A stretch of 64,000 nucleotides of DNA, taken from Methanolobus sediminis. Lineage in GTDB: Archaea; Halobacteriota; Methanosarcinia; Methanosarcinales; Methanosarcinaceae. Numbering within the stretch: the first letter of the stretch is position 1; each line of letters starts with the position of its first letter. Positions 1 to 64,000 of this stretch are shown in pieces. The notes under the pieces were generated by a model. That model saw only the letters and a list, made by a program, of their open reading frames with translations. It searched no databases and was not told the origin of the DNA. The DNA lies in assembly GCF_031312595.1 (NCBI RefSeq), contig NZ_CP133592.1, positions 2,294,001-2,358,000 of the forward strand, read 5' to 3'. The translations under genes were made by a program, and so were the position numbers.

Positions 1-156
1 AACAACAAGACCCTTATCTGTAGTTAGCATACCTGCATCTTCAAACGTTAGAACTTGGAATGATTGTATTTCTGCATCCTCGTCCTCTTCATCTTCCCAA
101 GTCTTTTCCCATATTGCTTTTTCAAGAAACTTCTGAAACTCTACTTCGGTTGTCAT
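1..156 (-). CDS. Partial hypothetical acidic protein (N-terminal 52 codons)
   Basis: An open frame runs leftwards from an ATG at 156-154 off the window edge without a stop. The visible 52 residues begin MTTEVEFQKFLEKAIWEK and hold a strongly acidic stretch (WEDEEDEDAE), then a hydrophobic-mixed segment. I do not recognise the family. A degraded copy of its promoter and first codons occurs near 4,685-4,775, so this gene, or its 5' end, was duplicated within the island. The function is unknown; the body of the gene lies to the left of the window. Confidence 0.5.
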   Translation of the reverse strand, partial: MTTEVEFQKFLEKAIWEKTWEDEEDEDAEIQSFQVLTFEDAGMLTTDKGLVV

Positions 157-491
157 TGATTATCACCGAAAAGAATTATTCGGGACATTCCTCATGTAAA
201 CTGTGTGAGAAAAGCTCTACTGTGTGATTGATACGATAAGGTAATGATATTGGCTGATGGGGCTAAATAACGTAGAGGATGTATGCGAGGTTCAAATCAA
301 ATCCTTTGTGTAGTTATTGGAAGGGGAAGTAGTAATCAAAAACACAATGTTTACTAACAATATGTAAAACTCGCTTTCATAAAAATACGGTTGAAGTTCT
401 TTTTTGAAACGTTAGTTAACTTTATTTAGAGTGATAACGATTTATTTTTTAAGTAATCTCATATTAATAAAATATTTAAGCAGATGATTTT
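157..491. other. Intergenic region with copy 1 of a degenerate repeat
   Basis: No gene is seen here. The first 100 bases or so (157-260) are the upstream region of the leftward gene at 1-156 and resemble 4,690-4,800: both read TATCACC, then a spacer, then GGACATTCCT with ATGTA following. The remainder is AT-rich and holds TATA-like runs (for example around 440-470) that could serve the rightward ParB-like gene starting at 492. No clear Shine-Dalgarno sequence precedes 492, which would suit a leaderless or short-leader message. Confidence 0.4.
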
Positions 492-1424
492 ATGGAAAAC
501 AAAACACTGCAAACTGTAAAAGTTACTGACATCGCACCTAATCCTCACAATCCTAGATTAGTATTTGAAGAGGGAGCATTATCTGAATTAAGAAAATCAA
601 TTGAAAAAGTGGGTATCTTAGTTCCATTAACAGTATATGAAAATAGAAAAGGTACTCCTCCTGAAAGGTATATTCTACTTGATGGTGAAAGAAGGTGGAG
701 ATGTGCTCAAGAACTTTCAATGGAAGAAATCCCAGTGAATATTATTGATGAGCCCGAAGGAGTGACACAAAACATATTGTACATGTTCAATATTCATCAT
801 TTTCGTAAGGAATGGGCTTTGTTCCCAACTGCTTTGAAACTTGAAATGATTATCCGAGAGTTAGGAACGGATAATGAACGGACTTTGCACGAGTTTACGG
901 GTGTTAACCGAAGTACAATCCGAAGATGTAGGATACTACTGTGGTTCCCACACAAATATAGAAATTACTTGATGGAAAAAGGAGCTAAAATTTCGACAGA
1001 CTTTTTCATAGAGTTACATCCAATTGCAAAGAGATTAAGCCACGAATCTAAATTCTATTTTTCGGAAGGTACAGAACGATTAGTCGATAAAATGATCGAT
1101 AAATTCTTAGATGGTCATATTGTAGATGTTAAAGATTTTAGAGAGATCCGAAAATCAATGGCTTACTATGAAAAATCAAATAATTTTGAAGAATTTATTG
1201 ATAAAATAGAAATGTTCATTAATAATAGTGATTGTGAATTAGATATATTTATGTCTACTGAAGTTGAAAATGATAAAGTTAGACAAAATATACTAAAATA
1301 TACTAGCTATTTAATTAATAATCTTAAAGACATAAATCCTGACTTAATTAGTGATTATTACTTTGTTAACCAAATAAAAGCCTTGCATGACCAAGTAGAA
1401 AACATTCTTGAAGAAATTGATTAA
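492..1424 (+). CDS. ParB/Spo0J-like N-terminal domain protein
   Basis: The 310-aa product has a ParB-type N-terminal domain (about residues 8-95). NPHNPR lies at 17-22 and the family's phosphate/CTP-binding signature follows as LLDGERRWRCA, with GERR at 65-68. A helix-turn-helix-like segment (about 130-150, GVNRSTIRRC) and a long helical C-terminus follow. True partition ParB proteins sit beside a ParA ATPase, and none is visible here. Instead the stop codon is followed one base later by the ATG of a PRTase-like gene, so the two are almost certainly co-translated. Stand-alone ParB-fold proteins are frequent in plasmid and phage-defence loci. I infer a nuclease, CTPase or regulatory partner rather than chromosome partition, but the function is unproved. 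Confidence 0.75.
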   Translation: MENKTLQTVKVTDIAPNPHNPRLVFEEGALSELRKSIEKVGILVPLTVYENRKGTPPERYILLDGERRWRCAQELSMEEIPVNIIDEPEGVTQNILYMFNIHHFRKEWALFPTALKLEMIIRELGTDNERTLHEFTGVNRSTIRRCRILLWFPHKYRNYLMEKGAKISTDFFIELHPIAKRLSHESKFYFSEGTERLVDKMIDKFLDGHIVDVKDFREIRKSMAYYEKSNNFEEFIDKIEMFINNSDCELDIFMSTEVENDKVRQNILKYTSYLINNLKDINPDLISDYYFVNQIKALHDQVENILEEID

Positions 1425-1425
1425 A

Positions 1426-2217
1426 ATGACTTCTACAGAAGATTTTTCTATATATGAAAGCAAGTTACGAGAGTGTAGTAGTTATAGAGATAATTCAGTT
1501 CAAAATTGGGCTGATCAACTAGATCAATTAGACCTCGAAAAAGAAACAATCATAAAAATAATTGAAAATCTAAGAATTATCTCCTCTCGCGATATAAGGA
1601 CTATTTTGAGGGATTTAGTAGAACAAAACCAAGCAATTTTCCAACACCCCAACACTTTCATAACTAGCTTTGGATGTAGGGGTAAAAGTGGAGATTTGAT
1701 TCTATATGAATTTCGACATGCAGTTGATGGATATGATGATAAAATAATTGACTCTTGGCAAATCCCTGAAAAACCAACCGACAGTACTATAATATTTTTA
1801 GATGATTTAATTGGTACAGGAAAGCAATCTTGCGACTATATTGAAGACCAACTAAATTTAATTTTAACTTCACATCATGAATCATATTTAATTTGTTTGT
1901 TTGGCACTCCAAATGGAATCGAAGCTGTTGTTAATAGTACAAATTTCAATGTAATCTGTGGTGAGACTCTCTGTGAAGAAGAACATCAGTTTTACAGTGA
2001 TAAATGCATAATTTTTGAAGAGACTGAAAAAGAAAAAATAGGAATCATCAACAATTACTTGAAAGGCAAAGTAGATTTCGATAAGGGTTTACTTCTATGT
2101 TTTCACTATGCTATCCCAAACAATACCATGCCACTAATATGGAAAGAAAATTATCCATATGAAGATGATTTAGGAAACAAGAAAAAGTGGTACGCTTTAT
2201 TACCACGAAAATACTAA
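1426..2217 (+). CDS. PRTase-like protein, possible conflict-system effector
   Basis: The 263-aa product is read from the ATG at 1426, one base after the stop of the ParB-like gene; a TTG at 1408 is possible but less likely. At residues 122-135 there is a hydrophobic strand followed by DDLIGTGKQS, which has the form of the PRPP-binding loop of type I phosphoribosyltransferases (two acidic residues, then a T/S-G-rich loop). The rest does not match any biosynthetic PRTase that I recognise. PRTase-like domains of this kind are known from predicted bacterial conflict systems. With the coupled ParB-like gene and the adjacent restriction-modification pair, I infer a defence-related effector. The reaction and substrate are unknown. 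Confidence 0.6.
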   Translation: MTSTEDFSIYESKLRECSSYRDNSVQNWADQLDQLDLEKETIIKIIENLRIISSRDIRTILRDLVEQNQAIFQHPNTFITSFGCRGKSGDLILYEFRHAVDGYDDKIIDSWQIPEKPTDSTIIFLDDLIGTGKQSCDYIEDQLNLILTSHHESYLICLFGTPNGIEAVVNSTNFNVICGETLCEEEHQFYSDKCIIFEETEKEKIGIINNYLKGKVDFDKGLLLCFHYAIPNNTMPLIWKENYPYEDDLGNKKKWYALLPRKY

Positions 2218-2310
2218 TTCCTTCCATTAGAGTGTGATGTTGGTTTAAACCCCCATATTCTCTTGCTTTATTACCAATGGTAATCTTGTCTTAGAGTATA
2301 ATGATCTTGT

Positions 2311-2469
2311 GACAATTATTGGCAAGTATATGCAGCAAGGGAAGTCACAGACCTATTGTACAGATACTTCTTAGTCCATAGTTCTGACAAAGGATTCTCT
2401 CATTATCATTATACATTACTTTCATATTGCTTAGATGAAGATTATATAGTCTTGGGACATACAGAATAA
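2311..2469 (+). pseudogene. Possible remnant of a coding sequence
   Basis: Between the PRTase-like gene and the restriction gene there is an open stretch of 53 codons ending in TAA at 2467-2469. It has no in-frame ATG but reads like protein (segments YRYFLVHSSDKGFSHYHY and LDEDYIVLGHTE). An in-frame stop lies immediately upstream. It may be the decayed 3' end of a gene truncated when the neighbouring cassettes arrived. This is a weak call from composition only. Confidence 0.2.
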
Positions 2470-2511
2470 TTGCCTCTACAGAAGAAAGAAACAAGAGGCT
2501 TGAGGAATTTT

Positions 2512-3174
2512 ATGAAACCGAATTCACTTCCAACAGAAACAATTGAAAAGTTTCCAGCACTACAAGAAAAGTATGAAATTCATAATTATGGCTCAGCTAT
2601 TGAGATATTGACCCAAGCTTATCCGCAAGAATGGGATGAAATATGTCATCTTTTAAATGACTTCGTTATATACGAAAGTGAAATTATTAAAGGTGGAGGA
2701 AACGAATCAGATATTCCTAAAAAAATCGCGAACTTTTTAACTCCTCGACAATGGCAAGAAACAAAGCTAAGCGCCGATTTGGTTGTCAGACAAAAAAAAA
2801 GAAATTCAAAAGAGGAAGAACAGTTCATTATTAAGGACTATATGGTTGGATATAATATTGATCATTTGAAAAATAAAGTAGCTTTTGATGTAGAATGGAA
2901 TTCAAAAGATCAAACTTTTGATAGAGATTTATCTGCTTTTAGAGCTTTTCATGAAAACGGAATTATTTCATGTGGAATAATACTGACAAGAAGTGTAGAG
3001 TTAAATGATATATTTCATGATTTAGAAATAATGAAGAAATACGGTGCTTCAACAACACAAATGGGAAAACTTCTACCTAGAGTGAAAGCTAGAAGGCAAG
3101 GAGGATGCCCTTTACTTATTATAGGAATCAAATCTCCTTGTGTAATAAGGGCTTCGGATGTAGATAATTCATAA
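2512..3174 (+). CDS. Type II restriction endonuclease, BglII/BstYI family
   Basis: The 220-aa product is read from the ATG at 2512, which follows a good ribosome-binding site (GAGGAA); the TTG at 2470 is unlikely. It resembles the BglII/BstYI family, which cleaves GATC-centred palindromes. The central catalytic region contains VAFDVEWNSKD followed by FDRDLSAFR, giving the acidic metal-binding residues of a PD-(D/E)XK-like core. The C-terminal YGASTTQMGKLLPRV segment is characteristic of this family. It converges on an adenine methylase gene, and together they make a restriction-modification pair. The target is probably a (R)GATC(Y)-type site by family analogy; the exact specificity cannot be read from the sequence. 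Confidence 0.8.
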   Translation: MKPNSLPTETIEKFPALQEKYEIHNYGSAIEILTQAYPQEWDEICHLLNDFVIYESEIIKGGGNESDIPKKIANFLTPRQWQETKLSADLVVRQKKRNSKEEEQFIIKDYMVGYNIDHLKNKVAFDVEWNSKDQTFDRDLSAFRAFHENGIISCGIILTRSVELNDIFHDLEIMKKYGASTTQMGKLLPRVKARRQGGCPLLIIGIKSPCVIRASDVDNS

Positions 3175-3183
3175 TAGAGTTAT

Positions 3184-3230
3184 CAAAAAGGAAGGTGCAA
3201 ATAGGAATTTGTTCAATAACTTCCTTTTTG
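3184..3230. terminator. Bidirectional hairpin between restriction and methylase genes
   Basis: A perfect 11-bp inverted repeat (3184-3194 CAAAAAGGAAG, 3220-3230 CTTCCTTTTTG) lies between the two convergent stops. Each arm ends in a T-run on its own strand, so it can terminate both transcripts. The loop is 25 nt. Confidence 0.6.
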
Positions 3231-3235
3231 TCCAC

Positions 3236-4510
3236 TCATTCCTTCCACGCTAGAAGGGTATACTCCTTAACATCCCGATCTCGATCATTTTTTCTTCCCA
3301 TTGTCATGTGCTTGTGATTTAACTCTCTTATTTCTATGTGATAACCGCTCATGATACTTTCTGCAGTTTTTAATATACACTCAAGAGAGATCATCCCAGT
3401 ATTACTGTAGCTTAGAACTAAATTGCTGCTGCTTAAAGTTATACCTGTAAACAGGTCTTTGAAAGCATCTAATACCTTAGTTCGAATACAGAAAGGTGAC
3501 TGATGCCTATCATCCCTATATCTTCCCTTCACAACGCTGCCACCTTTAAACTGCAAATCCGGGTAATCATAGAGTACAAGAGTTTCTAAAGCATGGTAAA
3601 AGCGACTATAATGGACAAAACAATAAGGAGGATCAGCATACACAGTACATTTAGGTAGAGTTGCCAGCCTTTCTCTGAAATCCATAGTCGTAATTTCATG
3701 ATCAAATTCAGGAGGGATTGTCAAAAGCTCTGAAGAAACACTATCATATTTCCTAAGGAAGAAATCAGCTATTTTTTTCTGTCTATAATTTGAGATATCT
3801 TTCATTGAAGATTCAGTTTTTGCATCCCTGTATTGTGCATAGTGCCCTGTCCCCTGACTACAATATGCCATTGCATGCATAAGAGAAGAGATAATTAGAT
3901 GATAATGAGGTTCTGATTTTTGGGTTTCCGCAATTTCTCTGATCGCATCAATCCACAGACACTGATATGAACTCCACCATGTTCCTGAATAATATTTAGT
4001 AAAAAGGTGCCAATCAAAATCAAAAGAAACATCAATCAATGATTGATTTGCCTCTTCTACTAAGTTAAACTCTTTAAGCCCACCTTTTATATCGTCATAT
4101 GACAGACCTTCAGGCAAATGGCTCAAATTCTTTTGAACAATCTTTTCAGCTTTGGTTATAATTTCCTGCCCAGATATGAATGATTCTTCTTTTTTCCATG
4201 AAGTCAGATATGCATGTGCTATTGATTCGGAATATGCTTGGATATCATTTGAATATATTTTCACACTGTGCCCTAAGCTGCCAGCTATGCTACATGAGCC
4301 TGAAAAAAGATCGCATATTCCTCCTCCATTGTAAATTTCATTAATTCCATCTACAACAAAATCAAGTATTTTAGTTTTAGACCCCATATATTTAATAAAA
4401 GACGGGAAATCATTATTTACGAAATGTCCATCTTTTGGGATTGAATTAAAATCGGAACCTCCTTTTTGTTCCTTATTCTTGTCGTCAATTAATGTTTTTG
4501 TATTTTGCAT
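3236..4510 (-). CDS. DNA adenine methyltransferase, D12 class (Dam-like)
   Basis: The 424-aa product transfers a methyl group from SAM to the N6 of adenine. It has the ordered motifs of the D12/Dam class: KYMGSK near residue 40 (motif X), DLFSGSCS near 67 (SAM-binding motif I, FxGxG form) and DPPY in the C-terminal half (catalytic motif IV, here ADPPYCFVHYSRF). It is longer than E. coli Dam because of an inserted central region, presumably involved in target recognition. It faces the BglII/BstYI-like endonuclease and is its likely protective partner. Characterised BglII-family partners are often cytosine-N4 methylases, so a D12 adenine methylase partner is worth noting. The long leader to the right contains a TATA-like run on the minus strand near 4,560. 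Confidence 0.85.
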   Translation of the reverse strand: MQNTKTLIDDKNKEQKGGSDFNSIPKDGHFVNNDFPSFIKYMGSKTKILDFVVDGINEIYNGGGICDLFSGSCSIAGSLGHSVKIYSNDIQAYSESIAHAYLTSWKKEESFISGQEIITKAEKIVQKNLSHLPEGLSYDDIKGGLKEFNLVEEANQSLIDVSFDFDWHLFTKYYSGTWWSSYQCLWIDAIREIAETQKSEPHYHLIISSLMHAMAYCSQGTGHYAQYRDAKTESSMKDISNYRQKKIADFFLRKYDSVSSELLTIPPEFDHEITTMDFRERLATLPKCTVYADPPYCFVHYSRFYHALETLVLYDYPDLQFKGGSVVKGRYRDDRHQSPFCIRTKVLDAFKDLFTGITLSSSNLVLSYSNTGMISLECILKTAESIMSGYHIEIRELNHKHMTMGRKNDRDRDVKEYTLLAWKE

Positions 4511-4953
4511 GAAATTATTCCTTACAGAAAAGATGATGTTTGTTCATTTTTATTCCACTATTTATATTAATACGTACTTTTCATTTACCGCTTATTGCAT
4601 GATCATATAGTTAAAATATGCGCTGGCTAAAGGGAAGAATCGATTGTTGTTTTTATCTATTCATCAAATAACTAATAAATATTAAAAACTTCTGATATTA
4701 TGCTTCGCTTGTTATTGTTTATCACCAAATGAGTGTATTCAGGACATTCCTTATGTATTCTTTGTAATAATATTAGCCACTGCGATAGAAGGAATAAAGG
4801 CAATGCTATCACTCATCAACAGAATGATTTGCGCATGAGAAGAATGAGAGGAAGAAAGATAAGATAGACTTAGAAAATTATCAAATCTTCCGCACAAGAA
4901 GAGGCAAGGGTAAATACTCCCAACAAAAAATAAAAATATTCATAATTAACGTA
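4511..4953. other. Intergenic region holding degraded repeat copy 2
   Basis: There is no intact gene here. Bases 4,511-4,600 are the methylase promoter region. Bases about 4,685-4,775, read on the minus strand, match the promoter and first codons of the gene at 1-156 (GGTGATAA, CAATAAC in place of CAATGAC, then a shared TCAGAAGTTT), but the start codon is lost. The homology fades on both sides. Bases 4,800-4,950 show nothing further that I can name. Confidence 0.45.
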
Positions 4954-5391
4954 TTAGCAGATTTCAGCACAATCAACAGAAATATTATCCATATCATTGC
5001 CTTCTGATATCATTCTTTCATATCCTGCTCTTGTCAAACCTGTATAGGAATCTATTTTTTGTGGAACTTTCCCTCTTTCTCTCTTCCTAAGGTTAAGTTC
5101 CCTACCTTGAACATAAAGACCATGAAGTTTTATGTATGTCTCGATGCCTAACATCGTAACTCTATATTTCCACATTGTTTTATGCATAATAGGACATTTA
5201 CCTCTTCTTCTGCCTACATATCCATATCTAAGATAACGTTTAAGACCATCTCTTACTTTTTCAGGTTCAAGACCTATCATTTCTGCTATCTCGTTTGGAG
5301 ATGCATATCTTGGAAAATGATTATTAATCATTTCATCAAAAATTTGATACTTCAAATAATTATGTTTATGATAAACACCCGTGGCCTTCAT
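4954..5391 (-). CDS. Winged-helix DNA-binding protein (element regulator)
   Basis: The 145-aa product has a winged-helix-like segment in its first 60 residues (ASPNEIAEMIGLEPEKVRDG followed by LKRYLRYGYVGRRRGK: helix, turn, recognition helix, wing). It has a very basic middle (LNLRKRERGK) and a second small helical unit near the C-terminus (YTGLTRAGYERMISEG). No enzyme motif is seen. Proteins of this build are common in archaeal plasmids and proviruses as transcription regulators. The start is the ATG at 5391, which lies in a small inverted repeat (CCTTCA/TGAAGG) that could be a self-operator. Which element genes it controls is unknown. Confidence 0.6.
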   Translation of the reverse strand: MKATGVYHKHNYLKYQIFDEMINNHFPRYASPNEIAEMIGLEPEKVRDGLKRYLRYGYVGRRRGKCPIMHKTMWKYRVTMLGIETYIKLHGLYVQGRELNLRKRERGKVPQKIDSYTGLTRAGYERMISEGNDMDNISVDCAEIC

Positions 5392-5957
5392 AATTAAAAA
5401 ATTGTGAAGGACGGGACATTAAAATTTTGATGGTCTTATTCTTGGTAGAACCAAGAAATACCAAATTTCTAAAATGTAATACCAAAACTAAGACCCAATA
5501 TTGATAGTCAAAACAGTTAATTTGACCTCGTAGATTTGGTAAAACTAAATGTTTCACCAAACTTACGCATATTCATTTCATAGTTATGGCATTTTTAGTG
5601 CAACATCAAATCTGACTCATTGTAATCTCATGTAACGGATTGTAAAAAGTAGCCTGATATATTGATATTCGTTATTATAGAAATCCTGTTACAGAGGATG
5701 TACTTGATAGGAAAATAGGAAAATGATATTGAAGCAAGGGTAAGGGTGGAAGTGATTTAAGCCCTTACCCTTTATTTTTTAAGAGGTAGATGAAGGGAAT
5801 GGTAACCTTCACCTTTTCGTTTTTCTGATGGAAATGCGCATCTCATCATTGGATTGTGGCAATAAACCTAATTTTTGGAAGCAATAATATCTGCCACAAT
5901 CCAATCCTTCTCTATCTCACAATTAAAAATTCCTGTTCTTAGGACATGTATTTTTAG
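5392..5957. other. Gene-free region with three inverted repeats
   Basis: No credible protein gene is seen in these 566 bases. Three inverted repeats lie close together: AAGGGTAAGGG (5736-5746) with CCCTTACCCTT (5762-5772) followed by TATTTTTT; a weaker GATGAAGG/CCTTCACC pair near 5,789-5,812, also followed by T-runs; and GGATTGTGGCA (5851-5861) with TGCCACAATCC (5892-5902). The first has the form of a plus-strand terminator although no plus-strand gene precedes it, so an untranslated RNA transcribed from about 5,600 is possible. Confidence 0.4.
5736..5780 (+). terminator. Orphan intrinsic-terminator-like hairpin
   Basis: A perfect 11-bp stem (5736-5746 with 5762-5772) is followed by TATTTTTT on the plus strand. 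No plus-strand CDS lies upstream between 5,392 and 5,735. It could terminate a small RNA or simply insulate the minus-strand operon to its right. Confidence 0.45.
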
Positions 5958-6239
5958 TTAGTTTAGATTAAACGCCCTTATTGTGAGGAATGCACCAATA
6001 CCCATGATTGAATAACCAAATAATGTAAATATGGGTGATAGTACAGCTCTTGAGCCTTCCATGGAGTGATACGCAGCATCAGATTCGTTAATTCCTGTTC
6101 CTGCATATGTGCCACCAATAGAATACATTCCTACAAAAATGAGGATCGCAAGGGATACTATCAACACTGCACCGCCTGATACGTTCATATTAATACTCTC
6201 CTTTACTGTTCTTGCATTCCATCTGCCATATCTTTCCAT
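5958..6239 (-). CDS. Small two-helix membrane protein, possible spindle-virus-type capsid protein
   Basis: The 93-aa product has two strongly hydrophobic helices (about residues 23-45 and 67-88) separated by a polar loop containing NESDAAYHSMEGSRA. The neighbour at 6366-6665 has the same layout and shares the pattern (D/E)-x-D-A-x-Y in the loop plus a C-terminal TLxxxxIMxxGA segment, so the two are paralogues. Pairs of short proteins with two hydrophobic helices are the form of major capsid proteins in spindle-shaped archaeal viruses (fusellovirus VP1/VP3, His1 VP21). I infer this role from form only. A pair of small membrane subunits of another kind is equally possible. The ATG at 6239 is used. 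Confidence 0.5.
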   Translation of the reverse strand: MERYGRWNARTVKESINMNVSGGAVLIVSLAILIFVGMYSIGGTYAGTGINESDAAYHSMEGSRAVLSPIFTLFGYSIMGIGAFLTIRAFNLN

Positions 6240-6365
6240 TCATAATGTATATCCGTCCATTCAATTAGTGTTATTTTCTTTTCGCTTGATGCTATAAGCT
6301 AAAAAATAATAATATAGCAAAAAATAAGTAAAAATAATTATACAATCATAAAAAATGTTATGAGA

Positions 6366-6665
6366 TTAGAGGAATCCCATATATCTCATAATCGCGCTAG
6401 CTCCGAGGGCCAAAATCATAAGTGCCGCAAGTGTGTAGCAACTCTCGATATTTCCAATAACACTCTGAGACAGGTTATAGAATGCATCTGTTTCATCAAG
6501 ACTTGCTGAACTTACTACCCCATTGAGGATAACAACGCCAATAATCAGAATACAAGCTACTCTTATAATAATTGTTGTTACTTCTGCTGCATCTCCAGGT
6601 TCCTGCTCGTCCATCTTTGCTTCGACCTTTTTGGTCATTCTCTTTACTGCTGCAATATCCATCAT
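6366..6665 (-). CDS. Small two-helix membrane protein, paralogue of the 5958-6239 product
   Basis: The 99-aa product has a charged N-terminus (about 30 residues, rich in K, E and D), a first hydrophobic helix (about 30-50), the polar loop SLDETDAFYNLSQS and a second helix (about 75-95). It is the first gene of a likely two-gene minus-strand operon; a 126-bp gap separates it from its paralogue. A TATA-like run (GGTATATAAAG) lies about 60 bp upstream near 6,730 and could serve either divergent transcript. The same structural or capsid hypothesis applies as for its paralogue. No enzymatic motif is visible. Confidence 0.5.
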   Translation of the reverse strand: MMDIAAVKRMTKKVEAKMDEQEPGDAAEVTTIIIRVACILIIGVVILNGVVSSASLDETDAFYNLSQSVIGNIESCYTLAALMILALGASAIMRYMGFL

Positions 6666-6900
6666 TTATGAATCATTCCTATTTTAGTAACACCAAATGT
6701 TACTTTCTAAAAAATCATATCTGATTCGGTATATAAAGAGCTATGGAGAGTTTTGAACAAACAGGAGTTAACAAAAGTGTAAAACTTTAATACGTTTATA
6801 TACTGTTTTAAAATGATATATTAACAGTTTAAACATTATCATTTTCGATTACAGGAAATCTACCGAGTTTACATGTCCTAAAACTTTTATAAGAGTGTTT

Positions 6901-7650
6901 ATGGTATCGAATACAAGTTTGAATGATATTGATTTTGAGGAACGAGTCAAGTATCTTGATGGACTTGAAACTAAAATGTATGGTCTTCTTAGTGCCAAAC
7001 CAAAATACGGAGAAAAAGCCAAAATATTCTCAGAAATCAATAAAATTGAAAAGCAGATAAAAGATATTGAAGACACAATTCTTGAGAAAAGTAAGTATAG
7101 CAGTATCAAGGTCAAAAAAGAAAATGATATTAGGACTGTATCAGCTCATAAAAGAATTCAATCAAGACGACAGATTCGCAAAGGCAAAGTTCGTGAACTA
7201 AGAACCAAGTACAGTACCATTTATCGAGATAATTTTGATAAGTTGAAGGCAGAAACATTGCAGGAAAGGAAAGCTCAAAAGGATGCTGAAAAAGAAGCAG
7301 AAAAGCAAGCTGAGAGAGAAGCAATTGCTGAAAAAGAAGCTAAAATCAAAAAACATTATAGCAACGTTTCTTTAGAAAAGCAGGAAAAAGAGTTGAAATT
7401 AATCAGAAATCAGCTCAATTATATTCAAAGTGAAAGCAGAGCGGCATACAAAGAATACAGAGCAACAAAATCCTTAGAAGCAAAAGCACGATGGAAGTAC
7501 TTGAAAGAAGTGGAAAACGAGTTAGTTGCGGAGCGTAGTGTTCTGTATCATAACGTAATATGGTTGAAAGCGCAGGCAAAAGCCAATGCTATTGTTATGG
7601 AAAGAAACAAGCTATTTGATGATAATGATGCAATCGAGGTGCTTGCATGA
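6901..7650 (+). CDS. Coiled-coil protein of the element
   Basis: The 249-aa product is read from the ATG at 6901; a GTG two codons upstream is an alternative. It is nearly all charged helix, with a long coiled-coil run rich in K, E, A and Q in the middle (around residues 115-150, KDAEKEAEKQAEREAIAEK) and further heptad-like stretches on both sides. No globular domain or catalytic motif is recognisable. It overlaps the next gene, a small membrane protein, by an ATGA junction, so the two are co-translated. A structural, tail, scaffold or membrane-associated role in the element is plausible but unproved. A TATA-like GTTTATATACTG at 6,795 precedes it. Confidence 0.55.
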   Translation: MVSNTSLNDIDFEERVKYLDGLETKMYGLLSAKPKYGEKAKIFSEINKIEKQIKDIEDTILEKSKYSSIKVKKENDIRTVSAHKRIQSRRQIRKGKVRELRTKYSTIYRDNFDKLKAETLQERKAQKDAEKEAEKQAEREAIAEKEAKIKKHYSNVSLEKQEKELKLIRNQLNYIQSESRAAYKEYRATKSLEAKARWKYLKEVENELVAERSVLYHNVIWLKAQAKANAIVMERNKLFDDNDAIEVLA

Positions 7651-7934
7651 TTCCCTGGGAAATGTGGGCTACAATGTTAGCTCTGGGAATTCTGAGTATG
7701 GGCTATAATTGGTATGTCGAGGATGATGAAAACTATACAGATATCCTGACAGGCTTTGCATCAATGATATTTTACATGATATGCGGAATAACTCTTTTTG
7801 GTGGAGTTGTCACCCAAACAATGACTTATGCAAATCAGTATTTTGCATGGCTGTTTATTGCCATCGGCATTATTGAAGGGATTATTCTTTTCACAAGAGT
7901 AACGGACTTATGGCACACTGATAAAACGGAATGA
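7647..7934 (+). CDS. Small membrane protein with three predicted helices
   Basis: The 95-aa product has hydrophobic segments at about residues 3-20, 35-55 and 65-85, an acidic loop (VEDDENYTD) after the first, and a polar C-terminus. Its ATG lies within the TGA of the coiled-coil gene (ATGA overlap), so translation is coupled. The family is not recognised. The pairing of a soluble coiled-coil protein with a small membrane protein would suit a virion, secretion or holin-like function, but nothing in the sequence decides this. Confidence 0.5.
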   Translation: MIPWEMWATMLALGILSMGYNWYVEDDENYTDILTGFASMIFYMICGITLFGGVVTQTMTYANQYFAWLFIAIGIIEGIILFTRVTDLWHTDKTE

Positions 7935-8081
7935 TAATATCCTGAACATATCATTTCCAATCTTTTATTCCTCTTTTTCTGACCTGAAGATCACTACAAA
8001 GAATAGACCTTACTTTGATGGAAAATCTCTTCAAGTGGTCGGATAGTGCCCTGATGAAGTCTCAGCACAATCTCTTGTGAC

Positions 8082-8133
8082 GGATTAAAAAAGAAAAAAG
8101 GTATAATAGGGTTGGTTAGTTGACCTATACCTT
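8082..8133 (-). terminator. Terminator of the minus-strand gene at 8125
   Basis: An inverted repeat (8098-8105 AAGGTATA, 8126-8133 TATACCTT) overlaps the stop codon region. On the minus strand it is followed by CTTTTTTCTTTTTT. This is a typical hairpin plus T-run. Confidence 0.5.
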
Positions 8134-8640
8134 CAGATTTTTCCGTTCAAAGACGTATTTCATGCCCTCTTCATATTTTCTGCCACATAGAATAAACTTA
8201 TATTGCAGCAAACTGCAGGTTCTTTCAATTTCACGAAGACTGAAATTGACATTCGGATATTGGAATTCTAACTTCCTTTTAAAGTCTATAGGATAATTCC
8301 ATCCGAACTTCCCAGTAGTTTGGTCATAGTGTTTAAAAGCCAATGTCTGAATTTCCTTCTCTAAATTGATTTCAATAGGGGAGCTTACAGCATCAATTTT
8401 CCTTTCTTTGAGCACTTGTTCTCTTGCTTCTGGGAAACTCAAGTTTTCAGATTCCATCTTTTCCATAATAAGTGCCTGAAAATCTTTCGGTTCAATGACA
8501 CTGCTTTCAGTCTTAGTCTCATTGTCGATGCTTATAGGCGTACTATCATTACTTTTCTTGACTGATGGTTGTGGCCACTCTGGCAATTTATGAGCGATGC
8601 TTTCATCATCTATGCCTTCGGCTCTTTCTTCATTTATCAC
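8125..8640 (-). CDS. Hypothetical protein with acidic disordered N-terminus
   Basis: The 171-aa product has a low-complexity, Ser/Thr/Glu-rich first 60 residues and a more ordered C-terminal half (NYPIDFKRKLEFQYPNVN, then FSLREIERTCSLLQ) that could be a small winged-helix fold. No family is recognised. It is the last gene of a leftward run (9584 to 8125), with a 36-bp gap to the gene before it, and ends in a clear hairpin terminator. A DNA-binding or replication-accessory role would fit but is a guess. Confidence 0.45.
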   Translation of the reverse strand: MINEERAEGIDDESIAHKLPEWPQPSVKKSNDSTPISIDNETKTESSVIEPKDFQALIMEKMESENLSFPEAREQVLKERKIDAVSSPIEINLEKEIQTLAFKHYDQTTGKFGWNYPIDFKRKLEFQYPNVNFSLREIERTCSLLQYKFILCGRKYEEGMKYVFERKNLKV

Positions 8641-8676
8641 TTATATTCACCTCAATTTATTTAAATCTCTGTTAGC

Positions 8677-8946
8677 TCATGTTAATAAGCTAAAATTTGC
8701 TGAAACATGATAGTTTTCAGGGTTTTCTTGTCTCAATGCCAACGTTTTTTGGATTAATTCTTTTAAATCCCCTTTACCACCTATTGCTTTGTATGCTTCA
8801 TCTATATCGAAAACGAAGAATTCTTCGCTTAATGCTTCGTGTGCTTCATCTACAGTGAAGAATTTAAATTCCCCATCACTTGCTAAGTGTGCTTTAAGTT
8901 CAAGTTTTTTAAGTAAATGAAGAAGCTTATTATCACTTTCTATCAT
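8677..8946 (-). CDS. Hypothetical small protein
   Basis: The 89-aa product is charged and soluble, with an internal near-repetition: FKFFTVDEAHEALSE and FFVFDIDEAYKAIGG both follow the pattern F-x-V/I-D-E-A-x-x-A. This suggests two copies of a short helix-forming unit. The family is not recognised. It lies between two other unrecognised leftward genes, probably in one transcript. Confidence 0.4.
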   Translation of the reverse strand: MIESDNKLLHLLKKLELKAHLASDGEFKFFTVDEAHEALSEEFFVFDIDEAYKAIGGKGDLKELIQKTLALRQENPENYHVSANFSLLT

Positions 8947-9107
8947 AGTTTTTCACCTTTTGTTATAATCAGGTGCGCGCATCTATTCTCTACTACTACT
9001 CGTGAGTACTTATAGGACGATTTTTGTTTTTGATTATAGAAAAAAAATAAGAAACGGTGAATGATAATGAAAATATAATCGGAAATGGTGATTGATAACG
9101 AAAATTA

Positions 9108-9584
9108 CTACTCTATTAATTGCCATCTTCTTGGCTTGAATGGGTTACCATTGTCTTTGAATAGTTCTTTAATCTTTCTTTTTCTATCTTCCTTATTCTT
9201 CGTCAAATTATCAAGTCTTAAACGAGCAAGTTCGGGTGTACAGCCAACTATCTCAACAATTTCACTTGTTGTTCGATATTCAGTACCTTTAAAAGCATCT
9301 GTGAAAGCAGAATCAGGATAATCAAGAATTGTTTGACCATTTATTTTGTCACGTGATTTAATTTCATGCTTTTTAGTTTCTTCCTCAACAGGTTCTTCCT
9401 TTGGAGTCCATCCTACATGAGCACGATTTATTATCAAAGTATCTCTAAAAAATTCCCGATGCAATTCGTTTTCGTATTTTTCTATTAATTCTTCTTCTTT
9501 TCGATGTTGTTGGTCTATACATTCCTCAATATAATCTTCATATCCATCTACTTCTTCATCTGTTGGAATATTGTCAGAACTCAT
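9108..9584 (-). CDS. Hypothetical protein with a helix-turn-helix-like segment
   Basis: The 158-aa product is read from the ATG at 9584; a TTG three codons upstream also opens the frame. The first half is very acidic and helical (EDYIEECIDQQHRKEEELIE). The second half holds TTSEIVEIVGCTPELARLRL, which fits a helix-turn-helix of the kind that begins with a T-S cap, then a basic tail (KEDRKRKIKELF). It is probably an element-encoded regulator or DNA-binding accessory protein. Two imperfect 30-bp tandem units (about 9,051-9,108) lie just beyond its 3' end. Confidence 0.45.
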   Translation of the reverse strand: MSSDNIPTDEEVDGYEDYIEECIDQQHRKEEELIEKYENELHREFFRDTLIINRAHVGWTPKEEPVEEETKKHEIKSRDKINGQTILDYPDSAFTDAFKGTEYRTTSEIVEIVGCTPELARLRLDNLTKNKEDRKRKIKELFKDNGNPFKPRRWQLIE

Positions 9585-9720
9585 ATATCTCAAATTAGTA
9601 TAGTAATGCAGTATATAATATAATTACTGTAACCTTGGTAGAAATTAGATGATAATCTAAGTTACTGTACAATTATTTCTGTTACTTGATTTGTGAGAAA
9701 AGAATGCTGACAAAAAGATA

Positions 9721-10407
9721 TTACCAATCAATAAAAAGCGGGACATCAACAGCATAGTCATCCAAACAGTCTACATAATCTTTAAATTCAACATCATCAA
9801 AATCCATTGCTGAAAGGACTTTATGTTTATTGAGATTTGCATTTATTGTATCAACAGTTTCTTTTGGCAATTTTAATTTGTAGACAACAACTAGGACTGC
9901 CATAAGTTCATAAATCTGTTTTGTAACACCATAATGATCCCTTCCCTTGAATGGACTATGGACAAAATGATTTCTCTGAAGCTGAACAAACCCCATAATA
10001 GCTTCCGAACGTTCATATTGTTCTTGAGTTAATTTGTCCTCCAAGTCATTTAGTACATATTCTTTGACGAATTTATAATTTCGATTACCATATATTGATT
10101 TGTAGGATTCAAGATATTCATCCCAATTAATCTTTAAGGCACATATTTTGAGAAGATATTCATAAGCTACACCAAATAGTGTATAGATAATTTTCATATC
10201 CATTAGGTCATTATTTCCTAGAGAATCTACTAAATAGAGGTACCTCGAAAACACCTTTAAGTTATCGGCAAAGAAACGTTCTTTGTCTTCTTCATTGAAC
10301 TTACTGAATGCACTGTAATCTTTATAGAATTCATTGCATTCCTTATATATTGCTCCGAAATCCAAATGCCTATCGTAGTTATTGGTGTCGTTTTTGGTTA
10401 TTGACAA
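9721..10407 (-). CDS. HEPN-like protein, candidate RNase effector
   Basis: The 228-aa product is all-helical in appearance. Its third quarter carries LQRNHFVHSPFKG, an R-x4-H motif (R145, H150) at the end of a helix, as in the catalytic site of HEPN ribonucleases. The preceding helices (residues 70-100) contain the conserved hydrophobic and acidic positions expected of a HEPN bundle. The start is a TTG at 10407 (an in-frame stop lies not far upstream and the first internal ATG is about 70 residues in). It lies 34 bp downstream of a class III-cyclase-like gene on the same strand. HEPN effectors are common in antiviral and toxin systems, so I infer that a nucleotide made by the neighbour may control this RNase. 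Activity is untested. Confidence 0.55.
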   Translation of the reverse strand: MSITKNDTNNYDRHLDFGAIYKECNEFYKDYSAFSKFNEEDKERFFADNLKVFSRYLYLVDSLGNNDLMDMKIIYTLFGVAYEYLLKICALKINWDEYLESYKSIYGNRNYKFVKEYVLNDLEDKLTQEQYERSEAIMGFVQLQRNHFVHSPFKGRDHYGVTKQIYELMAVLVVVYKLKLPKETVDTINANLNKHKVLSAMDFDDVEFKDYVDCLDDYAVDVPLFIDW

Positions 10408-10441
10408 TTTATCGCATCCAATAATAGTTAATCACATTACC

Positions 10442-11251
10442 TTAAATCCTAAAAAATTCAAATTCTGATTTGTTTTCATAGTTGATTAACAGCGTTTCAT
10501 CTTCTGGGTAGTAAGTTTGACAAAAAAAGTCATGGTAATTAGCTACCCATTCATATTTGGATATAACATCATAAGAATGAGGGGATTTCAATTCCTTTTC
10601 CACATTTGTTTTATGGGACTTTAGATATTCCAAAACCTTTGGTAGATTAGTTTCATCGCGGTTATAGTACAAAATAGCAAGATAATTTATGAAATAATGA
10701 CCATCTTTGTCTTTTAATAAGAAGTGAGTATATACGTCTCCTTTTGTAGTCCAATGATCAGCAAAAAACCGAACTAACTTATAGACTTTTGTACTTATAA
10801 TAATTCGAGGGTTTATTGCGGTTTCACTTTCAAGGTTATGTGCTTCAACAATTGGATAGCCAAAAGCAATTTCTTCATCAACATATGTATAACCTACTGC
10901 AACTGCTCCTCTTACAAAATATCCTTTAAGTGCCAAGCTAAGTTGATAATAGCTAAGAAGCTCAAAAAGTTCTATACAATCATTTGCTTCTATATCTTCT
11001 AATTTTTTAGTATTAGGATATTTCAGTAACAAATTATCAGTGAAAATTTTAATAATACCTTTTTCATCAGGTGTTTTTAGGTATTCTAGCCCTTCATGCA
11101 GTGCCTCATAAATTTTGTTTAGCTCATCATTAGCTTCAATGGGATTATTTGAACATTTTTTTAATAATCCTGTATATCCAAGTATGTCTGCAAATGCAAG
11201 AAATGTAAATGTAACATTCAATGGTTTTTTTGTAATAGTCATTCCACTCAT
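10442..11251 (-). CDS. Class III nucleotidyl-cyclase-like (Pycsar/mCpol-like fold) protein
   Basis: The 269-aa product starts with a hydrophobic strand ending in FADILGYTGLL (D22). Fifty residues later comes IIKIFTDNLLL (D72), then FVRGAVAVGYTY (114-122) and a conserved-looking FGYPIVEAHNLESE region followed by PRIIIS. Two metal-binding aspartates about 50 residues apart in hydrophobic strands, with a following R-G-A/G strand, is the layout of class III nucleotide cyclase palm domains, including defence cyclases of the Pycsar type. No GGDEF motif and no adenylate-cyclase purine-specifying residues can be assigned. It is the first gene of a two-gene leftward operon with the HEPN-like gene. I infer a signal-nucleotide synthase activated by infection. 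It could also be a catalytically altered relative. Confidence 0.55.
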   Translation of the reverse strand: MSGMTITKKPLNVTFTFLAFADILGYTGLLKKCSNNPIEANDELNKIYEALHEGLEYLKTPDEKGIIKIFTDNLLLKYPNTKKLEDIEANDCIELFELLSYYQLSLALKGYFVRGAVAVGYTYVDEEIAFGYPIVEAHNLESETAINPRIIISTKVYKLVRFFADHWTTKGDVYTHFLLKDKDGHYFINYLAILYYNRDETNLPKVLEYLKSHKTNVEKELKSPHSYDVISKYEWVANYHDFFCQTYYPEDETLLINYENKSEFEFFRI

Positions 11252-12162
11252 ACATATTTAATTATTTTTATAGTACTTAACGATAATTAGTATTGTCGTG
11301 TTTCCCATGTATATGACCATTCATATGGAACTACAATAATGCCCACTGAGCAAAATAAAGTGGACAAATAAAAAGGTCATCTCCATTTTTACTTAAAAGT
11401 CATATGCAGTTTATCTCATACATTTATTGTTTTATTTGTTGATGTTAGAATAATAATTGCAGAAGAGTTAATGAATATGATTAAGATCGAATAAACACCA
11501 TCTCTACATATCATTCCTTCAAACTCTCAATCAAACTATAATCATTATCTAATATACAAATTATTAACTACATAATAAGTATTAGGTGCCATGTTTTTAT
11601 TTGAAATTATGGTTTTTTTAGTTAAATGATATGTGTAAAATAAGTATTAAGAGCCATGAATTATGAAATTATGAACCCAATTATGTAGAAAAACAGTATG
11701 TATCGCCATGAATTATGAAATTATTGATTTTTGAGAAACTAACTATATACATGTCATGAAATAGCACAAATTATATTTCCTTCTTATATATATTAATACA
11801 TTCGTATGTAGAAAAAAAGAACCCTATACATATACGTATAATACATAATTACATAATTACATAATTATTATTCGGTTTTATGGAGCCTAATCGTGATTCG
11901 CAAAATTATGAAATCTTGGGAAATTATGAAATCTGGGATAAATCACGCTGAAATTATGTAAAATAACATTACAAATATGCACATCTTATCATTATCATCA
12001 TTTATGACTACTTCTTTTCATCAAAAAAACAATCATATTCGTGGATTTCCAAAATGAAGGTATATGGTTCCTTCAAACTCTCCATAAGGTTATATACTTG
12101 GAAAATGAATATAAGTATTGAAAGTAAATAAGAATCATAAAAAGATAACAGACACCGGGCAG
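11252..12162. other. AT-rich iteron-like region, candidate replication origin of the element
   Basis: No convincing gene occurs in these 900 bases. A unit containing GCCATGAATTATGAAATTAT recurs (GCCATG at 11588, 11653 and 11705; the second and third copies are nearly identical over about 20 bases, the first is partial). Three tandem ACATAATT octamers follow (11843-11866). Then two head-to-tail copies of AAATTATGAAATCT(T)GGG (11903-11920, 11921-11937) are bracketed by CGTGATT (11892-11898) and AATCACG (11941-11947), with further AAATTATG words at 11604 and 11951. Direct repeats, tandem octamers, very high A+T and a position directly upstream of the replication operon are the usual signs of an iteron-type origin. 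Confidence 0.5.
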
Positions 12163-12273
12163 ATGAAGAGTCGTCGTTTTTTAGATGATTTCCGAGCATT
12201 GAAAACCGTTTTAAAATCTTTTAAAGCCTTCACAGATACGCTATTTTTTATGATTCAGGTCGTGAGAACTTGA
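12163..12273 (+). CDS. Very small basic protein (36 aa), first gene of the replication operon
   Basis: This is an ATG-initiated open frame of 36 codons rich in Arg, Lys and Phe (begins MKSRRFLDDFRALK). Its TGA overlaps the TTG start of the next small frame (TTGA), which is the junction expected of translationally coupled genes. A TATA-like GGTTATATACTTGG lies at about 12,088-12,101, some 65 bp upstream. The function is unknown and it is too short for family assignment. Confidence 0.35.
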   Translation: MKSRRFLDDFRALKTVLKSFKAFTDTLFFMIQVVRT

Positions 12274-12410
12274 ATCAAACCGATATTAATCAGACAGTAA
12301 CCACATTGGTTGCAGACCGTAAAGATGTATTAGAGTCACTTGCAGCAACAGGTAGCCCAACAGAAAAGGCACTTGCTGAGACATTTTTGGAAATTTCAGC
12401 AGGGGTGTAA
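12270..12410 (+). CDS. Small helical protein (46 aa), TTG start
   Basis: A 46-codon frame is read from a TTG that overlaps the preceding stop. The product is polar and helical (segments TTLVADRKDVLESL and EKALAETFLEISAGV), with composition typical of real protein. It ends 2 bp before the ATG of the ribbon-helix-helix gene, so it is probably translated as part of the same short operon. No family is recognised. Confidence 0.4.
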   Translation: MNQTDINQTVTTLVADRKDVLESLAATGSPTEKALAETFLEISAGV

Positions 12411-12412
12411 GA

Positions 12413-12574
12413 ATGGGTAGGCAAGCTAGGTATGATAACAAAAAACAAATGTGCATTTCTTTTACGCCTACCACATATGACAGGATTGATGAAGAACGTG
12501 GAGTTATTCCCAGAAGTGCTTTTGTATCTAATATTGTTGAACAGTATTTTGCAGGTAAGCAGGTGGACAACTAA
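12413..12574 (+). CDS. Ribbon-helix-helix (CopG-like) regulator, 53 aa
   Basis: The 53-aa product fits the ribbon-helix-helix fold. A basic strand (KKQMCISFTPTTYDRID) is followed by a helix, a turn with RSAFVSNIVEQYF and a short tail. In this fold the strand pair contacts DNA and the second helix forms the dimer. The gene follows a GGGGTG ribosome-binding site and precedes the DUF927 gene by 125 bp. The gap contains two nested perfect inverted repeats, which are the expected operator form for such a dimeric regulator. A plasmid copy-control or autoregulatory role for the replication gene is likely. Confidence 0.65.
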   Translation: MGRQARYDNKKQMCISFTPTTYDRIDEERGVIPRSAFVSNIVEQYFAGKQVDN

Positions 12575-12597
12575 AAAAAGAAGAAACGAGGAAAAAT

Positions 12598-12670
12598 CAG
12601 GAACCTCCTGATTCAATTGACAAACCCAGTTAATAAATCAATTGAATCCTAATGTAAGTAATGGTTCCTG
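12598..12670. promoter_or_regulatory. Nested inverted repeats, candidate operator upstream of the DUF927 gene
   Basis: The outer arms are CAGGAACC (12598-12605) and GGTTCCTG (12663-12670). The inner arms are GATTCAATTGA (12610-12620) and TCAATTGAATC (12638-12648). Both pairs are perfect and lie between the RHH gene and the ATG at 12699. They could be an operator, a replication-control structure, or an attenuating hairpin in the mRNA. Confidence 0.5.
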
Positions 12671-12698
12671 ATTGATTCCCGTATCAAGAGGGAATATC

Positions 12699-14585
12699 AT
12701 GATAACTAAAGATGATATTAATTTTGATGGTGACATGGAAGGGAGGATTCTTATTGATGGCACATTTGAAATTCCTGAAACATTCTTCAATACCGATTTC
12801 TACATTCCTCGCGGTTATGAAGTAAAAGATCGTTGTGTGAAAGAAATCCGATTAGATGAAAATGATAATCCTGTCCTTAATGCAGTTGGAATACCAATAG
12901 GTTATCAAATCTGTGATAGTGCTTGCATGATAACAGGTAGAAGTCTTGGGCTTGATGACAATGAACGTTATTTGAAGGTAACATTTCATGATGGTCGTAA
13001 TTGGTTGCACTATTGGATAAAGCAGAAGGAAATATTCACCAAGAAAGGTATATTTGAACATCTTGTAAGCCAAGGATTCGTTACAGATGAGAAAGATGCT
13101 GCAAGAGTAACCAAGTATTTTAGAAAATGCTATACTGTCAATGATGCATCGAACACATTAGTACAAGGCATAGTTGCAAGTTCTAATGGATGGAAACATG
13201 ACAATACCTGTTTTGTCTTCGGTACAAGAATGATTTGTGAAAGTGGTGTTGACAAAGAAGTCTTCTTAACCGATAGCAGCCTTGAAGAAAAACTTAGTGC
13301 AAAAGGTACAGTGGAAGAATGGGTAGCAGGCAATAAGAGGTTATTAGCTTTTCCAAAACCAAGGTTTGTTTGCTACGCAGCAATGACGGCACCATTGTTG
13401 GAACCTCTTAATGTTTCATCATTTTTAGTAGACTCAACAGGCGGTTCAAGTACAGGAAAGACAACAGAAGATGATGCAGCAATCAGTCAGATTGGAAATC
13501 CAAAAGCATTGAAACATAAGGGTGAAAGCACAGTAGCTTCAGTTGAAGAAAATGCAAAGATGTTTTCAGGACTGCCTTTGTATTATGATGAAACAACCAA
13601 TACATCAGAAAAAACAGCACAAAATATCATTTACACCATTGCAAATGAAACCGAAAAGGGTCGTGCTAGGAAGGATGGTGGATTAAGGGAAACTAAATCA
13701 TGGAAATGCGTTGGATTGACAACAGGCGAGAAGTCGCTTATCAATTATGCAGGAAATACAGGACAGTATGCAAGGGTCATTACACTTAAAGGTGGAATTG
13801 GTCAATCAGGCATCAAGGATATTGTTGATGAGTCTAAAGCTACAAACGTAAACAACTATGGTCATATTATTGAACCATTCCTTAGGAAAGTATTCAAGCA
13901 CAAAGCTGAACTTAATGTTTGGTTTCGGGAATATAAATCCCAGTTTGAAGTAATGGACAATGATATCAATAATCGTTTGATTGATTATTTTGCAGCAATT
14001 GCAGTTGCGGGTAAGTTGCTTGAAGAAGTTTATCAGGAAATAGGTATCGAACCTGTAAACCATTTGGAAATTGTCAATCAGATTTATGAAGAGGTTGTAT
14101 TGAACAATCCAATTAAAGACCAAGCAATTGTAGCACTTGAAAGAGTTTATGATTGGATGTCTTCTCATTCAGGTCATTTTATAAATGAGATGAGTATAGC
14201 CGACATCAGAACATGGGTTACGGTTTCAGATAAAGCTCCTGATATTGTTTATGGTTGGTATGGAAATCCAAAAGGTATTATGCATATTGATTTTAATAAG
14301 TCCGAGTTGGATAAATTCTTAGAACGAGAAGGTTTCAATCCAAGCTATGTTATTGACTATTGGAAGAATTACGGGATTTTAACCGTTGGCAGCATAAAGG
14401 ATAGAAAAACAGGACAACCAAAAGATGATCCATCAGGTGCGAGAAATGTGTCACATTACATTAAAAACCAAAGTAAGAAGACACCACAAAGAGTGATTAG
14501 CATACAAGAGGAAAAGTTCAAACAGGTATTGGAATTAACAGATTCAGATATAATAGAAAGAATAGGTCGCAAATCTGTATGGTAA
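12699..14585 (+). CDS. DUF927-domain ATPase, putative replication helicase/primase component
   Basis: The 628-aa product is read from the ATG at 12699, preceded by AGAGGGA; an in-frame TTG at 12672 is less likely. The central half matches the DUF927 family found in plasmid, phage and provirus replication proteins. A Walker A GGSSTGKTT lies at about residues 248-256, after a hydrophobic strand. A Walker B-like LPLYYDET follows about 50 residues later, then a conserved polar region (RKDGGLRETKSWKCVG) and arginine-containing AGNTGQYARV. The N-terminal 200 residues have no recognisable TOPRIM or primase motif. It follows the iteron-like region and the RHH gene, so it is the probable replication initiator or helicase of the element. 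Confidence 0.75.
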   Translation: MITKDDINFDGDMEGRILIDGTFEIPETFFNTDFYIPRGYEVKDRCVKEIRLDENDNPVLNAVGIPIGYQICDSACMITGRSLGLDDNERYLKVTFHDGRNWLHYWIKQKEIFTKKGIFEHLVSQGFVTDEKDAARVTKYFRKCYTVNDASNTLVQGIVASSNGWKHDNTCFVFGTRMICESGVDKEVFLTDSSLEEKLSAKGTVEEWVAGNKRLLAFPKPRFVCYAAMTAPLLEPLNVSSFLVDSTGGSSTGKTTEDDAAISQIGNPKALKHKGESTVASVEENAKMFSGLPLYYDETTNTSEKTAQNIIYTIANETEKGRARKDGGLRETKSWKCVGLTTGEKSLINYAGNTGQYARVITLKGGIGQSGIKDIVDESKATNVNNYGHIIEPFLRKVFKHKAELNVWFREYKSQFEVMDNDINNRLIDYFAAIAVAGKLLEEVYQEIGIEPVNHLEIVNQIYEEVVLNNPIKDQAIVALERVYDWMSSHSGHFINEMSIADIRTWVTVSDKAPDIVYGWYGNPKGIMHIDFNKSELDKFLEREGFNPSYVIDYWKNYGILTVGSIKDRKTGQPKDDPSGARNVSHYIKNQSKKTPQRVISIQEEKFKQVLELTDSDIIERIGRKSVW

Positions 14586-14684
14586 TCCGCCATACACATT
14601 TCTTTTTTAAAATAATACATTATACCACTGCGGCATAGAAAATTGAATGTAGGCGATGTACGATAGGAAGAACGGTAAAAAAAA

Positions 14685-15902
14685 TTACTGTTTTAGTTCT
14701 GCTTTCTTACGTTCATATAGCTCATGTATCTCTGGGCTTTTCAATATTATTGATATCATTTCATCAATAGTATTGTCCTTCTCCTGTTGTGCTTTCTCGT
14801 CAAGCCCATAGCCACATTTTATACAGAACCGATGCTTTTTATCTTTTTTATTATATTCCTTACATCTCGGACATCTTACAGGTTTTGATGGGTCAACTTG
14901 TTCTTCAAGCTTCTTGATTCCATACATTGCATCTATTGCATTATCTGTATCTCTTCCTGATAGATGAACATAAATTTCAGGCATATTTGAACCAGGAGTC
15001 CAACCTAAATGCTGCTTCATTTGTTGTTCAGTTAGATGATTTGCTAAATGGGTCGCCCTTGAGTGTCGGAAATGATGAGGATTTACAGGTTTCTTGATTC
15101 CTGCTTTCTTTGCAACACGTTTTATTTTGTCACTCATTGCTTGTTTCTTTATTGGCTTGATATTTTTATCCAAACTTACCCATAATGCTGCATTCGGGTC
15201 ATCTTTCAAAGGATGTGCATCAATCCATTGGCGCAGATAACTTGCTGCCATAACAAGTTTAACTCTTCTTGAACCTGTTTTGCCTGATGGGAATTGAATA
15301 TGTGCAAGACCTTCACTATCAAACTCAACATGATATATCAAACAAGACATTATTTCTCCGATTCTTGCTCCTGATTCATAAAGGGTAGCAATGAAGGCTC
15401 TATCTCTTGCTGTGCTTTCATGTTCAATTAATGTATAAACATCTTCTATAGTTAGCAGGTTTTCAGGTAGCTTCCTTTGACTCCTTGGATTTCTGACCTT
15501 TAACATACTAAGAAGTTCATCCTTTTTCATATATTTCAAAAAATCACGTAAATGCATCTTACGAGTTGCTTTTGATTTTTCTGATAATGGTTTTCCTCTA
15601 TTGCTAATATATGTTTCAAGCATTGTTAAATAATCATCAATGTCTGATTCAGATATCGAACTTAATTCAAAATCTGTATTGGTCAAAAGAAAAACCATAC
15701 TATCTATCATATTGCAGATTGAAGTTTTCTTAATCACATCTTCCCCTTGTCGTACTAAGTAGTTTATGTATCCATCAGCTATTTCAATGTTAGAATCTGT
15801 TGTTAAAATAGGAACAAATCTACCTGTGGATGTGATTGTATATTCTGTACCTAATCTCTTCAAACGAGCTCTTGCGTTCTTTAATTCAACTACATATGAC
15901 AT
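14685..15902 (-). CDS. Tyrosine integrase (XerC/D-like) with C-terminal zinc ribbon
   Basis: The 405-aa product from ATG 15902 catalyses site-specific recombination; an upstream ATG at 15962 adds 20 residues but would sit very close to the TATA-like run. It has a SAM-like N-terminal core-binding domain (about 40-130) and a full catalytic domain: R180 in ESGARIGE, the HxxR box in NPHHFRHSRATHL (H276, R279), H298 in QHLGW and the nucleophile Y311 in EIYVHLSG. The C-terminus adds a zinc ribbon (CPRCKEY and CIKCGY), an arrangement common in archaeal integrases. It lies at the right edge of the island, transcribed inward. A GTGAAAG ribosome-binding site favours the shorter start. Confidence 0.85.
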   Translation of the reverse strand: MSYVVELKNARARLKRLGTEYTITSTGRFVPILTTDSNIEIADGYINYLVRQGEDVIKKTSICNMIDSMVFLLTNTDFELSSISESDIDDYLTMLETYISNRGKPLSEKSKATRKMHLRDFLKYMKKDELLSMLKVRNPRSQRKLPENLLTIEDVYTLIEHESTARDRAFIATLYESGARIGEIMSCLIYHVEFDSEGLAHIQFPSGKTGSRRVKLVMAASYLRQWIDAHPLKDDPNAALWVSLDKNIKPIKKQAMSDKIKRVAKKAGIKKPVNPHHFRHSRATHLANHLTEQQMKQHLGWTPGSNMPEIYVHLSGRDTDNAIDAMYGIKKLEEQVDPSKPVRCPRCKEYNKKDKKHRFCIKCGYGLDEKAQQEKDNTIDEMISIILKSPEIHELYERKKAELKQ

Positions 15903-16054
15903 ATCTTTCACAAGTTCTATATTACCTTTAAAGGATATATATGTTATGTAATTAACTAACATTATAATATATAATATATATTCATTAAAACGGATGAACA
16001 GGGTTTTATCCTATCATACGAATATATTTTATATATTATAATAGAAGGAGTGTT

Positions 16055-17041
16055 GTGGAAATGGATGTTCTGTGGCTTGACCAGTCTGATGTTCGAAGTG
16101 TAATCGATATGCCTCTTACCCTGTCTGCTGTGGAGACCGGATTCAGGGAGCATGGCCTTAAAAAGGTACAGATGCCTCCTAAATCATATCTTTATTTTGA
16201 TAAGCACAATGGTGATCTGCGCACCATGCCATCGTTTATGGAAGAAAAGGACATTGCAGGTGTTAAAATAGTCAACGTTCACCCGGATAACCGCGAAAGA
16301 GGTCTTCCTACCGTTATGGCCGTGATAGTTCTCAACTCTACGGAAACCGGTGCACCTCTTGCTATCATGGATGGTACGCATGTGACTGACATGAGGACCG
16401 GTGCCGCAGGTGGAGTTGCTGCAAAATACCTTGCACGCAAAGATTCACGTGTGGTCGGAATGGTTGGCACAGGCGGCCAGGCCAGAACCCAACTGCTGGC
16501 ATTGTCAGAAGTTATGGATATCGAGGAAGTAAAGATCAGTTGCAGAAATGCTGCTCATTGTGAATCCTTTGAAAAGGATATGCAGAAAGTGGTCAGCTGT
16601 GACTTTACAAGAAAAGAGAGCATCAGGGATGTATGCGACTGTGATGTCCTTGTAACTACTACTCCATTGAGGGAGCCGGTTGTAAAGTCAGAGTGGCTTC
16701 GTGAAGGTACACATATTAATGCCATCGGTGCCGATGCCATGGGTAAGCAGGAACTGGAATCTTCAGTTATGAAAAAGGCAAGGATAATTGTTGATGATAT
16801 TGTCCAGGCATCCCATTCAGGAGAGGTGAATGTACCGCTGTCCCAGGGAATTATCTCTGAATCAGATATCTATGCCGAACTTGGCGAAGTGGTCGCAGGA
16901 GTAAAAAAAGGTCGTCTTTCTGATGAGGATATTACTATATTTGATTCTACGGGGCTTGCAGTGCAGGATCTTGTGACTGCAAATATTGTTTATACAAAAG
17001 CTGTGGAGCTGGGTATCGGGAAAAAGATGAAGTTGTTCTGA
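16055..17041 (+). CDS. ala: Alanine dehydrogenase, ornithine cyclodeaminase/mu-crystallin family
   Basis: The 328-aa product is collinear with the archaeal alanine dehydrogenase of Archaeoglobus (AF1665 type), which interconverts L-alanine with pyruvate and ammonia using NAD. Visible landmarks are the QMPPKSYLYF substrate region, KIVNVHPDN, the MDGTHVTDMRTGAAGG segment, the Rossmann glycine loop GMVGTGGQA and the late INAIGADAMGKQEL and FDSTGLAVQD motifs. A related ornithine cyclodeaminase activity cannot be excluded. The GTG at 16055 follows a GAAGGAG site by 5 bp; the ATG at 16061 is an alternative. It marks the first chromosomal gene after the island, and a TATA-like run (ATATTTTATATATTATAAT) precedes it. 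Confidence 0.85.
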   Translation: MEMDVLWLDQSDVRSVIDMPLTLSAVETGFREHGLKKVQMPPKSYLYFDKHNGDLRTMPSFMEEKDIAGVKIVNVHPDNRERGLPTVMAVIVLNSTETGAPLAIMDGTHVTDMRTGAAGGVAAKYLARKDSRVVGMVGTGGQARTQLLALSEVMDIEEVKISCRNAAHCESFEKDMQKVVSCDFTRKESIRDVCDCDVLVTTTPLREPVVKSEWLREGTHINAIGADAMGKQELESSVMKKARIIVDDIVQASHSGEVNVPLSQGIISESDIYAELGEVVAGVKKGRLSDEDITIFDSTGLAVQDLVTANIVYTKAVELGIGKKMKLF

Positions 17042-17090
17042 TTACTGTTGATTGTAGGATGGAAAGTGGCATTCTCTGCTTTTTCCTTTC

Positions 17091-17408
17091 TTAGACTTTT
17101 TCATACGTGTCTCCTGTAGAAAGGTTCTCGATCTTATAGGCTATCATCACTTTTCCATTGATACCTATATTTCCTCCATATTCTATTGAACCGGCAATAC
17201 GGAGTCTGTCATTTCTTACTACAGGGCAGATGCCATAATATAGTACAACAAGCCTGTGTGCATCATGTTCAACTGAAAAGATACTCACATATTTGTTTTT
17301 AAGCCATCCAAATACTATTATTATCGGAATCCCCCAAAAATATGATATTCTGTAGATTATATTAGAGTCTGTGACTGCATAGGCTTCTATTGTTTCTTCT
17401 TCATTCAT
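17091..17408 (-). CDS. Hypothetical protein with one hydrophobic segment
   Basis: The 105-aa product has an acidic N-terminus, one hydrophobic segment around residues 20-36 (ISYFWGIPIIIVFGW) and a C-terminal beta-rich region (YGGNIGINGKVMIAY). The family is not recognised. It is convergent with alanine dehydrogenase and divergent from the membrane protein at 17537. It may be a small membrane-anchored protein. Confidence 0.45.
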   Translation of the reverse strand: MNEEETIEAYAVTDSNIIYRISYFWGIPIIIVFGWLKNKYVSIFSVEHDAHRLVVLYYGICPVVRNDRLRIAGSIEYGGNIGINGKVMIAYKIENLSTGDTYEKV

Positions 17409-17536
17409 AATTTTTCATCTACGGAGTTTACTTTTTATCAAAAGATATATGCAAATCATCATTTATAAAATAATTTATCCACTATGCTAATTATTTACAT
17501 TTATATTTTTTTGTATTTCTTCAGATTTTCGGATGC

Positions 17537-18220
17537 ATGGAATACTTATACAAAAAACAAAATATGACTATTGTGGAGGAAATTGAAGAAACAGAAGAAG
17601 ATAATGAAGAGGAATTCGAAACTGAAAATTTCTCAGAACTTATTAAATATACACTTCCCGGATATGTTGTGGGTTTGATTGCAGGGGTACTTCTGGATGT
17701 ATATGGTTACCAGCGAAGTCCTGTAGGACAATGGCTGGTAAGGACCCTGGCAGGTGAAGGAGAAAGTATATTTGAAGGAATCTATTCCATACGCCAGCAT
17801 TTCAAACCCAGTAGTCAGACAATGGCAGAAGCTTATGGATGGGGTAAACTTTTTGGTATTGCTATTCCCTGGGTAATTGATCTTGGAAGTCGGCTTGCAG
17901 GGGTTGATGTCTACGGCATTGAAGGATTCTACATACCTTATTTCTATGCTCTCAGTGATCAGATAGGAGCTAACATATCAGGCATGTTCTTCTTGAAAAG
18001 AAAAGAAGGGTCATGGGATGAAGCTTTTAACAGATATATTCATCATCCGGTTATGCTTGCAAGTCTTGGTGTTATATTAATTGTTCCCATGGGTCTTTTA
18101 AGTGCACGTTTTCTCGGATTCAGTCCTACCACACAGACCTTCACAGCTCTGGAAGCAATCGCAGCCAACCTTTGCTGGATACCACCTCTTGTGGGCTGGT
18201 ATATAGAACGGGAAAAATAG
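17537..18220 (+). CDS. Conserved hypothetical integral membrane protein
   Basis: The 227-aa product has a very acidic N-terminus (residues 15-32, [17 protein letters not shown]) and then about four hydrophobic segments: near 36-55 ([18 protein letters not shown]), around 108-125, near 172-195 ([19 protein letters not shown]) and at the end ([13 protein letters not shown]). There is no catalytic motif and the function is unknown. The start is the ATG at 17537; an ATG 27 bp later is possible. A weak hairpin-like repeat (TGCGTGTATAGGACACGCA) follows the stop at about 18,243-18,261 and probably terminates both this gene and the convergent peroxidase. Confidence 0.5.
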
Positions 18221-18242
18221 TATTTCGGATCGAATAAAAAAG

Positions 18243-18261
18243 ATGCGTGTATAGGACACGC
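18243..18261. terminator. Short hairpin between convergent genes
   Basis: TGCGTGT and ACACGCA form a perfect 7-bp stem with a 5-nt loop in the 77-bp gap between the convergent stops at 18,220 and 18,298. It probably ends transcription on both sides. Confidence 0.4.
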
Positions 18262-18297
18262 ACCAATAATGTCTATTGCTAACGTTTATTTTGTATC

Positions 18298-19446
18298 TTA
18301 TTCCTGACTCTCCGGGTCATATCCATCTGTCAGGGTTTCCATGAAAGCAACAATTGCTGCAATTTCTTCTTCTGTCAATCCAAGGTCGCCTAGTTCATCC
18401 TGATTGATATTTTCAGCAACTTCAGGTGCAGGCCAGTCTGCAACATCCCTTGTGTTATAGAAGTTCACAACCTCTGTAAGGTTCTCGAATACACCGTTGT
18501 GCATGTAAGGTGCAGTGACAGCAATGTTTCTTAGGGTAGGTACTTTCACTTTACCATTTTCGGATTCCCAGTTCTCATAACCGGCCATCTTGAGGAAACC
18601 TCCAAGGCCATAGTCGATGAAGCCTTCGCCATCTGGATTGAAGCTTGTAGGAAGGTCATAGAATGGATTATCCGGATTCTTTGGGGTTCCTAGGTTATCA
18701 TAGGTGTAATCCGTGAACAGTGCATGGTCTGGATTAAGACCATCATCAGGTGCACTTGGATGGCACTCTGCACACATGGCTTTTTCATTAAAGAGTTTAA
18801 GGCCTTCTCTTTCTATCTTATCGAGTTTGATTTCTTTAGCCACAAACAGATCATACTTTGAGGAGAACTGATTTAGTTCTGATGTTCTCTCAAATGCCGC
18901 AATGGCATTTGCCATCTCGTTGTAGGCAAGTTCAACATTTTCTTCGGAAAGGTTTTCGAGATCTACCCCTGTAACCTCTTCAAAAAGACCTGCATAATCT
19001 GACTTGTTGATCTTGACTATGACTACCTCTTTATTGGGGTTGTTCATCTCAAGAGGGTTCAGGAATGGTCCTTTTGCCTGTTCTTCGAGAGTTGGTGCAC
19101 GTCCGTCCCAGAACTGTCCCCCAATGTACAATTCCTCTTCAGAATCATAGTAAAATTCCGGACTATATGCAGCATAGGCTGCAGACGGACTGTTCCTGTT
19201 GCCAAATCTGTTAGGAAGTACACCTTCAGATACCGGAAGGTAACTATCCGGGTCTGCAAATCCTGCACCGGGGTCGTGACAACTGGCACAGGACTGTCCT
19301 TCTGGTGTGGAAAGGCTCTCATCAAAATATAGTAATCTTCCCAACTCTTCCTGTTTTGTAAACTCTTGCTCTTCTGCCAGAGCATTATGGACTGCAATCG
19401 TAAATAAAAATAAAGCTAGCGCTATCAATAATGTTCTTTTATTCAT
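18298..19446 (-). CDS. Di-haem cytochrome c peroxidase (CcpA/MauG superfamily)
   Basis: The 382-aa product is read from the ATG at 19446, after a GGGTGGG site; a longer frame to 19509 is unlikely. A signal peptide (MNKRTLLIALALFLFTIAV, cleavage near NALAEE) sends it across the membrane. Two covalent haem c sites are visible, CASCH in the N-terminal domain and CAECH in the C-terminal domain. The C-terminal region has the family's VPTLRNIAVTAPYMHNG segment. Members reduce hydrogen peroxide at the cell surface with electrons from c-type cytochromes, or oxidise other substrates. A role in oxygen tolerance fits an anaerobe. The ccm genes 7 kb away could supply haem attachment. Confidence 0.85.
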   Translation of the reverse strand: MNKRTLLIALALFLFTIAVHNALAEEQEFTKQEELGRLLYFDESLSTPEGQSCASCHDPGAGFADPDSYLPVSEGVLPNRFGNRNSPSAAYAAYSPEFYYDSEEELYIGGQFWDGRAPTLEEQAKGPFLNPLEMNNPNKEVVIVKINKSDYAGLFEEVTGVDLENLSEENVELAYNEMANAIAAFERTSELNQFSSKYDLFVAKEIKLDKIEREGLKLFNEKAMCAECHPSAPDDGLNPDHALFTDYTYDNLGTPKNPDNPFYDLPTSFNPDGEGFIDYGLGGFLKMAGYENWESENGKVKVPTLRNIAVTAPYMHNGVFENLTEVVNFYNTRDVADWPAPEVAENINQDELGDLGLTEEEIAAIVAFMETLTDGYDPESQE

Positions 19447-19828
19447 TTTCCCACCCTTATAAAAATCAGATATGTTGAGAAAGTTTCCAGTCAAAGTGAA
19501 AGGAACCATCTGACATCCACATCAGGTTATTTTGAACTGTTTCTCCAGCATGATACTGATTTCTCTAATATAATACTCTTAGATTCTCTTTATATATACT
19601 TTTGCTAGCTGTATCTGAAAAAAAGAATACTTTGCAGTTTTATCGTCACTATCTTTTATTTTTTTAAATCAACGTGTTCTCTCTAACATTTAGTTGGTCA
19701 TGACTGCTGAAAAAAGCTCTTTTTCAGATGTTCAACACAAGCTTTAAATAAAACTCTATCATACATATGAAGTGTCAAGACTACATATGCAGGATAATAA
19801 ATTCCTGCAATGCAGGAAGGTGTAAAAA
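19447..19828. promoter_or_regulatory. Divergent promoter region
   Basis: This gene-free region separates the peroxidase (leftward) from the secreted protein at 19829. A minus-strand TATA-like run (TATATATAAAG) lies at about 19,588-19,598 and would start a leader of roughly 110-120 nt for the peroxidase. A plus-strand TTTAAATAAAA at about 19,743 precedes the rightward gene. The hexamers CTGCAATGCAGGAAGG just before 19829 hold a CTGCA/TGCAG palindrome next to the ribosome-binding site. Confidence 0.4.
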
Positions 19829-20332
19829 ATGAGAAAAATTACAACAATACTCCTTGCTGGTATGCTCATTGCAGCAATTGCAGGGATTGGAATGGCAAGT
19901 GCAGCAACAGATGAAACTGATGATGCTACTTTCTTTGGACATATGTATAGGTGGGCAGGACAATGTGTCGGATATGCTAACGGATATATGAACGGGTATG
20001 GATATGCAGATTGTCCGGTATACGGAGCATATGCAACTGATGGAGCAACAGTTGATATTGCAGTAGACAATGTCAATGATGCTATCGCGATCGCAGAAGA
20101 TGCAACAGGCCAGACGATATCCGAATCAGATGTATATCAGATGGGCAGATGGTGGGTATTTACCTACAGTGAAGATGATACCGTAAAGCAGGGTCGTATA
20201 GATGCATACACCGGCGATGTCATAGAAGACTTCTATACAGATTCCACATATCAGGGTCAGTATTACCAGGGCGGACGTGGAATGCGTGGAAGCGGATATA
20301 GTGGCTATGGTGGCTGTGGCTATAGATACTGA
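19829..20332 (+). CDS. Secreted protein with PepSY-like region and Gly/Tyr-rich tail
   Basis: The 167-aa product has a signal peptide (residues 1-25, ending GMASAAT). A middle region (about 75-135) has the strand-helix-strand look of a PepSY-type domain: DNVNDAIAIAEDATGQ, then WWVFTYSEDD, then GRIDAYTGDVI. The tail is Gly/Tyr-rich (YSGYGGCGYRY), and a Gly/Tyr-rich stretch near 50-65 precedes the domain. Proteins of this type are extracytoplasmic and may bind metals or inhibit proteases; neither can be proved. It starts a group with a small membrane protein and an ArsR-like regulator, suggesting a stress- or metal-responsive unit. Confidence 0.6.
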   Translation: MRKITTILLAGMLIAAIAGIGMASAATDETDDATFFGHMYRWAGQCVGYANGYMNGYGYADCPVYGAYATDGATVDIAVDNVNDAIAIAEDATGQTISESDVYQMGRWWVFTYSEDDTVKQGRIDAYTGDVIEDFYTDSTYQGQYYQGGRGMRGSGYSGYGGCGYRY

Positions 20333-20439
20333 TTTATGCCTGTCATATCAATAAACGAGTGTGGAAGGCCAAAAAGTAGTAATACTTTTCTTTCCATATA
20401 CTCTTTGTTAAAAATATAATTTTTAAAGGTGAAAATTAA

Positions 20440-20652
20440 ATGATGGGCAGCAGCATGTATGGCTATGGTATATGGGGTCTTCTTTTGAACATACTGATCA
20501 TCATTGCCATTGTATGGGTAGTGGTTGCAGTTCTTAATAAGTCCAATTCCGGAAGCTCTGAAAACAATGATCGTCTGGCAAGGGTTGAAAAAGATGTGGA
20601 AGACGTAAAGAAGTTGGTTCAGGACATCAAAGAAAAACTTGATGAGATTTAG
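20440..20652 (+). CDS. Small membrane protein with C-terminal coiled coil
   Basis: The 70-aa product has one transmembrane helix (about 12-33, LLLNILIIIAIVWVVVAVL), a Ser/Gly linker and a 27-residue amphipathic helix (VEKDVEDVKKLVQDIKEKL) with heptad spacing. It is probably a membrane-anchored oligomer. It lies between the PepSY-like secreted protein and the ArsR-like regulator on one strand (55 bp to the latter), so it may act with them. A ribosome-binding site (AAAGGTG) precedes the ATG. Confidence 0.6.
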   Translation: MMGSSMYGYGIWGLLLNILIIIAIVWVVVAVLNKSNSGSSENNDRLARVEKDVEDVKKLVQDIKEKLDEI

Positions 20653-20707
20653 ATCAATTATCTATGCTCTAATTTAACATTACAGAACTAAGTAAGCAGG
20701 TTCTCAG

Positions 20708-21001
20708 ATGACAAAAACACTTCAGCAAATAATAACTATCGGAGAGGCTATTTCGCATCCTGTAAGATTAAAACTTTTGTATCTCCTCTCAGAAAGAGAG
20801 AGATATATATATGATCTGGCCAAGGATTTAGATATCTCACGCCAGGTTGTCCAGTTGCATTTGAAAAGACTGGAAAAAGCAGGATTTGTTGAAAGTGATC
20901 TGAGGCTTGAGGATAACGATAATCGTGCAAAGAAATTCTACAAACTGAAAGAATTCAATGTTGATATTTGTCTTGAAGATCTGGATGAAATATTTGATTG
21001 A
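20708..21001 (+). CDS. ArsR-type winged-helix regulator
   Basis: The 97-aa product follows the ArsR/SmtB pattern: an opening helix with ISHPVRLKLLYLLSER, then IYDLAKDLDISRQVVQLHLKR (helix-turn-helix), and a wing (GFVESDLRLEDNDNRAKKFY). No paired metal-binding cysteines are present, so it is not an obvious metal sensor. The C-terminus is acidic. It is in line with the two preceding small genes, and probably controls this cluster. The methylase gene on the other strand ends 1 bp after its stop. Confidence 0.75.
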   Translation: MTKTLQQIITIGEAISHPVRLKLLYLLSERERYIYDLAKDLDISRQVVQLHLKRLEKAGFVESDLRLEDNDNRAKKFYKLKEFNVDICLEDLDEIFD

Positions 21002-21002
21002 T

Positions 21003-21602
21003 TCAGGGTTTAGATCTTATTAATCTGAAAACATCTATCAGGGCTTTATTTTTGACATCAATAACATTAAGACCTGCCTTTTTTACATTCTCCACAGTTT
21101 CCCTGTTTATATTCACACCTGTAATTGCAACTATAAGCGGATTGAAGAGGTCTTCAATGAAAGCAATAATCCTGTTGTCACTTTTCATATGCTCCAGATT
21201 AATGATCAGACCATCAGATTTGCATACACGTTTCATTTCTTTCAGTGCAGCAATTGGGTCAGGTATTGAACACAGGACAAAAGTCGTGATCACATAATCA
21301 AAGCTGTTATCCTTAAATCCCAGGTTTTCAGCATCCATCTGGAAAAGGGAAATGTTATCCTTATGAGCAGCTTTTTCCCTCGCATGAGAAAGCATTTTGT
21401 TGCTAATATCAACTCCGACAATCTCACATTCATCAGGATAATGGGGTATGTTTTTTCCTGTTCCAATACCTACATCCAGCACTTTGCCGGATAGTCCTGA
21501 CAATATATCCTTTCTCCATTTACTGAACCACATGTGCTCCATAGGAATTTCCATTGTGTCAAAAACATAGGATGCACGGTTATATTTGGAGATAATTGAC
21601 AT
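21003..21602 (-). CDS. SAM-dependent methyltransferase, class I (UbiE-like)
   Basis: The 199-aa product has motif I VLDVGIGTGKNIPHYP (about residues 40-55), an acidic motif II (IVGVDISNKM), DAENLGFKDNSFDYVIT (motifs for SAM ribose and post-I) and LKEMKRVCKSDGLIINLEH (motif near the final strands). This is the Methyltransf_11 layout shared by quinone, sterol and small-molecule methylases. The substrate cannot be told. It converges with the ArsR-like gene and faces away from the iron permease. Confidence 0.75.
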   Translation of the reverse strand: MSIISKYNRASYVFDTMEIPMEHMWFSKWRKDILSGLSGKVLDVGIGTGKNIPHYPDECEIVGVDISNKMLSHAREKAAHKDNISLFQMDAENLGFKDNSFDYVITTFVLCSIPDPIAALKEMKRVCKSDGLIINLEHMKSDNRIIAFIEDLFNPLIVAITGVNINRETVENVKKAGLNVIDVKNKALIDVFRLIRSKP

Positions 21603-21782
21603 ACTATTTCTTTTGTTTTTCTTTATTTAAACATCTATGCTGGTGTAATAAATCTCATTTATGTCATTTATTTGATGAGTGATTGATATGAATGTATGCT
21701 AAATATTGTCTATGTGCTAACCTATTTATACCATGTCTACTTATTTTAGCTCAGCCTAATATTAAAAACGGAGACTAAATTT

Positions 21783-22592
21783 ATGTTTACAAGTTTTATG
21801 ATAACATTTAGAGAAGGGCTGGAAGCATTTCTCATTGTAGGAATTATACTTGCTTACCTGACACAAACAAAAAGAGAACAACTTAAACACCACGTATTCA
21901 CCGGTGCAGGACTTGGTGTCATAGCAAGTATTGTTGCAGCTGTGGCATTCAACATCCTTGCGATCCAATTTGAAGGACGTAACGAGGAAATATTCGAAGG
22001 TTTTGTCATGCTTTTTGCAGCCATCATTCTCACATCAATGATTATATGGATGGCAAAGGAAAGCAAGAATGTAAGTTCTTCTATCATTCAAAAAGTTGAC
22101 AGTAATAAGAAGTACGGTATACTTGCTCTGGTATTTATTTCTGTATTCAGGGAAGGTATTGAGACTGTATTGTTCCTTGGGGCAGCAGCAATGAATACGG
22201 ATAATACTTCAGTACTTTATGGAGGATTGCTGGGAATTGCGGTATCCCTGGTTGTTGCCTATGCCGTGTTCAAATATTCTTCTCATACTGAAATCCACAA
22301 ATTCTTCAGAATAACCAGCATATTTCTGATACTCTTTGCAGCCGGACTTACTGCACATGGTGTACATGAACTTCAGGAAGGCGGTGTCATCCCAATAGTA
22401 GTTGAACATGTATGGGATATAAACCACATACTTGATGAAAAGGGAGTTGTTGGATCAGTAATGAAATCATTGCTTGGATACAATGGCAATCCCTCATTGC
22501 TAGAAGTTCTTTCATATGCAGGTTACTACATTGCAGTGGGAATCGGTTTGAATCTCCCTCGCAGAGATGTTTCAGCAGCAATTGCTGTCTGA
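21783..22592 (+). CDS. FTR1-family iron permease
   Basis: The 269-aa product has about seven hydrophobic helices and the two signature motifs of the FTR1/EfeU family: REGLEAFLIVG in the first helix (residues about 10-20) and FREGIETVLFLG near residue 118-130. The glutamates in R-E-G-x-E carry iron. The protein moves ferric or ferrous iron across the cytoplasmic membrane. No EfeO or EfeB partner is beside it. A purine-rich site (CGGAGACTA) precedes the ATG at 21783. Confidence 0.8.
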   Translation: MFTSFMITFREGLEAFLIVGIILAYLTQTKREQLKHHVFTGAGLGVIASIVAAVAFNILAIQFEGRNEEIFEGFVMLFAAIILTSMIIWMAKESKNVSSSIIQKVDSNKKYGILALVFISVFREGIETVLFLGAAAMNTDNTSVLYGGLLGIAVSLVVAYAVFKYSSHTEIHKFFRITSIFLILFAAGLTAHGVHELQEGGVIPIVVEHVWDINHILDEKGVVGSVMKSLLGYNGNPSLLEVLSYAGYYIAVGIGLNLPRRDVSAAIAV

Positions 22593-22708
22593 AACTAATT
22601 TTATTTTTTTTACAATGTTTCAGTGGCATAGCCTTTCTGTTTTTGCAAAAGAACTCTTATATCATGAGATATTAACTTCCTGAAGGAAGTAAAAAGAGGA
22701 AGGATAGC

Positions 22709-23137
22709 ATGCTTACAAAGCAGGAAGAATTCTGGGAAAGAGATAATTTCCTGATTATTACAGACGGTACAAAGCCTGCCATGAAGTGGACAATCGATGA
22801 GCTCAGAAAAAGAGGCAAATCATTCACAGTGCTTGATTATTCTGATAAATCAATAGAAGGTTCAATTCAGGATATATCAGAGGTTTCTGCTAGTGTAAAA
22901 AATGTGGTGATAGGTATTACAAAACGTGAGCCTGCCCGGATAATTGAAAAGCTGGCTGAAAAGGGAATTGTTGATTTCTGGGTTCACTGGAAGACTGATA
23001 CATGCGATGTCAACCATCTGGAGTATTATCCCAATCTAAATGTGATCACTGGAAAGTGTCCCATGATGTATCTTGGAAGCGGTGCAAGTATTCATGGTTT
23101 TCACAGATTTGTGGCTAAAGCCCTGGGTCAATATTAA
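22709..23137 (+). CDS. CoA-binding-domain (Rossmann-like) conserved protein
   Basis: The 142-aa product has an alternating strand-helix pattern: FLIITDGTKPAMKWTIDELR, then FTVLDYSDK, then NVVIGITKREPARIIEKLAEKGI, then VDFWVHWKTDTC. This resembles the CoA_binding_2 family (COG1832-like), although the loop is TDGTKPA rather than the usual G-x-S. A conserved-looking cysteine pair (CDVN, GKCPMMY) is present. The function in the family is undefined. A good ribosome-binding site (GAGGAAGGA) precedes it. It is an apparent single-gene unit. Confidence 0.55.
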   Translation: MLTKQEEFWERDNFLIITDGTKPAMKWTIDELRKRGKSFTVLDYSDKSIEGSIQDISEVSASVKNVVIGITKREPARIIEKLAEKGIVDFWVHWKTDTCDVNHLEYYPNLNVITGKCPMMYLGSGASIHGFHRFVAKALGQY

Positions 23138-23247
23138 ACGAATGCTTGTCAATGTCACTTTGATTTTTTCTGAATCTCATAATACAGCATCCTGCAAAAA
23201 TATAAAAAGAAATAGTTATATCTTTTATATTGGGTGATGATGACAGG

Positions 23248-24354
23248 ATGGTAAACACACTGTCCCATCTGGGAATCGGGTTACTGATAGCATCAGTTGC
23301 AGGATTTAATAGCAGACAGATCAAGATCGTTGCTTTCATGGCAATACTGCCTGATCTGGATTTCATATTAAATGCGCTGTTCCTTGCAATAGACGGACAC
23401 CTTGATCACCAGATGTATAATGCTCTCTATTATATGATGGGTCACAGAGAGTTCATGCATTCACTCATTTTTGCTTTGATCGTAACTCTCTATATATGGT
23501 ATAGGGAAAGAGACCGTATGCTTACGATTGCTTCAGGTGCTGCCATATTCAGCCATATTTATCTGGATTATGTAACAAGCTGGAAAATGAGGCCGTTTTT
23601 TCCTTTAATAAAAGAAGCGTCAACAATAGGCGCAATTGATTTCTTTGATCCGTTGGTCACAGTTATTTCTTTTGTACCGCTGTTCTATATTCTGGCAAGC
23701 CGTGTCCGCGAAAACAAAAATAGTGGTGTCCTTAATGGGAATAATACCTCTTCACAGGTAAATGGTCACATACGTGCACTTTTTCAGGGCAATGGTAGCT
23801 GGCTTACCGGAATTTCAAAAGGTGAACACAGATCACTCTACAGGAAACTATTGATAATATTTGTTATATGGTGTGCTTTCAATCCGCTGGCAAAAGCAGT
23901 TTTACTATCAGATATTGAAAGAACCGAAGGTCACGAAATTAGCTATCAGGATTCTTACCCTATATTACCGGGGATTTTTCTCTCAGCTTATGAGTTTAAT
24001 GATACCACATACAGGATATTAACTTTCAGTTACTGGTCTGGTGTGGAAAAAGAAGAATTTGTGGATAAATGTTATTGTGACAATGGTTCTTCTGATCCGT
24101 ACATACAAATGGCACAATTCCTATACAATTCCAGTCTTCCGGGTGAGGTGGATTATCCGGTTTATAATGTGTCTACTTATGGTTCCAATGTCACAGTAGT
24201 ACTTAGCGATGCCCGCAATCCTTTTGCAAAATATTGGGCATACTTTAAAACCGAATACGTATTTGTATTCGATACTGCTACTGAAAATTATGAAGTTTAT
24301 GTGAAAAGGGATGTCCACTATAGTGAACCAATGCCCAAAGGCATGTTTGAGTGA
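23248..24354 (+). CDS. Membrane-bound metal-dependent hydrolase, DUF457/YdjM family
   Basis: The 368-aa product is read from the ATG at 23248 (the conserved opening MVNTLSHLGIGLL); a TTG at 23230 also opens the frame. The N-terminal half has the family's polar residues between membrane helices: THLGI-like SHLGIG, LPDLDF, MGHREFMHS and FSHIYLDYVTSW, which give the histidines and aspartates of the presumed metal site. The C-terminal part (about 190-368) is an extra extracytoplasmic domain after a last helix near 205-225. The substrate is unknown. Confidence 0.7.
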   Translation: MVNTLSHLGIGLLIASVAGFNSRQIKIVAFMAILPDLDFILNALFLAIDGHLDHQMYNALYYMMGHREFMHSLIFALIVTLYIWYRERDRMLTIASGAAIFSHIYLDYVTSWKMRPFFPLIKEASTIGAIDFFDPLVTVISFVPLFYILASRVRENKNSGVLNGNNTSSQVNGHIRALFQGNGSWLTGISKGEHRSLYRKLLIIFVIWCAFNPLAKAVLLSDIERTEGHEISYQDSYPILPGIFLSAYEFNDTTYRILTFSYWSGVEKEEFVDKCYCDNGSSDPYIQMAQFLYNSSLPGEVDYPVYNVSTYGSNVTVVLSDARNPFAKYWAYFKTEYVFVFDTATENYEVYVKRDVHYSEPMPKGMFE

Positions 24355-24517
24355 TTCTGTGGACATGATGTTCCGTATTAAGTACATGCTAATTTTATTC
24401 ATGCACATCATTCTAAATATAATAACAAACTGCTTTTATATGAGTTCATGCAATGTAGTGATTGCAATCAATTACAAGGAGATTGTAAGTTTGAGGGAAA
24501 ATGAGAGCAATTTGGTT

Positions 24518-24829
24518 ATGGATATTAAAATTCATGAGTTCGTTGACAAGGACACATGGCATTTGCACCTAGCTTTGCATGCAAATAATTTGTTGCTTGG
24601 CGTAGCATTTGCAAACCTTGGCAATTCGAAGTATGATAACGAAACCGTGGTAGCGGCAATACAGAGCCTTAAGAACGAATATTACAAGGCAATCGGATCT
24701 CCAATGAGATACCAGAATGGAAATCTTATATTCCTGCCTGCTGACCCGGGAATCGTCGCAAAAGAGTCACAAAAAGCATCTGAAATGGAGATTAAACATG
24801 TTTACCATGCAGAAAAAGCAGTGGCTTAA
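24518..24829 (+). CDS. Hypothetical conserved small protein
   Basis: The 103-aa product is read from the ATG at 24518 (begins MDIKIHEFVDKDTWHLHL). The frame is open back to 24311, overlapping the previous gene. A TTG at 24491 with an AAGGAG site 10 bp upstream is a real alternative start, which would give 112 residues. The protein is mixed alpha/beta with no known motif. A 14-bp perfect inverted repeat begins 8 bp after the stop. The family is not recognised. Confidence 0.45.
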   Translation: MDIKIHEFVDKDTWHLHLALHANNLLLGVAFANLGNSKYDNETVVAAIQSLKNEYYKAIGSPMRYQNGNLIFLPADPGIVAKESQKASEMEIKHVYHAEKAVA

Positions 24830-24836
24830 TCACATT

Positions 24837-24928
24837 AATATAAATGCTGGCACCAAATATCCCCTCAGATAAAATGCATCCTCTTGCATAACAAAATTGT
24901 TTGCTTTCAACAAGCCAGCATTTATATT
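24837..24928. repeat. 14-bp perfect inverted repeat spanning 92 bp
   Basis: AATATAAATGCTGG (24837-24850) is the exact complement of CCAGCATTTATATT (24915-24928). The 64-base loop contains secondary stems (ATGCA/TGCAT). It could be a structured small RNA, an unusual terminator, or the ends of a very small transposable remnant; no target duplication flanks it. Confidence 0.55.
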
Positions 24929-25119
24929 CACCTAAATATTCAAGGAATATGAAAGCAAGCATCAGGATTCTTTTAGATCAATTATTTCTATTCTAATTAT
25001 CGTCTACGTTCTTTTCTAATTATCCAATTTATGATTTTGATCTGAAACTTCATTAATTCATTTTCAGCACAACACTTTTTACATTATACATATATACTGA
25101 AAATGAGGAGGAGGAAGAA

Positions 25120-25413
25120 ATGCTGGATGATGATCTTGATGATTTGCTTGATGTGCAGCCTTCTGAAAGGGAAAGGGTAAAGGCGGAACATGAACTTGCT
25201 CACAAGGCAGCTTCACATCCTGTAAGGCGTCAGCTTATCAGGGCAATCGGTGCATTCGGAGCCACAAAGAGTGAGCTTCTGGAAAGTACTGAGCTTGATG
25301 AGAAAGTGTTCAAGTATCACACAGAGTTCCTTATTAATGGTGAGTTTCTCAACATAATCGAGGATAAATATTCCCTGACAGGCAGAGGAATTGAACTTCT
25401 TGACTGCATTTGA
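25120..25413 (+). CDS. Small winged-helix regulator
   Basis: The 97-aa product has an acidic head (MLDDDLDDLLDVQPSE), then a winged-helix layout: HKAASHPVRRQLIRAIGAF (helix 1), ATKSELLESTELDEKVFKYH (helix-turn-helix) and FLNIIEDKYSLTGRGIELL (wing and last helix). It is similar in plan to archaeal ArsR-like proteins. It starts 14 bp before the molybdopterin lipoprotein gene and probably shares its transcript, so it may regulate that gene. GAGGAGGAGGAAG precedes its ATG. Confidence 0.65.
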   Translation: MLDDDLDDLLDVQPSERERVKAEHELAHKAASHPVRRQLIRAIGAFGATKSELLESTELDEKVFKYHTEFLINGEFLNIIEDKYSLTGRGIELLDCI

Positions 25414-25427
25414 ACTGAGGTGAGTAT

Positions 25428-26090
25428 ATGGTTCAACTCAGGAAATATCGCGTCCTAATTTACTGCATAGTAGCGTTGATTCTTGTTTCAGCCAGCGGAT
25501 GCACTGAAGACTCAAAGCAGGATGTCAATACTTCCGGTGAAGCTACTGTCTTTGAAGGAAAGCAACTTACTCCAATATCCGAGCAACGCAATAACGGTAT
25601 CAAAGGTACTCAGTATATTGATCAGGAAACATACGAGCTCAGAATTTATGGTCTGGTCGACAAGCCTGTAAACCTGAGCTACAACCAGTTGCTTGCCTAT
25701 CCTTCTGTTTCAAGGTTCGTTCGTCTGGATTGTGTTGAAGGTTGGGGATTTGATGCAAAATGGACCGGTGTCACCCTGAACACGCTGTTCAATGATACTG
25801 GTGTCAACAGCAGTGCAACAACGGTGATATTCTATTGCGCAGATGGATATTCCACATCTCTTGAGCTGGATTATCTTGTGGACAATGACATCATGCTTGC
25901 GTACAAGTTAAATGACATAACCCTGCCAGCTGACAGGGGATTCCCTCTGCAGCTTGTGGCTGAGGATAAGTATGGTTACAAGTGGGCAAAATGGATAACT
26001 GCAATTGAAGTTATCAATGAACCTTACAAGGGATACTGGGAAAGTGTGGGTTTCAACAACAATGCTGATGTTGGAGGGCCTGCATTTTAG
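25428..26090 (+). CDS. Molybdopterin-dependent oxidoreductase lipoprotein (sulfite-oxidase fold)
   Basis: The 220-aa product has an N-terminal helix ending in a lipobox (LVSASGC), so it is probably a membrane-anchored surface lipoprotein. The mature part matches the Oxidored_molyb domain: YELRIYGLVDKPVNLSYNQL, then RLDCVEGW with the cysteine that ligates molybdenum in this fold, then GVTLNTLF, and LPADRGFPLQLVAEDKYGYKWAKW. It resembles YedY/MsrP-like and related small archaeal members. The natural substrate (for example a sulfoxide) is unknown. It lies just upstream of the ccm genes. Confidence 0.8.
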   Translation: MVQLRKYRVLIYCIVALILVSASGCTEDSKQDVNTSGEATVFEGKQLTPISEQRNNGIKGTQYIDQETYELRIYGLVDKPVNLSYNQLLAYPSVSRFVRLDCVEGWGFDAKWTGVTLNTLFNDTGVNSSATTVIFYCADGYSTSLELDYLVDNDIMLAYKLNDITLPADRGFPLQLVAEDKYGYKWAKWITAIEVINEPYKGYWESVGFNNNADVGGPAF

Positions 26091-26201
26091 AGGAAATAAC
26101 TCTGAAAATCAGTGGTGTTTTTTCTTTTTTCCTGAGATTTGTCTTGAAATAAGCACTTCAGGACAAAACGTTAATCTATATAAGCCGTAAATATAGCTCT
26201 A

Positions 26202-26957
26202 ATGGCTCCAATGGACAGTATCATCTCTATCACTGGTCTTTCAAAGAGCTTCGGGCGAAGGAAAGCATTGAACAATATCAACCTTGATATCAAAAAAGGT
26301 GAGTTTGTTGCTGTGTTCGGACCAAACGGAGCCGGAAAAACCACTCTTCTTAAGATAATGTCCACTATTATCAATCCTTCCAGAGGAAGTGTTCTTGTTA
26401 ATGGAATTGATGCCAAAAAGCATCCTGAAAAGATAAGGGGTATGATTGGTGCAATTTCTCATGAAACTTATCTTTACGATGAGTTGACAGCAAGGGAGAA
26501 CCTTGTTTTTTTCGCACGTATGTATGGAATTGAGAACAATAACATTGATGAAAGGGTCGATTCCATGCTAAAAAGTGTAAATCTCCTTCAGCGTTCCGAT
26601 GAGCGTGCCGGTTCATTTTCAAGAGGAATGAAACAAAGGCTTTCAATTGCAAGAGCATTGCTGCACCAGCCTGAGATTTTGTTCATGGATGAGCCATATA
26701 CCGGGCTTGACCAGCATGCGGCTGCTAATTTCGAGCGTGTGCTCATGAGCACCGGAGATTCTGATGTTACAAGGATAATGATAACCCACAACATAGAGCG
26801 TGCTTTTGAACTCTGTGACCGCATGCTCATAATGGATAGGGGAGAAATACGGTTTGATAAACTAAAAACTGAAATTGAAAGCGTGGATGAATTTAAGGAA
26901 CAGTATCTTTCCATAGTGGAAAAGGATACCGATGCAGAGGGAATAAGTAATGTTTAA
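26202..26957 (+). CDS. ccmA: Cytochrome c maturation ABC transporter ATPase
   Basis: The 251-aa product is an ABC ATPase with Walker A GPNGAGKTT, the signature region SFSRGMKQRLSIARA (R in place of the usual S-G-G-Q core) and Walker B EILFMDEP, followed by the H-loop MITHN. Its placement directly before a ccmB gene (18-bp gap) identifies it as CcmA. With CcmB and CcmC it drives release of haem from the CcmE carrier for covalent attachment to cytochromes c. It fits the di-haem peroxidase in this window. No ccmE or ccmF is seen here. Confidence 0.8.
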   Translation: MAPMDSIISITGLSKSFGRRKALNNINLDIKKGEFVAVFGPNGAGKTTLLKIMSTIINPSRGSVLVNGIDAKKHPEKIRGMIGAISHETYLYDELTARENLVFFARMYGIENNNIDERVDSMLKSVNLLQRSDERAGSFSRGMKQRLSIARALLHQPEILFMDEPYTGLDQHAAANFERVLMSTGDSDVTRIMITHNIERAFELCDRMLIMDRGEIRFDKLKTEIESVDEFKEQYLSIVEKDTDAEGISNV

Positions 26958-26975
26958 CCTGCCTGTGGTGAGATT

Positions 26976-27650
26976 ATGAAGAAAAGCCTCTACATTGCAG
27001 CAAAGGATCTCAGGTCGGAGTTCCGTACAAAACAGATGCTCAATTCCATGCTCATCTTCTCGCTTATCGTCATAGTTATCTTTAGCATCTCATTCGGTGA
27101 TGTTCTCAGTCAGACCGAACTTGTAGGAAAGCTTGCTCCCGGTGTTCTATGGGTGGCTTTCACTTTTGCAGGCACCTTAGGACTTTCACGTTCATTCGCA
27201 GGTGAAATGGAGAATGGTTGTCTTGAAGGACTGAAACTCTCACCAATTGACAGGAGCTCGATCTACACCGGAAAAACAATATCAAATGCTGTCCTGATGT
27301 TCATTGTAGAATTGCTAACAATACCACTCTTCATAGTTTTGTTCAACTACAACATCAGTGGCATCCCAGGACTTGCACTTGTAATTTTCCTGGGAACATT
27401 CGGTTTTGTCAGTGTGGGCACCCTGCTTTCAGCACTTTCAGCAAGTACAAGAGCAAGGGAAATCATGCTTCCAGTGCTGTTGCTGCCGTTAATAATTCCT
27501 GTGATAATTCCTGCTGTTATGGCAACAGGAACGATACTCACAGATGGTGGTATTGGTGGTATTTCTTCAGAACTCAGGTTGCTTATTGTGTATGACCTGA
27601 TATTCTTCGTTGTGGGGCAGCTTGTGTTCGAATATACTGTGATGGATTAA
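26976..27650 (+). CDS. ccmB: Cytochrome c maturation membrane protein CcmB
   Basis: The 224-aa product has six hydrophobic helices and the CcmB opening (AAKDLRSEFRTKQMLNSML). Conserved features include FAGTLGLSRSFAGEMENGCLEGL in the first loop and MLPVLLLPLIIPVII in the fifth region. It forms the membrane part of the CcmAB transporter. It follows ccmA by 18 bp and is the last ccm gene before the GNAT insertion. Confidence 0.85.
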   Translation: MKKSLYIAAKDLRSEFRTKQMLNSMLIFSLIVIVIFSISFGDVLSQTELVGKLAPGVLWVAFTFAGTLGLSRSFAGEMENGCLEGLKLSPIDRSSIYTGKTISNAVLMFIVELLTIPLFIVLFNYNISGIPGLALVIFLGTFGFVSVGTLLSALSASTRAREIMLPVLLLPLIIPVIIPAVMATGTILTDGGIGGISSELRLLIVYDLIFFVVGQLVFEYTVMD

Positions 27651-27728
27651 GATATGATGCTATTCGATCATAATAGCTCTGCATAATTGATACTGAATGA
27701 CTTGAAATCGAAAAAATCTCATAGTGAC

Positions 27729-28270
27729 TCACTCCGGCAGACAGATATTTTCAATGTAAGAATAAGGAAGGATTAAGCAATGGATATTCGTTTAACAAGT
27801 GACACAGAGAACATATCATGGGTGGAACTAGCTCGTGTTCTTGAGCTTGCTCCTCTTGGAAAGAAACGTGATCCGGAAAAATTAGAAATAGCTTTTAAAA
27901 ATAGCATGATAAAAGTATTTGCTTTCGATGGCGAAAAGCTTGTTGGAACAGGGCGGGCTTTATCTGATGGAGTATGGCGTACAGCTATTTACGATGTTGC
28001 GATATTGCCTGAATATCAAAACAAAGGAATAGGGGGTAAAATAGTAGAATACCTTGTTCAAAATTCCGGTGTTGATGTTATCATGCTTTATGCAAATCCT
28101 GGCAAAGAACCTTTTTACAAAAAATTCGGATTCCGAAAAATGAAAACAGCCATGGCAATTATGGCAAATACTGATGAATGTATCGAAAAAGGGTTCATCG
28201 AATAGTAATTAATGAGTTGCTCTTATTAGAAATGAGTCAAAAACTCATAACGAATCACTCCGGCAGTCAG
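27729..28270. repeat. Imperfect direct repeats flanking the GNAT gene
   Basis: TCACTCCGGCAG(A/T)CAG occurs at 27729-27744 and at 28255-28270, with similar bases to the left of each (AAAA, CTCATA). The two copies bracket the GNAT gene. They may mark an insertion between ccmB and the downstream genes or be duplicated regulatory sites. Confidence 0.5.
27780..28205 (+). CDS. GNAT-family N-acetyltransferase
   Basis: The 141-aa product has the GNAT core. The acetyl-CoA loop is seen as PEYQNKGIGGKIVEYLV (Q/R-x-x-G-x-G/A), preceded by the strand AIYDVAILP and followed by DVIMLYANPGKEPFYKKFGF. It transfers an acetyl group to an unknown amine, perhaps a small molecule. It interrupts the ccmAB...ccmC order and is flanked by 16-bp near-identical direct repeats, so it may be a later insertion. 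Confidence 0.8.
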   Translation: MDIRLTSDTENISWVELARVLELAPLGKKRDPEKLEIAFKNSMIKVFAFDGEKLVGTGRALSDGVWRTAIYDVAILPEYQNKGIGGKIVEYLVQNSGVDVIMLYANPGKEPFYKKFGFRKMKTAMAIMANTDECIEKGFIE

Positions 28271-28403
28271 TCACATGCGCCGGTTTATACACAGTCCTAA
28301 CTGCTATAAGCGATTGCCGGGCAGTTCAAACGTTACGGATATAAATTAATGGATATAATATCTCCTTTTAATAATAAGCTATAATTCAGGGAGGAGTGTG
28401 TTT

Positions 28404-28592
28404 ATGGCTGAAAGCAATTGTGCAAACTGCAAATTGAGACTAAAATATGATGAAAAGCCGAAGTCATTTGTCGGACGATTCTGGCGCTGGCACATCAATT
28501 TTTGTCCCGGCTGGAAAAAGTATTTTACTTCACTTCCACCAGAGGAAAAGTCAGAAGTTGCTGCTAAATATGATTTTAATAAGTACCAGTAG
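28404..28592 (+). CDS. Small Cys-containing basic protein
   Basis: The 62-aa product (ATG 28404 with GGAGGAG 8 bp upstream) holds CANCKLRLKYDE near the N-terminus and a Trp-rich middle (GRFWRWHINFCPGWKKYF). The CxxC with a third cysteine could bind a metal or be redox-active. It recalls short conserved methanogen proteins but I cannot name a family. It is 21 bp upstream of the next gene and probably co-transcribed. Confidence 0.55.
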   Translation: MAESNCANCKLRLKYDEKPKSFVGRFWRWHINFCPGWKKYFTSLPPEEKSEVAAKYDFNKYQ

Positions 28593-28613
28593 ATGAATTA
28601 CATTGGGTGAAAA

Positions 28614-28958
28614 ATGCAAAACGATCTGATATATTCCGATAAACTCGTAGACGTAGACGATAAAGGCATTTGTCTTAAGAAATACTATTTTCCATTAGGA
28701 CAGGCAAAGTTTGTGAAGTTTCAGGACATACTCAGGATGGAGAAAAGGCAATCAACTTTAACTACCGGGAAATGGAGAATTTGGGGCTCCGGAAATCTAA
28801 TGACCTGGTTCCCTCTGGACTGGGGCAGGCCAAAGAGAGATCTTATATTCTTTATTCAGATGGCAACTCAAAGTACCCGAATTGGTTTTAGTGTAGAAGA
28901 TACTGAGGCTTTTATCAAAGCTGTTGAGTCAAAGGGCATAAGGATTGAAAGTTCATAA
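28614..28958 (+). CDS. Small beta-rich (PH-like) hypothetical protein
   Basis: The 114-aa product is beta-rich with a C-terminal helix (DTEAFIKAVESKGI), the general layout of bacterial PH-like domains. The segment LRMEKRQSTLTTGKWRIWGS precedes a conserved-looking TWFPLDWGRPKRDL. It is not CcmE: no haem-binding H-x-x-x-Y is present. It is probably co-transcribed with the small Cys protein upstream and lies just before ccmC. Confidence 0.5.
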   Translation: MQNDLIYSDKLVDVDDKGICLKKYYFPLGQAKFVKFQDILRMEKRQSTLTTGKWRIWGSGNLMTWFPLDWGRPKRDLIFFIQMATQSTRIGFSVEDTEAFIKAVESKGIRIESS

Positions 28959-29053
28959 CAAGTTATTCCGGGAATCTTCAATAATTACGTTCCTCATGTT
29001 TGATGTATGAAAAGCATTTAAACAAGGAGTTTTAATTAGGCAGAAGAACAATC

Positions 29054-29755
29054 ATGCTCATTGACAGGAAAAAAGAAAGGATACTTGCAATCATCACGGC
29101 TCCTGTTATGCTAATTGCCATCTGGATGATATTTTTCTATGTGCCCCAGATGAAAGGCAATGCCGGTGAGATACTTGACAGCAGTTTTAAGATATTTTAT
29201 TTCCACCTGCCAATAGCCATGGTATCATATCTTGCGTTCACAGTTGTTTTCTTAGCCAGTATAATGCACCTGAAAGGAAACAGCAGTAAATGGGACATCG
29301 TTGCTCATTCTGCCGCAGAGGTAGGCGTGGTATTTGCATTCCTTGTGCTTGTCACAGGTTCCATCTGGGCAAAAGCAACATGGGGCTGGTACTGGATATG
29401 GGAGCCGAGGCTCACAACCTCACTTGCACTGTTCCTTGTTTATCTTGCCTACCTGATGCTTCGTCAGGCACTTGAGGAACCTGAAAAAAGAGCTCGTCTT
29501 GCGGCTGTATTCGGAATTGTAGGTTTCATCTCTGTTCCGCTTAGTTTCCTGTCAATCAGACTGTGGCGTTCAGCTCATCCACTGATGTTCGGCAGTTCTT
29601 CATATGGAAGCAGTGGCGGTGGACTTGAAGGAACTTCACTTCAGTTGACACTTGCCGTTAATATGCTTGCATTTGCGTTGTTATTTGCTTCAATGCTTGT
29701 TTATAGGATCAACAATGAAGCATTGAAGGAAGAGCTTGAAGAAATGAAGTACTAG
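29054..29755 (+). CDS. ccmC: Cytochrome c maturation protein CcmC
   Basis: The 233-aa product has six hydrophobic helices and the haem-handling WWD-like signature of CcmC/CcsA proteins (WGWYWIWEPRLT, about residues 112-123). Conserved histidines lie on either side (FHLPIAM and SAHPLMF). It loads haem onto CcmE in the outer face of the membrane. It is separated from ccmAB by about 1.4 kb that contains a GNAT gene and two small genes. Confidence 0.85.
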   Translation: MLIDRKKERILAIITAPVMLIAIWMIFFYVPQMKGNAGEILDSSFKIFYFHLPIAMVSYLAFTVVFLASIMHLKGNSSKWDIVAHSAAEVGVVFAFLVLVTGSIWAKATWGWYWIWEPRLTTSLALFLVYLAYLMLRQALEEPEKRARLAAVFGIVGFISVPLSFLSIRLWRSAHPLMFGSSSYGSSGGGLEGTSLQLTLAVNMLAFALLFASMLVYRINNEALKEELEEMKY

Positions 29756-29770
29756 CATTTCTGATTTAAG

Positions 29771-30109
29771 GGCTCTGTAGAAATCCTGTTAATGTGAGTG
29801 ATACAGTCTTTGCTTTTTTATTTCCACAAAAACAATTGGCATTCTAAAAATAAAGTAACCATCCGCCAAAAGCGGCACACTCCTTTTCTGCTTAATTGAT
29901 ATTTATCTGAAGATCATTGTATTTGTATAGAATATTACAGAAGTTCTGGCGAAGAAAGGATTCCAAATTATTGTGCAGATTATTCTATTTTGTTTTGTGG
30001 GAAAACACCGGCTTCGCCGGACCCTTCGGTTTAAATCCAGTTATTCATGTATGCGAGAAATCGATTTGCTGTTTGCCTTTAATTTTAATGGCAAGATTTC
30101 TACAGAGCC
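29771..30109. mobile_element. 339-bp MITE-like element with 15-bp terminal inverted repeats
   Basis: The ends GGCTCTGTAGAAATC (29771-29785) and GATTTCTACAGAGCC (30095-30109) are perfect inverted repeats. They are flanked by an 8-bp target duplication GATTTAAG (29763-29770 and 30110-30117). Inside is no intact transposase, only a 70-codon open frame without known motif, and a small perfect hairpin (CCGGC/GCCGG near 30,008-30,020). This is a non-autonomous derivative of an insertion sequence whose transposase lies elsewhere. Related ends occur at 50,023 and 57,451. Confidence 0.85.
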
Positions 30110-30152
30110 GATTTAAGAAAAGCATATAAGTTCCTGCTATCAATACTCTTGC

Positions 30153-31253
30153 ATGTTGTTCGAACCTATTATGCTGGGGAATATGGAAGTACCCAATCGT
30201 TTTGCACGTTCTGCCACACATGAGTGGATGGCAGAGCCTGATGGCACGCCAACCGACAGGATTGGTGACATGTATGAAGAGCTTGCACGTGGAGAAGTCG
30301 GGCTCATAATCACCGGATATACATACGTGAATCCCAACGGGAAGAGTGACAATCTCCAGCAGGGAATCTATGATGATAAGTTCATAGGACCTTACAGGAA
30401 GATTATCTCAAGAGTACATGAACACGGAAGCAAGATCGTTATCCAGATAGTTCACGGTGGCAGACAGACCATGATGAGTGCAGAGTATCCGATAGTTCTC
30501 GCACCATCTGCTGTGACCAATAAAAGGAATGGCATGACTCCTGAGGAAATGACAGAGGAAGAAGTGCTTCAGACAATCGAGGACTTCGCCAACGCTGCAA
30601 GAAGGGCAAAGGAAGCCGGTTTTGACGGAGTTCAGTTACATGCAGCACATGGTTTCCTGCTCAGCAATTTTATTTCCCCATACACAAACAGGCGAAAGGA
30701 CAGGTGGGGAGGTTCCACTGAGAAAAGGACGCAGATCATCCTTGACATAATCAACAGGATACACGAGATGATAGGTGATGAGTTCCCGATACTTGTCAAG
30801 CTCAATGCAACCGATGGTTTCCCCGAAGGCACAAAGAATGTTCTTGATGCACCGGAATGCGTTGAGATAGCAAAGATCCTTGCTTCAAACGGTGTCTGTG
30901 CAATAGAGGTCAGTGGTGGAATTGTTGAAGCAGGGCAGCAGATGTTCAGAACAAAGATCAATAATGCTGATGCAGAAGCATATTACAGGGATTATTCTAA
31001 AATGATAAAGGAAGCAGTGGATGTTCCTGTTATGGTTGTAGGCGGAATACGCTCAAAGGCTGTAATGGAACAGATGCTTGATGGAGAATATGCCGATATG
31101 GTATCTCTTTGCAGACCTCTCATTTGTGAACCTGATCTGGTGGCAAAGATTAAAAATGGAGAGACAGAGGTCGCAAAATGTGTATCATGCAACCTGTGTT
31201 CCGATGAAAGCGGTATAAAGTGCAATTACAATTTTGACCGCGAACAGTCATAA
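30153..31253 (+). CDS. NADH:flavin oxidoreductase, old yellow enzyme family
   Basis: The 366-aa product is a FMN-binding TIM barrel. Visible features are NRFARSATHEW at the start, QIVHGGRQ (flavin region), GFDGVQLHAAHGFLLSNFISPYTNRR with the conserved HxxH substrate pair, GGIRSKAVMEQM near the phosphate-binding loop and a C-terminal CVSCNLC segment. It reduces alkenes, enones or similar substrates with NAD(P)H. The CxxC near the end is the first part of an iron-sulphur motif found in larger relatives; the second domain is absent. The gene overlaps the convergent HAD gene by 28 bp. Confidence 0.8.
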   Translation: MLFEPIMLGNMEVPNRFARSATHEWMAEPDGTPTDRIGDMYEELARGEVGLIITGYTYVNPNGKSDNLQQGIYDDKFIGPYRKIISRVHEHGSKIVIQIVHGGRQTMMSAEYPIVLAPSAVTNKRNGMTPEEMTEEEVLQTIEDFANAARRAKEAGFDGVQLHAAHGFLLSNFISPYTNRRKDRWGGSTEKRTQIILDIINRIHEMIGDEFPILVKLNATDGFPEGTKNVLDAPECVEIAKILASNGVCAIEVSGGIVEAGQQMFRTKINNADAEAYYRDYSKMIKEAVDVPVMVVGGIRSKAVMEQMLDGEYADMVSLCRPLICEPDLVAKIKNGETEVAKCVSCNLCSDESGIKCNYNFDREQS

Positions 31254-31897
31254 GAGGGTTCCAGTTCATTCAGGAATTCTACAAGGCGGGTGTGGTTCTC
31301 AATAACCATATCTGCCTGATGGAATTTTTCAGCATCAAGATATGTAGGTACTGCCAGACAACACAAGCCTGCTTTTTTGGCAGACTCAACTCCCATAGGA
31401 GCATTCTCTATCACAATGGCTTCAGCACCGGAGATGCCAAGCATTTCAATAGCTTTAAGATATGGGTCAGGCTCCGGTTTCCCATGTTCTACATCATCTG
31501 CGGTGACCATTACACTGAATATTCCGGGATATTGTGAATTGATAATATCATGAACTATCGGCCTGTCAGAACCTGAGACTACTGCAAGGTCGAACCTGCC
31601 TTTAAGGTCAAGTAGACATCCCTGCATCCCATCGAATACTCTAATCTCTGCTATCCTGTTAAATTCTGCAATATATCTCTCAACGATATCCGATATGTCA
31701 AATATGGATGCATCTCCTGCTCCTTTCTTAAGCAGGAATTCCACAATGTCCACAGTCCTCTCACCTTCTCTCTCGAAGATGTCCTGTTTATCCATCTCAA
31801 CTCCTATCTCATCGAATATGTGCTGGACAGCTTCTGCATGATATGACATCGAATCAACCAGCACGCCATCCATATCGAATATTACAGCTTTTAGCAA
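31226..31897 (-). CDS. HAD-superfamily hydrolase (beta-phosphoglucomutase-like)
   Basis: The 223-aa product has the four HAD motifs: FDMDGVLVDS at the N-terminus (nucleophile D8 by position), VVSGSDRP (motif II), K in the GKPEPDPYLKA region (motif III) and VIENAPMGVESAKKAG (motif IV). It is a phosphatase or phosphoglucomutase-type enzyme with a helical cap (about 15-75). The substrate is unknown. It is convergent with and overlaps the old yellow enzyme gene by 28 bp and lies just downstream of the BASS transporter gene. Confidence 0.8.
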   Translation of the reverse strand: MLKAVIFDMDGVLVDSMSYHAEAVQHIFDEIGVEMDKQDIFEREGERTVDIVEFLLKKGAGDASIFDISDIVERYIAEFNRIAEIRVFDGMQGCLLDLKGRFDLAVVSGSDRPIVHDIINSQYPGIFSVMVTADDVEHGKPEPDPYLKAIEMLGISGAEAIVIENAPMGVESAKKAGLCCLAVPTYLDAEKFHQADMVIENHTRLVEFLNELEPSYDCSRSKL

Positions 31898-31933
31898 ATC
31901 ATCACCATTGTGGAGGATGCATCAGTTTGCATT

Positions 31934-32866
31934 CTATAAACCTGTTTTGTCATTGTCAGATGACCAGTATGCAGCAAGAGCAGAACCCATAATATTATGC
32001 CATATACTAAACAAAGCACCCGGCAGAGCCGCAAGTGCAGAGAAATACTTCACAGCAAGTGCAACGCTCAATCCGGAATTCTGCATTCCAACCTCGATTG
32101 CGATTGTCCTTGCATCCTTCTCGTCAAGTCCCAGTGTCTTTGAAAGCAGGTATCCACTGGCAAGCCCGAATCCATTGTGAAGGATTACTGCAACTATCAC
32201 CAGTTTTCCGGCAACGAGGATACTTTCTTTGTTCAGGGCGATTATTATGGCAATGATGAAAACGATTGTAGCAACTGATAATGCAGGAAAAGCATGCCTG
32301 AAGCGTTCGATGTGTTTGTCAAAGAACGTGTTCAGGATAATTCCCAGTGCCACGGGCACGAGTACTATTTTTACGATGCTCAGCATCATGCTTCCAACTT
32401 CTACGGGCACTGCCTGTCCTATGTAAAGCCAGGTGAGTGCAGGCGTCAGGATGAAAGCAAGCAGTGTTGATACCAATGTGAGTGTGATGGACAGTGCTAC
32501 ATCTCCTTTTGCGAGATAACAGATCACGTTTGATGCAGTTCCACCGGGGCATGCTCCGAGAAGCACCATTCCTGCCATGATCTCAAGGGGCAGGTTCAGT
32601 GCGTAAGACAGGATGAATGCGATAAGTGGCATCAGGATATACTGCAGTGAGGTTCCGATAACAATGACCTTTGGTCTTTTGAGCACCAGCAGGAAATCAT
32701 TTGCAGAAAGGGTGATACCCATACCGAACATCACAACACCCAGAAGCGGGGTTATTGCATTCTTATATGATGAGAAGAGGGAAGGATAAACAAAGGCTAC
32801 AACTGAGAGCAGAATGGCCCATACAGGGAAGAGGGAGGTGAATTTATTTATCATCGTATTGTTCAT
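31934..32866 (-). CDS. Bile-acid:sodium symporter (BASS) family transporter
   Basis: The 310-aa product has nine to ten hydrophobic helices and family features such as LLGVVMFGMGITLS, LLGACPGGTASNVICYLAKGD and EVGMQNSGLSVALAVKYF, which contain the crossing-helix and sodium-site residues. BASS proteins carry organic anions (for example pyruvate or pantoate) with sodium. It lies 36 bp upstream of the HAD gene on the same strand, so the two may form an operon. The substrate is unknown. The start is the ATG at 32866. Confidence 0.8.
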   Translation of the reverse strand: MNNTMINKFTSLFPVWAILLSVVAFVYPSLFSSYKNAITPLLGVVMFGMGITLSANDFLLVLKRPKVIVIGTSLQYILMPLIAFILSYALNLPLEIMAGMVLLGACPGGTASNVICYLAKGDVALSITLTLVSTLLAFILTPALTWLYIGQAVPVEVGSMMLSIVKIVLVPVALGIILNTFFDKHIERFRHAFPALSVATIVFIIAIIIALNKESILVAGKLVIVAVILHNGFGLASGYLLSKTLGLDEKDARTIAIEVGMQNSGLSVALAVKYFSALAALPGALFSIWHNIMGSALAAYWSSDNDKTGL

Positions 32867-32948
32867 GAGAACCGCATCTCTGAGTAAAACTTTCTAATAT
32901 AGTCTGGAACTGATAATATAAATAGTACGTTTCCTTATTAATTGAACC

Positions 32949-33608
32949 ATGAGACTGGACGCATATCTTGTTGAAACAGGATTCTTTAAGTCACGAGGAC
33001 GGGCCAAGACTGCCATACTTAACGGAAGTGTCAGGGTTGATGACATCGTTGTCAAAAAGCCCTCAAAAGATATCAGCGCGGATTCTGTGGTCGATGTGGA
33101 TGAAGGACTTGATATGCCAAGAGGTTACTTCAAGCTCAAAAGAATACAGGATGCAACAGGTTTGATATCTCCCGGAGACCATGTGCTTGATCTGGGTTCC
33201 AGTGCGGGAGGATTTCTGATGATGGCATCTGAGATCGCTTCATCTGTAAAAGGTGTGGAATTCAGCAGGGATTTTGATACTGAACTTGGCAAAGTTGTCA
33301 GTGAAAAGGAAAATGTCTCCGTGATGTTCGGTGATGTGTTCCGGATTCCTCTGAATGAGATGTCACCGGAGCCGGTGGATGTGATCCTCAGCGATATGAC
33401 GCTTGAACCAATGGATTCACTGGCAGCCCTTGAAAGAGTGTTACCGCTGCTAAGGGACAATGGTAAATTGCTTCAGGTCATCAAAATGGGAAAAGAGAAG
33501 AACAGTAAACCTATAATTGCGAAAGTTGAATCATTGGGTGTAAAAATACTTGATGTACTGGATTCGGACAGGCAGGAGATCTACATAATTGCGCAGAAAA
33601 CCGCTTAA
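32949..33608 (+). CDS. TlyA-like S4/FtsJ-domain RNA methyltransferase
   Basis: The 219-aa product has an S4 RNA-binding domain (residues 1-55, LDAYLVETGFFKSRGRAKTAIL followed in pattern by GSVRVDDIVVKKPS) and a Rossmann methyltransferase domain with motif I VLDLGSSAGGF (about 77-87) and a later DVILSDMTLEPM. TlyA proteins 2'-O-methylate rRNA cytidines; archaeal members with S4 plus FtsJ-like domains are presumed rRNA or tRNA modifiers. It is divergent from the BASS gene. A TATA-like run precedes it near 32,918. Confidence 0.75.
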   Translation: MRLDAYLVETGFFKSRGRAKTAILNGSVRVDDIVVKKPSKDISADSVVDVDEGLDMPRGYFKLKRIQDATGLISPGDHVLDLGSSAGGFLMMASEIASSVKGVEFSRDFDTELGKVVSEKENVSVMFGDVFRIPLNEMSPEPVDVILSDMTLEPMDSLAALERVLPLLRDNGKLLQVIKMGKEKNSKPIIAKVESLGVKILDVLDSDRQEIYIIAQKTA

Positions 33609-33665
33609 TGCGCAAGTGGGCATGATGTCCGGGAAATACAATCACAAGAAATATGCGGGATAAGC

Positions 33666-34262
33666 ATGTCATACAGGATACTTGGACAAGGAAAACCCGT
33701 CAGACTATTTGTGGCAGGTCTGCATGGTGATGAATGGAAAGACACCTCCGACATCCTTGAAAATATAGAAGCTCCGCAACAAGGTACTCTTGCAGTTATC
33801 CCTCTTGTGAATAATGGTAACTACATTTCAACACTGGATGACAGGTATTTTTCAGATATTGGTATTCCTATCATAGAAGCCGTGGAGGAGCTTGAACCGG
33901 ATGTCTACATTGAGATTCATTCATATTCTGCAGAGAATCTTGAGGATCTTACGGGTGCAAACAGGCTAAAACGCATCGGTGTGCCGGCTTTTAGCAGACT
34001 TGACCACGATGTGCTTCTGGGTTCTGTGGCACCATACATTCGCAGGAAATATTTCCCGCAGGATGCACTATGCCTTACTTTTGAGATTCAGAAAGAGAAC
34101 CCAGCCTCAAAAGAATATGCAAGAAAGATAATTAACAGGATGAAAGAGTTCACTACAAGGGATGAGTTCCTTAACTGTATGCTTGAAAAGTATCCTGAAC
34201 AGGCAAGAAAAGCAATTGATGATTATAAGAAATTCTATGGTCTTTCAGATGATGAACTTTAA
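33666..34262 (+). CDS. DUF2119-family conserved methanogen protein
   Basis: The 198-aa product matches a protein family confined mainly to methanogens (DUF2119). It contains LFVAGLHGDEWKDTSD (a Gly-His-Gly-Asp/Glu pattern like the zinc site of succinylglutamate desuccinylase/carboxypeptidase folds) and a later DVYIEIHSYSA, which could supply another metal ligand. A metal-dependent hydrolase is therefore plausible; the function is not established. It lies 57 bp after the TlyA-like gene and may share its transcript. Confidence 0.7.
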   Translation: MSYRILGQGKPVRLFVAGLHGDEWKDTSDILENIEAPQQGTLAVIPLVNNGNYISTLDDRYFSDIGIPIIEAVEELEPDVYIEIHSYSAENLEDLTGANRLKRIGVPAFSRLDHDVLLGSVAPYIRRKYFPQDALCLTFEIQKENPASKEYARKIINRMKEFTTRDEFLNCMLEKYPEQARKAIDDYKKFYGLSDDEL

Positions 34263-34347
34263 TAGATTATAATAAAAAATTAAAAAGAATGGAACATTGG
34301 TGCAGGAGGAAAAGGATAATCAAAAGTTTCTCATGGCAGATTCCTGA

Positions 34348-34452
34348 TCATGCCATGAGTGAAAAGTATACCATCGTTGCAGCTGCAAGGGCGGTCATCA
34401 TTCCGGCAAACTTACTAAGATCAATGTTGTTGTTGTAGTAGTGTTCTGTCAT
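34348..34452 (-). CDS. Small single-helix membrane protein A (34 aa), tandem paralogue
   Basis: A 35-codon ATG-to-TGA frame codes for MTEHYYNNNI..., a polar Tyr/Asn-rich head followed by one hydrophobic stretch (GMMTALAAATMVYFSLMA). A second frame of exactly the same length and about 65% identity lies at 34755-34859. Both have the same start context, the same palindromes upstream and the same stem-loop over the stop codon (here 34330-34338 with 34351-34359, 12-nt loop). Conservation of reading frame with changed codons argues strongly that these are real genes. The function is unknown: perhaps a small regulatory membrane peptide. Confidence 0.7.
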   Translation of the reverse strand: MTEHYYNNNIDLSKFAGMMTALAAATMVYFSLMA

Positions 34453-34519
34453 GATTTATCATGACATACAAGTAATCTATTGTATATATACATTTTGCCA
34501 ATTCATCATGATTAATCAT
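34448..34519 (-). promoter_or_regulatory. Promoter of small gene A with two palindromic boxes
   Basis: The box TGTCATGATTTATCATGACA (34448-34467) is a near-perfect palindrome that includes the start codon of gene A. A minus-strand TATA box GTATATATAC lies at 34482-34491, about 30 bp upstream of the ATG, so the message is leaderless or nearly so. A second box ATGATTAATCAT lies at 34508-34519 beyond the TATA box. The boxes bracket the TATA element as expected of repressor sites. Confidence 0.6.
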
Positions 34520-34754
34520 TTCCAAATGTGTAAGAGCCTACCTTAGCTCTGCAAAAAATCTTTGACTCTATTAAAATACCTGTGAACAGGTTATCTAAAA
34601 AAGCCGGAAAAGCAACTTACAATTGTAATCTATTATGTTTTTCCAGAGAATAAATGTGATAACAATAAAATGAGTTCATTAATTCTATATCAAAAATCAA
34701 CTAATTAGTTTAGAGGAAAAACATAATTAAAAGATCTTCATGGCAGATTCGTGA

Positions 34755-34859
34755 TCATGCCATGAAGGAATAGTATCCTACCATTGTAGCGGTAAGAGCC
34801 ATCAACATAGTTGCAAACTTTCTGAGGTTAATGTTGTTGTTGTAGTAGTGTTCTGTCAT
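34755..34859 (-). CDS. Small single-helix membrane protein B (34 aa), tandem paralogue
   Basis: The 35-codon frame starts MTEHYYNNNINLRKFA and ends in the hydrophobic stretch MLMALTATMVGYYSFMA. It is the paralogue of the gene at 34348-34452, in the same orientation 303 bp upstream of it. Its terminal hairpin (34736-34745 with 34758-34767) has the same 12-nt loop, and one stem pair has changed compensatingly (C-G in A, T-A in B), with one extra pair. The TATA-like GTATAAATACC and palindromes upstream indicate its own promoter. No homologue is known to me. Confidence 0.7.
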   Translation of the reverse strand: MTEHYYNNNINLRKFATMLMALTATMVGYYSFMA

Positions 34860-34967
34860 GATTTATCATGATATACTATATTCACATGGTATTTATACGT
34901 TTCGTTATTTGTCATGATTAATCATGTCATTCATATATTCTAATAATTTCTAATATGATTTATCATA
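34854..34967 (-). promoter_or_regulatory. Promoter of small gene B with three palindromic boxes
   Basis: Three related palindromes lie here: TGTCATGATTTATCATGATA (34854-34873, over the start codon), CATGATTAATCATG (34913-34926) and TATGATTTATCATA (34954-34967). A minus-strand TATA-like element (GTATAAATACC) lies between the first two, at about 34,888-34,898. Consensus ATGATTWATCAT. The same boxes occur at gene A, so one unknown regulator probably controls both. Confidence 0.6.
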
Positions 34968-35119
34968 GATCCAATAATCTGTTTACATTCTCTTTTTCCT
35001 GGAACAGGAAGATAAACATGAGGAACAGGAATTTCCAAATGAATCTAAAACAGGTATAAAACTCGAAAACAGATAAAAAATAAAACAGAAAAAGTATGAA
35101 TGAAAAGAGGTAAACCTCT

Positions 35120-36748
35120 TTACAACATACCTGTCGCATCGTAGTTGTGTACGTTGTGCTCAGGTTTGACATCCATCATGGCCTGTTCCCTTGCACGGAG
35201 CATATCATCAACACGAAGTACGATAATTGCTGCTTCAGATGCGGATTTAATTGCCTGTGTCTTGACTCTGAGTGGGTCGACAATGCCTTTCTCCAGCATG
35301 TCTATAACATCTCCGGTCTCCACATCAAGACCTGCATTCTTCACAGTTCCGTGTTTTGCACGGAGATTGATAATAGTGTCAATTGTGTCAAAACCACAGT
35401 TTTCAGCAATTGCTTTTGGAAGCTCTTCAACTGCATCAGCGAATGCACTGATTGCAAGCTGTTCACGGCCTTCGACACTTGCTGCGTATTTCCTGAGTGC
35501 CTGTGCAACCTCTATCTCTGAAGCACCGCCACCAGGAACAATAGTACCGTCCTCATAGACTGACTTGACTACATGGAGTGCATCATCGAAGACACGCTCG
35601 ATGTTGTCAGTGACATGCTCAGAACCTCCTTTAATGAGGATCGTCATGGTTCTTGCATCCTTGAATCCCTTGATGTAGGTCTTCTCCTCATGCTCGTCTT
35701 CCTGCTCGACAAGTTCTGCATAACCAAGGTCATCAGCTGTGATTTCATTTACATTCCTTACAAGAGCTGCACCGGTAGAGTATGAAAGTACTTCCATGTC
35801 CTCATCCTTGACACGTCTTGTTGCATACATGTTAGCTTCCTTGAAAAAGTGGAGTGCATAATCTTCCATCTTCTTTGAACAGAATACAACGTTTGCTCCG
35901 GTGTCAATGATCTTCTGGATAAGTGCCCTGAAGTTTGCTTTCTCCTGCTCCTTGAAATCAAAAAGCTGTTCAGCACTGTCAACATGAAGTTTAGAATTTG
36001 TGTTTGTCTTTGCAAACACAAGGTCAGTATCAATAAGAGCTATCTTTGCATTCTCAATACGGCGTGGCATTTCATTGTGAAGTGCTTCTTTCCTGATGGA
36101 TATACCATTGATAAGTTCTGTATCATCAATATTTCCACCGACTTCCTTTGCCATTACAATGTCTTTGTCAACATTGACTTTCCCTTCATTCTCGATAGCA
36201 TAGATTGCATCAACACAGATCTGTGCAAGGTGACCCCTTGCCATTTCAGATGCTTTTCCTGTGATGGATGTATGTGCGATCTTCTCAAGCATATCCCTGT
36301 CTATTTTCTCAACGGTAACTGCGTAGTTATTGAGTGTCTCAAGGGCTTTTTGGGTTGCCATTGCGTAACCTTTTACAAGAACTGTCGGGTGGACACCGGT
36401 TTCTATGAGCTTCTGTGCTTTATCAAGCAGTGCACCTGTCATTACAACAGCGCTGGTAGTACCATCACCTGCCATCTTTTCCTGTGTCTTCGCAACCTCG
36501 ACGATCATCCTTGCGGTTGGGTGCTCGATCTCCATTTCCTCAAGAATTGTTGCACCATCATTTGTAAGGGTTATATCGCCCATGATGTTTACCATCATCT
36601 TGTCCATTCCTTTTGGACCAAGGGTTGTTTTCACAATACTTGCAACTGCTTTTGCAGAAGCGATGTTCATTGATAATGCGTCTTTACCTGTTGTGCGCTC
36701 TTTACTAGGATCAACGATGTATATTGGTTGATTTCCATATCCTGCCAT
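35120..36748 (-). CDS. thsA: Thermosome subunit (group II chaperonin)
   Basis: The 542-aa product is full length for a thermosome subunit. Landmarks are [13 protein letters not shown] (nucleotide site), [12 protein letters not shown] (catalytic Asp region), [18 protein letters not shown] in the apical domain, [21 protein letters not shown] and the late nucleotide-contacting [10 protein letters not shown] and [10 protein letters not shown]. It forms the double-ring chaperonin that folds cytosolic proteins with ATP. Methanogens of this order have several paralogues, so the exact subunit letter is uncertain. GGAGGT precedes the ATG at 36748. Confidence 0.93.
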
Positions 36749-36974
36749 GACTTCGGACCTCCAATAGTATAAATAAATTATAGTAGTATGACTTGTCAGT
36801 ATAATATACGAGTGAAACTAACTGTATGTGGTTCTATAAAAACATTGCGAGTCTGTTCTTCCTTCCCCTGTCACTCTGCTGCCCCTCTGGTTGCACATCG
36901 CCATACATCTACAGTTATTTAAATATCCCGTGCATTCTCAAAGCATTTATCCCATAAGGACATATCTGCGGACT

Positions 36975-37778
36975 ATGCTCACTTTCATAGGACTTGGCCT
37001 TTTTGATGAGAAAGATATCTCCCTGAAAGGACTTGAAGCTATAAAAAATGCTGATATGGTATTTGCTGAATTCTACACATCAAGACTGATGGGTAGCTCG
37101 CTGGAAGAACTGGAATCACTTTATGGAAAAAAGGTAAACCTGCTTTTAAGAGAAGACGTGGAAATATCCCCGGACTGGCTTGCCGAGGCTAAAGATAAGA
37201 ACGTGGCTTTCCTCACAGGAGGCGACACCATGGTTTCCACAACCCACGTTGACCTGAGACTGCGTGCAAAGAACCTTGGTATTGAGACCAAACTTATACA
37301 TGGTTCATCCATAGCCTCTGCAATATGTGGTCTTTCATGTCTCCAGAACTATCGGTTTGGAAAAGCATCAACAATTCCCCATCCATATACCAGCAGTCGT
37401 GGAGTCACAGTAATATCTGAAACTCCATATGATACTATTAAGCTTAACAAAGAGCACAATATGCATACCCTTGTTTTCCTTGACATCGATAAGGACAAAG
37501 GTTACATGACAGTGAACCAGGCACTTTCCCTGCTTCTTCAGGTAGAAGAAAAAAGAGGAGAAGGCATCATGGAGAATGCCATTGTTGTGGGTATTGCCAG
37601 AGCAGGTTCAGAAGCACCTGTTGTTAAGGCAGGATATGCTCATGACTTAAAAGATGAGGATTTCGGAGAGCCTCTTCACATACTGGTTATTCCTGCATCC
37701 CTTCATTTTATCGAAGCAGAAGCCCTTGTGGGTTTATTAGGTGCACCGTCTGAGATACTTGAAGGGCTTGATGACTGA
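36975..37778 (+). CDS. dphB: Diphthine synthase
   Basis: The 267-aa product is read from the ATG at 36975 (MLTFIGLGLFDEKDIS, the conserved opening; the frame is open upstream but an earlier start is not supported). It matches the archaeal DphB family, a SAM-dependent methylase with the tetrapyrrole-methylase fold (GGDTMVSTTH, HGSSIASA and TIPHPYTSSRG regions). It methylates the modified histidine of elongation factor aEF-2 on the way to diphthamide. It is a single gene followed by the HerA-like gene. Confidence 0.93.
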   Translation: MLTFIGLGLFDEKDISLKGLEAIKNADMVFAEFYTSRLMGSSLEELESLYGKKVNLLLREDVEISPDWLAEAKDKNVAFLTGGDTMVSTTHVDLRLRAKNLGIETKLIHGSSIASAICGLSCLQNYRFGKASTIPHPYTSSRGVTVISETPYDTIKLNKEHNMHTLVFLDIDKDKGYMTVNQALSLLLQVEEKRGEGIMENAIVVGIARAGSEAPVVKAGYAHDLKDEDFGEPLHILVIPASLHFIEAEALVGLLGAPSEILEGLDD

Positions 37779-37840
37779 GGAAAGATATAATAATACATAA
37801 TAAACATAATAGCAAAGACCATGAATTTGAGGGATGATAA

Positions 37841-39604
37841 ATGGTAAGAGGTTCAGTAGGCGTTATTTTTGGAGAAACAGGAACCTTTGAGTTCAAAGTA
37901 ATGGTTTTTGACAGTTCCAAAGTGTACAGGGGCGCATACGTCAAAGTATGGCATGATGCGTCATCGGACGAGAAAGATCACACATGGGTACTTGGTCAGG
38001 TAATGGCCATCAAACGATACAGTGATTCATTTTCCATCGAAGAAGCCATGAAGGGACAGCGTGCTGATAAAAGCGATGACAAGATAGTTGCTGAAGTAAC
38101 AATTATCGGTTCAAGGGATGAGACCGGAATGCTTCGTGCACCTGTTATTCCATTCAGTCCGGGAAGTCCGATTTTTGCGGCAGACGAGGGACTTACAAGA
38201 TCAGTACTCGGACTGACAGGCAACGAAATGAGTATCGGTATGCTTGAAGGTACCAATATCAAAGTACAGTTAAGTGTCAATAGTCTTGTGCAGAAACACT
38301 GCAGTATCCTTGCAAAAACAGGAAGTGGTAAGTCATATACTGCGTCTGTACTGCTGGAAGAGTTGCTTGACCATAATATTCCGCTTCTTATTCTTGATCC
38401 TCATAGCGAGTATTCATCTTTGAAAGTAGAAGGTGAAGGCAGTGAAGAGGATTTCAGGCGTTTTGGTGTCAAGCCAAAGGGTTACGGGAACAGTATTAAA
38501 GTATATACTCCTGCAAGCAAAACAATAAACCCTGATGCGGATGAGCTTTTCAGGCTTAATGGAATGAACCTTACAGTAAAGGATCTGACTTCAATTTTCC
38601 CTGATAATTTCTCGACCACACACACTGGTATATTGTACGAAGCAATCCAGAAAGTGCGTGCTGAGATGGAAACATACACAATCGAGGATATTATTTTCGA
38701 GGTTGGTAACGACAAGAGCAAGGCAAAGTGGAATGTTATCAATGTCCTTGAGCAGATAAGGGATACAAATATCCTGTCGCCAAATCCTACTTCTATAACA
38801 GAGTTGTTCCAGAAAGGAAAAGCTGCTGTAATAGACTTCAAGGGTGTTGCTCCTGAACTGCAGAGTATGATAGTTGCAAGCCTTTGTTCAAGTCTTTTTG
38901 AGGCCCGCAAATTAAATCAGATACCTCCCGGAATGCTTGTTGTTGAGGAAGCTCACAACTATGCACCTGAAAAAGGTTTCAGCAAGACAAGCAGTACGGA
39001 TATTCTCAGAACGATTGCATCCGAGGGTCGTAAATTCGGTCTTGGAATGATGGTTATATCCCAGAGACCTGCAAGGGTCGACAAGAATGTGCTGTCACAG
39101 TGTGGAACCCAGGTTATAATGAAAGTCACAAACCCTAACGACCTTAAGGCTATAAGCAAGGGTTTGGAGGGTGTCACATCCTATGTTGAGGAAGAACTTA
39201 TGCGCCTGCCTCCGGGTGTTGCCATGCTTGTGAGCAATGAGATTGAAAGACCAGTGCTTGTTGATATAAGGATAAGGAAATCCAAGCATGGTGGTGAATC
39301 TGTTAATGTTCTCAAGGCCGCAAGGACTGTAACTCCGCCACCACCAGAGTTAGTATCAAGTCAAAGTCATGAACCGTCAGTTCCAACTCCTGTACGCAGG
39401 CCAATGCCGGCTGCAAATACAGTAGAAGCACATGAACACGATATTCTGGATATTCCGGTAGTCGATTCTCCGGGACAGGACACAAATTTCACACCTCCTC
39501 CAAAGAGGCAACCTTCAAGGCCTCCAAGAATAGAAGCCACAAATGGCGAGGAGTCAGATGGCGGGGGAAAGTTGTTCAAGAAGCTTTTCCGGGCGAACAG
39601 ATAA
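37841..39604 (+). CDS. HerA-like DNA-translocating ATPase
   Basis: The 587-aa product has the HAS-barrel N-terminus (residues 1-90) and a FtsK-HerA ATPase core: Walker A LAKTGSGKSYTAS (about 158-170), LLILDPHSEYSS (the following strand), GMLVVEEAHNYAPE (Walker B with catalytic Glu) and the arginine-finger region GMMVISQRPARVD. HerA with the NurA nuclease resects DNA ends in archaea. No nurA is next to it here. The last 90 residues are Pro-rich and poorly ordered. It may form an operon with DUF357, DUF555 and PfkB genes downstream. Confidence 0.85.
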   Translation: MVRGSVGVIFGETGTFEFKVMVFDSSKVYRGAYVKVWHDASSDEKDHTWVLGQVMAIKRYSDSFSIEEAMKGQRADKSDDKIVAEVTIIGSRDETGMLRAPVIPFSPGSPIFAADEGLTRSVLGLTGNEMSIGMLEGTNIKVQLSVNSLVQKHCSILAKTGSGKSYTASVLLEELLDHNIPLLILDPHSEYSSLKVEGEGSEEDFRRFGVKPKGYGNSIKVYTPASKTINPDADELFRLNGMNLTVKDLTSIFPDNFSTTHTGILYEAIQKVRAEMETYTIEDIIFEVGNDKSKAKWNVINVLEQIRDTNILSPNPTSITELFQKGKAAVIDFKGVAPELQSMIVASLCSSLFEARKLNQIPPGMLVVEEAHNYAPEKGFSKTSSTDILRTIASEGRKFGLGMMVISQRPARVDKNVLSQCGTQVIMKVTNPNDLKAISKGLEGVTSYVEEELMRLPPGVAMLVSNEIERPVLVDIRIRKSKHGGESVNVLKAARTVTPPPPELVSSQSHEPSVPTPVRRPMPAANTVEAHEHDILDIPVVDSPGQDTNFTPPPKRQPSRPPRIEATNGEESDGGGKLFKKLFRANR

Positions 39605-39638
39605 TTAACCATGAGCACAGTTGAACAGGGTGATCGAG

Positions 39639-39920
39639 ATGGCAGCTGACCTGAATGAAAAAGTTAAGAGATATGAGCGACTATTAAGAGAAGCTCTGGA
39701 AAAGGCTAAAGTTGCCCCTATCCCGCAATCTCATATGTATACAGTGGCCGGAGATTATCGCAATATGGCAAGTTCATATTATAATGATGGTCTTCATTTT
39801 ATTGAAATTGATGACCCTGTCAATGCCCTGGTCTGTTTTAGTTACGGACATGCATGGCTTGATGCAGGAGCAAGACTTGGCCTGTTTGACGTCGATGATG
39901 ACGTGTTGTTTACAATATGA
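39639..39920 (+). CDS. DUF357-family archaeal protein
   Basis: The 93-aa product (ATG 39639 after GGTGATCGAG; a TTG at 39621 adds six residues) is a helical protein with the conserved DUF357 tail MASSYYNDGLHFIEID and YGHAWLDAGARLGLF. The family is archaeal and of unknown function, often near DNA-repair or translation genes. It follows the HerA-like gene by 34 bp and probably shares its transcript. Confidence 0.8.
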   Translation: MAADLNEKVKRYERLLREALEKAKVAPIPQSHMYTVAGDYRNMASSYYNDGLHFIEIDDPVNALVCFSYGHAWLDAGARLGLFDVDDDVLFTI

Positions 39921-39963
39921 ACTAAAATTGAAGAAGAAATGAAGTATAAATCGGAGAGATCTA

Positions 39964-40305
39964 ATGTCAAATTATCATGTTACACTTGAAGCCGCCTGGT
40001 TGGTTAGAGACGTAAAATCCGCAGATGATGCAATAGGAGTTGCAATTTCTGAAGCAGGAAAACGCCTGAATCCTAAACTGGATTACGTGGAAGTGGATAT
40101 AGGAACAACATTCTGTTCTTCCTGTGAAGAGCCATTAAGCAGCGTTTTTATTGTTGCCAACACCGCAATTGTAGGTCTTGTTCTTGAAATGAAAGTTTTC
40201 GATGCAGAAAGCGCAGAGCACGCAGCCAGAATTTCAAAATCAGTTATTGGTCGTGCATTAAGGGATGTTCCTCTTGCTGTTGTTGATGTCGAGGAATTTG
40301 AATAA
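39964..40305 (+). CDS. DUF555-family conserved archaeal protein
   Basis: The 113-aa product ([20 protein letters not shown] at the start) has the DUF555 pattern, including [18 protein letters not shown] with a CxxC and VVDVEEFE at the end. This is a euryarchaeal family without assigned function; the CxxC may bind a metal. It lies between DUF357 and a PfkB-type kinase, 9 bp upstream of the latter. Confidence 0.8.
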
Positions 40306-40314
40306 GGTGTTCAT

Positions 40315-41214
40315 ATGGACCGGGCAATCACTGTTGTAGGACATGCAGCTATTGATCTTCTTTTTGATGTTGAGAATATTGCAGTCCACAATGAATCCCA
40401 TCCTATTATCGATTACAACCAGTACTATGGAGGCGGAGCTGCCAATATTGCAGTTGCAATAGCAATACTTGGTGGAAATGCTCAGCTTATGTCTGCAGTC
40501 GGAGGAGATTTTGCTTCCTCAGGATACGAGGCTGAATTTGAGAAGTACGGCGTTGACCTGTCACTTCTCTACAGGTTCCCTGAAGAGAAAAGCACAAGAG
40601 CATTCGTTTTTACAGACCAGGAGCATCACCAGAGTACATATTTCCACTGGGGAGCATCCATTAAGCTTAAGGAACTTGACCCTCCGGAAGTTGATTTCGT
40701 ACATCTTGCAACATCAGATTCAACATACAACGCAAGGATTGCTAAAAAAGCAAAGTTCGTTTCCTTCGATCCGGGACAGGACCTTGTGACTTATTCAAGG
40801 GAAAACCTTGAAAGCATCCTTGAAAACACCAACATTCTCTTTACAAACAAGCACGAGATACAGCGTGTCTGTGACATGACCGGAAAATCAATGGATGATA
40901 TTCTCAGCATGATCGAGACCGTGGTTGTTACTTATGATGCAAGCGGCAGTAAAATTTACAACAAAGGAACAGAGGTAACAATACCTGTGGTTACCGTGAA
41001 AGCACTTGACCCGACCGGTGCAGGTGACGCTTACAGAGCCGGATTCCTTCTTGCATACACACGTGGCTACCCGCTGGAAGTATGTGGTAAGATCGGTTCT
41101 ACAGTTGCTTCTTTCGCTGTTCAGAGCATCGGATGCCAGACCGACCTTCCGACATGGGATGTCATGAAGGCACGTTATGAAGAGAATTTCGGCAAACTTG
41201 AACTTCCGGCTTAA
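40315..41214 (+). CDS. PfkB-family carbohydrate/nucleoside kinase
   Basis: The 299-aa product has the ribokinase fold: GGGAANIAVAIAILGG near residue 40 (substrate-binding Gly region), and DPTGAGDAYRAGF near residue 232, with the catalytic Asp of motif 2 and the anion hole. The substrate could be a sugar, a nucleoside or a methanogen metabolite. It lies 9 bp after DUF555 and closes the group. AAGGTG precedes its ATG at 40315. Confidence 0.85.
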   Translation: MDRAITVVGHAAIDLLFDVENIAVHNESHPIIDYNQYYGGGAANIAVAIAILGGNAQLMSAVGGDFASSGYEAEFEKYGVDLSLLYRFPEEKSTRAFVFTDQEHHQSTYFHWGASIKLKELDPPEVDFVHLATSDSTYNARIAKKAKFVSFDPGQDLVTYSRENLESILENTNILFTNKHEIQRVCDMTGKSMDDILSMIETVVVTYDASGSKIYNKGTEVTIPVVTVKALDPTGAGDAYRAGFLLAYTRGYPLEVCGKIGSTVASFAVQSIGCQTDLPTWDVMKARYEENFGKLELPA

Positions 41215-41335
41215 GTGCAGGATAGTTCATTTTCTTTTCTTATTTTTAAGCAGTCTATTAATTAAAGCCGCACATAGTTATTTTATTTTGACAATCTTTA
41301 AATAAATTAAAGATACTATTTCACATTATATTAAT

Positions 41336-42148
41336 GTGGAGTGGAGTAAAATAGCATCAAAAAAGATTCCTCTTTCCTTAATTGCAATTGTATTGGTCAT
41401 TCTGGCAATTTTGGGACTTTTATACATAGATTTCCTAGTTCAAGATGAAATCATCAACGATGCAGAGTATACTATAGCTGAAGAAGATGTTCAAGCGCAC
41501 TGGGACGAATATAAAGCTGTAACAGTGAATGTTGACAAGCTAAGGCAAGCGCTTGACAGTGGTAATTTAAGTCTCAGGTTGCTGGATGAGGATGTAAATA
41601 TCATTATCTTTGAATCTGACAAAGCAGATGGTTACTACCGTGGATATGCCAATGGAGTTGCAGCCAATGAAGCTGAATTCTACTGTGGGGAGGACACATG
41701 TCATTGTTATGTTGACCTTGGAACCCATTCCTATCATATAGTACTTACAGGGGAACTGGTCGGAAATGAAATTATTTATGTTCTCTACATGACCGACTAT
41801 GAGAAAGAGAAACAAAGGCATGAACAGTATCCAATTGATCCTTTGACTTTTGAGATAAGCAATGAAGATAGTCTGGAGCATAACATCTCTATTGAGATAT
41901 TCGATCCTTCAAACTCATTGATATTCAGTGAGAATTATTCCATATCTCCGGGTGAGATTATAGCATCTCCGGATATCAGTGAAGTTCTGGGTACGCATCG
42001 ATATGTTGTGACATTGGATGGAGATTACAGTTTTGAACGTTCAGCAACCGTAGCGAGAGCTGCAGAACTGGGTTCATCTGAGAAGTTATACTTCAATTTC
42101 ATCAATAATTCGGAATCTCCTATGGAAGTAGCTGTTGCAATGGCTTGA
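41336..42148 (+). CDS. Membrane-anchored surface protein, uncharacterised
   Basis: The 270-aa product begins with one transmembrane helix (about residues 13-35, LSLIAIVLVILAILGLLYI) and continues outside with a beta-rich part. A middle segment has a CGEDTCHCY cysteine cluster (three cysteines). A C-terminal part (about 165-260) looks like an Ig-like fold (SLEHNISIEIFDPSNSLIFS and RYVVTLDGDYSFER). The start is a GTG at 41336. A TATA-like CTTTAAATAA lies 40 bp upstream, so the leader is very short. The family is not recognised. It may act with the adjacent pilus locus. Confidence 0.5.
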   Translation: MEWSKIASKKIPLSLIAIVLVILAILGLLYIDFLVQDEIINDAEYTIAEEDVQAHWDEYKAVTVNVDKLRQALDSGNLSLRLLDEDVNIIIFESDKADGYYRGYANGVAANEAEFYCGEDTCHCYVDLGTHSYHIVLTGELVGNEIIYVLYMTDYEKEKQRHEQYPIDPLTFEISNEDSLEHNISIEIFDPSNSLIFSENYSISPGEIIASPDISEVLGTHRYVVTLDGDYSFERSATVARAAELGSSEKLYFNFINNSESPMEVAVAMA

Positions 42149-42233
42149 ATATTTGAAAAAACAATTCTTTTCAATATATTTGTAAAAATAAAAATCAAAG
42201 ACTTTTTATATACTATCGATTATATAATAATCG

Positions 42234-43925
42234 ATGATGGTGTCCCGGGATTTAATTATTGAAGAAACAATTCCAGTTGAAAACGAAGAAGTCCATAAAA
42301 AAAACAAAGGACTTTCCGGATTATCCGCTTTAATTGCTAATATCAAGTCTGGAATTCATTCCGTAAGGCATCCACGCACCACGCTTCCGGATTATGATTC
42401 CACGCGACATGGTCCTCTGATGAAATTTAAAGTTCCTGATGGCTATCAAGAGATTGAGCGCTACTGGGTAAACGAACCTTACTCCTTCATCGCTATATTG
42501 GAAAAAGGAAATATTTATTATTATCATGTGGTTGAGCCAGTGCTCACCTTATATGAAAAGGACCTTCTTGAAAGAGTATATGATGACCTTCAGGACATTC
42601 TCAGTCTTGGAGGGGTCAGCACTGAGAGAAATAAGGAAACTGTACTCATCGAACATGCTCTCACTCTTTTCAACAGGTACCATGCAAGTCTGGAAATATC
42701 TTCAGCCTATAAGATATTCTATTATCTGAAACGTAATTTCCTTGGTCATGACCGTATTAACTCATTGATGCTGGACCCAGGTATAGAGGACATTTCATGT
42801 GATGGTATAGATATCCCGGTTTTCATGTACCATAATAAGTACCGCAATATCAAGACAAACATTTCTTTCAGTGAAGAGGAACTTAATTCTCTTGTAATAA
42901 AGCTCTGCCAGAAAAGCGGTAAGCACATCTCTGTCGGTGAACCAATGGTGGATGCAACCCTTCCTGACGGTTCACGCCTTCAGGCAACCCTTGGAAAAGA
43001 GATCACAACAAGAGGTAGTTCTTTTACTATCAGGAAATTCCGTGGGGATCCTATCACACCTATCGATCTTGTGAATTACAATACCTGCAACATTGAAATG
43101 ATGGCTTATTTCTGGCTTGCAATGGAGAATGGAGATTGTGCCATATTTGCAGGTGGTACCGCATCAGGAAAAACATCTCTGCTCAATGCAGTTTCACTTT
43201 TCATCCCGCCCCTGTCAAAGGTTGTCTCTATTGAAGATACGAGAGAACTCACCCTACACCACGATAACTGGATAGCAGGTGTAACGCGAAAACCATTGAA
43301 CATAAACACTGCAGGTGAGATCTCAATGTATGATCTTCTGCGTTCAGCCCTCAGACAGAGGCCGGAGTATATACTTGTGGGAGAGATCAGGGGTGAGGAA
43401 GCTCTCACTCTGTTCCAGGCAATATCCACAGGACATGCTACGTATTCCACAATGCATGCGGGAGATGTGCAGACCGTTGTCAACAGGCTTGACAGCCCTC
43501 CACTTAATGTTCCTCATGTAATGCTTCAGTCACTTGACATCCTGAGTATACAGGTGCAGACATTCGTCAATAACAAAAGAGTTCGCAGGACACAGAGTCT
43601 AGTGGAATTTACGGGTATAGATGCCAAGACCGGCTACATACGCATAAATGAACTTTACCGCTGGGACCCTATTAGTGACACTTTCATTAAGACCGGTGAT
43701 TCGTACACACTGAACAAGGTTATGGTTGCCAGGGGATGGGACAGAACCAGGCTCGCAGATGAACTGGATAAAAGAGTCCGTATACTCACGTATCTCCTTG
43801 AAAAGAACATGAGGGATTATGTTAGTATATCCCTGGTAGTGCAGGCTTACGATGCAAATCCAGAAGATGTTATTGAAGCCATAGAAGCAGACACCCTGCA
43901 GACAATGATAGAACAGAACATGTAG
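42234..43925 (+). CDS. Type IV pilus/archaellum-type assembly ATPase (TadA/PilB/FlaI family)
   Basis: The 563-aa product is a secretion ATPase of the GspE/TadA class. It has Walker A GGTASGKTSLLN (about residue 305-315), an Asp box, Walker B-like YILVGEIRGEEAL and the His-box STGHATYSTMHA. The N-terminal 170 residues are the variable linker region. It powers pilin assembly at the membrane. A TATA box (TTTATATA) lies about 26 bp upstream of its ATG, so the mRNA is probably leaderless. It is followed by a TadC-like gene and two pilin-like genes, a compact type IV pilus-like locus. Confidence 0.85.
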   Translation: MMVSRDLIIEETIPVENEEVHKKNKGLSGLSALIANIKSGIHSVRHPRTTLPDYDSTRHGPLMKFKVPDGYQEIERYWVNEPYSFIAILEKGNIYYYHVVEPVLTLYEKDLLERVYDDLQDILSLGGVSTERNKETVLIEHALTLFNRYHASLEISSAYKIFYYLKRNFLGHDRINSLMLDPGIEDISCDGIDIPVFMYHNKYRNIKTNISFSEEELNSLVIKLCQKSGKHISVGEPMVDATLPDGSRLQATLGKEITTRGSSFTIRKFRGDPITPIDLVNYNTCNIEMMAYFWLAMENGDCAIFAGGTASGKTSLLNAVSLFIPPLSKVVSIEDTRELTLHHDNWIAGVTRKPLNINTAGEISMYDLLRSALRQRPEYILVGEIRGEEALTLFQAISTGHATYSTMHAGDVQTVVNRLDSPPLNVPHVMLQSLDILSIQVQTFVNNKRVRRTQSLVEFTGIDAKTGYIRINELYRWDPISDTFIKTGDSYTLNKVMVARGWDRTRLADELDKRVRILTYLLEKNMRDYVSISLVVQAYDANPEDVIEAIEADTLQTMIEQNM

Positions 43926-43936
43926 GAGATTCTGGA

Positions 43937-45883
43937 ATGGATATCATCGACTCAGCTGCCCACTTTATATTTGGAAAATATGTAAGGAAAAACATAGATC
44001 GTTATGAGGATCAGCGCCTGCTGATACGTAAAGCCGGCTTGGGTATGCTGATCGAACAATACATTGCCCAGACGTATTTCTTTTCACTGGCCATGGCAGT
44101 ATTCGCAGGTTTAATTGGCCTTCTTGCCGGGCATTATTTTCTTGGAAATGTAAGACCATATATGTTAGGCGTCGGCACTGAAATTCCATGGATATGGTCA
44201 AATTTCCATTTATTGATCAGTATAGGAGTAGCTGTTCTTTTTTCAGTAATCACTTCATCGCTGACATACTATATTTTCATGTCAATACCTGAAATTCAGG
44301 CAAATGTAAGAAGTACTCTCATCAATCAGTCTCTTCCCCATACAACTGCATATCTGTATGCAATGAGCCACGGTGGGGGAATGAATCTTATTGATATCAT
44401 GAAATCACTGGCACAGAATTATTACGTGTATGGTGCTGCAGCAGAAGAAGTTGGTTATATTGTAAAGGATATGGAATATTATGGAACTGATCTGCTTCAG
44501 GCATTTGATCGTGCGGGACAGAGAACTCCTTCCAAGAAATTCAAGGACTTTCTGGATGGAATGACTTCAATCGTTACCAGTGGTGGTGATGTTACTTCGT
44601 ATCTTAAGGCTAAGAATGACCAGTATCGCCTCACAGCTACTAAAGAACAGAAAATCTTCTTTGAAACTCTTAGTGTACTTGCAGAAGTATATATCTCAGC
44701 TTTTGTAGCAGGCCCGCTGTTCCTGATTACAATTCTTGTAGTCCTTGGACTTGTTAATTCAAGTTCAGCCAGTATTCTCAATCTTATAGTTTATGTGATA
44801 ATTCCAATTGGAACAGTTATTTTCCTTCTTCTGTTAAATTCACTTACAAATGATAATCCTAAGATCAATGATTTCTACGTTGTGGAAAAGAAACTGGACG
44901 TTTTTTCGCATGTGGCATTAATAGAGGGTGAACCTGGTGAAGAACTCAAAAGGAAAAAGATGCAGAAATATGCCAGAATTGCAAAGTTCATGGACAAAAT
45001 AATTCATCCGTTTTCACTTTTTGCAAGTAATCCCTCTTATGTTCTATTTATTACAGTTCCTGTCTCACTAGTGTATTTATTTCATACAGTCAATAATTCT
45101 ATTAACGTTGCAAATATTATCTATATCAACAGTTATAATGTTCTTACAGTAAGCATATTAGACGACCGGGTTTTCATTGCACTTATTATTCTATTGGTTC
45201 CATACGTCATATTTGATGAGTTACGAACCCATCGTGTGAATCAGATTGAAAACCACATACCTGATTTTCTCAATAACTTGGCAAGCATCAATGAGGCTGG
45301 AATTCATCTTGTTGATGCTATTGTCATGAGCATGCAGTTTAAGATAGGTATTCTACATTCAGAGGTCACACGTCTTGTCAACGATATTTCGTGGGGAACA
45401 AAACTTGACGATGCACTGAAGAAATTTGAATTCAGGATACGCACTGAAATGACAAGGCGTATCATCAATTTGATAATCAAGGCCAACGAGGCTACCAGTG
45501 ACATTAAAAGTGTATTGACAATTGCAGCTCATGATGCTGATATCCAGAGACAGTTAAAGAAAGAACGCAATGCAGAGATGTTTGTATATGTATTTATTAT
45601 CTACATTGCCTTCATGGTTTTCCTGTTCATTGTTTACATACTGGCAGCTTATTTCCTGCCGGCAATGCCAGCGTCAACTGAAAGTGCTATTTCAGGTTTA
45701 AGCCTGTCAACAACTTTTGACCTTGAAAAATATACTCTATTATTTTTCCATGCAGCTATGATACAGGGATTCTGTTCCGGTCTTGTTGCAGGTAAAATGG
45801 GAAGTGGCAACATCCATTCAGGTTACAAGCATTCAATCATGATGATGTCGATTGCTTACCTGCTGTTTACCTTCTTTATCTGA
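43937..45883 (+). CDS. TadC/FlaJ-type integral membrane pilus assembly protein
   Basis: The 648-aa product has two T2SSF-type halves, each with a cytoplasmic helical part and hydrophobic helices (about nine in total). The halves share segments such as TTAYLYAMSHGGGMNLIDI and NLASINEAGIHLVDAI. It is the membrane platform on which the adjacent ATPase works. It is separated from the ATPase by 11 bp and overlaps nothing downstream; the next pilin gene begins 10 bp after its stop. Double-size proteins of this type are typical of archaea. Confidence 0.85.
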   Translation: MDIIDSAAHFIFGKYVRKNIDRYEDQRLLIRKAGLGMLIEQYIAQTYFFSLAMAVFAGLIGLLAGHYFLGNVRPYMLGVGTEIPWIWSNFHLLISIGVAVLFSVITSSLTYYIFMSIPEIQANVRSTLINQSLPHTTAYLYAMSHGGGMNLIDIMKSLAQNYYVYGAAAEEVGYIVKDMEYYGTDLLQAFDRAGQRTPSKKFKDFLDGMTSIVTSGGDVTSYLKAKNDQYRLTATKEQKIFFETLSVLAEVYISAFVAGPLFLITILVVLGLVNSSSASILNLIVYVIIPIGTVIFLLLLNSLTNDNPKINDFYVVEKKLDVFSHVALIEGEPGEELKRKKMQKYARIAKFMDKIIHPFSLFASNPSYVLFITVPVSLVYLFHTVNNSINVANIIYINSYNVLTVSILDDRVFIALIILLVPYVIFDELRTHRVNQIENHIPDFLNNLASINEAGIHLVDAIVMSMQFKIGILHSEVTRLVNDISWGTKLDDALKKFEFRIRTEMTRRIINLIIKANEATSDIKSVLTIAAHDADIQRQLKKERNAEMFVYVFIIYIAFMVFLFIVYILAAYFLPAMPASTESAISGLSLSTTFDLEKYTLLFFHAAMIQGFCSGLVAGKMGSGNIHSGYKHSIMMMSIAYLLFTFFI

Positions 45884-45893
45884 GGTGAAATCA

Positions 45894-47306
45894 ATGGGAA
45901 CACAGCTTGATAATGTAAGATCAAAAATCATGAAGATTTTCCATGATGAAAATGCAGTGTCCGAAATAATCGGCGAGGTTCTTTTGACAGCTATAGCTGT
46001 GCTTGCATTTTCAGTAATAGCTGTGTTTGTGTTCTCTTATCTTGAGTCAGAAGATGCTGTACATGCAGATATAGATGGCTGGGTAGATGTCAGTTCATCC
46101 ACTATCTATCTGAGACATTCAGGCGGTGAGAACATTGACCTTAATAACGTGGAATTAGTTCTTAATCTGAATGGCACACGCAGGGATATTTCCTCGTCCC
46201 AGCTTGAACAGATTCTTGGAAGCAGTAGCTGGCACCTTGGGCAGACCATTGTGATAGATACTGATGTTCTCTGGAACACGACTATCAATGGGGATGATTA
46301 TGTTGGTATGATACTTATTCAGACCAATGCAAATGCTGTCATAGAAAGTGTTTCTCTTCTTGGAGAGGAAGTAGAAATGGATTCAGGTTCAGGAAGCAAT
46401 GTAACGCCAACACAATATGCTCCTGTAGCTGATTTCACATATTTACCTTCAAACCCTGACACAGTTCAAACAGTTACCTTCACTGATCAGTCTTCAGATT
46501 CGGATGGAACTGTTGCAGGATGGTCATGGAACTTTGGTGACGGAGGGATTTCTACAGATCAGAATACTTCACACCAGTATTCTTCAGCAGGAAACTATAC
46601 AATAACACTTACTGTCACCGACGATGACGGCAATACAGACAGTAGCTCTCAAGGCGTAACCGTTACAGTTCCTGTGTCATCTGTTCTTCCTGTATCAAGA
46701 TGGAAGTTCGATGAAGGCTCAGGATCAACTGCCTATGACAGTATTGATGATAATGACGCATCTCTCAACAATGCATCCTGGTCCAGTACCGCAAAAAACG
46801 GGACAGCTATGTATTTTAATGGTACAGGTTATCTTGTTGTTACAGATAGTGACTCACTTGATTTTGATCAGGACCTGAGTCTGGTATTCTGGCTGAATAT
46901 TGATGATAAAAAGCAGACCTATTGTTTGATTGGTAAAGGAATGGATAATCAGGATAATTTTGATCTCTTTGTTACTGGCGGAGAGCTCAGGTTTGAATGG
47001 ACAAATGCAGGTTATCATTATGTTGAAACATCAGGAATGGGCCTTAAGAAAAATACCTGGTATCAGATAGCTGTTGTTGTTGATGGAAGCGATGTGAAAT
47101 TCTATAAAGATGCTACATTTGTTGAATCAGGTCCAATGAATGGCTTCTCACTTGTACCCAATAATCATGATCTTTGGATGGGCAGGCAGAACTATGGCAG
47201 CAATGACTATTATTTCCATGGTTATCTCGATGAGGTAGAGATATACAATGTAACACTGGACGAGTCAGATATGGCTGCTTATTATGCGAGGACGACCCAT
47301 GAGTAA
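45894..47306 (+). CDS. Archaeal type IV pilin-like protein with PKD and LamG domains
   Basis: The 470-aa product (ATG 45894 after TGAGGTG) has an N-terminal pilin segment: a charged start, then the hydrophobic helix GEVLLTAIAVLAFSVIAVFVF, like archaeal DUF1628/PilA-type pilins. A mid-region (about 165-265) reads DFTYLPSNPDTVQTVTF, WNFGDGG and HQYSSAGNYTITLTVTD, a PKD domain. The C-terminal 200 residues (RWKFDEGSGSTAYDSID, NGTAMYFNGTGYLVV, FVESGP, DEVEIYN) form a LamG/concanavalin-like module. It is probably a pilus-borne adhesin binding polysaccharide or cell surfaces. Fusion of a pilin helix to PKD-LamG is notable. Confidence 0.75.
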   Translation: MGTQLDNVRSKIMKIFHDENAVSEIIGEVLLTAIAVLAFSVIAVFVFSYLESEDAVHADIDGWVDVSSSTIYLRHSGGENIDLNNVELVLNLNGTRRDISSSQLEQILGSSSWHLGQTIVIDTDVLWNTTINGDDYVGMILIQTNANAVIESVSLLGEEVEMDSGSGSNVTPTQYAPVADFTYLPSNPDTVQTVTFTDQSSDSDGTVAGWSWNFGDGGISTDQNTSHQYSSAGNYTITLTVTDDDGNTDSSSQGVTVTVPVSSVLPVSRWKFDEGSGSTAYDSIDDNDASLNNASWSSTAKNGTAMYFNGTGYLVVTDSDSLDFDQDLSLVFWLNIDDKKQTYCLIGKGMDNQDNFDLFVTGGELRFEWTNAGYHYVETSGMGLKKNTWYQIAVVVDGSDVKFYKDATFVESGPMNGFSLVPNNHDLWMGRQNYGSNDYYFHGYLDEVEIYNVTLDESDMAAYYARTTHE

Positions 47307-48228
47307 AAAAGAAAGCGTTTCCTGTCAGAGGCGGCATACGGATTTAAGAGAGTTCCTTGCCAGTGAACAGGCAATCTCTGCTGCTGTCTCTGCTGTCCTT
47401 CTATTTGGTATAGTGGTATCTGTGATCACACTTGTTTATGTCCAGTATATTCCTGAATGGAAAACCTCCGCTGAACAGTCACACATGGATGATGTCTTTT
47501 ATGATATGTCCGGAATGAAAAATGAACTTGATGTTCTTTCAGGGTTTACCCGAACTGATCCTTCCACAAGTCTTTCTGTAAGTGTTCCTATCAAAATGGG
47601 CGGGGGATCATTACCTATATTCAGTCCCGGGAAATCCAGTGGCAGGCTTGCAATAAACGAGGATGATTTTGGAATCAGTATTGTGGGGACTACTCCGGGG
47701 ATTGATTATAATAGTGATTCTCTGCTACGTGGTCTTGGAACTGTGAGTTATAAGTCTGATAATAATTATTTTGTTGACCAGAAATATGTTTATGAGGGCG
47801 GAGCTCTCATTCTGGCACAGGAGAGTTACTCATTGATGCGCCTTGGTCCCCAGATGGATATCAGAAGGACTGATAATTCCAGTAATATTACTGTGGAATT
47901 TAATGTAATTGATCTGATTGGTCCCATAAAAGCTATCAGTAGTAATTCAATAGAGGAGGTTAATTTCAGAACAAATGGTTCTGATTCTCTTTATTGGGAT
48001 GGTGTCATGTTTACTGATATGACAATGACAATTCAGACATCATATCCCGCGTCCTGGGAAAGTTATTTTGAAACATTAGCTGATGCTGCAGGAATTGATG
48101 CGGCAGAATACTCTGTCAGTTCTAATGACACAGCAGTTGTATTTTTCCTGGAAGGAAGTTTCGGTGAAGATATCAGGATCAATGTGACAAAGACATTTTT
48201 TGATGCAAGGCTTAACCTTTTGTCCTAA
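47299..48228 (+). CDS. Type IV pilin-like surface protein
   Basis: The 309-aa product (ATG 47299, overlapping the previous stop by 8 bp; a start 15 bp upstream is possible) has a hydrophobic helix near residues 27-52 (AISAAVSAVLLFGIVVSVIT). The rest of the protein is extracytoplasmic and beta-rich, with acidic and Ser/Asn-rich stretches. This is the layout of archaeal secreted pilin-like proteins (DUF7289/FlaG-like). It is translationally coupled to the PKD-LamG pilin and is presumably a partner subunit of the same fibre. Confidence 0.65.
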   Translation: MSKKESVSCQRRHTDLREFLASEQAISAAVSAVLLFGIVVSVITLVYVQYIPEWKTSAEQSHMDDVFYDMSGMKNELDVLSGFTRTDPSTSLSVSVPIKMGGGSLPIFSPGKSSGRLAINEDDFGISIVGTTPGIDYNSDSLLRGLGTVSYKSDNNYFVDQKYVYEGGALILAQESYSLMRLGPQMDIRRTDNSSNITVEFNVIDLIGPIKAISSNSIEEVNFRTNGSDSLYWDGVMFTDMTMTIQTSYPASWESYFETLADAAGIDAAEYSVSSNDTAVVFFLEGSFGEDIRINVTKTFFDARLNLLS

Positions 48229-48362
48229 TGCCTGTAGTATTTCTGTTTACAAACTGATAACAACGCAAATATCGATCTGTTGTAAAGAAGATTGTTGCAT
48301 TCTTTTTTACCAATGCTTAGTTTCATCAATAATGAAGTCAAATCTTTAAATGGGGAATTCTG

Positions 48363-49379
48363 ATGATAAAGGAAGCTATGCTCTATGAGAAACTTGACGA
48401 CGGTAAAGTCCGGTGTAAACTATGTGCCCACAGGTGCAGAATATCACCTGGAAAACGTGGTTTCTGTGCCGTGCGGGAGAATCGGGATGGTACTCTTTAT
48501 ACGCTGAACTATAACGTCGTTTCAAGTGAGGCTCTTGATCCTATTGAGAAAAAACCCCTGTATCATTTTTATCCGGGCACGATGGTTTATTCTCTGGGAA
48601 CTATCGGATGTAATTTCAGGTGTAAGCATTGTCAGAATTGGACAATTTCACAGATAAGCATAGATGAGGCAAATGCTATTGAGATAAGTCCTGAAACGGC
48701 TGTAAGAAGAGCAGTTGCTTCCGGTGCAAGGTCAATTGCATGGACTTATAATGAGCCGACAATATGGTTTGAGTATACATATGATTGCGCCAAGCTTGCA
48801 AAGGAAGAGGGACTTGGTACTGTTTACGTTACAAACGGATACATAACTCCTGAAGCTTTGGAGACAATAGCTCCGTATCTTGATGCTTTCAGGGTGGATA
48901 TCAAGGCGTTTACTGAGGATTTCTACAGGGATATCGCAAGTGCAAAACTTGCACCGGTTCTTGAGTCTGCAAAACTTGCAAGGGAGCTTGGAATGCATGT
49001 GGAAGTTGTAAATCTGATTATTCCTACTCTCAATGATTCTGAGAGCGAGATACGTGAAATGTCTAAGTGGATCTATGAGAATCTGGGTGGAGATACTCCT
49101 GTTCATTTTACGCGATTCCATCCTTATTATAAGTTGCAGAACATTCATTCCACTCCTCTGGAGGCGCTGGAGATGGCTTATTCAATTGCAAGGGAAGAAG
49201 GTATAAAATATGTCTATGTAGGCAATGTCTCTGGAAATGAGCACGAACATACTTTTTGTCCGGAATGTGGGGAATTGCTTATAAAAAGAGGAATGTTTGG
49301 AGTAGAGTCTTATGGACTGACGGACAGGCGGACTTGCCCGCGTTGCGGCAGTCCGATCAGTGTTGTGTCTGATGCTTAG
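48363..49379 (+). CDS. amrS: AmmeMemoRadiSam-system radical SAM enzyme
   Basis: The 338-aa product carries an N-terminal zinc-like region (CKLCAHRC...GFCAVREN) and the radical SAM cluster motif CNFRCKHC (about residues 83-90). TVYVTNGYITPEAL and FRVDIKAF regions fit the PFL-activating-like fold, and two CxxC pairs (CPECGELL, CPRCGSPI) form a C-terminal zinc ribbon. This matches the AmrS family, which works with AmmeMemo proteins of unknown product. The partner genes are not in this window. Oxygen-sensitive chemistry is expected. Confidence 0.85.
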   Translation: MIKEAMLYEKLDDGKVRCKLCAHRCRISPGKRGFCAVRENRDGTLYTLNYNVVSSEALDPIEKKPLYHFYPGTMVYSLGTIGCNFRCKHCQNWTISQISIDEANAIEISPETAVRRAVASGARSIAWTYNEPTIWFEYTYDCAKLAKEEGLGTVYVTNGYITPEALETIAPYLDAFRVDIKAFTEDFYRDIASAKLAPVLESAKLARELGMHVEVVNLIIPTLNDSESEIREMSKWIYENLGGDTPVHFTRFHPYYKLQNIHSTPLEALEMAYSIAREEGIKYVYVGNVSGNEHEHTFCPECGELLIKRGMFGVESYGLTDRRTCPRCGSPISVVSDA

Positions 49380-49672
49380 GGCAGGTTCGGGCATTATCTC
49401 TAAAATATTCTATTTGAAAATAATGCATATGTAACTTTACGGTGTTACTGTTTATTAAGCGAATACTGTCCTTCACCCCTTCGTCTCTACTGGAACATAT
49501 ATTTTCTACAATATATTATAATCATCATAATGATGAAGTAAAATTTTTGGATAAATATTGAGTAAAAAAGGGTTAAAACTGGGTCAGAATAGGGCCAAAA
49601 AAGCCGTGCAATCAAAATGTTTAAATACAATATGTGCATTAGAAGGATTCGCGCGTGAGCGCCATGCTGAGA

Positions 49673-49745
49673 GCCGCAATAACTCAGTTGGTAGAGTGTC
49701 TGGCTGTTAACCAGAATGTCACAGGTTCGAGCCCTGTTTGCGGCG
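49673..49745 (+). tRNA. tRNA-Asn (GTT)
   Basis: The 73-base gene folds as a cloverleaf. The acceptor arm GCCGCAA pairs with TTGCGGC, the anticodon loop reads CTGTTAA (anticodon GTT) and the T arm is ACAGGTTCGAGCCCTGT. Discriminator base G. A TATA-like TTTAAATA lies about 50 bp upstream and probably serves both tRNAs. Confidence 0.93.
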
Positions 49746-49765
49746 CTTCAATCTTTTCTCGTATT

Positions 49766-49840
49766 GGGCCTGTAGCTTAGCCAGGTTAGAGCGCTCGGCT
49801 CATAACCGAGCGGTCACCGGTTCGAATCCGGTTAGGCCCA
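49766..49840 (+). tRNA. tRNA-Met (CAT)
   Basis: The 75-base gene has acceptor GGGCCTG/TAGGCCC, anticodon loop CTCATAA (anticodon CAT) and T arm CCGGTTCGAATCCGG, with discriminator A. It is the elongator Met type by form, but a modified-C isoleucine tRNA cannot be excluded. A near-copy of its 3' end with flanking bases occurs at 56,038-56,060. Confidence 0.9.
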
Positions 49841-50022
49841 CTTAAAAACTTATTATAGTCCTATCCTAATTACGTTTTTAGTCTTTATTCTGCTAAATAA
49901 TTAATTCGTTTTTGGTTATTTTGTGTGCAACTCAAAAAGACTAAATCGAAACGCATTTTGATAAGTCAGGCCGGTGCACTGTCTGGATTTATATGCACTG
50001 CCTGATAAGGGTATATTTTATT

Positions 50023-50107
50023 GGCTCTGCAGAAAACCTACCAAATCAACATTATCTGGTAATTTTCGACTATGATTATCTCATATGTTAGAGGATTTCG
50101 ACAGAAC
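50023..50107. mobile_element. Decayed short element with MITE-like ends
   Basis: GGCTCTGCAGAAAACC (from 50023) resembles the MITE end at 29,771. An approximately inverted copy (AGGATTTCGACAGAAC, ending 50107) lies 70 bases on. The pair would bracket about 85 bp. The ends are imperfect and no target duplication is clear. It lies in the leader region of the rRNA operon and may only be chance similarity. Confidence 0.3.
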
Positions 50108-50292
50108 ATTAAAATTAATTTAATCGGTTAGGTTTATGTACTATGTGTGATATGTACAGAATCCCTCTGAGGTGTTTTGGAGGGCTTTCATGTATCTCCT
50201 TTTGGAGATATTTGATGATATCTCCTCAATAAGTGGACATTACATGTGTTCCAAAGGTCCATCCTTTGGCTTCGAACCCCGTGTTCGAAAGC

Positions 50293-50330
50293 CTTATATA
50301 CGATGGTAACCTTTGAAGGAGTCCGCGCAA
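50293..50330 (+). promoter_or_regulatory. rRNA operon promoter (TATA box)
   Basis: CTTATATA at 50293-50300 lies 260 bp before the 16S gene and has the form of a strong archaeal TATA box, with a purine-rich stretch (GTTCGAAAG) just upstream as a possible BRE. Transcription would begin around 50,325. The leader then runs through the 16S processing stem. Confidence 0.55.
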
Positions 50331-50416
50331 ATCGCGCGAAAACACTTACAATCACCGCCTTACAAGTGGAGACTGAAGTTTTTTCAGTCTGACGTTGGAT
50401 TTGGCAGTTCGGTTAA

Positions 50417-52079
<1,663 letters not shown>

Positions 52080-52137
52080 ATCGAAAGACTGTCAGATTCA
52101 AGAAAAAAAGGCAAGATTCAATAAGTGAATCTTCTAT

Positions 52138-52210
52138 GGGCTTGTAGATCAGTTGGAAGATCGTCGCCTTTGCAAGGCGAAGGCCCAGGGTTCGAATCCC
52201 TGCAAGTCCA
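52138..52210 (+). tRNA. tRNA-Ala (TGC) in the 16S-23S spacer
   Basis: The acceptor GGGCTTG/CAAGTCC, the anticodon loop TTTGCAA (anticodon TGC) and the T arm CAGGGTTCGAATCCCTG give a clean cloverleaf with discriminator A. It lies between 16S and 23S, the common euryarchaeal arrangement. Confidence 0.93.
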
Positions 52211-52337
52211 TTATTAGTGCACCTACAGAGTAACGTCTGTGGGGAAGGATGAAGCGGCTGAAGCAACAACAGCTGCAATGAAATCGTGTATATGCATGCA
52301 TATATCAGACGCTCACTGGACAAAGTGAGATGGACTC

Positions 52338-55240
<2,903 letters not shown>

Positions 55241-55354
55241 AATCCGTGCCTGTCCGTCTTGCTTTGTCCAGGCGAAATCTGATATGTGTGTGAGAGTATA
55301 CACGGTTTTTTGATAAAGTATTTATACAATGGTTCCATCCATGTATCGCTCATT

Positions 55355-55426
55355 GCCAAGATGGCGGAGCGGCTACGCAATCGCCTGCAGAGCGATTCCA
55401 TTCCGGTTCGAATCCGGATCTTGGCT
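55355..55426 (+). tRNA. tRNA-Cys (GCA) between 23S and 5S
   Basis: The 72-base gene has acceptor GCCAAGA/TCTTGGC, anticodon loop CTGCAGA (anticodon GCA) and T arm CCGGTTCGAATCCGG. Discriminator T fits tRNA-Cys. It lies in the rRNA operon distal part, a placement seen in many euryarchaea. Confidence 0.93.
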
Positions 55427-55451
55427 TTAACTTTATCGTTCATCGTGAGTG

Positions 55452-55576
55452 AGTTTGGCGGCCATAGCGGCGGGGTAATTCCTGTACCCATCCCGAACAC
55501 AGAAGATAAGCCCGCCAGCGTTCCTTATTGTACTGAAGTATGAGAGTCTTCGGGAACTCTGGATCGCTGCCAACTC
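55452..55576 (+). rRNA. 5S ribosomal RNA
   Basis: The region GAGTTTGGCGGCCATAGCGG through GGATCGCTGCCAACTC has the 5S helix I pairing (AGTTTGGCGGCC against GCTGCCAACT) and the conserved CCCATCCCGAACAC loop B sequence. It ends the rRNA operon and is followed by T-rich sequence (CTATTTTTC) that can terminate transcription. The limits are approximate. Confidence 0.9.
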
Positions 55577-55711
55577 ACTCACATTTGATTCTACTATTTT
55601 TCTAACAATTTACCTCAACTCAAGAGCAATAATGCTGGCATTTTACTGTTTTTAGTAACATCATTAAGTGAATAACTCTTCTGATAATATGCTGTATATC
55701 AAATCAAGGAA

Positions 55712-56022
55712 GTGAATAATATCATGATACTTCCTTTTCAGTTTTTCAATCACAAGTTCTGCAGTCTCTTCCAGTTCCATTTGTCATGTAAATCATTACG
55801 ATTAAATGATCTTCTAAATTCCCTTAAACCAATAAGCTCAAAAACGCTATCTTCAAAACTCAGGGATCTTGTCCTATACGAAATAATCGAAAGAAATGTT
55901 GAGAACACAGTATCGGTAAAATAGAATATCAGCTGACAGAAAAAGGTAAGGATCTGGGGAAGATTCCCCGGTCAATGGCTGAGTGGAGCCAGAAATGTTA
56001 TGTTAGATATTCAGGACTATAA
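55712..56022 (+). pseudogene. HxlR/MarR-type winged-helix regulator, frameshifted
   Basis: The frame from 55712 reads an HxlR-like core (RLNDLLNSLKPISSKTLSSK then LRDLVLYEIIERNVE) and stops early at 55,922-55,924. Continuing in another frame gives EYQLTEKGKDLGKI and MAEWSQK, the conserved end of HxlR proteins. So a single-base change near 55,915-55,925 broke an originally continuous gene. The first 30 codons also do not match the expected N-terminus. It is probably not functional. Confidence 0.6.
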
Positions 56023-56037
56023 AGTTTTGTTAGATAG

Positions 56038-56060
56038 TCCGGTTAGGCCTACTTAAAAAC
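56038..56060 (+). repeat. tRNA-Met 3'-end duplication (att-like site)
   Basis: TCCGGTTAGGCCTACTTAAAAAC differs at one position from bases 49827-49849, which are the T-arm end and 3' acceptor end of tRNA-Met plus nine flanking bases. Integrases of archaeal elements often use such 3' ends and leave a duplicate behind. The rRNA operon lies between the two copies, so simple excision between them is unlikely today. Confidence 0.6.
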
Positions 56061-56311
56061 ATTAGATAATTCTTTATATAAATTGATTCTATTTCTATTA
56101 GGGTAATCCTTTCACCAAGAATAAGTCTTTCTCCTGTCAAGATGATGATCTTCGTAATCGAGATGATGAATCGGAATAATATCAATAGGATTTTTTCTTT
56201 TGTCGAATCTAAGCATTTGCATAGCAAGTTTGGGTTACAGGTAAGTCTGTTTTTTTGTACGCTAGTATCACAACGTCAGGATATTAGATTATACTATATG
56301 TAAAAAAAGAT

Positions 56312-56350
56312 AGTAGGTATTTGAACTATTGTAATTCAAACACCTATTTT
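56312..56350 (+). terminator. Hairpin with T-run
   Basis: TAGGTATTTGAA and TTCAAACACCTA pair over 12 bp with one G-T pair, followed by TTTTTAAC. It may terminate transcripts coming from the rRNA operon side or mark the end of a lost gene. Confidence 0.45.
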
Positions 56351-56512
56351 TAACAACTTCGTTGTGTAGAAGATGAGAACTATTTTCTTTAAAGGTTTTT
56401 TCAATATTCTTTTTGCGATGTTCCTTAAGAATATCAATATTACCAATATCTGAATATTTTAAGTAATCTATAAATAAAGCTTACACTCTCTAATATTATA
56501 AAGGTGAAAACT

Positions 56513-57172
56513 ATGATTAAGAAAATATTGTCACTACTTTTTGTATTCGCACTACTGAGCAGCGCTGCATTCGCGGCAGGGATCGATACAACAAACAAAT
56601 CCCAGAGTAAAAACGGTACTCTTGGAAATGACGAGATGATCGGGTCAGGAAACGGAGAGGCAATAACAACAAGGACCACAGAAATGACACAGACAATCGA
56701 GCGTGTCAGGTCAAGGTCAATGGCACAGGCAAACGTCAGCGCAACCGGCGATGCTGCACGCAACGTATACAGGAACCAGGTGCAGAACGCAGTCCAGAAC
56801 ATGCTTGACCTCAGTGAAGTTGCAGGCGTAAATGGCCAGCAGATAAGCACAATAGCACGAGAGTTCAACAACTCAGCACAGAACTCAACACAGGCAGAGG
56901 ACAGGATGGCCAGCAGGGGTTCAGTAAGCAGGCTATTGTTTGGCGGCGACTATGCCGCGGCAGAGGATCTTGAAGCAAGCGTCAACCAAAGTCAGGAAAG
57001 GATACAGGAAATGAAACAGCTTATAGAAGGCGACCCTGAGATGGATGCAGAAGTCAAGGAAATGCTACTGGAACAGATAGCAACCATGGAAGCTGAGCAG
57101 GCAAGACTACAAACGTTCGCACAGGTCGAGAAGCAGAGCACAGGACTTCTTGGTTGGTTGATAAAGAAGTGA
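56513..57172 (+). CDS. Secreted coiled-coil-rich protein
   Basis: The 219-aa product (ATG 56513 after AGGTG; a GTG three codons upstream is possible) begins with a signal peptide (MIKKILSLLFVFALLSSAAFA). The mature part is Gln/Asn/Ser-rich with a long helical C-terminal half (SVNQSQERIQEMKQLIEGDP and AEQARLQTFAQVEK) and ends in a short hydrophobic segment (GLLGWLIKK). No catalytic motif is seen. Such secreted Asn/Gln-rich proteins are common in this family of methanogens. A TATA-like run precedes it at about 56,468. Confidence 0.6.
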   Translation: MIKKILSLLFVFALLSSAAFAAGIDTTNKSQSKNGTLGNDEMIGSGNGEAITTRTTEMTQTIERVRSRSMAQANVSATGDAARNVYRNQVQNAVQNMLDLSEVAGVNGQQISTIAREFNNSAQNSTQAEDRMASRGSVSRLLFGGDYAAAEDLEASVNQSQERIQEMKQLIEGDPEMDAEVKEMLLEQIATMEAEQARLQTFAQVEKQSTGLLGWLIKK

Positions 57173-57188
57173 TAACTTCTTTTCATTT

Positions 57189-57450
57189 TTATGTGAATAT
57201 TAACGCTAAATATTGAATTATCCTTTTCACATTCCTAAGCTTAAAATTCAATTTCCCTTCCTTTGCTTTTTTCTTCAAATAAGCCAACATGCTCCTATGC
57301 TTGATTCCAAGTTCCCTTGCTCTTTTAGGTGTTAGATTAAGGATAAAATCATAGACAGCTTTTCTCATTGATGAACGTCTGAACCTTTTCACATCAAAAG
57401 CTCGAGCAGCAATAAAAACTAAAATCGAACTAATATTGAGTTCAAAAATC
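57189..57450 (-). pseudogene. C-terminal gene fragment (possibly Cas1-like), cut by a MITE-type end
   Basis: Reading leftwards from 57450, the frame runs without a stop into RKAVYDFILNLTPKRARELG, then IKHRSMLAYLKKKAKEGK. The last part resembles the C-terminal helix-turn-helix region I recall from some archaeal Cas1 proteins; that match is from memory and weak. Just upstream, at 57451, begins a MITE-like terminal repeat, so the gene lost its 5' part to an insertion or deletion. An ATG-less remnant is likely nonfunctional. A 67-codon subframe from a GTG at 57392 is the only complete reading. Confidence 0.4.
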
Positions 57451-57600
57451 GGCTCTGTAGAAAATCTTCTTTGAATTTTATTTCAACATCATAATTTTTG
57501 TATTTTCTGGACTCAAACTGAATCTTGTATTTAATACCACCTGGATGATCTGGTATATATTTTGTGATTTTTGCAGATACTGACATTTTTATGAACTATT
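57451..57600. mobile_element. Single end of the MITE/IS family
   Basis: GGCTCTGTAGAAAATC (from 57451) matches the 15-bp end of the element at 29,771 at 14 of 15 positions. No opposite end was found within the following 600 bp, so this looks like a truncated copy. A 45-codon minus-strand open frame (57586 leftwards, segments ITKYIPDHPGGIKYKIQFES and KNYDVEIKFKEDFLQS) runs from the element into the neighbouring fragment. Its right limit is uncertain. Confidence 0.4.
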
Positions 57601-57728
57601 GACAGAAGTTCTACTCACAATTGAATGCAAAAGGGGACATTGACCATTAATATATTATACGTTAAGTAATTGATATTTTTCTAAGATTTGCTTAAGCGCT
57701 AGTTGATTCAATTATATGATGGTAGTAA

Positions 57729-60281
57729 ATGACACAACTCGATGTGAATTCGGAAATTGCAAAAGTCGTTAATGACAGTCCCGTAACAATTTTCATATGG
57801 AAGCCAGAAGAAAGGTGGCCAGTAGAATTTGTTTCAGAGAATGTCAAACAGTTTGGTTATTCATCTGAAGAGTTTCTTTCAGGCAGATTAAAGTATGAAG
57901 ATATAATCCATCCTGATGACATTGAACGTGTACACAGAGAGGTTACTGAATACTCTGAGACATGTGTTGATAATTTTGTTCAGGAATATAGAATATTGAC
58001 GCCATCCGGTGAAACGCGGTATGTTGACGACAGGACTATTATTCGGAGGGATGAGAGTGGTAATATTCAGTATTATGAAGGTATTATACTTGATATAAGC
58101 CAGCGAAAACTCTCTGAAAAAATAATAGATTGCCGCAATCAGATTCTTGAGGGCCTGGCGTCGGGTGAAACTCTTAATGAGATTCTTACGCGTCTGGTGA
58201 GATCAACTAAAAGACTTATACCGGAAGCAATCAGTATTGTCATGTTACTGGATGAGGAAAAGAAACATCTGGTCCATGCTATTTCTCTTCATCTTCCGGA
58301 TTTTTACAAAAAAGCTATCGAAGGACTGCCCATAGGTGAAGGTATAGGCTCCTGTTCAACTGCTGTTTACACCGGGAAAAGGGTTGTTGTAGAGGACATA
58401 ATGGAGCATCCATACTGGGACAATCTCAGGGAAGTTGCAGTCCAGGCAGGCCTTAGGGCTAGTTGTTGCGAACCCATTAGAAGTTCGAATAATGAGATAT
58501 TTGGAACTTTTGGAATCTACTTCCGTGAACCACACACGCCTACAAAAGAAGAAATTGATATCCTAAAAGCAAACGCCAATCTCGCAGCTATTGCAATAAG
58601 CAAAAAGAGAGTATTGGATAATGCTATTGAATCGGAACAAAAGCTTAAGATCATTCTCAACAATGTGAACGATCAGATCTATATAAGTGAACTTGACGGG
58701 AAAACACTTGCTGTTAACCAGGCTGTAGTAGATACATTGGGTTACAGCAGGAACGAGATGTTAAATTCCTATCCTATCGACATAATTCCAGCAAAAGATG
58801 TGCGTCAGGTATCAAAACTTATGAAGAAGATCGAAAAGGATGGAAGGGCGGTATATGAGACCGAGGCTATACACAAGGATGGCAGGAGAATACCGCTGGA
58901 AGTGAGTGCTCGATTCATAATATATGATGGGAAGAAAACCATCCTGTCAGTTGCCAGAGACATTACTGAGCGCAAAGGAGCCGAAAGAAAGCGCCGGCTT
59001 GAAGAGGAAAGGCTTGAAGCGCTTGTTAAACTAAATAGAATGACAGGTGCATCATTAAGTGAGATCACCGATTTTGCAAGGGAAGAAGCTGTAAGGCTTA
59101 CTGAAAGTACGCTTGGATACCTTGCGTTCATGAATGCAGATGAAACAGCTCTTATTATGCATTCCTGGTCAAAAAGTGCTATGAATGAATGTGGTATCAA
59201 AGACAAACGTTTCGTGTATCCCATAAAGACCACTGGGTTATGGGGTGAAGCAATAAGGCAGCGCAGACCTATAATCACAAATGATTACTCTCATCCAAGT
59301 CCTATGAAAAAGGGATACCCAGAGGACCATGTGGAACTTACCAGACATATGAATATTCCGATATTTGATGGTGACCACATAGTTGCCGTTGCAGGTGTTG
59401 GCAATAAAACGGAAGATTATGATGAATCGGATGTACGCCAGCTTACCTTATTGATGCAGGGCATGTGGAGTCTCATTCAAAGAAAACAAATAGAAGATGC
59501 CTTAAAACAATATTCTGATGAACTAAAGATGGCAAATGAGGAACTAAGGTCCATCAACAGGATGAAGACCGAGTTCATTACAGAAAGGCTGGAAACTGTA
59601 TATGGCTATGGACACTCAGAGTGCGGTATCTTTGATGATGAGATGGTCATGGCTATTGATGATCAGCAGGCAAAAGCTATCGATTCCGTATTACTCAACT
59701 CAGAAAGGTTGAAACGTATGGTAAATTCACTTCTGTATATGAGTCAGGAGCAGGCTGGAAAGATCGTATATACTTTTTCCAGTGCATATATGGATAAACT
59801 AATATCTGAAGCCTTGATGAATCTTATATTACTAATAGATGAGAAAGGAATTAATTTAGAAATTAATGTACCTGAGGGATTACCGGCAATAAGATCTGAT
59901 AAGGACAAACTGACTCAAACATTGATAATCCTTATAGACAATGCTATCAAATTCACTCCCGAAGGCGGAAGAATAAACATAGATCTAAGTGAAGAAAGTA
60001 GTCATCTGCACTTGAAGATATCTGATACGGGGCCAGGTATACAGAAAGATCTTATTCCGCATATCTTCCAGAAATTCTACCAGATGGAGGACTCAATGAG
60101 TCGAATGTATCAGGGACTTGAATCAGGTCTGTACATCTGCAAGGACATAATCCTTGAACATAAAGGCGAGATATGGATCGAAAGCGAAAAAGGTAAAGGA
60201 ACAACATTCCACATAAGACTTCCAATAGAGGTTGTGGAAGAAGATTCCACGCAAAATATCAAAAGTGAGATGATGGCATGA
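57729..60281 (+). CDS. MsmS-like multi-sensor histidine-kinase-type protein, degenerate H-box
   Basis: The 850-aa product reads PAS (about 10-125), GAF (133-293), PAS (300-415), GAF (430-588), a coiled-coil linker and a kinase region (612-835). The second GAF holds a cysteine (C488 in NECGIKD) in the region where MsmS of Methanosarcina acetivorans attaches haem through a cysteine. The ATPase half has IDNAIKFTPEGG (N box), SDTGPGI (G1) and ESGLYICKD (G2, altered). The phosphoacceptor box is missing: MKTEFITERLETVYGYGHSE replaces the usual F-x-x-x-x-S-H-E-L-R-T-P-L. It overlaps the Msr-type gene by ATGA and precedes an Mts-type gene, the msmS-msr-mts arrangement. It probably senses redox or haem state. 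Confidence 0.8.
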   Translation: MTQLDVNSEIAKVVNDSPVTIFIWKPEERWPVEFVSENVKQFGYSSEEFLSGRLKYEDIIHPDDIERVHREVTEYSETCVDNFVQEYRILTPSGETRYVDDRTIIRRDESGNIQYYEGIILDISQRKLSEKIIDCRNQILEGLASGETLNEILTRLVRSTKRLIPEAISIVMLLDEEKKHLVHAISLHLPDFYKKAIEGLPIGEGIGSCSTAVYTGKRVVVEDIMEHPYWDNLREVAVQAGLRASCCEPIRSSNNEIFGTFGIYFREPHTPTKEEIDILKANANLAAIAISKKRVLDNAIESEQKLKIILNNVNDQIYISELDGKTLAVNQAVVDTLGYSRNEMLNSYPIDIIPAKDVRQVSKLMKKIEKDGRAVYETEAIHKDGRRIPLEVSARFIIYDGKKTILSVARDITERKGAERKRRLEEERLEALVKLNRMTGASLSEITDFAREEAVRLTESTLGYLAFMNADETALIMHSWSKSAMNECGIKDKRFVYPIKTTGLWGEAIRQRRPIITNDYSHPSPMKKGYPEDHVELTRHMNIPIFDGDHIVAVAGVGNKTEDYDESDVRQLTLLMQGMWSLIQRKQIEDALKQYSDELKMANEELRSINRMKTEFITERLETVYGYGHSECGIFDDEMVMAIDDQQAKAIDSVLLNSERLKRMVNSLLYMSQEQAGKIVYTFSSAYMDKLISEALMNLILLIDEKGINLEINVPEGLPAIRSDKDKLTQTLIILIDNAIKFTPEGGRINIDLSEESSHLHLKISDTGPGIQKDLIPHIFQKFYQMEDSMSRMYQGLESGLYICKDIILEHKGEIWIESEKGKGTTFHIRLPIEVVEEDSTQNIKSEMMA

Positions 60282-61063
60282 AATTGGCTTTGTTAGGTAC
60301 TCTTTTTCTCTCAGACAAAAGAAAAGATCTTCTCCTTTTGCTGATAGAAAGACCTATGAATATCGATGAGATCAAAAGTACACTTAATGTCACGTCCAGT
60401 GCTATGATGACCCAGATAAAGATCCTCATTGATCAGGGTATAATACTTTATGAGGATGATCAGTACCAGCTTTCCAGTTTTGGTGAAGTTATTGTAAAGA
60501 AAATGGTCCCTCTGTTAAACACCTTAATGGTTTTTGAAGACAATAAACAATACTGGGAAAATCATAGGGTAAAGGGTATTCCGGCACATCTTCTTGAGAG
60601 CATAGAAGAACTGGGTTCCTGTGAACTTGTTGAGCCGGAACTCAATCGTATGTATGAATTGCCGAAGAAGTTCACCGATAATCTGATACAGTCAAAATAT
60701 ATCATGGAAATCTCTTCTTCATTCAGCCCTGCTTATCCCTATAAATACATTGAACTTGCCAGGAAAGGCGTCCGGATCTCACTCATAATAACAGAGTCTG
60801 TATTTGAAAGACTTGAAACGGAGTATTTTGAACAATTGAAGGATTATCTCGGGATGGAAAATACGGAACTCTTTGTATGTAAAGAGGATATTGGTTTTGC
60901 GTCAAGTGTAGTAACAGACAGATTTCTTTCATTGACACTGTTCTATAAGAACGGGATGTTCCACAATCATTCTATGATGAGCTTTGAAACAGATGCATTG
61001 AAGTGGGGAGAAGATATGTATCAGTTTTTCAGGCAGACTGCACAAGAAGTGACTGGTCTCTAG
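60278..61063 (+). CDS. Msr-type transcriptional regulator (FilR1/DUF1724 family)
   Basis: The 261-aa product has an N-terminal winged helix (about 1-75: RKDLLLLLIERPMNIDEIKS followed by SSAMMTQIKILIDQGIILY) and the C-terminal domain of methanogen regulators of the Msr/FilR1 (DUF1724) type (about 100-255; SKYIMEISSSFSPAYPYK, FYKNGMFHNHSMMSFE). In Methanosarcina acetivorans such regulators activate genes for methanol and methyl-sulfide methyltransferases. Its ATG overlaps the kinase stop (ATGA), and the mts gene starts 346 bp on, so it very likely controls that gene. Confidence 0.85.
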   Translation: MKLALLGTLFLSDKRKDLLLLLIERPMNIDEIKSTLNVTSSAMMTQIKILIDQGIILYEDDQYQLSSFGEVIVKKMVPLLNTLMVFEDNKQYWENHRVKGIPAHLLESIEELGSCELVEPELNRMYELPKKFTDNLIQSKYIMEISSSFSPAYPYKYIELARKGVRISLIITESVFERLETEYFEQLKDYLGMENTELFVCKEDIGFASSVVTDRFLSLTLFYKNGMFHNHSMMSFETDALKWGEDMYQFFRQTAQEVTGL

Positions 61064-61167
61064 ATTCTTTTTTCATGTAGGGGATGTTTCCCCTGATTAT
61101 ATTTTACTTGTTTTATCCTGAAGTCTTTGAATGGATATATTCTATTTTTGCGTTCGTCAGATCAAAG

Positions 61168-61345
61168 CCATTAATTTGATTAAAACCATTAATCTAATTG
61201 TTGTTTATTTCAATGGTTAACGGCGTTAATTCTAAGGACTTCATTCATTGGATTATGGTCCTGCTTAAAATGATGCCCAGTTCATAATATTAACATCATT
61301 AATAAATTACCGGCGGTTATGATATATATCGAAAGTGAAATACTG
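61168..61345 (+). promoter_or_regulatory. Candidate promoter and operator of the mts gene
   Basis: The 346-bp gap before the mts gene has two 14-bp direct repeats, CCATTAATTTGATT (61168-61181) and CCATTAATCTAATT (61186-61199), spaced 18 bp, and a palindrome TTAACGGCGTTAA (61217-61229). A TATA-like GATATATATC at 61321-61330 would start a message about 60 bases upstream of the ATG. GGAGG lies at 61,399-61,403. The repeats are plausible binding sites for the Msr-type regulator. No gene is seen in this gap. Confidence 0.5.
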
Positions 61346-61409
61346 TTCTTTGTTAACAGTGAGAAATGAAGGTTCACTGTGGAAACGACCTAAATTTTGG
61401 AGGTAAATT

Positions 61410-63314
61410 ATGAAGACAGCAATTCTGAACCAATTAGCGGAAGCTGTGGTCGAAGGTGACGACGACCTGGCAGAAGAACTTGCACAAAAGGCCCTTGATG
61501 AAGGTGTTGATCCTTATGAGGCAATTGTGGAAGGGCTTGCAAAAGGAATGATCATTGTAAGTGACAAGTATGAAAAGGGTGAAGCCTTTGTACCACACCT
61601 GCTCATCGCGTCCAGTGCCATGTATGCAGGTATGGACCTCCTTACTCCTCATATGAAAGTAGAGGGCAACGGAAAACGTTCCGTTGGTGTAATAGGAACC
61701 ATCGAGGGAGATGTACACGACATCGGAAAGAACCTTGTAAAAACAATGCTCTCTGCATCCGGCTTCGATATGGTCGACCTGGGGCACGATGTACCGGTAG
61801 AGAAATTCGTAGAAGTGGCTAAAGAGAAAAAAGCAGACCTTGTTTCCATGAGTGCCTTGATGACAACTACCATGACCAACATGGAAAAAGTAATTGAGAT
61901 GCTGCAGGAAGAAGGTGCCAGAGATTCTCTCATAGTCATGATAGGAGGAGCACCTGTTTCCCCTGAATTCGCAGAACAGATTGGTGCGGACTCAACACAT
62001 CCTGATTCCATGACAGCTACTGAATGGGCAAAGGATGCAGTAAGCAAACTTGCTCCTGCTGAGCAGAGATGGAGCGAGGAGAAGATCTCACTTGGTAAGG
62101 TCAAGTACAGAGAGATCCTTGCTAAGAAGAAGGTCAAAGGAAAGACTGATGTTGGTCTGGAAACTGCAAAGCAGATCATTGCAGACTTCGAGAGTGTAGC
62201 TGTCAAGACGAAAGAAGAAATGACCCACATGGACAGGACACTGGCAGCAATGGGCGACAAGAAGGTTGACAGGTTGCCTGTATATCCTCTTGCTTGCGGT
62301 GTTTTGAGGAAATTTGCTGATGTCAACTACAAGCAGTATGCCACTGACATCAATGCTTTTGTTGAAAGCGCTTACCTTGGATCCAAATATCTGGACACTG
62401 ACATGTTCGTGGGACTCATTGACCTTTCTGCAACATCATCAGACTTCGGATGTAAGATCAAGTACCCTGAAGATGACACACCTTCATCCGAAGGACACCT
62501 TGAGGCATACGAGCAGATAGAAGTCCCTGAGGTAAAGGAAGGTACCCGTGCCTATGAGCTTATTATGGCTTCCAAGGCAGCTACTGAGAAACTTAACAAG
62601 GAACTCAACACTCCATTTGTCGGATTCCACGAAGGTCCTCTTCTTACCCTTACTCAGCTCATGGGTGCAGACCGTGTCCTGATGGATATGAAGACCCATC
62701 CTGATGTAGTACTTGAGGCAGTCCAGAAATGTACGGATTACATCTGCCAGGTATCTGAACTCTTCTTTGAAGAAAGTGCCTGTAATGCGCTGTGTATCGA
62801 TAACCTCTGGTCCAACAATGTGATCATGAGTGAGGAGGACTACTGGAAGTTCGACGGTAAGTTCGTATACGACCAGCACCTGCCGATCTTCAAAAAATAC
62901 GACCAGCCTTACATAATACACAACTGTGCAGATGCAGTACACTTTGACACCCAGATCAGCAAATTCGGTACTCAGTTGTACAGCTACGCATACTATCCAA
63001 AGCTCAGGGGCAAGGGTTCACAGAATTATGCAGATCTTATTCCAAAGTACGGTCATGAATGTTGTATGATGGGAGAGGTCAATCCTGTAGAGTTCATGGA
63101 TAATACTCCTGCAGGTGTCCAGAAGGTAAAGGATGATACCAGGGAACTGCTTCAGGGCGTACTTCCTGTGCTCAAGGAGAGCGGACTGCAATCCAAGTAT
63201 GTAATGGCATCTGGTTGTGAGATCCCACCAGGAGGTCCTCTTACGACCGTGAAGGCAATGGTTGACACAGTGAAGGAACTGGGTCCGGACCTTCAGAAAC
63301 AGATATTCGGATAA
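61410..63314 (+). CDS. Mts-type corrinoid/methyltransferase fusion protein
   Basis: The 634-aa product joins two domains. Residues 1-213 are a MtaC/MtbC-type corrinoid protein with DVHDIGK (101-107; H103 is the lower cobalt ligand), SMSALMT and VMIGGAPVS. Residues about 275-634 are a UroD-type methyltransferase of the MtaA/MtbA/MtsA class with zinc ligands in HNC (H504, C506) and SGC (C603). This is the domain order of MtsD, MtsF and MtsH of Methanosarcina acetivorans, which carry methyl groups between methyl sulfides and coenzyme M. Such a single chain can bind the methyl on cobalt and pass it to CoM. The exact paralogue cannot be fixed. It is followed by a terminator and a hydantoinase-A-like gene. 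Confidence 0.88.
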   Translation: MKTAILNQLAEAVVEGDDDLAEELAQKALDEGVDPYEAIVEGLAKGMIIVSDKYEKGEAFVPHLLIASSAMYAGMDLLTPHMKVEGNGKRSVGVIGTIEGDVHDIGKNLVKTMLSASGFDMVDLGHDVPVEKFVEVAKEKKADLVSMSALMTTTMTNMEKVIEMLQEEGARDSLIVMIGGAPVSPEFAEQIGADSTHPDSMTATEWAKDAVSKLAPAEQRWSEEKISLGKVKYREILAKKKVKGKTDVGLETAKQIIADFESVAVKTKEEMTHMDRTLAAMGDKKVDRLPVYPLACGVLRKFADVNYKQYATDINAFVESAYLGSKYLDTDMFVGLIDLSATSSDFGCKIKYPEDDTPSSEGHLEAYEQIEVPEVKEGTRAYELIMASKAATEKLNKELNTPFVGFHEGPLLTLTQLMGADRVLMDMKTHPDVVLEAVQKCTDYICQVSELFFEESACNALCIDNLWSNNVIMSEEDYWKFDGKFVYDQHLPIFKKYDQPYIIHNCADAVHFDTQISKFGTQLYSYAYYPKLRGKGSQNYADLIPKYGHECCMMGEVNPVEFMDNTPAGVQKVKDDTRELLQGVLPVLKESGLQSKYVMASGCEIPPGGPLTTVKAMVDTVKELGPDLQKQIFG

Positions 63315-63352
63315 GCAGGAACAATCACTTCCCCCTGCTTTTCCTTTTTTTA
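63313..63352 (+). terminator. Terminator of the mts gene
   Basis: AAGCAGG (63313-63319) pairs with CCTGCTT (63334-63340), followed by TTCCTTTTTTT. The hairpin begins at the stop codon of the mts gene. Confidence 0.6.
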
Positions 63353-63494
63353 CTCATACGTGATCTGAAGATCATTTTATGAGGTCTATATCCACAGTGT
63401 GGCGAACCGCTCTGCTCCACAATATACACAGAGGGGTAAGCCACTCTGCCTCCACATTAATTCCCGCAAATCCTCCACACAAAAGGTGATAATA

Positions 63495-64000
63495 ATGAAT
63501 CTCGGGCTTGGCATAGACACTGGCGGCACATATACGGATGCCGTAATAATGGATCTTGAAGATGGATCGATAATAGATTCAAACAAATCGCTTACTACTT
63601 ACCCTGATCTGATCAAGGGCATAGTAAATTCAATTGATGGTCTCAAAGCCGAATATCTTCCTAATGTAAGATTTACTTCAGTATCCACCACACTTGCCAC
63701 CAACACCACACTGGAGGGCAAAGGGTATCCGGCTGGTCTCATACTTATTGGCTATAATATATCCAGGAAGATTCCAACAGACCATATTCTTTCCATAGAA
63801 GGCAGGCATGATGCCGATGGAAATGAAGTGGAACCTCTTGGAGACCTAAAAGATGTAAAGGAATTTGTAACAAAGAACCAGCATAAGGTCTCTTCATTTG
63901 CTATATCATCGTATTTTGGAGTACGCAACCCTGAACATGAACTCACTATAAAGGAGATCATTCAGGATATGACAGACCTTCCGGTAGTCTGCGGACATGA
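63495..64000 (+). CDS. Hydantoinase/oxoprolinase A-like protein, partial
   Basis: The frame starts at ATG 63495 (AAAAGGTGAT upstream) and runs off the window end after 168 codons. The visible part begins LGLGIDTGGTYTDAVIMDLE, the ATP-binding N-terminal motif of the hydantoinase A/5-oxoprolinase family. It continues with STTLATNTTLEGKGYPAGLI, typical of that domain. Relatives of this fold are often found near corrinoid methyltransferases in methanogens. A role in reactivating the corrinoid or in hydrolysis of an N-methyl compound is possible, but unproved. Confidence 0.75.
   Translation, partial: MNLGLGIDTGGTYTDAVIMDLEDGSIIDSNKSLTTYPDLIKGIVNSIDGLKAEYLPNVRFTSVSTTLATNTTLEGKGYPAGLILIGYNISRKIPTDHILSIEGRHDADGNEVEPLGDLKDVKEFVTKNQHKVSSFAISSYFGVRNPEHELTIKEIIQDMTDLPVVCGH

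Follow-up and report, generated by a model that had tools for sequence, protein, structure and literature searches.

Pycsar systems comprise a PycC cyclase, whose product is cCMP or cUMP, and an effector, PycTM or PycTIR, and the classical partner of a HEPN toxin is a nucleotidyltransferase (MNT). Such HEPN toxins can be neutralized by oligoAMPylation (cited in PMC12988326). In some cases HEPN RNases are encoded by genes coupled or fused to mCpol (PMC12657218). The HEPN proteins ApeA, AbiU2 and EC042_2821 are associated with restriction operons, and the catalytic elements of the HEPN fold are an Rx4-6H motif with a polar residue after the arginine and an upstream Ex3[KR] motif (PMC3710099).

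We analysed a 64,000-nucleotide stretch of the Methanolobus sediminis genome (hereafter the window), in which a gene predicted to encode a class III nucleotidyl cyclase-fold protein (gene C) precedes a gene that very probably encodes a HEPN RNase (gene H). As in Pycsar, a small putative effector gene lies beside that of a cyclase of class III fold whose two metal aspartates are present. However, the partner in the window is of the HEPN type, and a distinct C-terminal region (KYxWxAxYHNxFC) marks the C family. Because PADLOC makes no PycC call and no CNB, membrane or TIR effector was found, we do not file the window pair as Pycsar. The pair also resembles mCpol/Panoptes and type III CRISPR signalling in that a putative nucleotide synthase adjoins an effector, but the predicted fold of C is that of a class III cyclase, and the first Cas10-type structure (3w2w, Cmr2-Cmr3) appears at Foldseek rank 45. 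An mCpol reading of C was rejected on fold, since class III cyclases outrank the Cas10-type structures. HEPN-MNT toxin-antitoxin systems likewise set a HEPN RNase next to a nucleotide-using enzyme, although the window pair has no MNT, H is 228 amino acids long, and the cyclase fold of C led us to reject an MNT reading of this protein.

The initial annotation knew of no described system that pairs these forms, and this held in the literature searched: a class III cyclase with a HEPN effector was not found there, subscription papers being mostly outside its coverage. The nearest conceptual precedent is mCpol with HEPN RNases (PMC12657218), which employs a different enzyme fold. The two window genes place a putative cyclase and a probable RNase compactly side by side, and few class III cyclases occur in this phylum (Pfam PF00211 is matched in 4 of 148 genomes). 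The C family, which spans archaea and bacteria, retains its catalytic residues and often neighbours defence genes, escapes Pfam altogether and defence databases almost entirely. If active, it would mean that prokaryotic immunity has a widespread source of nucleotide signals that has gone unrecorded.

Arrangement of the gene pair

The principal features of the pair are as follows, in window coordinates.

10442..11251, minus strand: gene C, predicted class III nucleotidyl cyclase-fold protein, 269 aa, ATG start
10408..10441, minus strand: 34-bp gap from the stop of C to the start of H, read from the sequence
9721..10407, minus strand: gene H, probable HEPN-type protein, 228 aa, TTG start
~11262..11275, minus strand: archaeal TATA-like sequence CTATAAAAATAA upstream of the ATG of C, read by eye

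The coordinates, lengths and 34-bp spacing of the two co-directional genes agree with the initial annotation. The TTG start of H lies a few codons inside the ATG position of its closest relatives. No obvious promoter was seen by eye in the 34-bp gap, and we infer that C and H are co-transcribed. Their shared direction is weak evidence of a relationship, because the genes beyond H (9108-9593, 8677-8946 and 8125-8640) are also on the minus strand.

The integrated element around C and H

Both genes are cargo of a mobile element that is missing from close relatives. The element and two of its other genes occupy the following positions.

1..15961, no strand assigned: right-hand part of the integrated element, ~17.16 kb in all, delimited by direct repeat, empty site and GC content
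12672..14585, plus strand: DUF927/Cch-type replicative helicase-like gene of the element (Pfam DUF927, E 1.9e-45)
14685..15962, minus strand: tyrosine recombinase (integrase) of the element (Pfam Phage_integrase, E 5.5e-22)

The left end of the element is located ~1.2 kb beyond the window start. An AT-rich 16-bp direct repeat, TTATAATATATAATAT, is present at both ends, at window position 15962 and 1195 bases to the left of the window start (L122, ~18806). In five genomes of the same genus the left and right flanks meet with an overlap of ~20 bp, and therefore the empty site is intact in these relatives. The GC content of the element is below that of the chromosome to its right. The helicase-like gene also matches the NCBIfam model SCCmet_Cch1 with an E-value of 7e-22, a match that falls short of the cut-off of that model, and the element further carries a D12 methyltransferase gene and a ParB-like gene, the latter recognized by eye.

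Gene C is confidently predicted to have a class III nucleotidyl cyclase fold

An AlphaFold2 model of C, built from a 44-member alignment of its relatives, has a pLDDT of 91.4 and a pTM of 0.89. When this model was compared with the PDB using Foldseek, ranks 1-44 were all class III nucleotidyl cyclases (best E 2e-5, probability 1.00), and we therefore assign this fold to C with confidence on the strength of the model. TM-scores are 0.36-0.51 by query and mostly 0.55-0.66 when normalized by target for isolated catalytic domains. The query scores are moderate at least partly because the C-terminal residues of C fall outside the cyclase core.

The initial annotation had singled out D22 in FADILG, D72 in FTDNLL and an RGAVAVG strand beginning at R114, all with correct numbering, and had read the gene as cyclase-like, which both the structure prediction and the Foldseek run bear out. 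These residues are kept beyond chance: D22 is present in 43/43 and D72 in 44/44 of the aligned relatives, R114 in 43/44 and G115 in 44/44. Also essentially invariant among the 44 are E141, R149 (42/44), D183 and K232. The conserved C-terminal region beyond the cyclase core includes D183-G184, K232, W235 and Y239. In a profile alignment with an archaeal class III cyclase, D22 corresponds to the first metal aspartate of the FxDI type and D72 to the aspartate of GDG. Against PF00211 (Guanylate_cyc), the window protein scores 13.2 bits relative to a cut-off of 21.9 (E 0.066), with the alignment at the first aspartate motif. The positions that we take, from motif spacing, to be those of the canonical transition-state asparagine and arginine are occupied by V135 and N139, and both vary across the 44 relatives.

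Relatives of C form a large, Pfam-invisible family, with members in archaea and, among bacteria, in Clostridia, Bacilli, Proteobacteria, Chlorobi and Bacteroidota; both chromosomes and plasmids carry them. In all, 85 distinct C-like genes were counted. Scans of viral contigs found 5 distant relatives. PycC is the best-scoring PADLOC match in the family, with hits of 3 of the 44 members to one PycC model (best 9e-4) and of a single member to another (0.014). The window protein itself has no PADLOC family match at E-values up to 1.

Several smaller observations concern the ends of these proteins. Matches of the C profile to caspase-3 in the PDB (E ~0.06) were dismissed as chance, given that they involve the C-terminal region only and all represent one protein. 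Two archaeal relatives (L002:1453-2535 and L134:1456-2577) have an N-terminal extension of ~70 residues that by eye resembles HicA, and in both cases a small gene of ~90 aa precedes the C relative, overlapping or abutting it.

Gene H very probably encodes a HEPN RNase

Across 16 relatives of H, with identities down to 14%, the sole invariant residues are E83, R145, N146 and H150. These residues make up the motifs E83-x3-K87 and R145-N146-x3-H150, and the window protein shares K87 with most of its relatives. The R145-x4-H150 motif noticed by the initial annotation, correctly numbered and located within QRNHFVH, is thus conserved beyond chance, and together with Ex3K it gives the HEPN catalytic signature that supports the HEPN-like reading of the second gene. 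The same elements, RNx3H with a polar residue after the arginine and Ex3K, occur in the HEPN RNases AbiU2, ApeA, DUF3644 and Cthe_2314. However, all scanned H-family members stay below the cut-offs of these Pfam models, and the sequence of H is otherwise unique. Its relatives touch two HEPN-type models weakly, DUF3644 at E 0.014 and HEPN_Apea at E 0.024, both below cut-off.

The window protein has no Pfam or PADLOC match, and neither resource recognizes a nucleotide-binding, cyclic-nucleotide-binding, membrane or TIR domain in it; a comparison with PDB sequences gave no convincing match. Its description as a helical protein agrees with a single-sequence model that is helical, yet this model, the sole basis for the description, has a pLDDT of only 41. 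Searches covering the phylum of the host, plasmids and phage-like contigs found H relatives only in archaea of that phylum, and none on plasmids or viral contigs.

Genomic neighbourhoods of the two families

C relatives repeatedly reside with type I restriction genes or with other defence genes. On four methanogen contigs (L089, L095, L096 and L139), they lie within a type I restriction operon, with hsdM on one side and hsdS on the other. Another is beside hsdM and an HsdS-like gene (L110), one is flanked by HsdS-like and HsdR-like genes (L146), and one is followed by an HsdR-like gene (L147); the two HsdR-like genes were recognized by eye from sequence. Outside these operons, neighbours include Shedu (L031), an AbiH gene 7 bp downstream (L070), a TnsA-like gene (L028) and the sirtuin Dsr1 (L020). 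A TIR-domain gene is located 13 bp upstream of a distant C relative (L085:6148-7936).

Three neighbours of C relatives are potentially of the HEPN type. The clearest is a HEPN_Cthe2314 gene 20 bp upstream of the C relative in L027 (Pfam E 4e-10), a locus that also has a TIR-type effector downstream. The neighbour in L141 is AbiU2-like by a weak match (E 0.049) and carries RDRWVAH, and that in L154 carries RNTSTH and is HEPN by motif only, with no library match. Because a profile comparison of the H family with the L027 HEPN protein gave no match, we do not link the two families as kin. The presence of these unrelated HEPN proteins beside C relatives makes partner swapping possible.

Other members of the family keep different company. 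Many of the 85 distinct C-like genes have no co-directional partner, and in Clostridia housekeeping neighbours are common and no partner is consistent.

H relatives are likewise associated with restriction operons, as are ApeA, AbiU2 and EC042_2821. In three loci (L128:7466-8601, L130:6581-8235 and L131:7055-9024) they lie directly 3' of hsdM with an overlap of a few bases, N6_Mtase being confirmed, and in the same-genus genome G129 an H-family gene is near hsdS. In another genome of the genus, G119 (L024:5910-8264), an H relative and a gene for a 504-aa membrane-type protein form a two-gene insertion, and the genes flanking this insertion have counterparts that are adjacent in the window genome (31897/31934). 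A gene that appears by eye to be MNT-like follows a distant H relative in L011.

Both families are found beside defence genes, and therefore a defence role is plausible for C and for H, each considered separately. This association is qualitative.

Three arrangements deserve mention in their own right. Between hsdM and hsdS, cyclase-like genes occur in tandem runs of one, two or three (L089:5472-8626, L095:2063-3858, L096:6806-8601 and L139:1477-2310), and the H relatives that directly follow hsdM represent a restriction-embedded HEPN-type family unseen by Pfam. The TIR-domain gene and C relative in L085 form a Pycsar-like arrangement, but PADLOC makes no PycC call there.

Possible functions of the pair

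The initial annotation proposed a two-gene defence unit, and we tentatively prefer this reading, which we place slightly short of an even chance: C and H would be defence cargo in which a Pycsar-like cyclase signal switches on an RNase effector. C might sense that infection has occurred or that another defence has failed, and then cyclize a nucleoside triphosphate. Its product, or C itself, would activate H, which would cleave cellular RNA so that growth halts before the virus matures. The logic would be that of Pycsar, except that an RNase would replace the membrane or TIR effector. Computation gives the fold of C with its conserved metal aspartates, the HEPN signature of H, the mobility of their element and the defence company of both families, all of which stand with the proposal. 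The part that did not hold is the expectation that the pair is kept together across neighbourhoods, as no H relative is beside a C relative in any other locus examined. Ten H-relative loci contain no C gene, and three genomes of the same genus (G119, G129 and G137) have H but no detectable C. It also speaks against the proposal that neither Pfam nor PADLOC recognizes a nucleotide-binding domain in H and that the host genome has no PF00027 protein. Pairing of C with H is thus not established, and the link between them is the weakest step of the explanation because neither family depends on the other elsewhere.

The same observations lend weight to a second reading, which we consider only slightly less likely, namely that C and H are independent defence genes that lie side by side by chance. 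Accessory genes commonly gather on mobile elements, and each of the two could act alone or with host partners, for example by guarding restriction systems. That H relatives occur without C in the same genus and elsewhere, that C relatives are often solitary, and that each family is separately embedded in type I restriction operons all fit such independence. Against it are the 34-bp spacing of C and H and the unrelated HEPN proteins near C relatives, which suggest a recurrent cyclase-HEPN link.

A more elaborate form of the preferred defence unit would make the pair an archaeal Pycsar-like system, in which the HEPN RNase reads the signal through an unrecognized binding mode. The wide cyclase family would then swap effectors (HEPN, TIR, Shedu or AbiH) and guard type I restriction operons. 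We consider this combination unlikely.

It is improbable that C instead restrains H in the manner of an antitoxin, either binding it directly or transferring a nucleotide to it, much as MNT proteins act on HEPN toxins. The known HEPN-nucleotidyltransferase pairs and the MNT-like gene after the distant H relative offer parallels, but C is predicted to have a class III cyclase fold rather than that of an MNT, and H persists without C in genomes of the same genus.

Even more doubtful is a role for C as a non-cyclizing, nucleotide-binding sensor. Rank 21 of the Foldseek matches is indeed an ATP-binding, class III-like protein (PDB 6yii), and the presumed transition-state positions V135 and N139 vary. 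However, nearly all bacterial and archaeal members retain both metal aspartates and R114, which fits catalysis, and the conserved R149 could stand in for the missing transition-state arginine. Finally, the class III fold would suit an ordinary adenylate cyclase that serves cAMP signalling in the host, but this is scarcely credible for a gene whose integrated element is lacking in five relatives, in a host genome with no PF00027 cNMP-binding protein and no PF00211 cyclase.

The region upstream of gene C

Upstream of C, window positions 11252-12285 form a region of ~1 kb that is AT-rich and mostly non-coding, with imperfect repeats at 11630-11672 and 11682-11724. The element may have its origin or a regulatory region here.

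Follow-up and report, generated by a model that had tools for sequence, protein, structure and literature searches.

A repeat region at positions 11574-11960 of the window (the whole 64,000-nucleotide stretch of Methanolobus sediminis DNA analysed here) is very probably the replication origin of a 17.2-kb integrative methanogen element, of the iteron type and served by a DUF927 helicase similar to SaPI Rep and Cch. The preliminary description of this DNA had proposed such an origin, and the proposal was supported by a defined element, by an adjoining relative of initiator helicases, by an arrangement kept in a second element from another genus of the same family (genome G131), and by repeat arrays that often lie beside the DUF927 genes of the order. 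The features discussed below are listed in Table 1.

Table 1. Features of the integrated element and its candidate origin, numbered from the first position of the window.
Feature	Position	Strand	Remarks
Part of the 17.2-kb integrated element within the window	1-15977	.	
attL (second copy of the 16-bp repeat)	about 1.2 kb left of the window; L002 18805-18820		
Candidate replication origin (iteron region)	11574-11960	.	G+C 24.8% compared to 33% for the element; conserved in G131
Cluster A: three composite units (GTAT..., GCC, then AATTATG words)	11573-11733	+	AATTATG at 11605, 11659, 11667, 11679 and 11711
AT-rich spacer between cluster A and the tandem octamers	11741-11835	.	candidate unwinding region
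Three perfect tandem octamers, ACATAATT (AATTATGT on the opposite strand)	11843-11866	-	
Cluster B: two AAATTATGAAATCT units within CGTGATT/AATCACG	11892-11958	+	AATTATG at 11904, 11922 and 11952
TATA-box-like TTATATA, upstream of the small ORF, RHH-like and DUF927 genes	12090-12096	+	consensus match only
Small ORF, 46 aa, immediately preceding the RHH gene	12270-12410	+	
Small ribbon-helix-helix (RHH)-like protein, 53 aa	12413-12574	+	
DUF927 protein, predicted self-loading initiator helicase	12672-14585	+	Walker A GGSSTGKT
Tyrosine recombinase (integrase), right end of the element	14685-15962	-	Phage_integrase 5.5e-22; 51% identical to the G131 integrase
attR, TTATAATATATAATAT (16-bp direct repeat)	15962-15977	.	

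The element was found to span 17,173 bp including both 16-bp direct repeats. At empty sites in relatives of the same genus, host DNA left of the first repeat runs straight into DNA right of the second; in one of these (L011, from genome G025) the two flank matches overlap by 20 bp at the 16-bp repeat, and an identical junction was found in L012-L016. An integrase, att repeats and an empty site, the marks of an integrative element, were thus all detected, and the element has a G+C content of 33% compared to 41% in the DNA to its right. The integration site (15962-16055) is intergenic, AT-rich and outside any tRNA gene.

Apart from the genes near the repeats, the element carries defence-like cargo at 492-4510 (a ParB_N protein, a PRTase-CE protein, a BglII-type endonuclease and a D12-class adenine methyltransferase) and, at 5958-8946, clustered small proteins, some strongly hydrophobic, that gave no convincing Pfam or PHROG match and may represent its structural or membrane components. 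The protein encoded at 10442-11251, divergent from the RHH-DUF927 operon, had no Pfam match at 0.01; its start presumably resembles nucleotide cyclases. The second contig of the genome (L071, G000:C2; 3506 bp) has genes for a tyrosine recombinase-like protein and for one of 452 aa, with function assigned by eye, and is perhaps a small plasmid. Against a rolling-circle replicon, a Pfam scan of 18 element proteins detected no HUH family Rep. Likewise, no phage-hijacking or packaging genes were recognised by Pfam or PHROGs among the scanned proteins, many small ones of which had no match at all.

The motifs of the repeat region had been described as separate repeat families ahead of the RHH and DUF927 genes, and both their presence and their position were confirmed. 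GCCATG units begin at 11588, 11653 and 11705 (the last two units identical over 20 bases), the tandem octamers at 11843, 11851 and 11859, and the AAATTATGAAATCT pair at 11903 and 11921, inside CGTGATT (11892) and AATCACG (11941). By contrast, the families proved not to be unrelated: all are versions of a single octamer, AATTATG(A/T), arranged in three clusters of alternating orientation, with five forward copies of AATTATG in cluster A, three tandem reverse octamers and three forward copies in cluster B. GCCATG alone was unremarkable, with 28 more copies elsewhere in the window. AATTATG or its complement CATAATT occurs 11 times in these 387 bp, in both orientations, where 0.23 copies are expected from the rest of the element; outside the region, 16,786 bp of element sequence hold 10 copies, and the 48,023 bp of the window beyond the element another 10. 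A longer form, AATTATGAAATTATG, allowing at most one mismatch, had four of its five genomic matches inside the region. When 69 kb (window and left flank) were scanned as 1373 windows of 387 bp, 11574-11960 ranked first for word lengths of 8, 10 and 12, and its repeat score was reached by none of 1000 dinucleotide shuffles. No Rfam family matched within 11200-12700.

The exact triple octamer was found, among 185 genomes of the order, in the genome of the window (G000) and in G131, and as part of a longer tandem run in G176. In the last case, a short Methanosarcina spelaei contig (L191 2885-2931; G176 C160, which agrees with NZ_LMVP01000160 in the position of the octamer) carries a tandem run of the octamer CATAATTT, a word identical to that of the window origin. 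In other collections the triple octamer was detected in 3 viral stretches and 27 genome stretches, mostly bacterial.

The protein encoded downstream of the repeats matched Pfam DUF927 at 1.9e-45. Its ORF opens at a TTG (12672), and the ATG at 12699 is the likelier start. Only two good matches were found in the PDB, a pathogenicity-island protein (8tch; residues 45-501, 1.5e-24) and an active helicase (5dgk; residues 246-507, 7.1e-15). For a C-terminal DNA-binding domain, the Cch helix-turn-helix (HTH_56) gave a weak match at 3.2e-5, whose 24.4 bits lie below the Pfam cut-off of 26.2. The DUF927 and PDB homologies place the protein among the relatives of SaPI Rep and of the SCCmec helicase Cch. 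No close relatives were detected by peptide patterns in viral_contigs or genome_contigs; two relatives, in L067 and L068, have an NrS-1-type domain in front, and in L068 (5558-5741) 37-bp tandem repeats precede a DUF927 gene by about 2.7 kb. The RHH-like protein had no Pfam match, and its structure model, of low confidence, shows two helices.

The element in G131 has an integrase (51% identity), an RHH-like protein, a DUF927 protein (57% identity over 618 residues) and the origin in common with the window element; the side and the orientation of the origin differ. The RHH-like proteins precede DUF927 in both elements and are related (score 74 compared to a maximum of 44 in 1000 shuffles). A small ORF of similar size at the same place scored 41 compared to a shuffle maximum of 42, which is not significant. 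No further matching pairs were detected at 1e-3 among the compared ORFs, of which only the longest of overlapping ones were kept, such that very short genes could be missed. A simple search revealed no 14-base direct repeat at the ends of the G131 element.

The origin-like region of G131 follows DUF927 and is inverted with respect to it, whereas that of the window is upstream. Its internal order is the same as in the window, with three clusters of alternating orientation and exactly three central tandem octamers, and cluster B is nearest to the helicase operon in both. Local alignment of the two origins scored 247 compared to a maximum of 110 in 300 shuffles. Over 11640-11960, 204 of 313 aligned bases were identical, with the highest identity in cluster A (11640-11740; 73/101) and the lowest in the AT-rich spacer (46/87). 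Since the G131 region is inverted and on the other side of DUF927 with its internal order kept, the origin appears to have moved or flipped as a unit while staying with its helicase; the occurrence of the same octamer in a second element is based on this one pair.

DUF927 genes elsewhere in the order were often accompanied by repeats of their own. A five-sequence DUF927 profile, searched against the 185 genomes, matched 30 loci in 24 genomes. With a first threshold for a repeat cluster (a word score of at least 8, reached by none of 200 shuffles), nearby clusters were detected at 18 of the 30 DUF927 loci, compared to 3 of 27 loci of the integration-site neighbour gene and 6 of 30 integrase loci. 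At a score of at least 20, a threshold chosen after the scores had been seen, 13 of the 30 DUF927 loci (the window's own among them) had a cluster, compared to 1/27 neighbour-gene loci (Fisher p = 0.0005) and 5/30 integrase loci (p = 0.047). Because integrase loci also carry clusters, part of the signal is explained by association with mobile DNA. Eleven of the 13 strong clusters lie downstream of DUF927, and the repeat words differ among loci (e.g., GGTATGTTTAT, ACCCGTAACC, AAAAATGATAC and GGTAAGGTTAA), with an 11-bp spacing in several. Among nine 20-kb DUF927 loci, the DUF927-side window was the top repeat cluster in four only.

DUF927 relatives on viral contigs did not share this pattern. 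The 57 loci were reduced to 33 distinct ORFs when duplicates were dropped, and none of the 30 with enough downstream sequence had a downstream array at a score of at least 20, compared to 2 of 109 other ORFs. Sixteen plasmid records with DUF927 proteins were available, and three were inspected (Geobacillus, Photobacterium and Streptomyces). In the free circular Geobacillus plasmid pSJEF4-2-2, TGTCACAACG arrays directly follow the DUF927 stop, succeeded by an AT-rich stretch and then by the word inverted. The Photobacterium plasmid is similar, with GTTACAC-type arrays, and the Streptomyces signal is weaker; in the Geobacillus and Streptomyces records the single strongest repeat window lies elsewhere.

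The closest likeness is to the staphylococcal islands. Published work describes Cch as a DUF927 protein related to SaPIbov1 Rep, and SaPI Rep as binding, through its C-terminal domain, to iterons that immediately follow its gene (available text of PMC7581432). Like the SaPIbov1-type islands, the window element combines a DUF927-type helicase with short repeats beside the rep gene, and an AT-rich candidate origin with multiple short iterons, as in a SaPI/Cch-type replicon, was found. By contrast to SaPI, the element is archaeal, no satellite packaging genes were recognised among its scanned proteins, and its origin is upstream rather than directly downstream of the rep gene, the downstream position being found in G131. 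Because of the origin position, the lack of recognised packaging genes and a C-terminal match below the curated cut-off, the window element was not filed as a SaPI or PICI; it may nevertheless work like replicons of the SaPI/PICI type. SCCmec Cch is likewise a DUF927 helicase, homologous to the window protein over the ATPase (5dgk), with the weak helix-turn-helix match noted above. SCCmec uses serine recombinases, whereas the window element carries a tyrosine recombinase. Among archaea, thaumarchaeal NitAR2-E2 is an integrated element with a Cch homologue, and the available text of PMC6563490 describes no origin for it. The methanogen plasmid origin studied in PMC9569500 is of the rolling-circle type, and the pC2A-derived Methanosarcina replicon, with its HUH-type RepA, is unlike the window element (as given in the available part of that paper).

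The origin may at the same time serve in regulation. In many iteron plasmids, origin repeats double as an operator for autoregulation, and here some of the repeats (e.g., the CGTGATT/AATCACG pair) could act as an autoregulatory operator within an origin bound by DUF927. Cluster B is nearest to the operon promoter and the inverted pair is present in the window; the pair is, by contrast, not conserved at the aligned place in G131. This dual role, which overlaps the best explanation, is a possibility that we hold tentatively.

A stricter version of the regulatory reading is that the repeats are no origin and instead form the operator of the RHH-like protein, or its partition site, controlling the RHH-DUF927 operon or segregating the element. 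RHH proteins often bind short tandem repeats, the repeats of the window are upstream of the RHH operon, and the RHH-like protein is kept in G131. Against this, the G131 region is entirely downstream of DUF927 and away from the RHH promoter, and the approximately 350 bp between the integrase and the small ORF/RHH genes of G131 are free of AATTATG. Arrays downstream of DUF927 at other loci also disagree with an RHH operator, as does an origin that changed place or orientation as one block without parting from its helicase, which speaks against a simple RHH operator. As for a partition site, the Pfam scan of the 18 element proteins revealed no partition ATPase. We therefore regard an RHH operator or partition site as improbable.

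An origin of the pRN1 type, in which a long stem-loop is recognised by a Rep protein, is highly unlikely. In the Sulfolobus plasmid pRN1 the rep gene likewise comes after a gene for a small repressor, and the origin remains functional at a new place; pRN1 differs in that Rep is a primase with an SF3 helicase and the origin is a stem-loop (available text of PMC4234260). The window region folded no better than its shuffles (z +1.14; 89 of 100 shuffles folded at least as well), such that a secondary-structure origin was rejected, and no primase domain was found by Pfam in the DUF927 protein. A functionless, chance build-up of AT-rich words in a promoter region, for which the low G+C content of the region would speak, is scarcely credible and already largely refuted by the shuffle result and by collinear conservation in another genus.

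An iteron origin paired with the DUF927 helicase thus remains the preferred reading. The element and its ends, the clustered octamers, the homology of the helicase and its conserved pairing with the origin can be read directly from the DNA; from there we infer how excision, binding, melting and replication would proceed. The tyrosine recombinase would first excise the element. The C-terminal domain of DUF927 would then bind the AATTATG(A/T) octamers, and the protein may assemble as hexamers on the oppositely oriented clusters, melt the AT-rich DNA and serve as the replicative helicase, with host primase and polymerase copying the element. Control of the operon probably falls to the RHH-like protein.

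We conclude that the region represents, as judged from sequence, a putative SaPI/Cch-type iteron origin in an archaeal element, placed unusually upstream of its helicase gene. No description of such an archaeal iteron origin with DUF927 was found in the titles and abstract openings of the open-access papers searched. More broadly, the balance tips modestly towards a class of integrative elements in the Methanosarcinales with SaPI/Cch-type DUF927 helicases, each with an iteron word of its own that would define a compatibility group, and with the origin as a portable module that moves or flips while its internal order is kept. The octamer and the DUF927 C-terminus make ready test pairs. If true, the finding would connect archaeal integrated elements with the system by which staphylococcal islands replicate, and methanogen genetics would gain, in the iteron origin with its helicase partner, a second and independent type of replicon.

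Follow-up and report, generated by a model that had tools for sequence, protein, structure and literature searches.

The closest described relatives of the locus analysed here are three loci of Methanosarcina acetivorans, namely rdmS-msrF-mtsD (MA0863, MA0862, MA0859), msmS-msrG-mtsH (MA4561, MA4560, MA4558) and msrC-mtsF (MA4383, MA4384), each with a fused corrinoid protein/methyltransferase. The MtsAB system of Methanosarcina barkeri likewise acts on methyl sulfides with a corrinoid protein and a URO-D methyltransferase, although as two proteins instead of one fusion. MtsD of M. acetivorans prefers dimethyl sulfide (DMS; PMC7374477) and is required for growth on this substrate (PMC7374477, PMC10762971). 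The sensor RdmS carries covalent heme (PMC7542351), and kinases of its class, MA_type 2, reportedly bind and hydrolyse ATP without being autokinases (PMC11784639).

Gene content of the Methanolobus cassette

We analysed a window of 64,000 nucleotides from Methanolobus sediminis, in which an earlier note had described a sensor kinase, a regulator overlapping it by ATGA, a 346-bp gap with repeats and a corrinoid-UroD fusion as one methyl-sulfide module. Open reading frames and Pfam domains bear out each of these elements, in this order on the + strand:

57729..60281, + strand: sensor kinase, RdmS/MsmS type, 850 aa; PAS-GAF-PAS-GAF-HATPase (Pfam; tree)
60278..61063, + strand: Msr-type regulator, 261 aa; winged helix and FilR1_middle (Pfam, 133 bits for the latter; tree); ATGA overlap with the kinase
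61064-61409: intergenic gap between regulator and fusion, exactly 346 bp, containing repeats
61410..63314, + strand: MtsD-type fused corrinoid protein/methyltransferase, 634 aa (Pfam; tree; identity to MtsD)
63495..64000, + strand: start of an ASKHA gene (hydantoinase/oxoprolinase family), cut by the window end and continuing in L009 to 3429
L009:3426-5033: group II chaperonin paralogue, directly behind the ASKHA gene

The gene set thus runs past the window end and beyond the three genes first described, as a nine-gene cassette in which the fusion is followed by the hydantoinase/oxoprolinase-family ASKHA gene, the group II chaperonin, a URO-D protein, RamA, DUF6951 and an MtaA-like methyltransferase. 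Its host is a Methanolobus genome of 2.8 Mb, and the fusion of M. bombayensis is 96% identical to that of the window. A complete rRNA operon with tRNA-Asn, tRNA-Met, tRNA-Ala and tRNA-Cys lies just upstream of the cassette (window positions 49673-55575).

Gene order and direction are those of rdmS-msrF-mtsD, with hydantoinase-family and chaperonin genes downstream and a candidate operator with 18-bp spacing in both. The two loci differ in that the window kinase has neither the extra N-terminal PAS domain nor the pyrrolysine of RdmS, kinase and regulator overlap by 4 bp in place of a 119-nt gap, the gap before mtsD measures 346 bp and not 2.8 kb, and RamA, DUF6951 and MtaA-like genes stand in the same run. 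The msmS-msrG-mtsH locus shares the kinase and regulator families and the conserved heme residues Cys656/His702, but its fusion belongs to another clade, a URO-D gene separates regulator and fusion, and it has no chaperonin nearby and no dyad array. The msrC-mtsF locus resembles the window in its fused corrinoid protein/methyltransferase and the chaperonin paralogue behind it, but has no kinase beside it and an Msr of another clade in divergent orientation. The earlier note had taken MsmS-MsrG with an mts gene as its model, which was right about the type of the pair; the fusion, however, is of the MtsD type, and the counterpart is rdmS-msrF-mtsD. Under this corrected name, the locus is a real, ordinary orthologue of a known system.

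Relationships of the fusion, kinase and regulator

The fusion combines B12-binding_2, B12-binding and URO-D domains (Pfam; 158 bits for URO-D) in one chain. Read directly, it contains EGDVHDIGK, with the corrinoid-histidine motif DVHDIG, as well as IHNCAD and SGCEIP, with the zinc ligands H-x-C...C; these roles are established for the family. It is the only Mts fusion in the genome, and such fusions occur in 17 of the 27 Methanolobus genomes surveyed. Its identity to the M. acetivorans proteins is 80% for MtsD, 68% for MtsH and 55% for MtsF, the reference being genome G148, which we take to be M. acetivorans C2A and whose three fusions lie at positions fitting mtsD, mtsF and mtsH. A tree of 77 fusions, the check that had been proposed for the module, places the window protein within the Mts clade and, inside it, in the MtsD clade (SH-aLRT 97), apart from MtsH (100) and MtsF (100); judged by sequence, it is an orthologue of MtsD and not of MtsH. 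With a kinase/Msr pair of the MsmS/RdmS-Msr type beside it, the reading of the three genes as one methyl-sulfide module stands. From this orthology, growth of M. sediminis on DMS may fairly be inferred, and the cassette probably senses and uses the compound.

In the kinase tree, RdmS and MsmS are sisters within Methanosarcina (100/100) and the window kinase branches outside both, which makes it a co-orthologue equally related to the two. The regulators branch in a parallel way in the Msr tree, with MsrF and MsrG as sister paralogues (support 85 for the node). Because the two trees agree and the window pair is a pre-duplication co-orthologue, the two genes were duplicated as a pair, and the fact that they travel and duplicate together supports a functional link. 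The window kinase resembles MA_type 2 kinases (MsmS/RdmS) in having PAS and GAF sensor domains and an HATPase domain but no H-box. An H-box was absent from the alignment of all 49 kinase orthologues, Pfam gave no HisKA match in the window kinase, and no receiver (REC) domain was found by Pfam in the regulator, so that both marks of a classical two-component system, a phospho-accepting His in the kinase and REC in the partner, are missing. The heme attachment/ligand residues of MsmS (Cys656/His702) are invariant across the orthologues:

59190..59192, + strand: Cys488 codon, in the second GAF, aligned with MsmS Cys656; invariant in 49/49 orthologues
59328..59330, + strand: His534 codon, in the second GAF, aligned with MsmS His702; invariant in 49/49 orthologues
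59565..59600, + strand: place of the missing H-box, KTEFITERLETV; conserved His absent (alignment; Pfam without HisKA)

The 4-bp ATGA overlap is present at 7 of the 12 loci in the window's Methanolobus clade and also in the g6 genomes; elsewhere the genes are separated by up to 298 nt, with 119 nt between RdmS and MsrF and 22 nt between MsmS and MsrG in M. acetivorans. Since the overlap varies among loci, it is not a general requirement but a lineage-level trait. The suggestion that tighter coupling implies direct signal transfer therefore survives in its first half, the overlap being indeed tighter than in M. acetivorans, but not in its second, given its patchy occurrence and the missing H-box and REC domain. 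A second Methanolobus group (L014, L016, L027, L033; ~2.9-6.2 kb) carries one more Msr gene and a RamA gene upstream of the kinase.

Dyads in the gap upstream of mtsD

The repeats in the 346-bp gap resolve into the following elements:

61160..61176, + strand: dyad 1, candidate Msr operator, GATCAAAGCCATTAATT
61178..61194, + strand: dyad 2, perfect GATTAA-N5-TTAATC, 18 bp from dyad 1
61215..61231, + strand: dyad 3, GGTTAACGGCGTTAATT
61288..61304, + strand: dyad 4, TATTAACATCATTAATA, directly upstream of the TATA-like stretch
61317..61329, + strand: putative TATA-box-like element, TTATGATATATAT, kept in Methanolobus (footprint alignment)
61356..61380, + strand: inverted repeat ACAGTGA-loop-TCACTGT ahead of the ribosome-binding site of mtsD; its arms vary in a compensatory manner in L028

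In an alignment of this gap from 12 Methanolobus loci, the conserved parts were the tandem GATTAAAGCCATTAAT copies 18 bp apart, two more ATTAA-N5-TTAAT dyads, the TATA-like stretch and the inverted repeat before the ribosome-binding site. This last repeat may act as an RNA hairpin or as a site for a protein; Rfam matched no known RNA within the mtsD leader. The window contains the 35-bp tandem dyad only once (0 expected from 100 shuffles), and a 25-mer taken from it has a single occurrence in the 2.8-Mb genome even when up to 3 mismatches are allowed; these counts show that the gap repeats are not due to chance. Because the consensus is AT-rich and single dyads are not rare (7.4 expected in the window), we give weight only to the clustering of dyads into an array and to the conservation of that array.

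We counted matches to the consensus GATTAA-N5-TTAATC, derived from Methanolobus, at a threshold of at least 10 of 12 positions within 500 bp upstream of genes. The array precedes 45 of the 48 mtsD-type genes with an adjacent kinase-Msr pair, as compared with sites upstream of 3/25 mtsF-type genes, 0/2 mtsH genes and 3/98 other cassette genes taken as background; 105 dyads were observed against 6.0 expected. Matches to the consensus also precede mtsD in Methanomethylovorans, Methanococcoides and Methanosarcina, and M. acetivorans mtsD retains the 18-bp spacing, with sites at -314 and -296. Methanococcoides alaskense has two Mts fusions within 20 kb, of which the one with the kinase-Msr pair in front (L023) is preceded by several dyads and the one without it (L022) by no array. 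We propose the array as a candidate binding site of the MsrF-type regulator. At mtsH, which lacks the array even though its regulator MsrG is sister to MsrF, one has to suppose that the operator has diverged.

A chaperonin class that accompanies Mts fusions

The cassette chaperonin belongs to a class of its own, with 43-100% identity inside the class and at most 34% to thermosomes. Members were found in 47 of 112 genomes of the family, spread over ten genera, and all 47 also encode an Mts fusion. Six further genomes have a fusion but not the chaperonin; all are drafts, and in each the contig breaks off at the fusion or its next gene, or immediately after either. Fisher's test of the co-occurrence gives p = 2.5e-25, with an exact probability within genera of ~1e-15.5 that still includes relatedness within genera. 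At mtsD-type loci the chaperonin gene directly follows the ASKHA gene; in the other arrangement it follows mtsF. In M. acetivorans, two copies, beside mtsD and beside mtsF, are each other's most similar sequences and are, going by the match of names, most likely thermosome subunits 4 and 5, to which a review assigns no client (PMC6420498). The five-subunit thermosome set has been described for M. acetivorans only (PMC6420498), whereas the class seen here spans several genera and is tied to Mts fusions. The simplest reading is that the chaperonin would be dedicated to folding or cofactor loading of the fusion.

The ASKHA protein is N-methylhydantoinase- and 5-oxoprolinase-like over ~200 residues and like the acetophenone carboxylase alpha subunit over ~315 residues; its structural model is of moderate quality (pLDDT 69). 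Methanosarcinaceae genomes hold up to 13 copies of such hydantoinase-family proteins, 8 in this one, and a single subclass accompanies Mts. It looks as if these proteins have a general role in the family.

Sense codons at the RdmS pyrrolysine position in Methanolobus

M. acetivorans RdmS has an in-frame TAG at residue 216, a codon that differs in the window:

57981..57983, + strand: CAG (Gln85) in the PAS domain, where Methanosarcina RdmS has TAG (pyrrolysine O216) (orthologue alignment)
Single in-frame TAG at the PAS codon: L064 (M. acetivorans rdmS), L018, L019, L020, L029, L031, L073, L082, L083, L085
Single in-frame TAG at the PAS codon, further loci: L088, L089, L091, L110, L023, L068, L069, L092, L093

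The TAG is no novelty in itself, as the residue has been named O216 (PMC7542351) and a TAG-interrupted histidine-kinase cluster was predicted earlier (PMC3639795); the biochemistry of RdmS was done with an O216K variant (PMC7542351). We found it in 14/14 RdmS genes of Methanosarcina and the related g5 and in 5/5 genes of Methanococcoides and Methanohalophilus, within the motif T/S-O-E/D-Y/H-R. The codon has been retained although fourfold sites in those two groups share on average only 52 and 59% identity, which speaks for selection acting on it. Fission of the gene was rejected as a cause of the TAG, since it would cut the PAS domain, the codon is kept in both groups and the frame is open on both sides. 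The window kinase has CAG where pyrrolysine-type RdmS has an in-frame TAG before E-Y-R; other Methanolobus have CAG or CGG, MsmS has AAG (Lys) and Methanomethylovorans CAT, and the kinase tree requires at least 2 changes at this codon. PylS is still encoded in the M. sediminis genome. A comparison with FixL for the orientation of the pyrrolysine to the PAS pocket was set aside, as HMMER and turn-anchored alignments differ by three residues. According to a report cited in PMC11267899, methylsulfide formation rises in M. acetivorans without pyrrolysine, which would fit a broken RdmS.

Discussion

We consider it likely that the locus is the DMS-utilisation cassette of Methanolobus, orthologous to rdmS-msrF-mtsD of M. 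acetivorans. In this reading, an H-box-less heme-GAF/PAS sensor of the cytoplasm would inform the co-encoded Msr of the redox or methyl-sulfide state by a non-classical route, either protein contact or phosphorylation of some partner. Msr would occupy the dyads of the 346-bp gap and so activate mtsD, probably together with the genes behind it. MtsD would then transfer methyl groups from DMS (and methanethiol) to its own corrinoid domain and on to coenzyme M, RamA would reduce the corrinoid again, and the linked chaperonin and ASKHA protein would most likely aid folding or loading of the fusion.

That the cassette might instead be the MsmS-MsrG-MtsH module is suggested by the pair, which is about as near to MsmS-MsrG as to RdmS-MsrF (53 versus 56% for the kinase, 61% to both regulators). 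We regard this as very improbable, because the fusion is closer to MtsD than to MtsH and groups with MtsD in the tree, mtsH has no dyad array, the hydantoinase-chaperonin order downstream fits the mtsD locus, and MsmS and RdmS split only within Methanosarcina. An intact HATPase domain and two overlapping, co-evolving genes would also suit a classical two-component system in which the kinase autophosphorylates on His and hands the phosphate to Msr. However, with an H-box in 0/49 orthologues and no REC domain in Msr, such phosphotransfer is hardly to be expected, and RdmS showed no specific autophosphorylation, the same being presumed of MsmS (PMC11784639).

Two further alternatives seem doubtful rather than remote. 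The cassette could serve mainly as a redox/methyl-CoM overflow valve that makes methyl sulfides and not for growth on DMS: the sensor is of a redox-responsive type, mtsD of M. acetivorans rises ~100-fold under limiting MCR, and methylsulfide formation there increases on CO, in the absence of HdrABC and when pyrrolysine is missing (PMC11267899). The preference of M. acetivorans MtsD for DMS and its necessity for growth on it (PMC7374477, PMC10762971) make this an unlikely main role, and the two roles are compatible with each other. The dyad array, being AT-rich and having one dyad next to the TATA-like stretch, could likewise have some other function in the promoter, such as recruiting a general factor, in place of being an Msr site; this is improbable given that the array is largely limited to mtsD genes with the pair and that, in M. 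alaskense, it is found where an Msr gene stands in front (L023) but not where none does (L022). The DMS-utilisation cassette, with the array as a candidate Msr site, is the preferred reading. What specialists would find new is the candidate operator, the link to the chaperonin and the distribution of the pyrrolysine swap; the literature searched, largely open-access, describes neither the operator nor the chaperonin link, though priority is not certain.

DMS-dependent methanogenesis is climate-relevant and its control is poorly understood. The comparison yields a concrete candidate operator for the Msr family and offers a likely job for orphan thermosome subunits. We tentatively advance a joint proposal, which we rate as possible but short of probable, that the operon-borne group II chaperonin matures Mts fusions and that the RdmS PAS pyrrolysine is a functional, selected sensing residue, replaced by Gln in Methanolobus and by Lys in MsmS. 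If true, an archaeal CCT-type chaperonin would be dedicated to one catabolic enzyme, and a selected pyrrolysine could explain the greater methyl-sulfide formation of M. acetivorans without pyrrolysine. Since the one sensor occurs in nature both with and without pyrrolysine, a role of pyrrolysine outside methylamine enzymes becomes testable by swaps.
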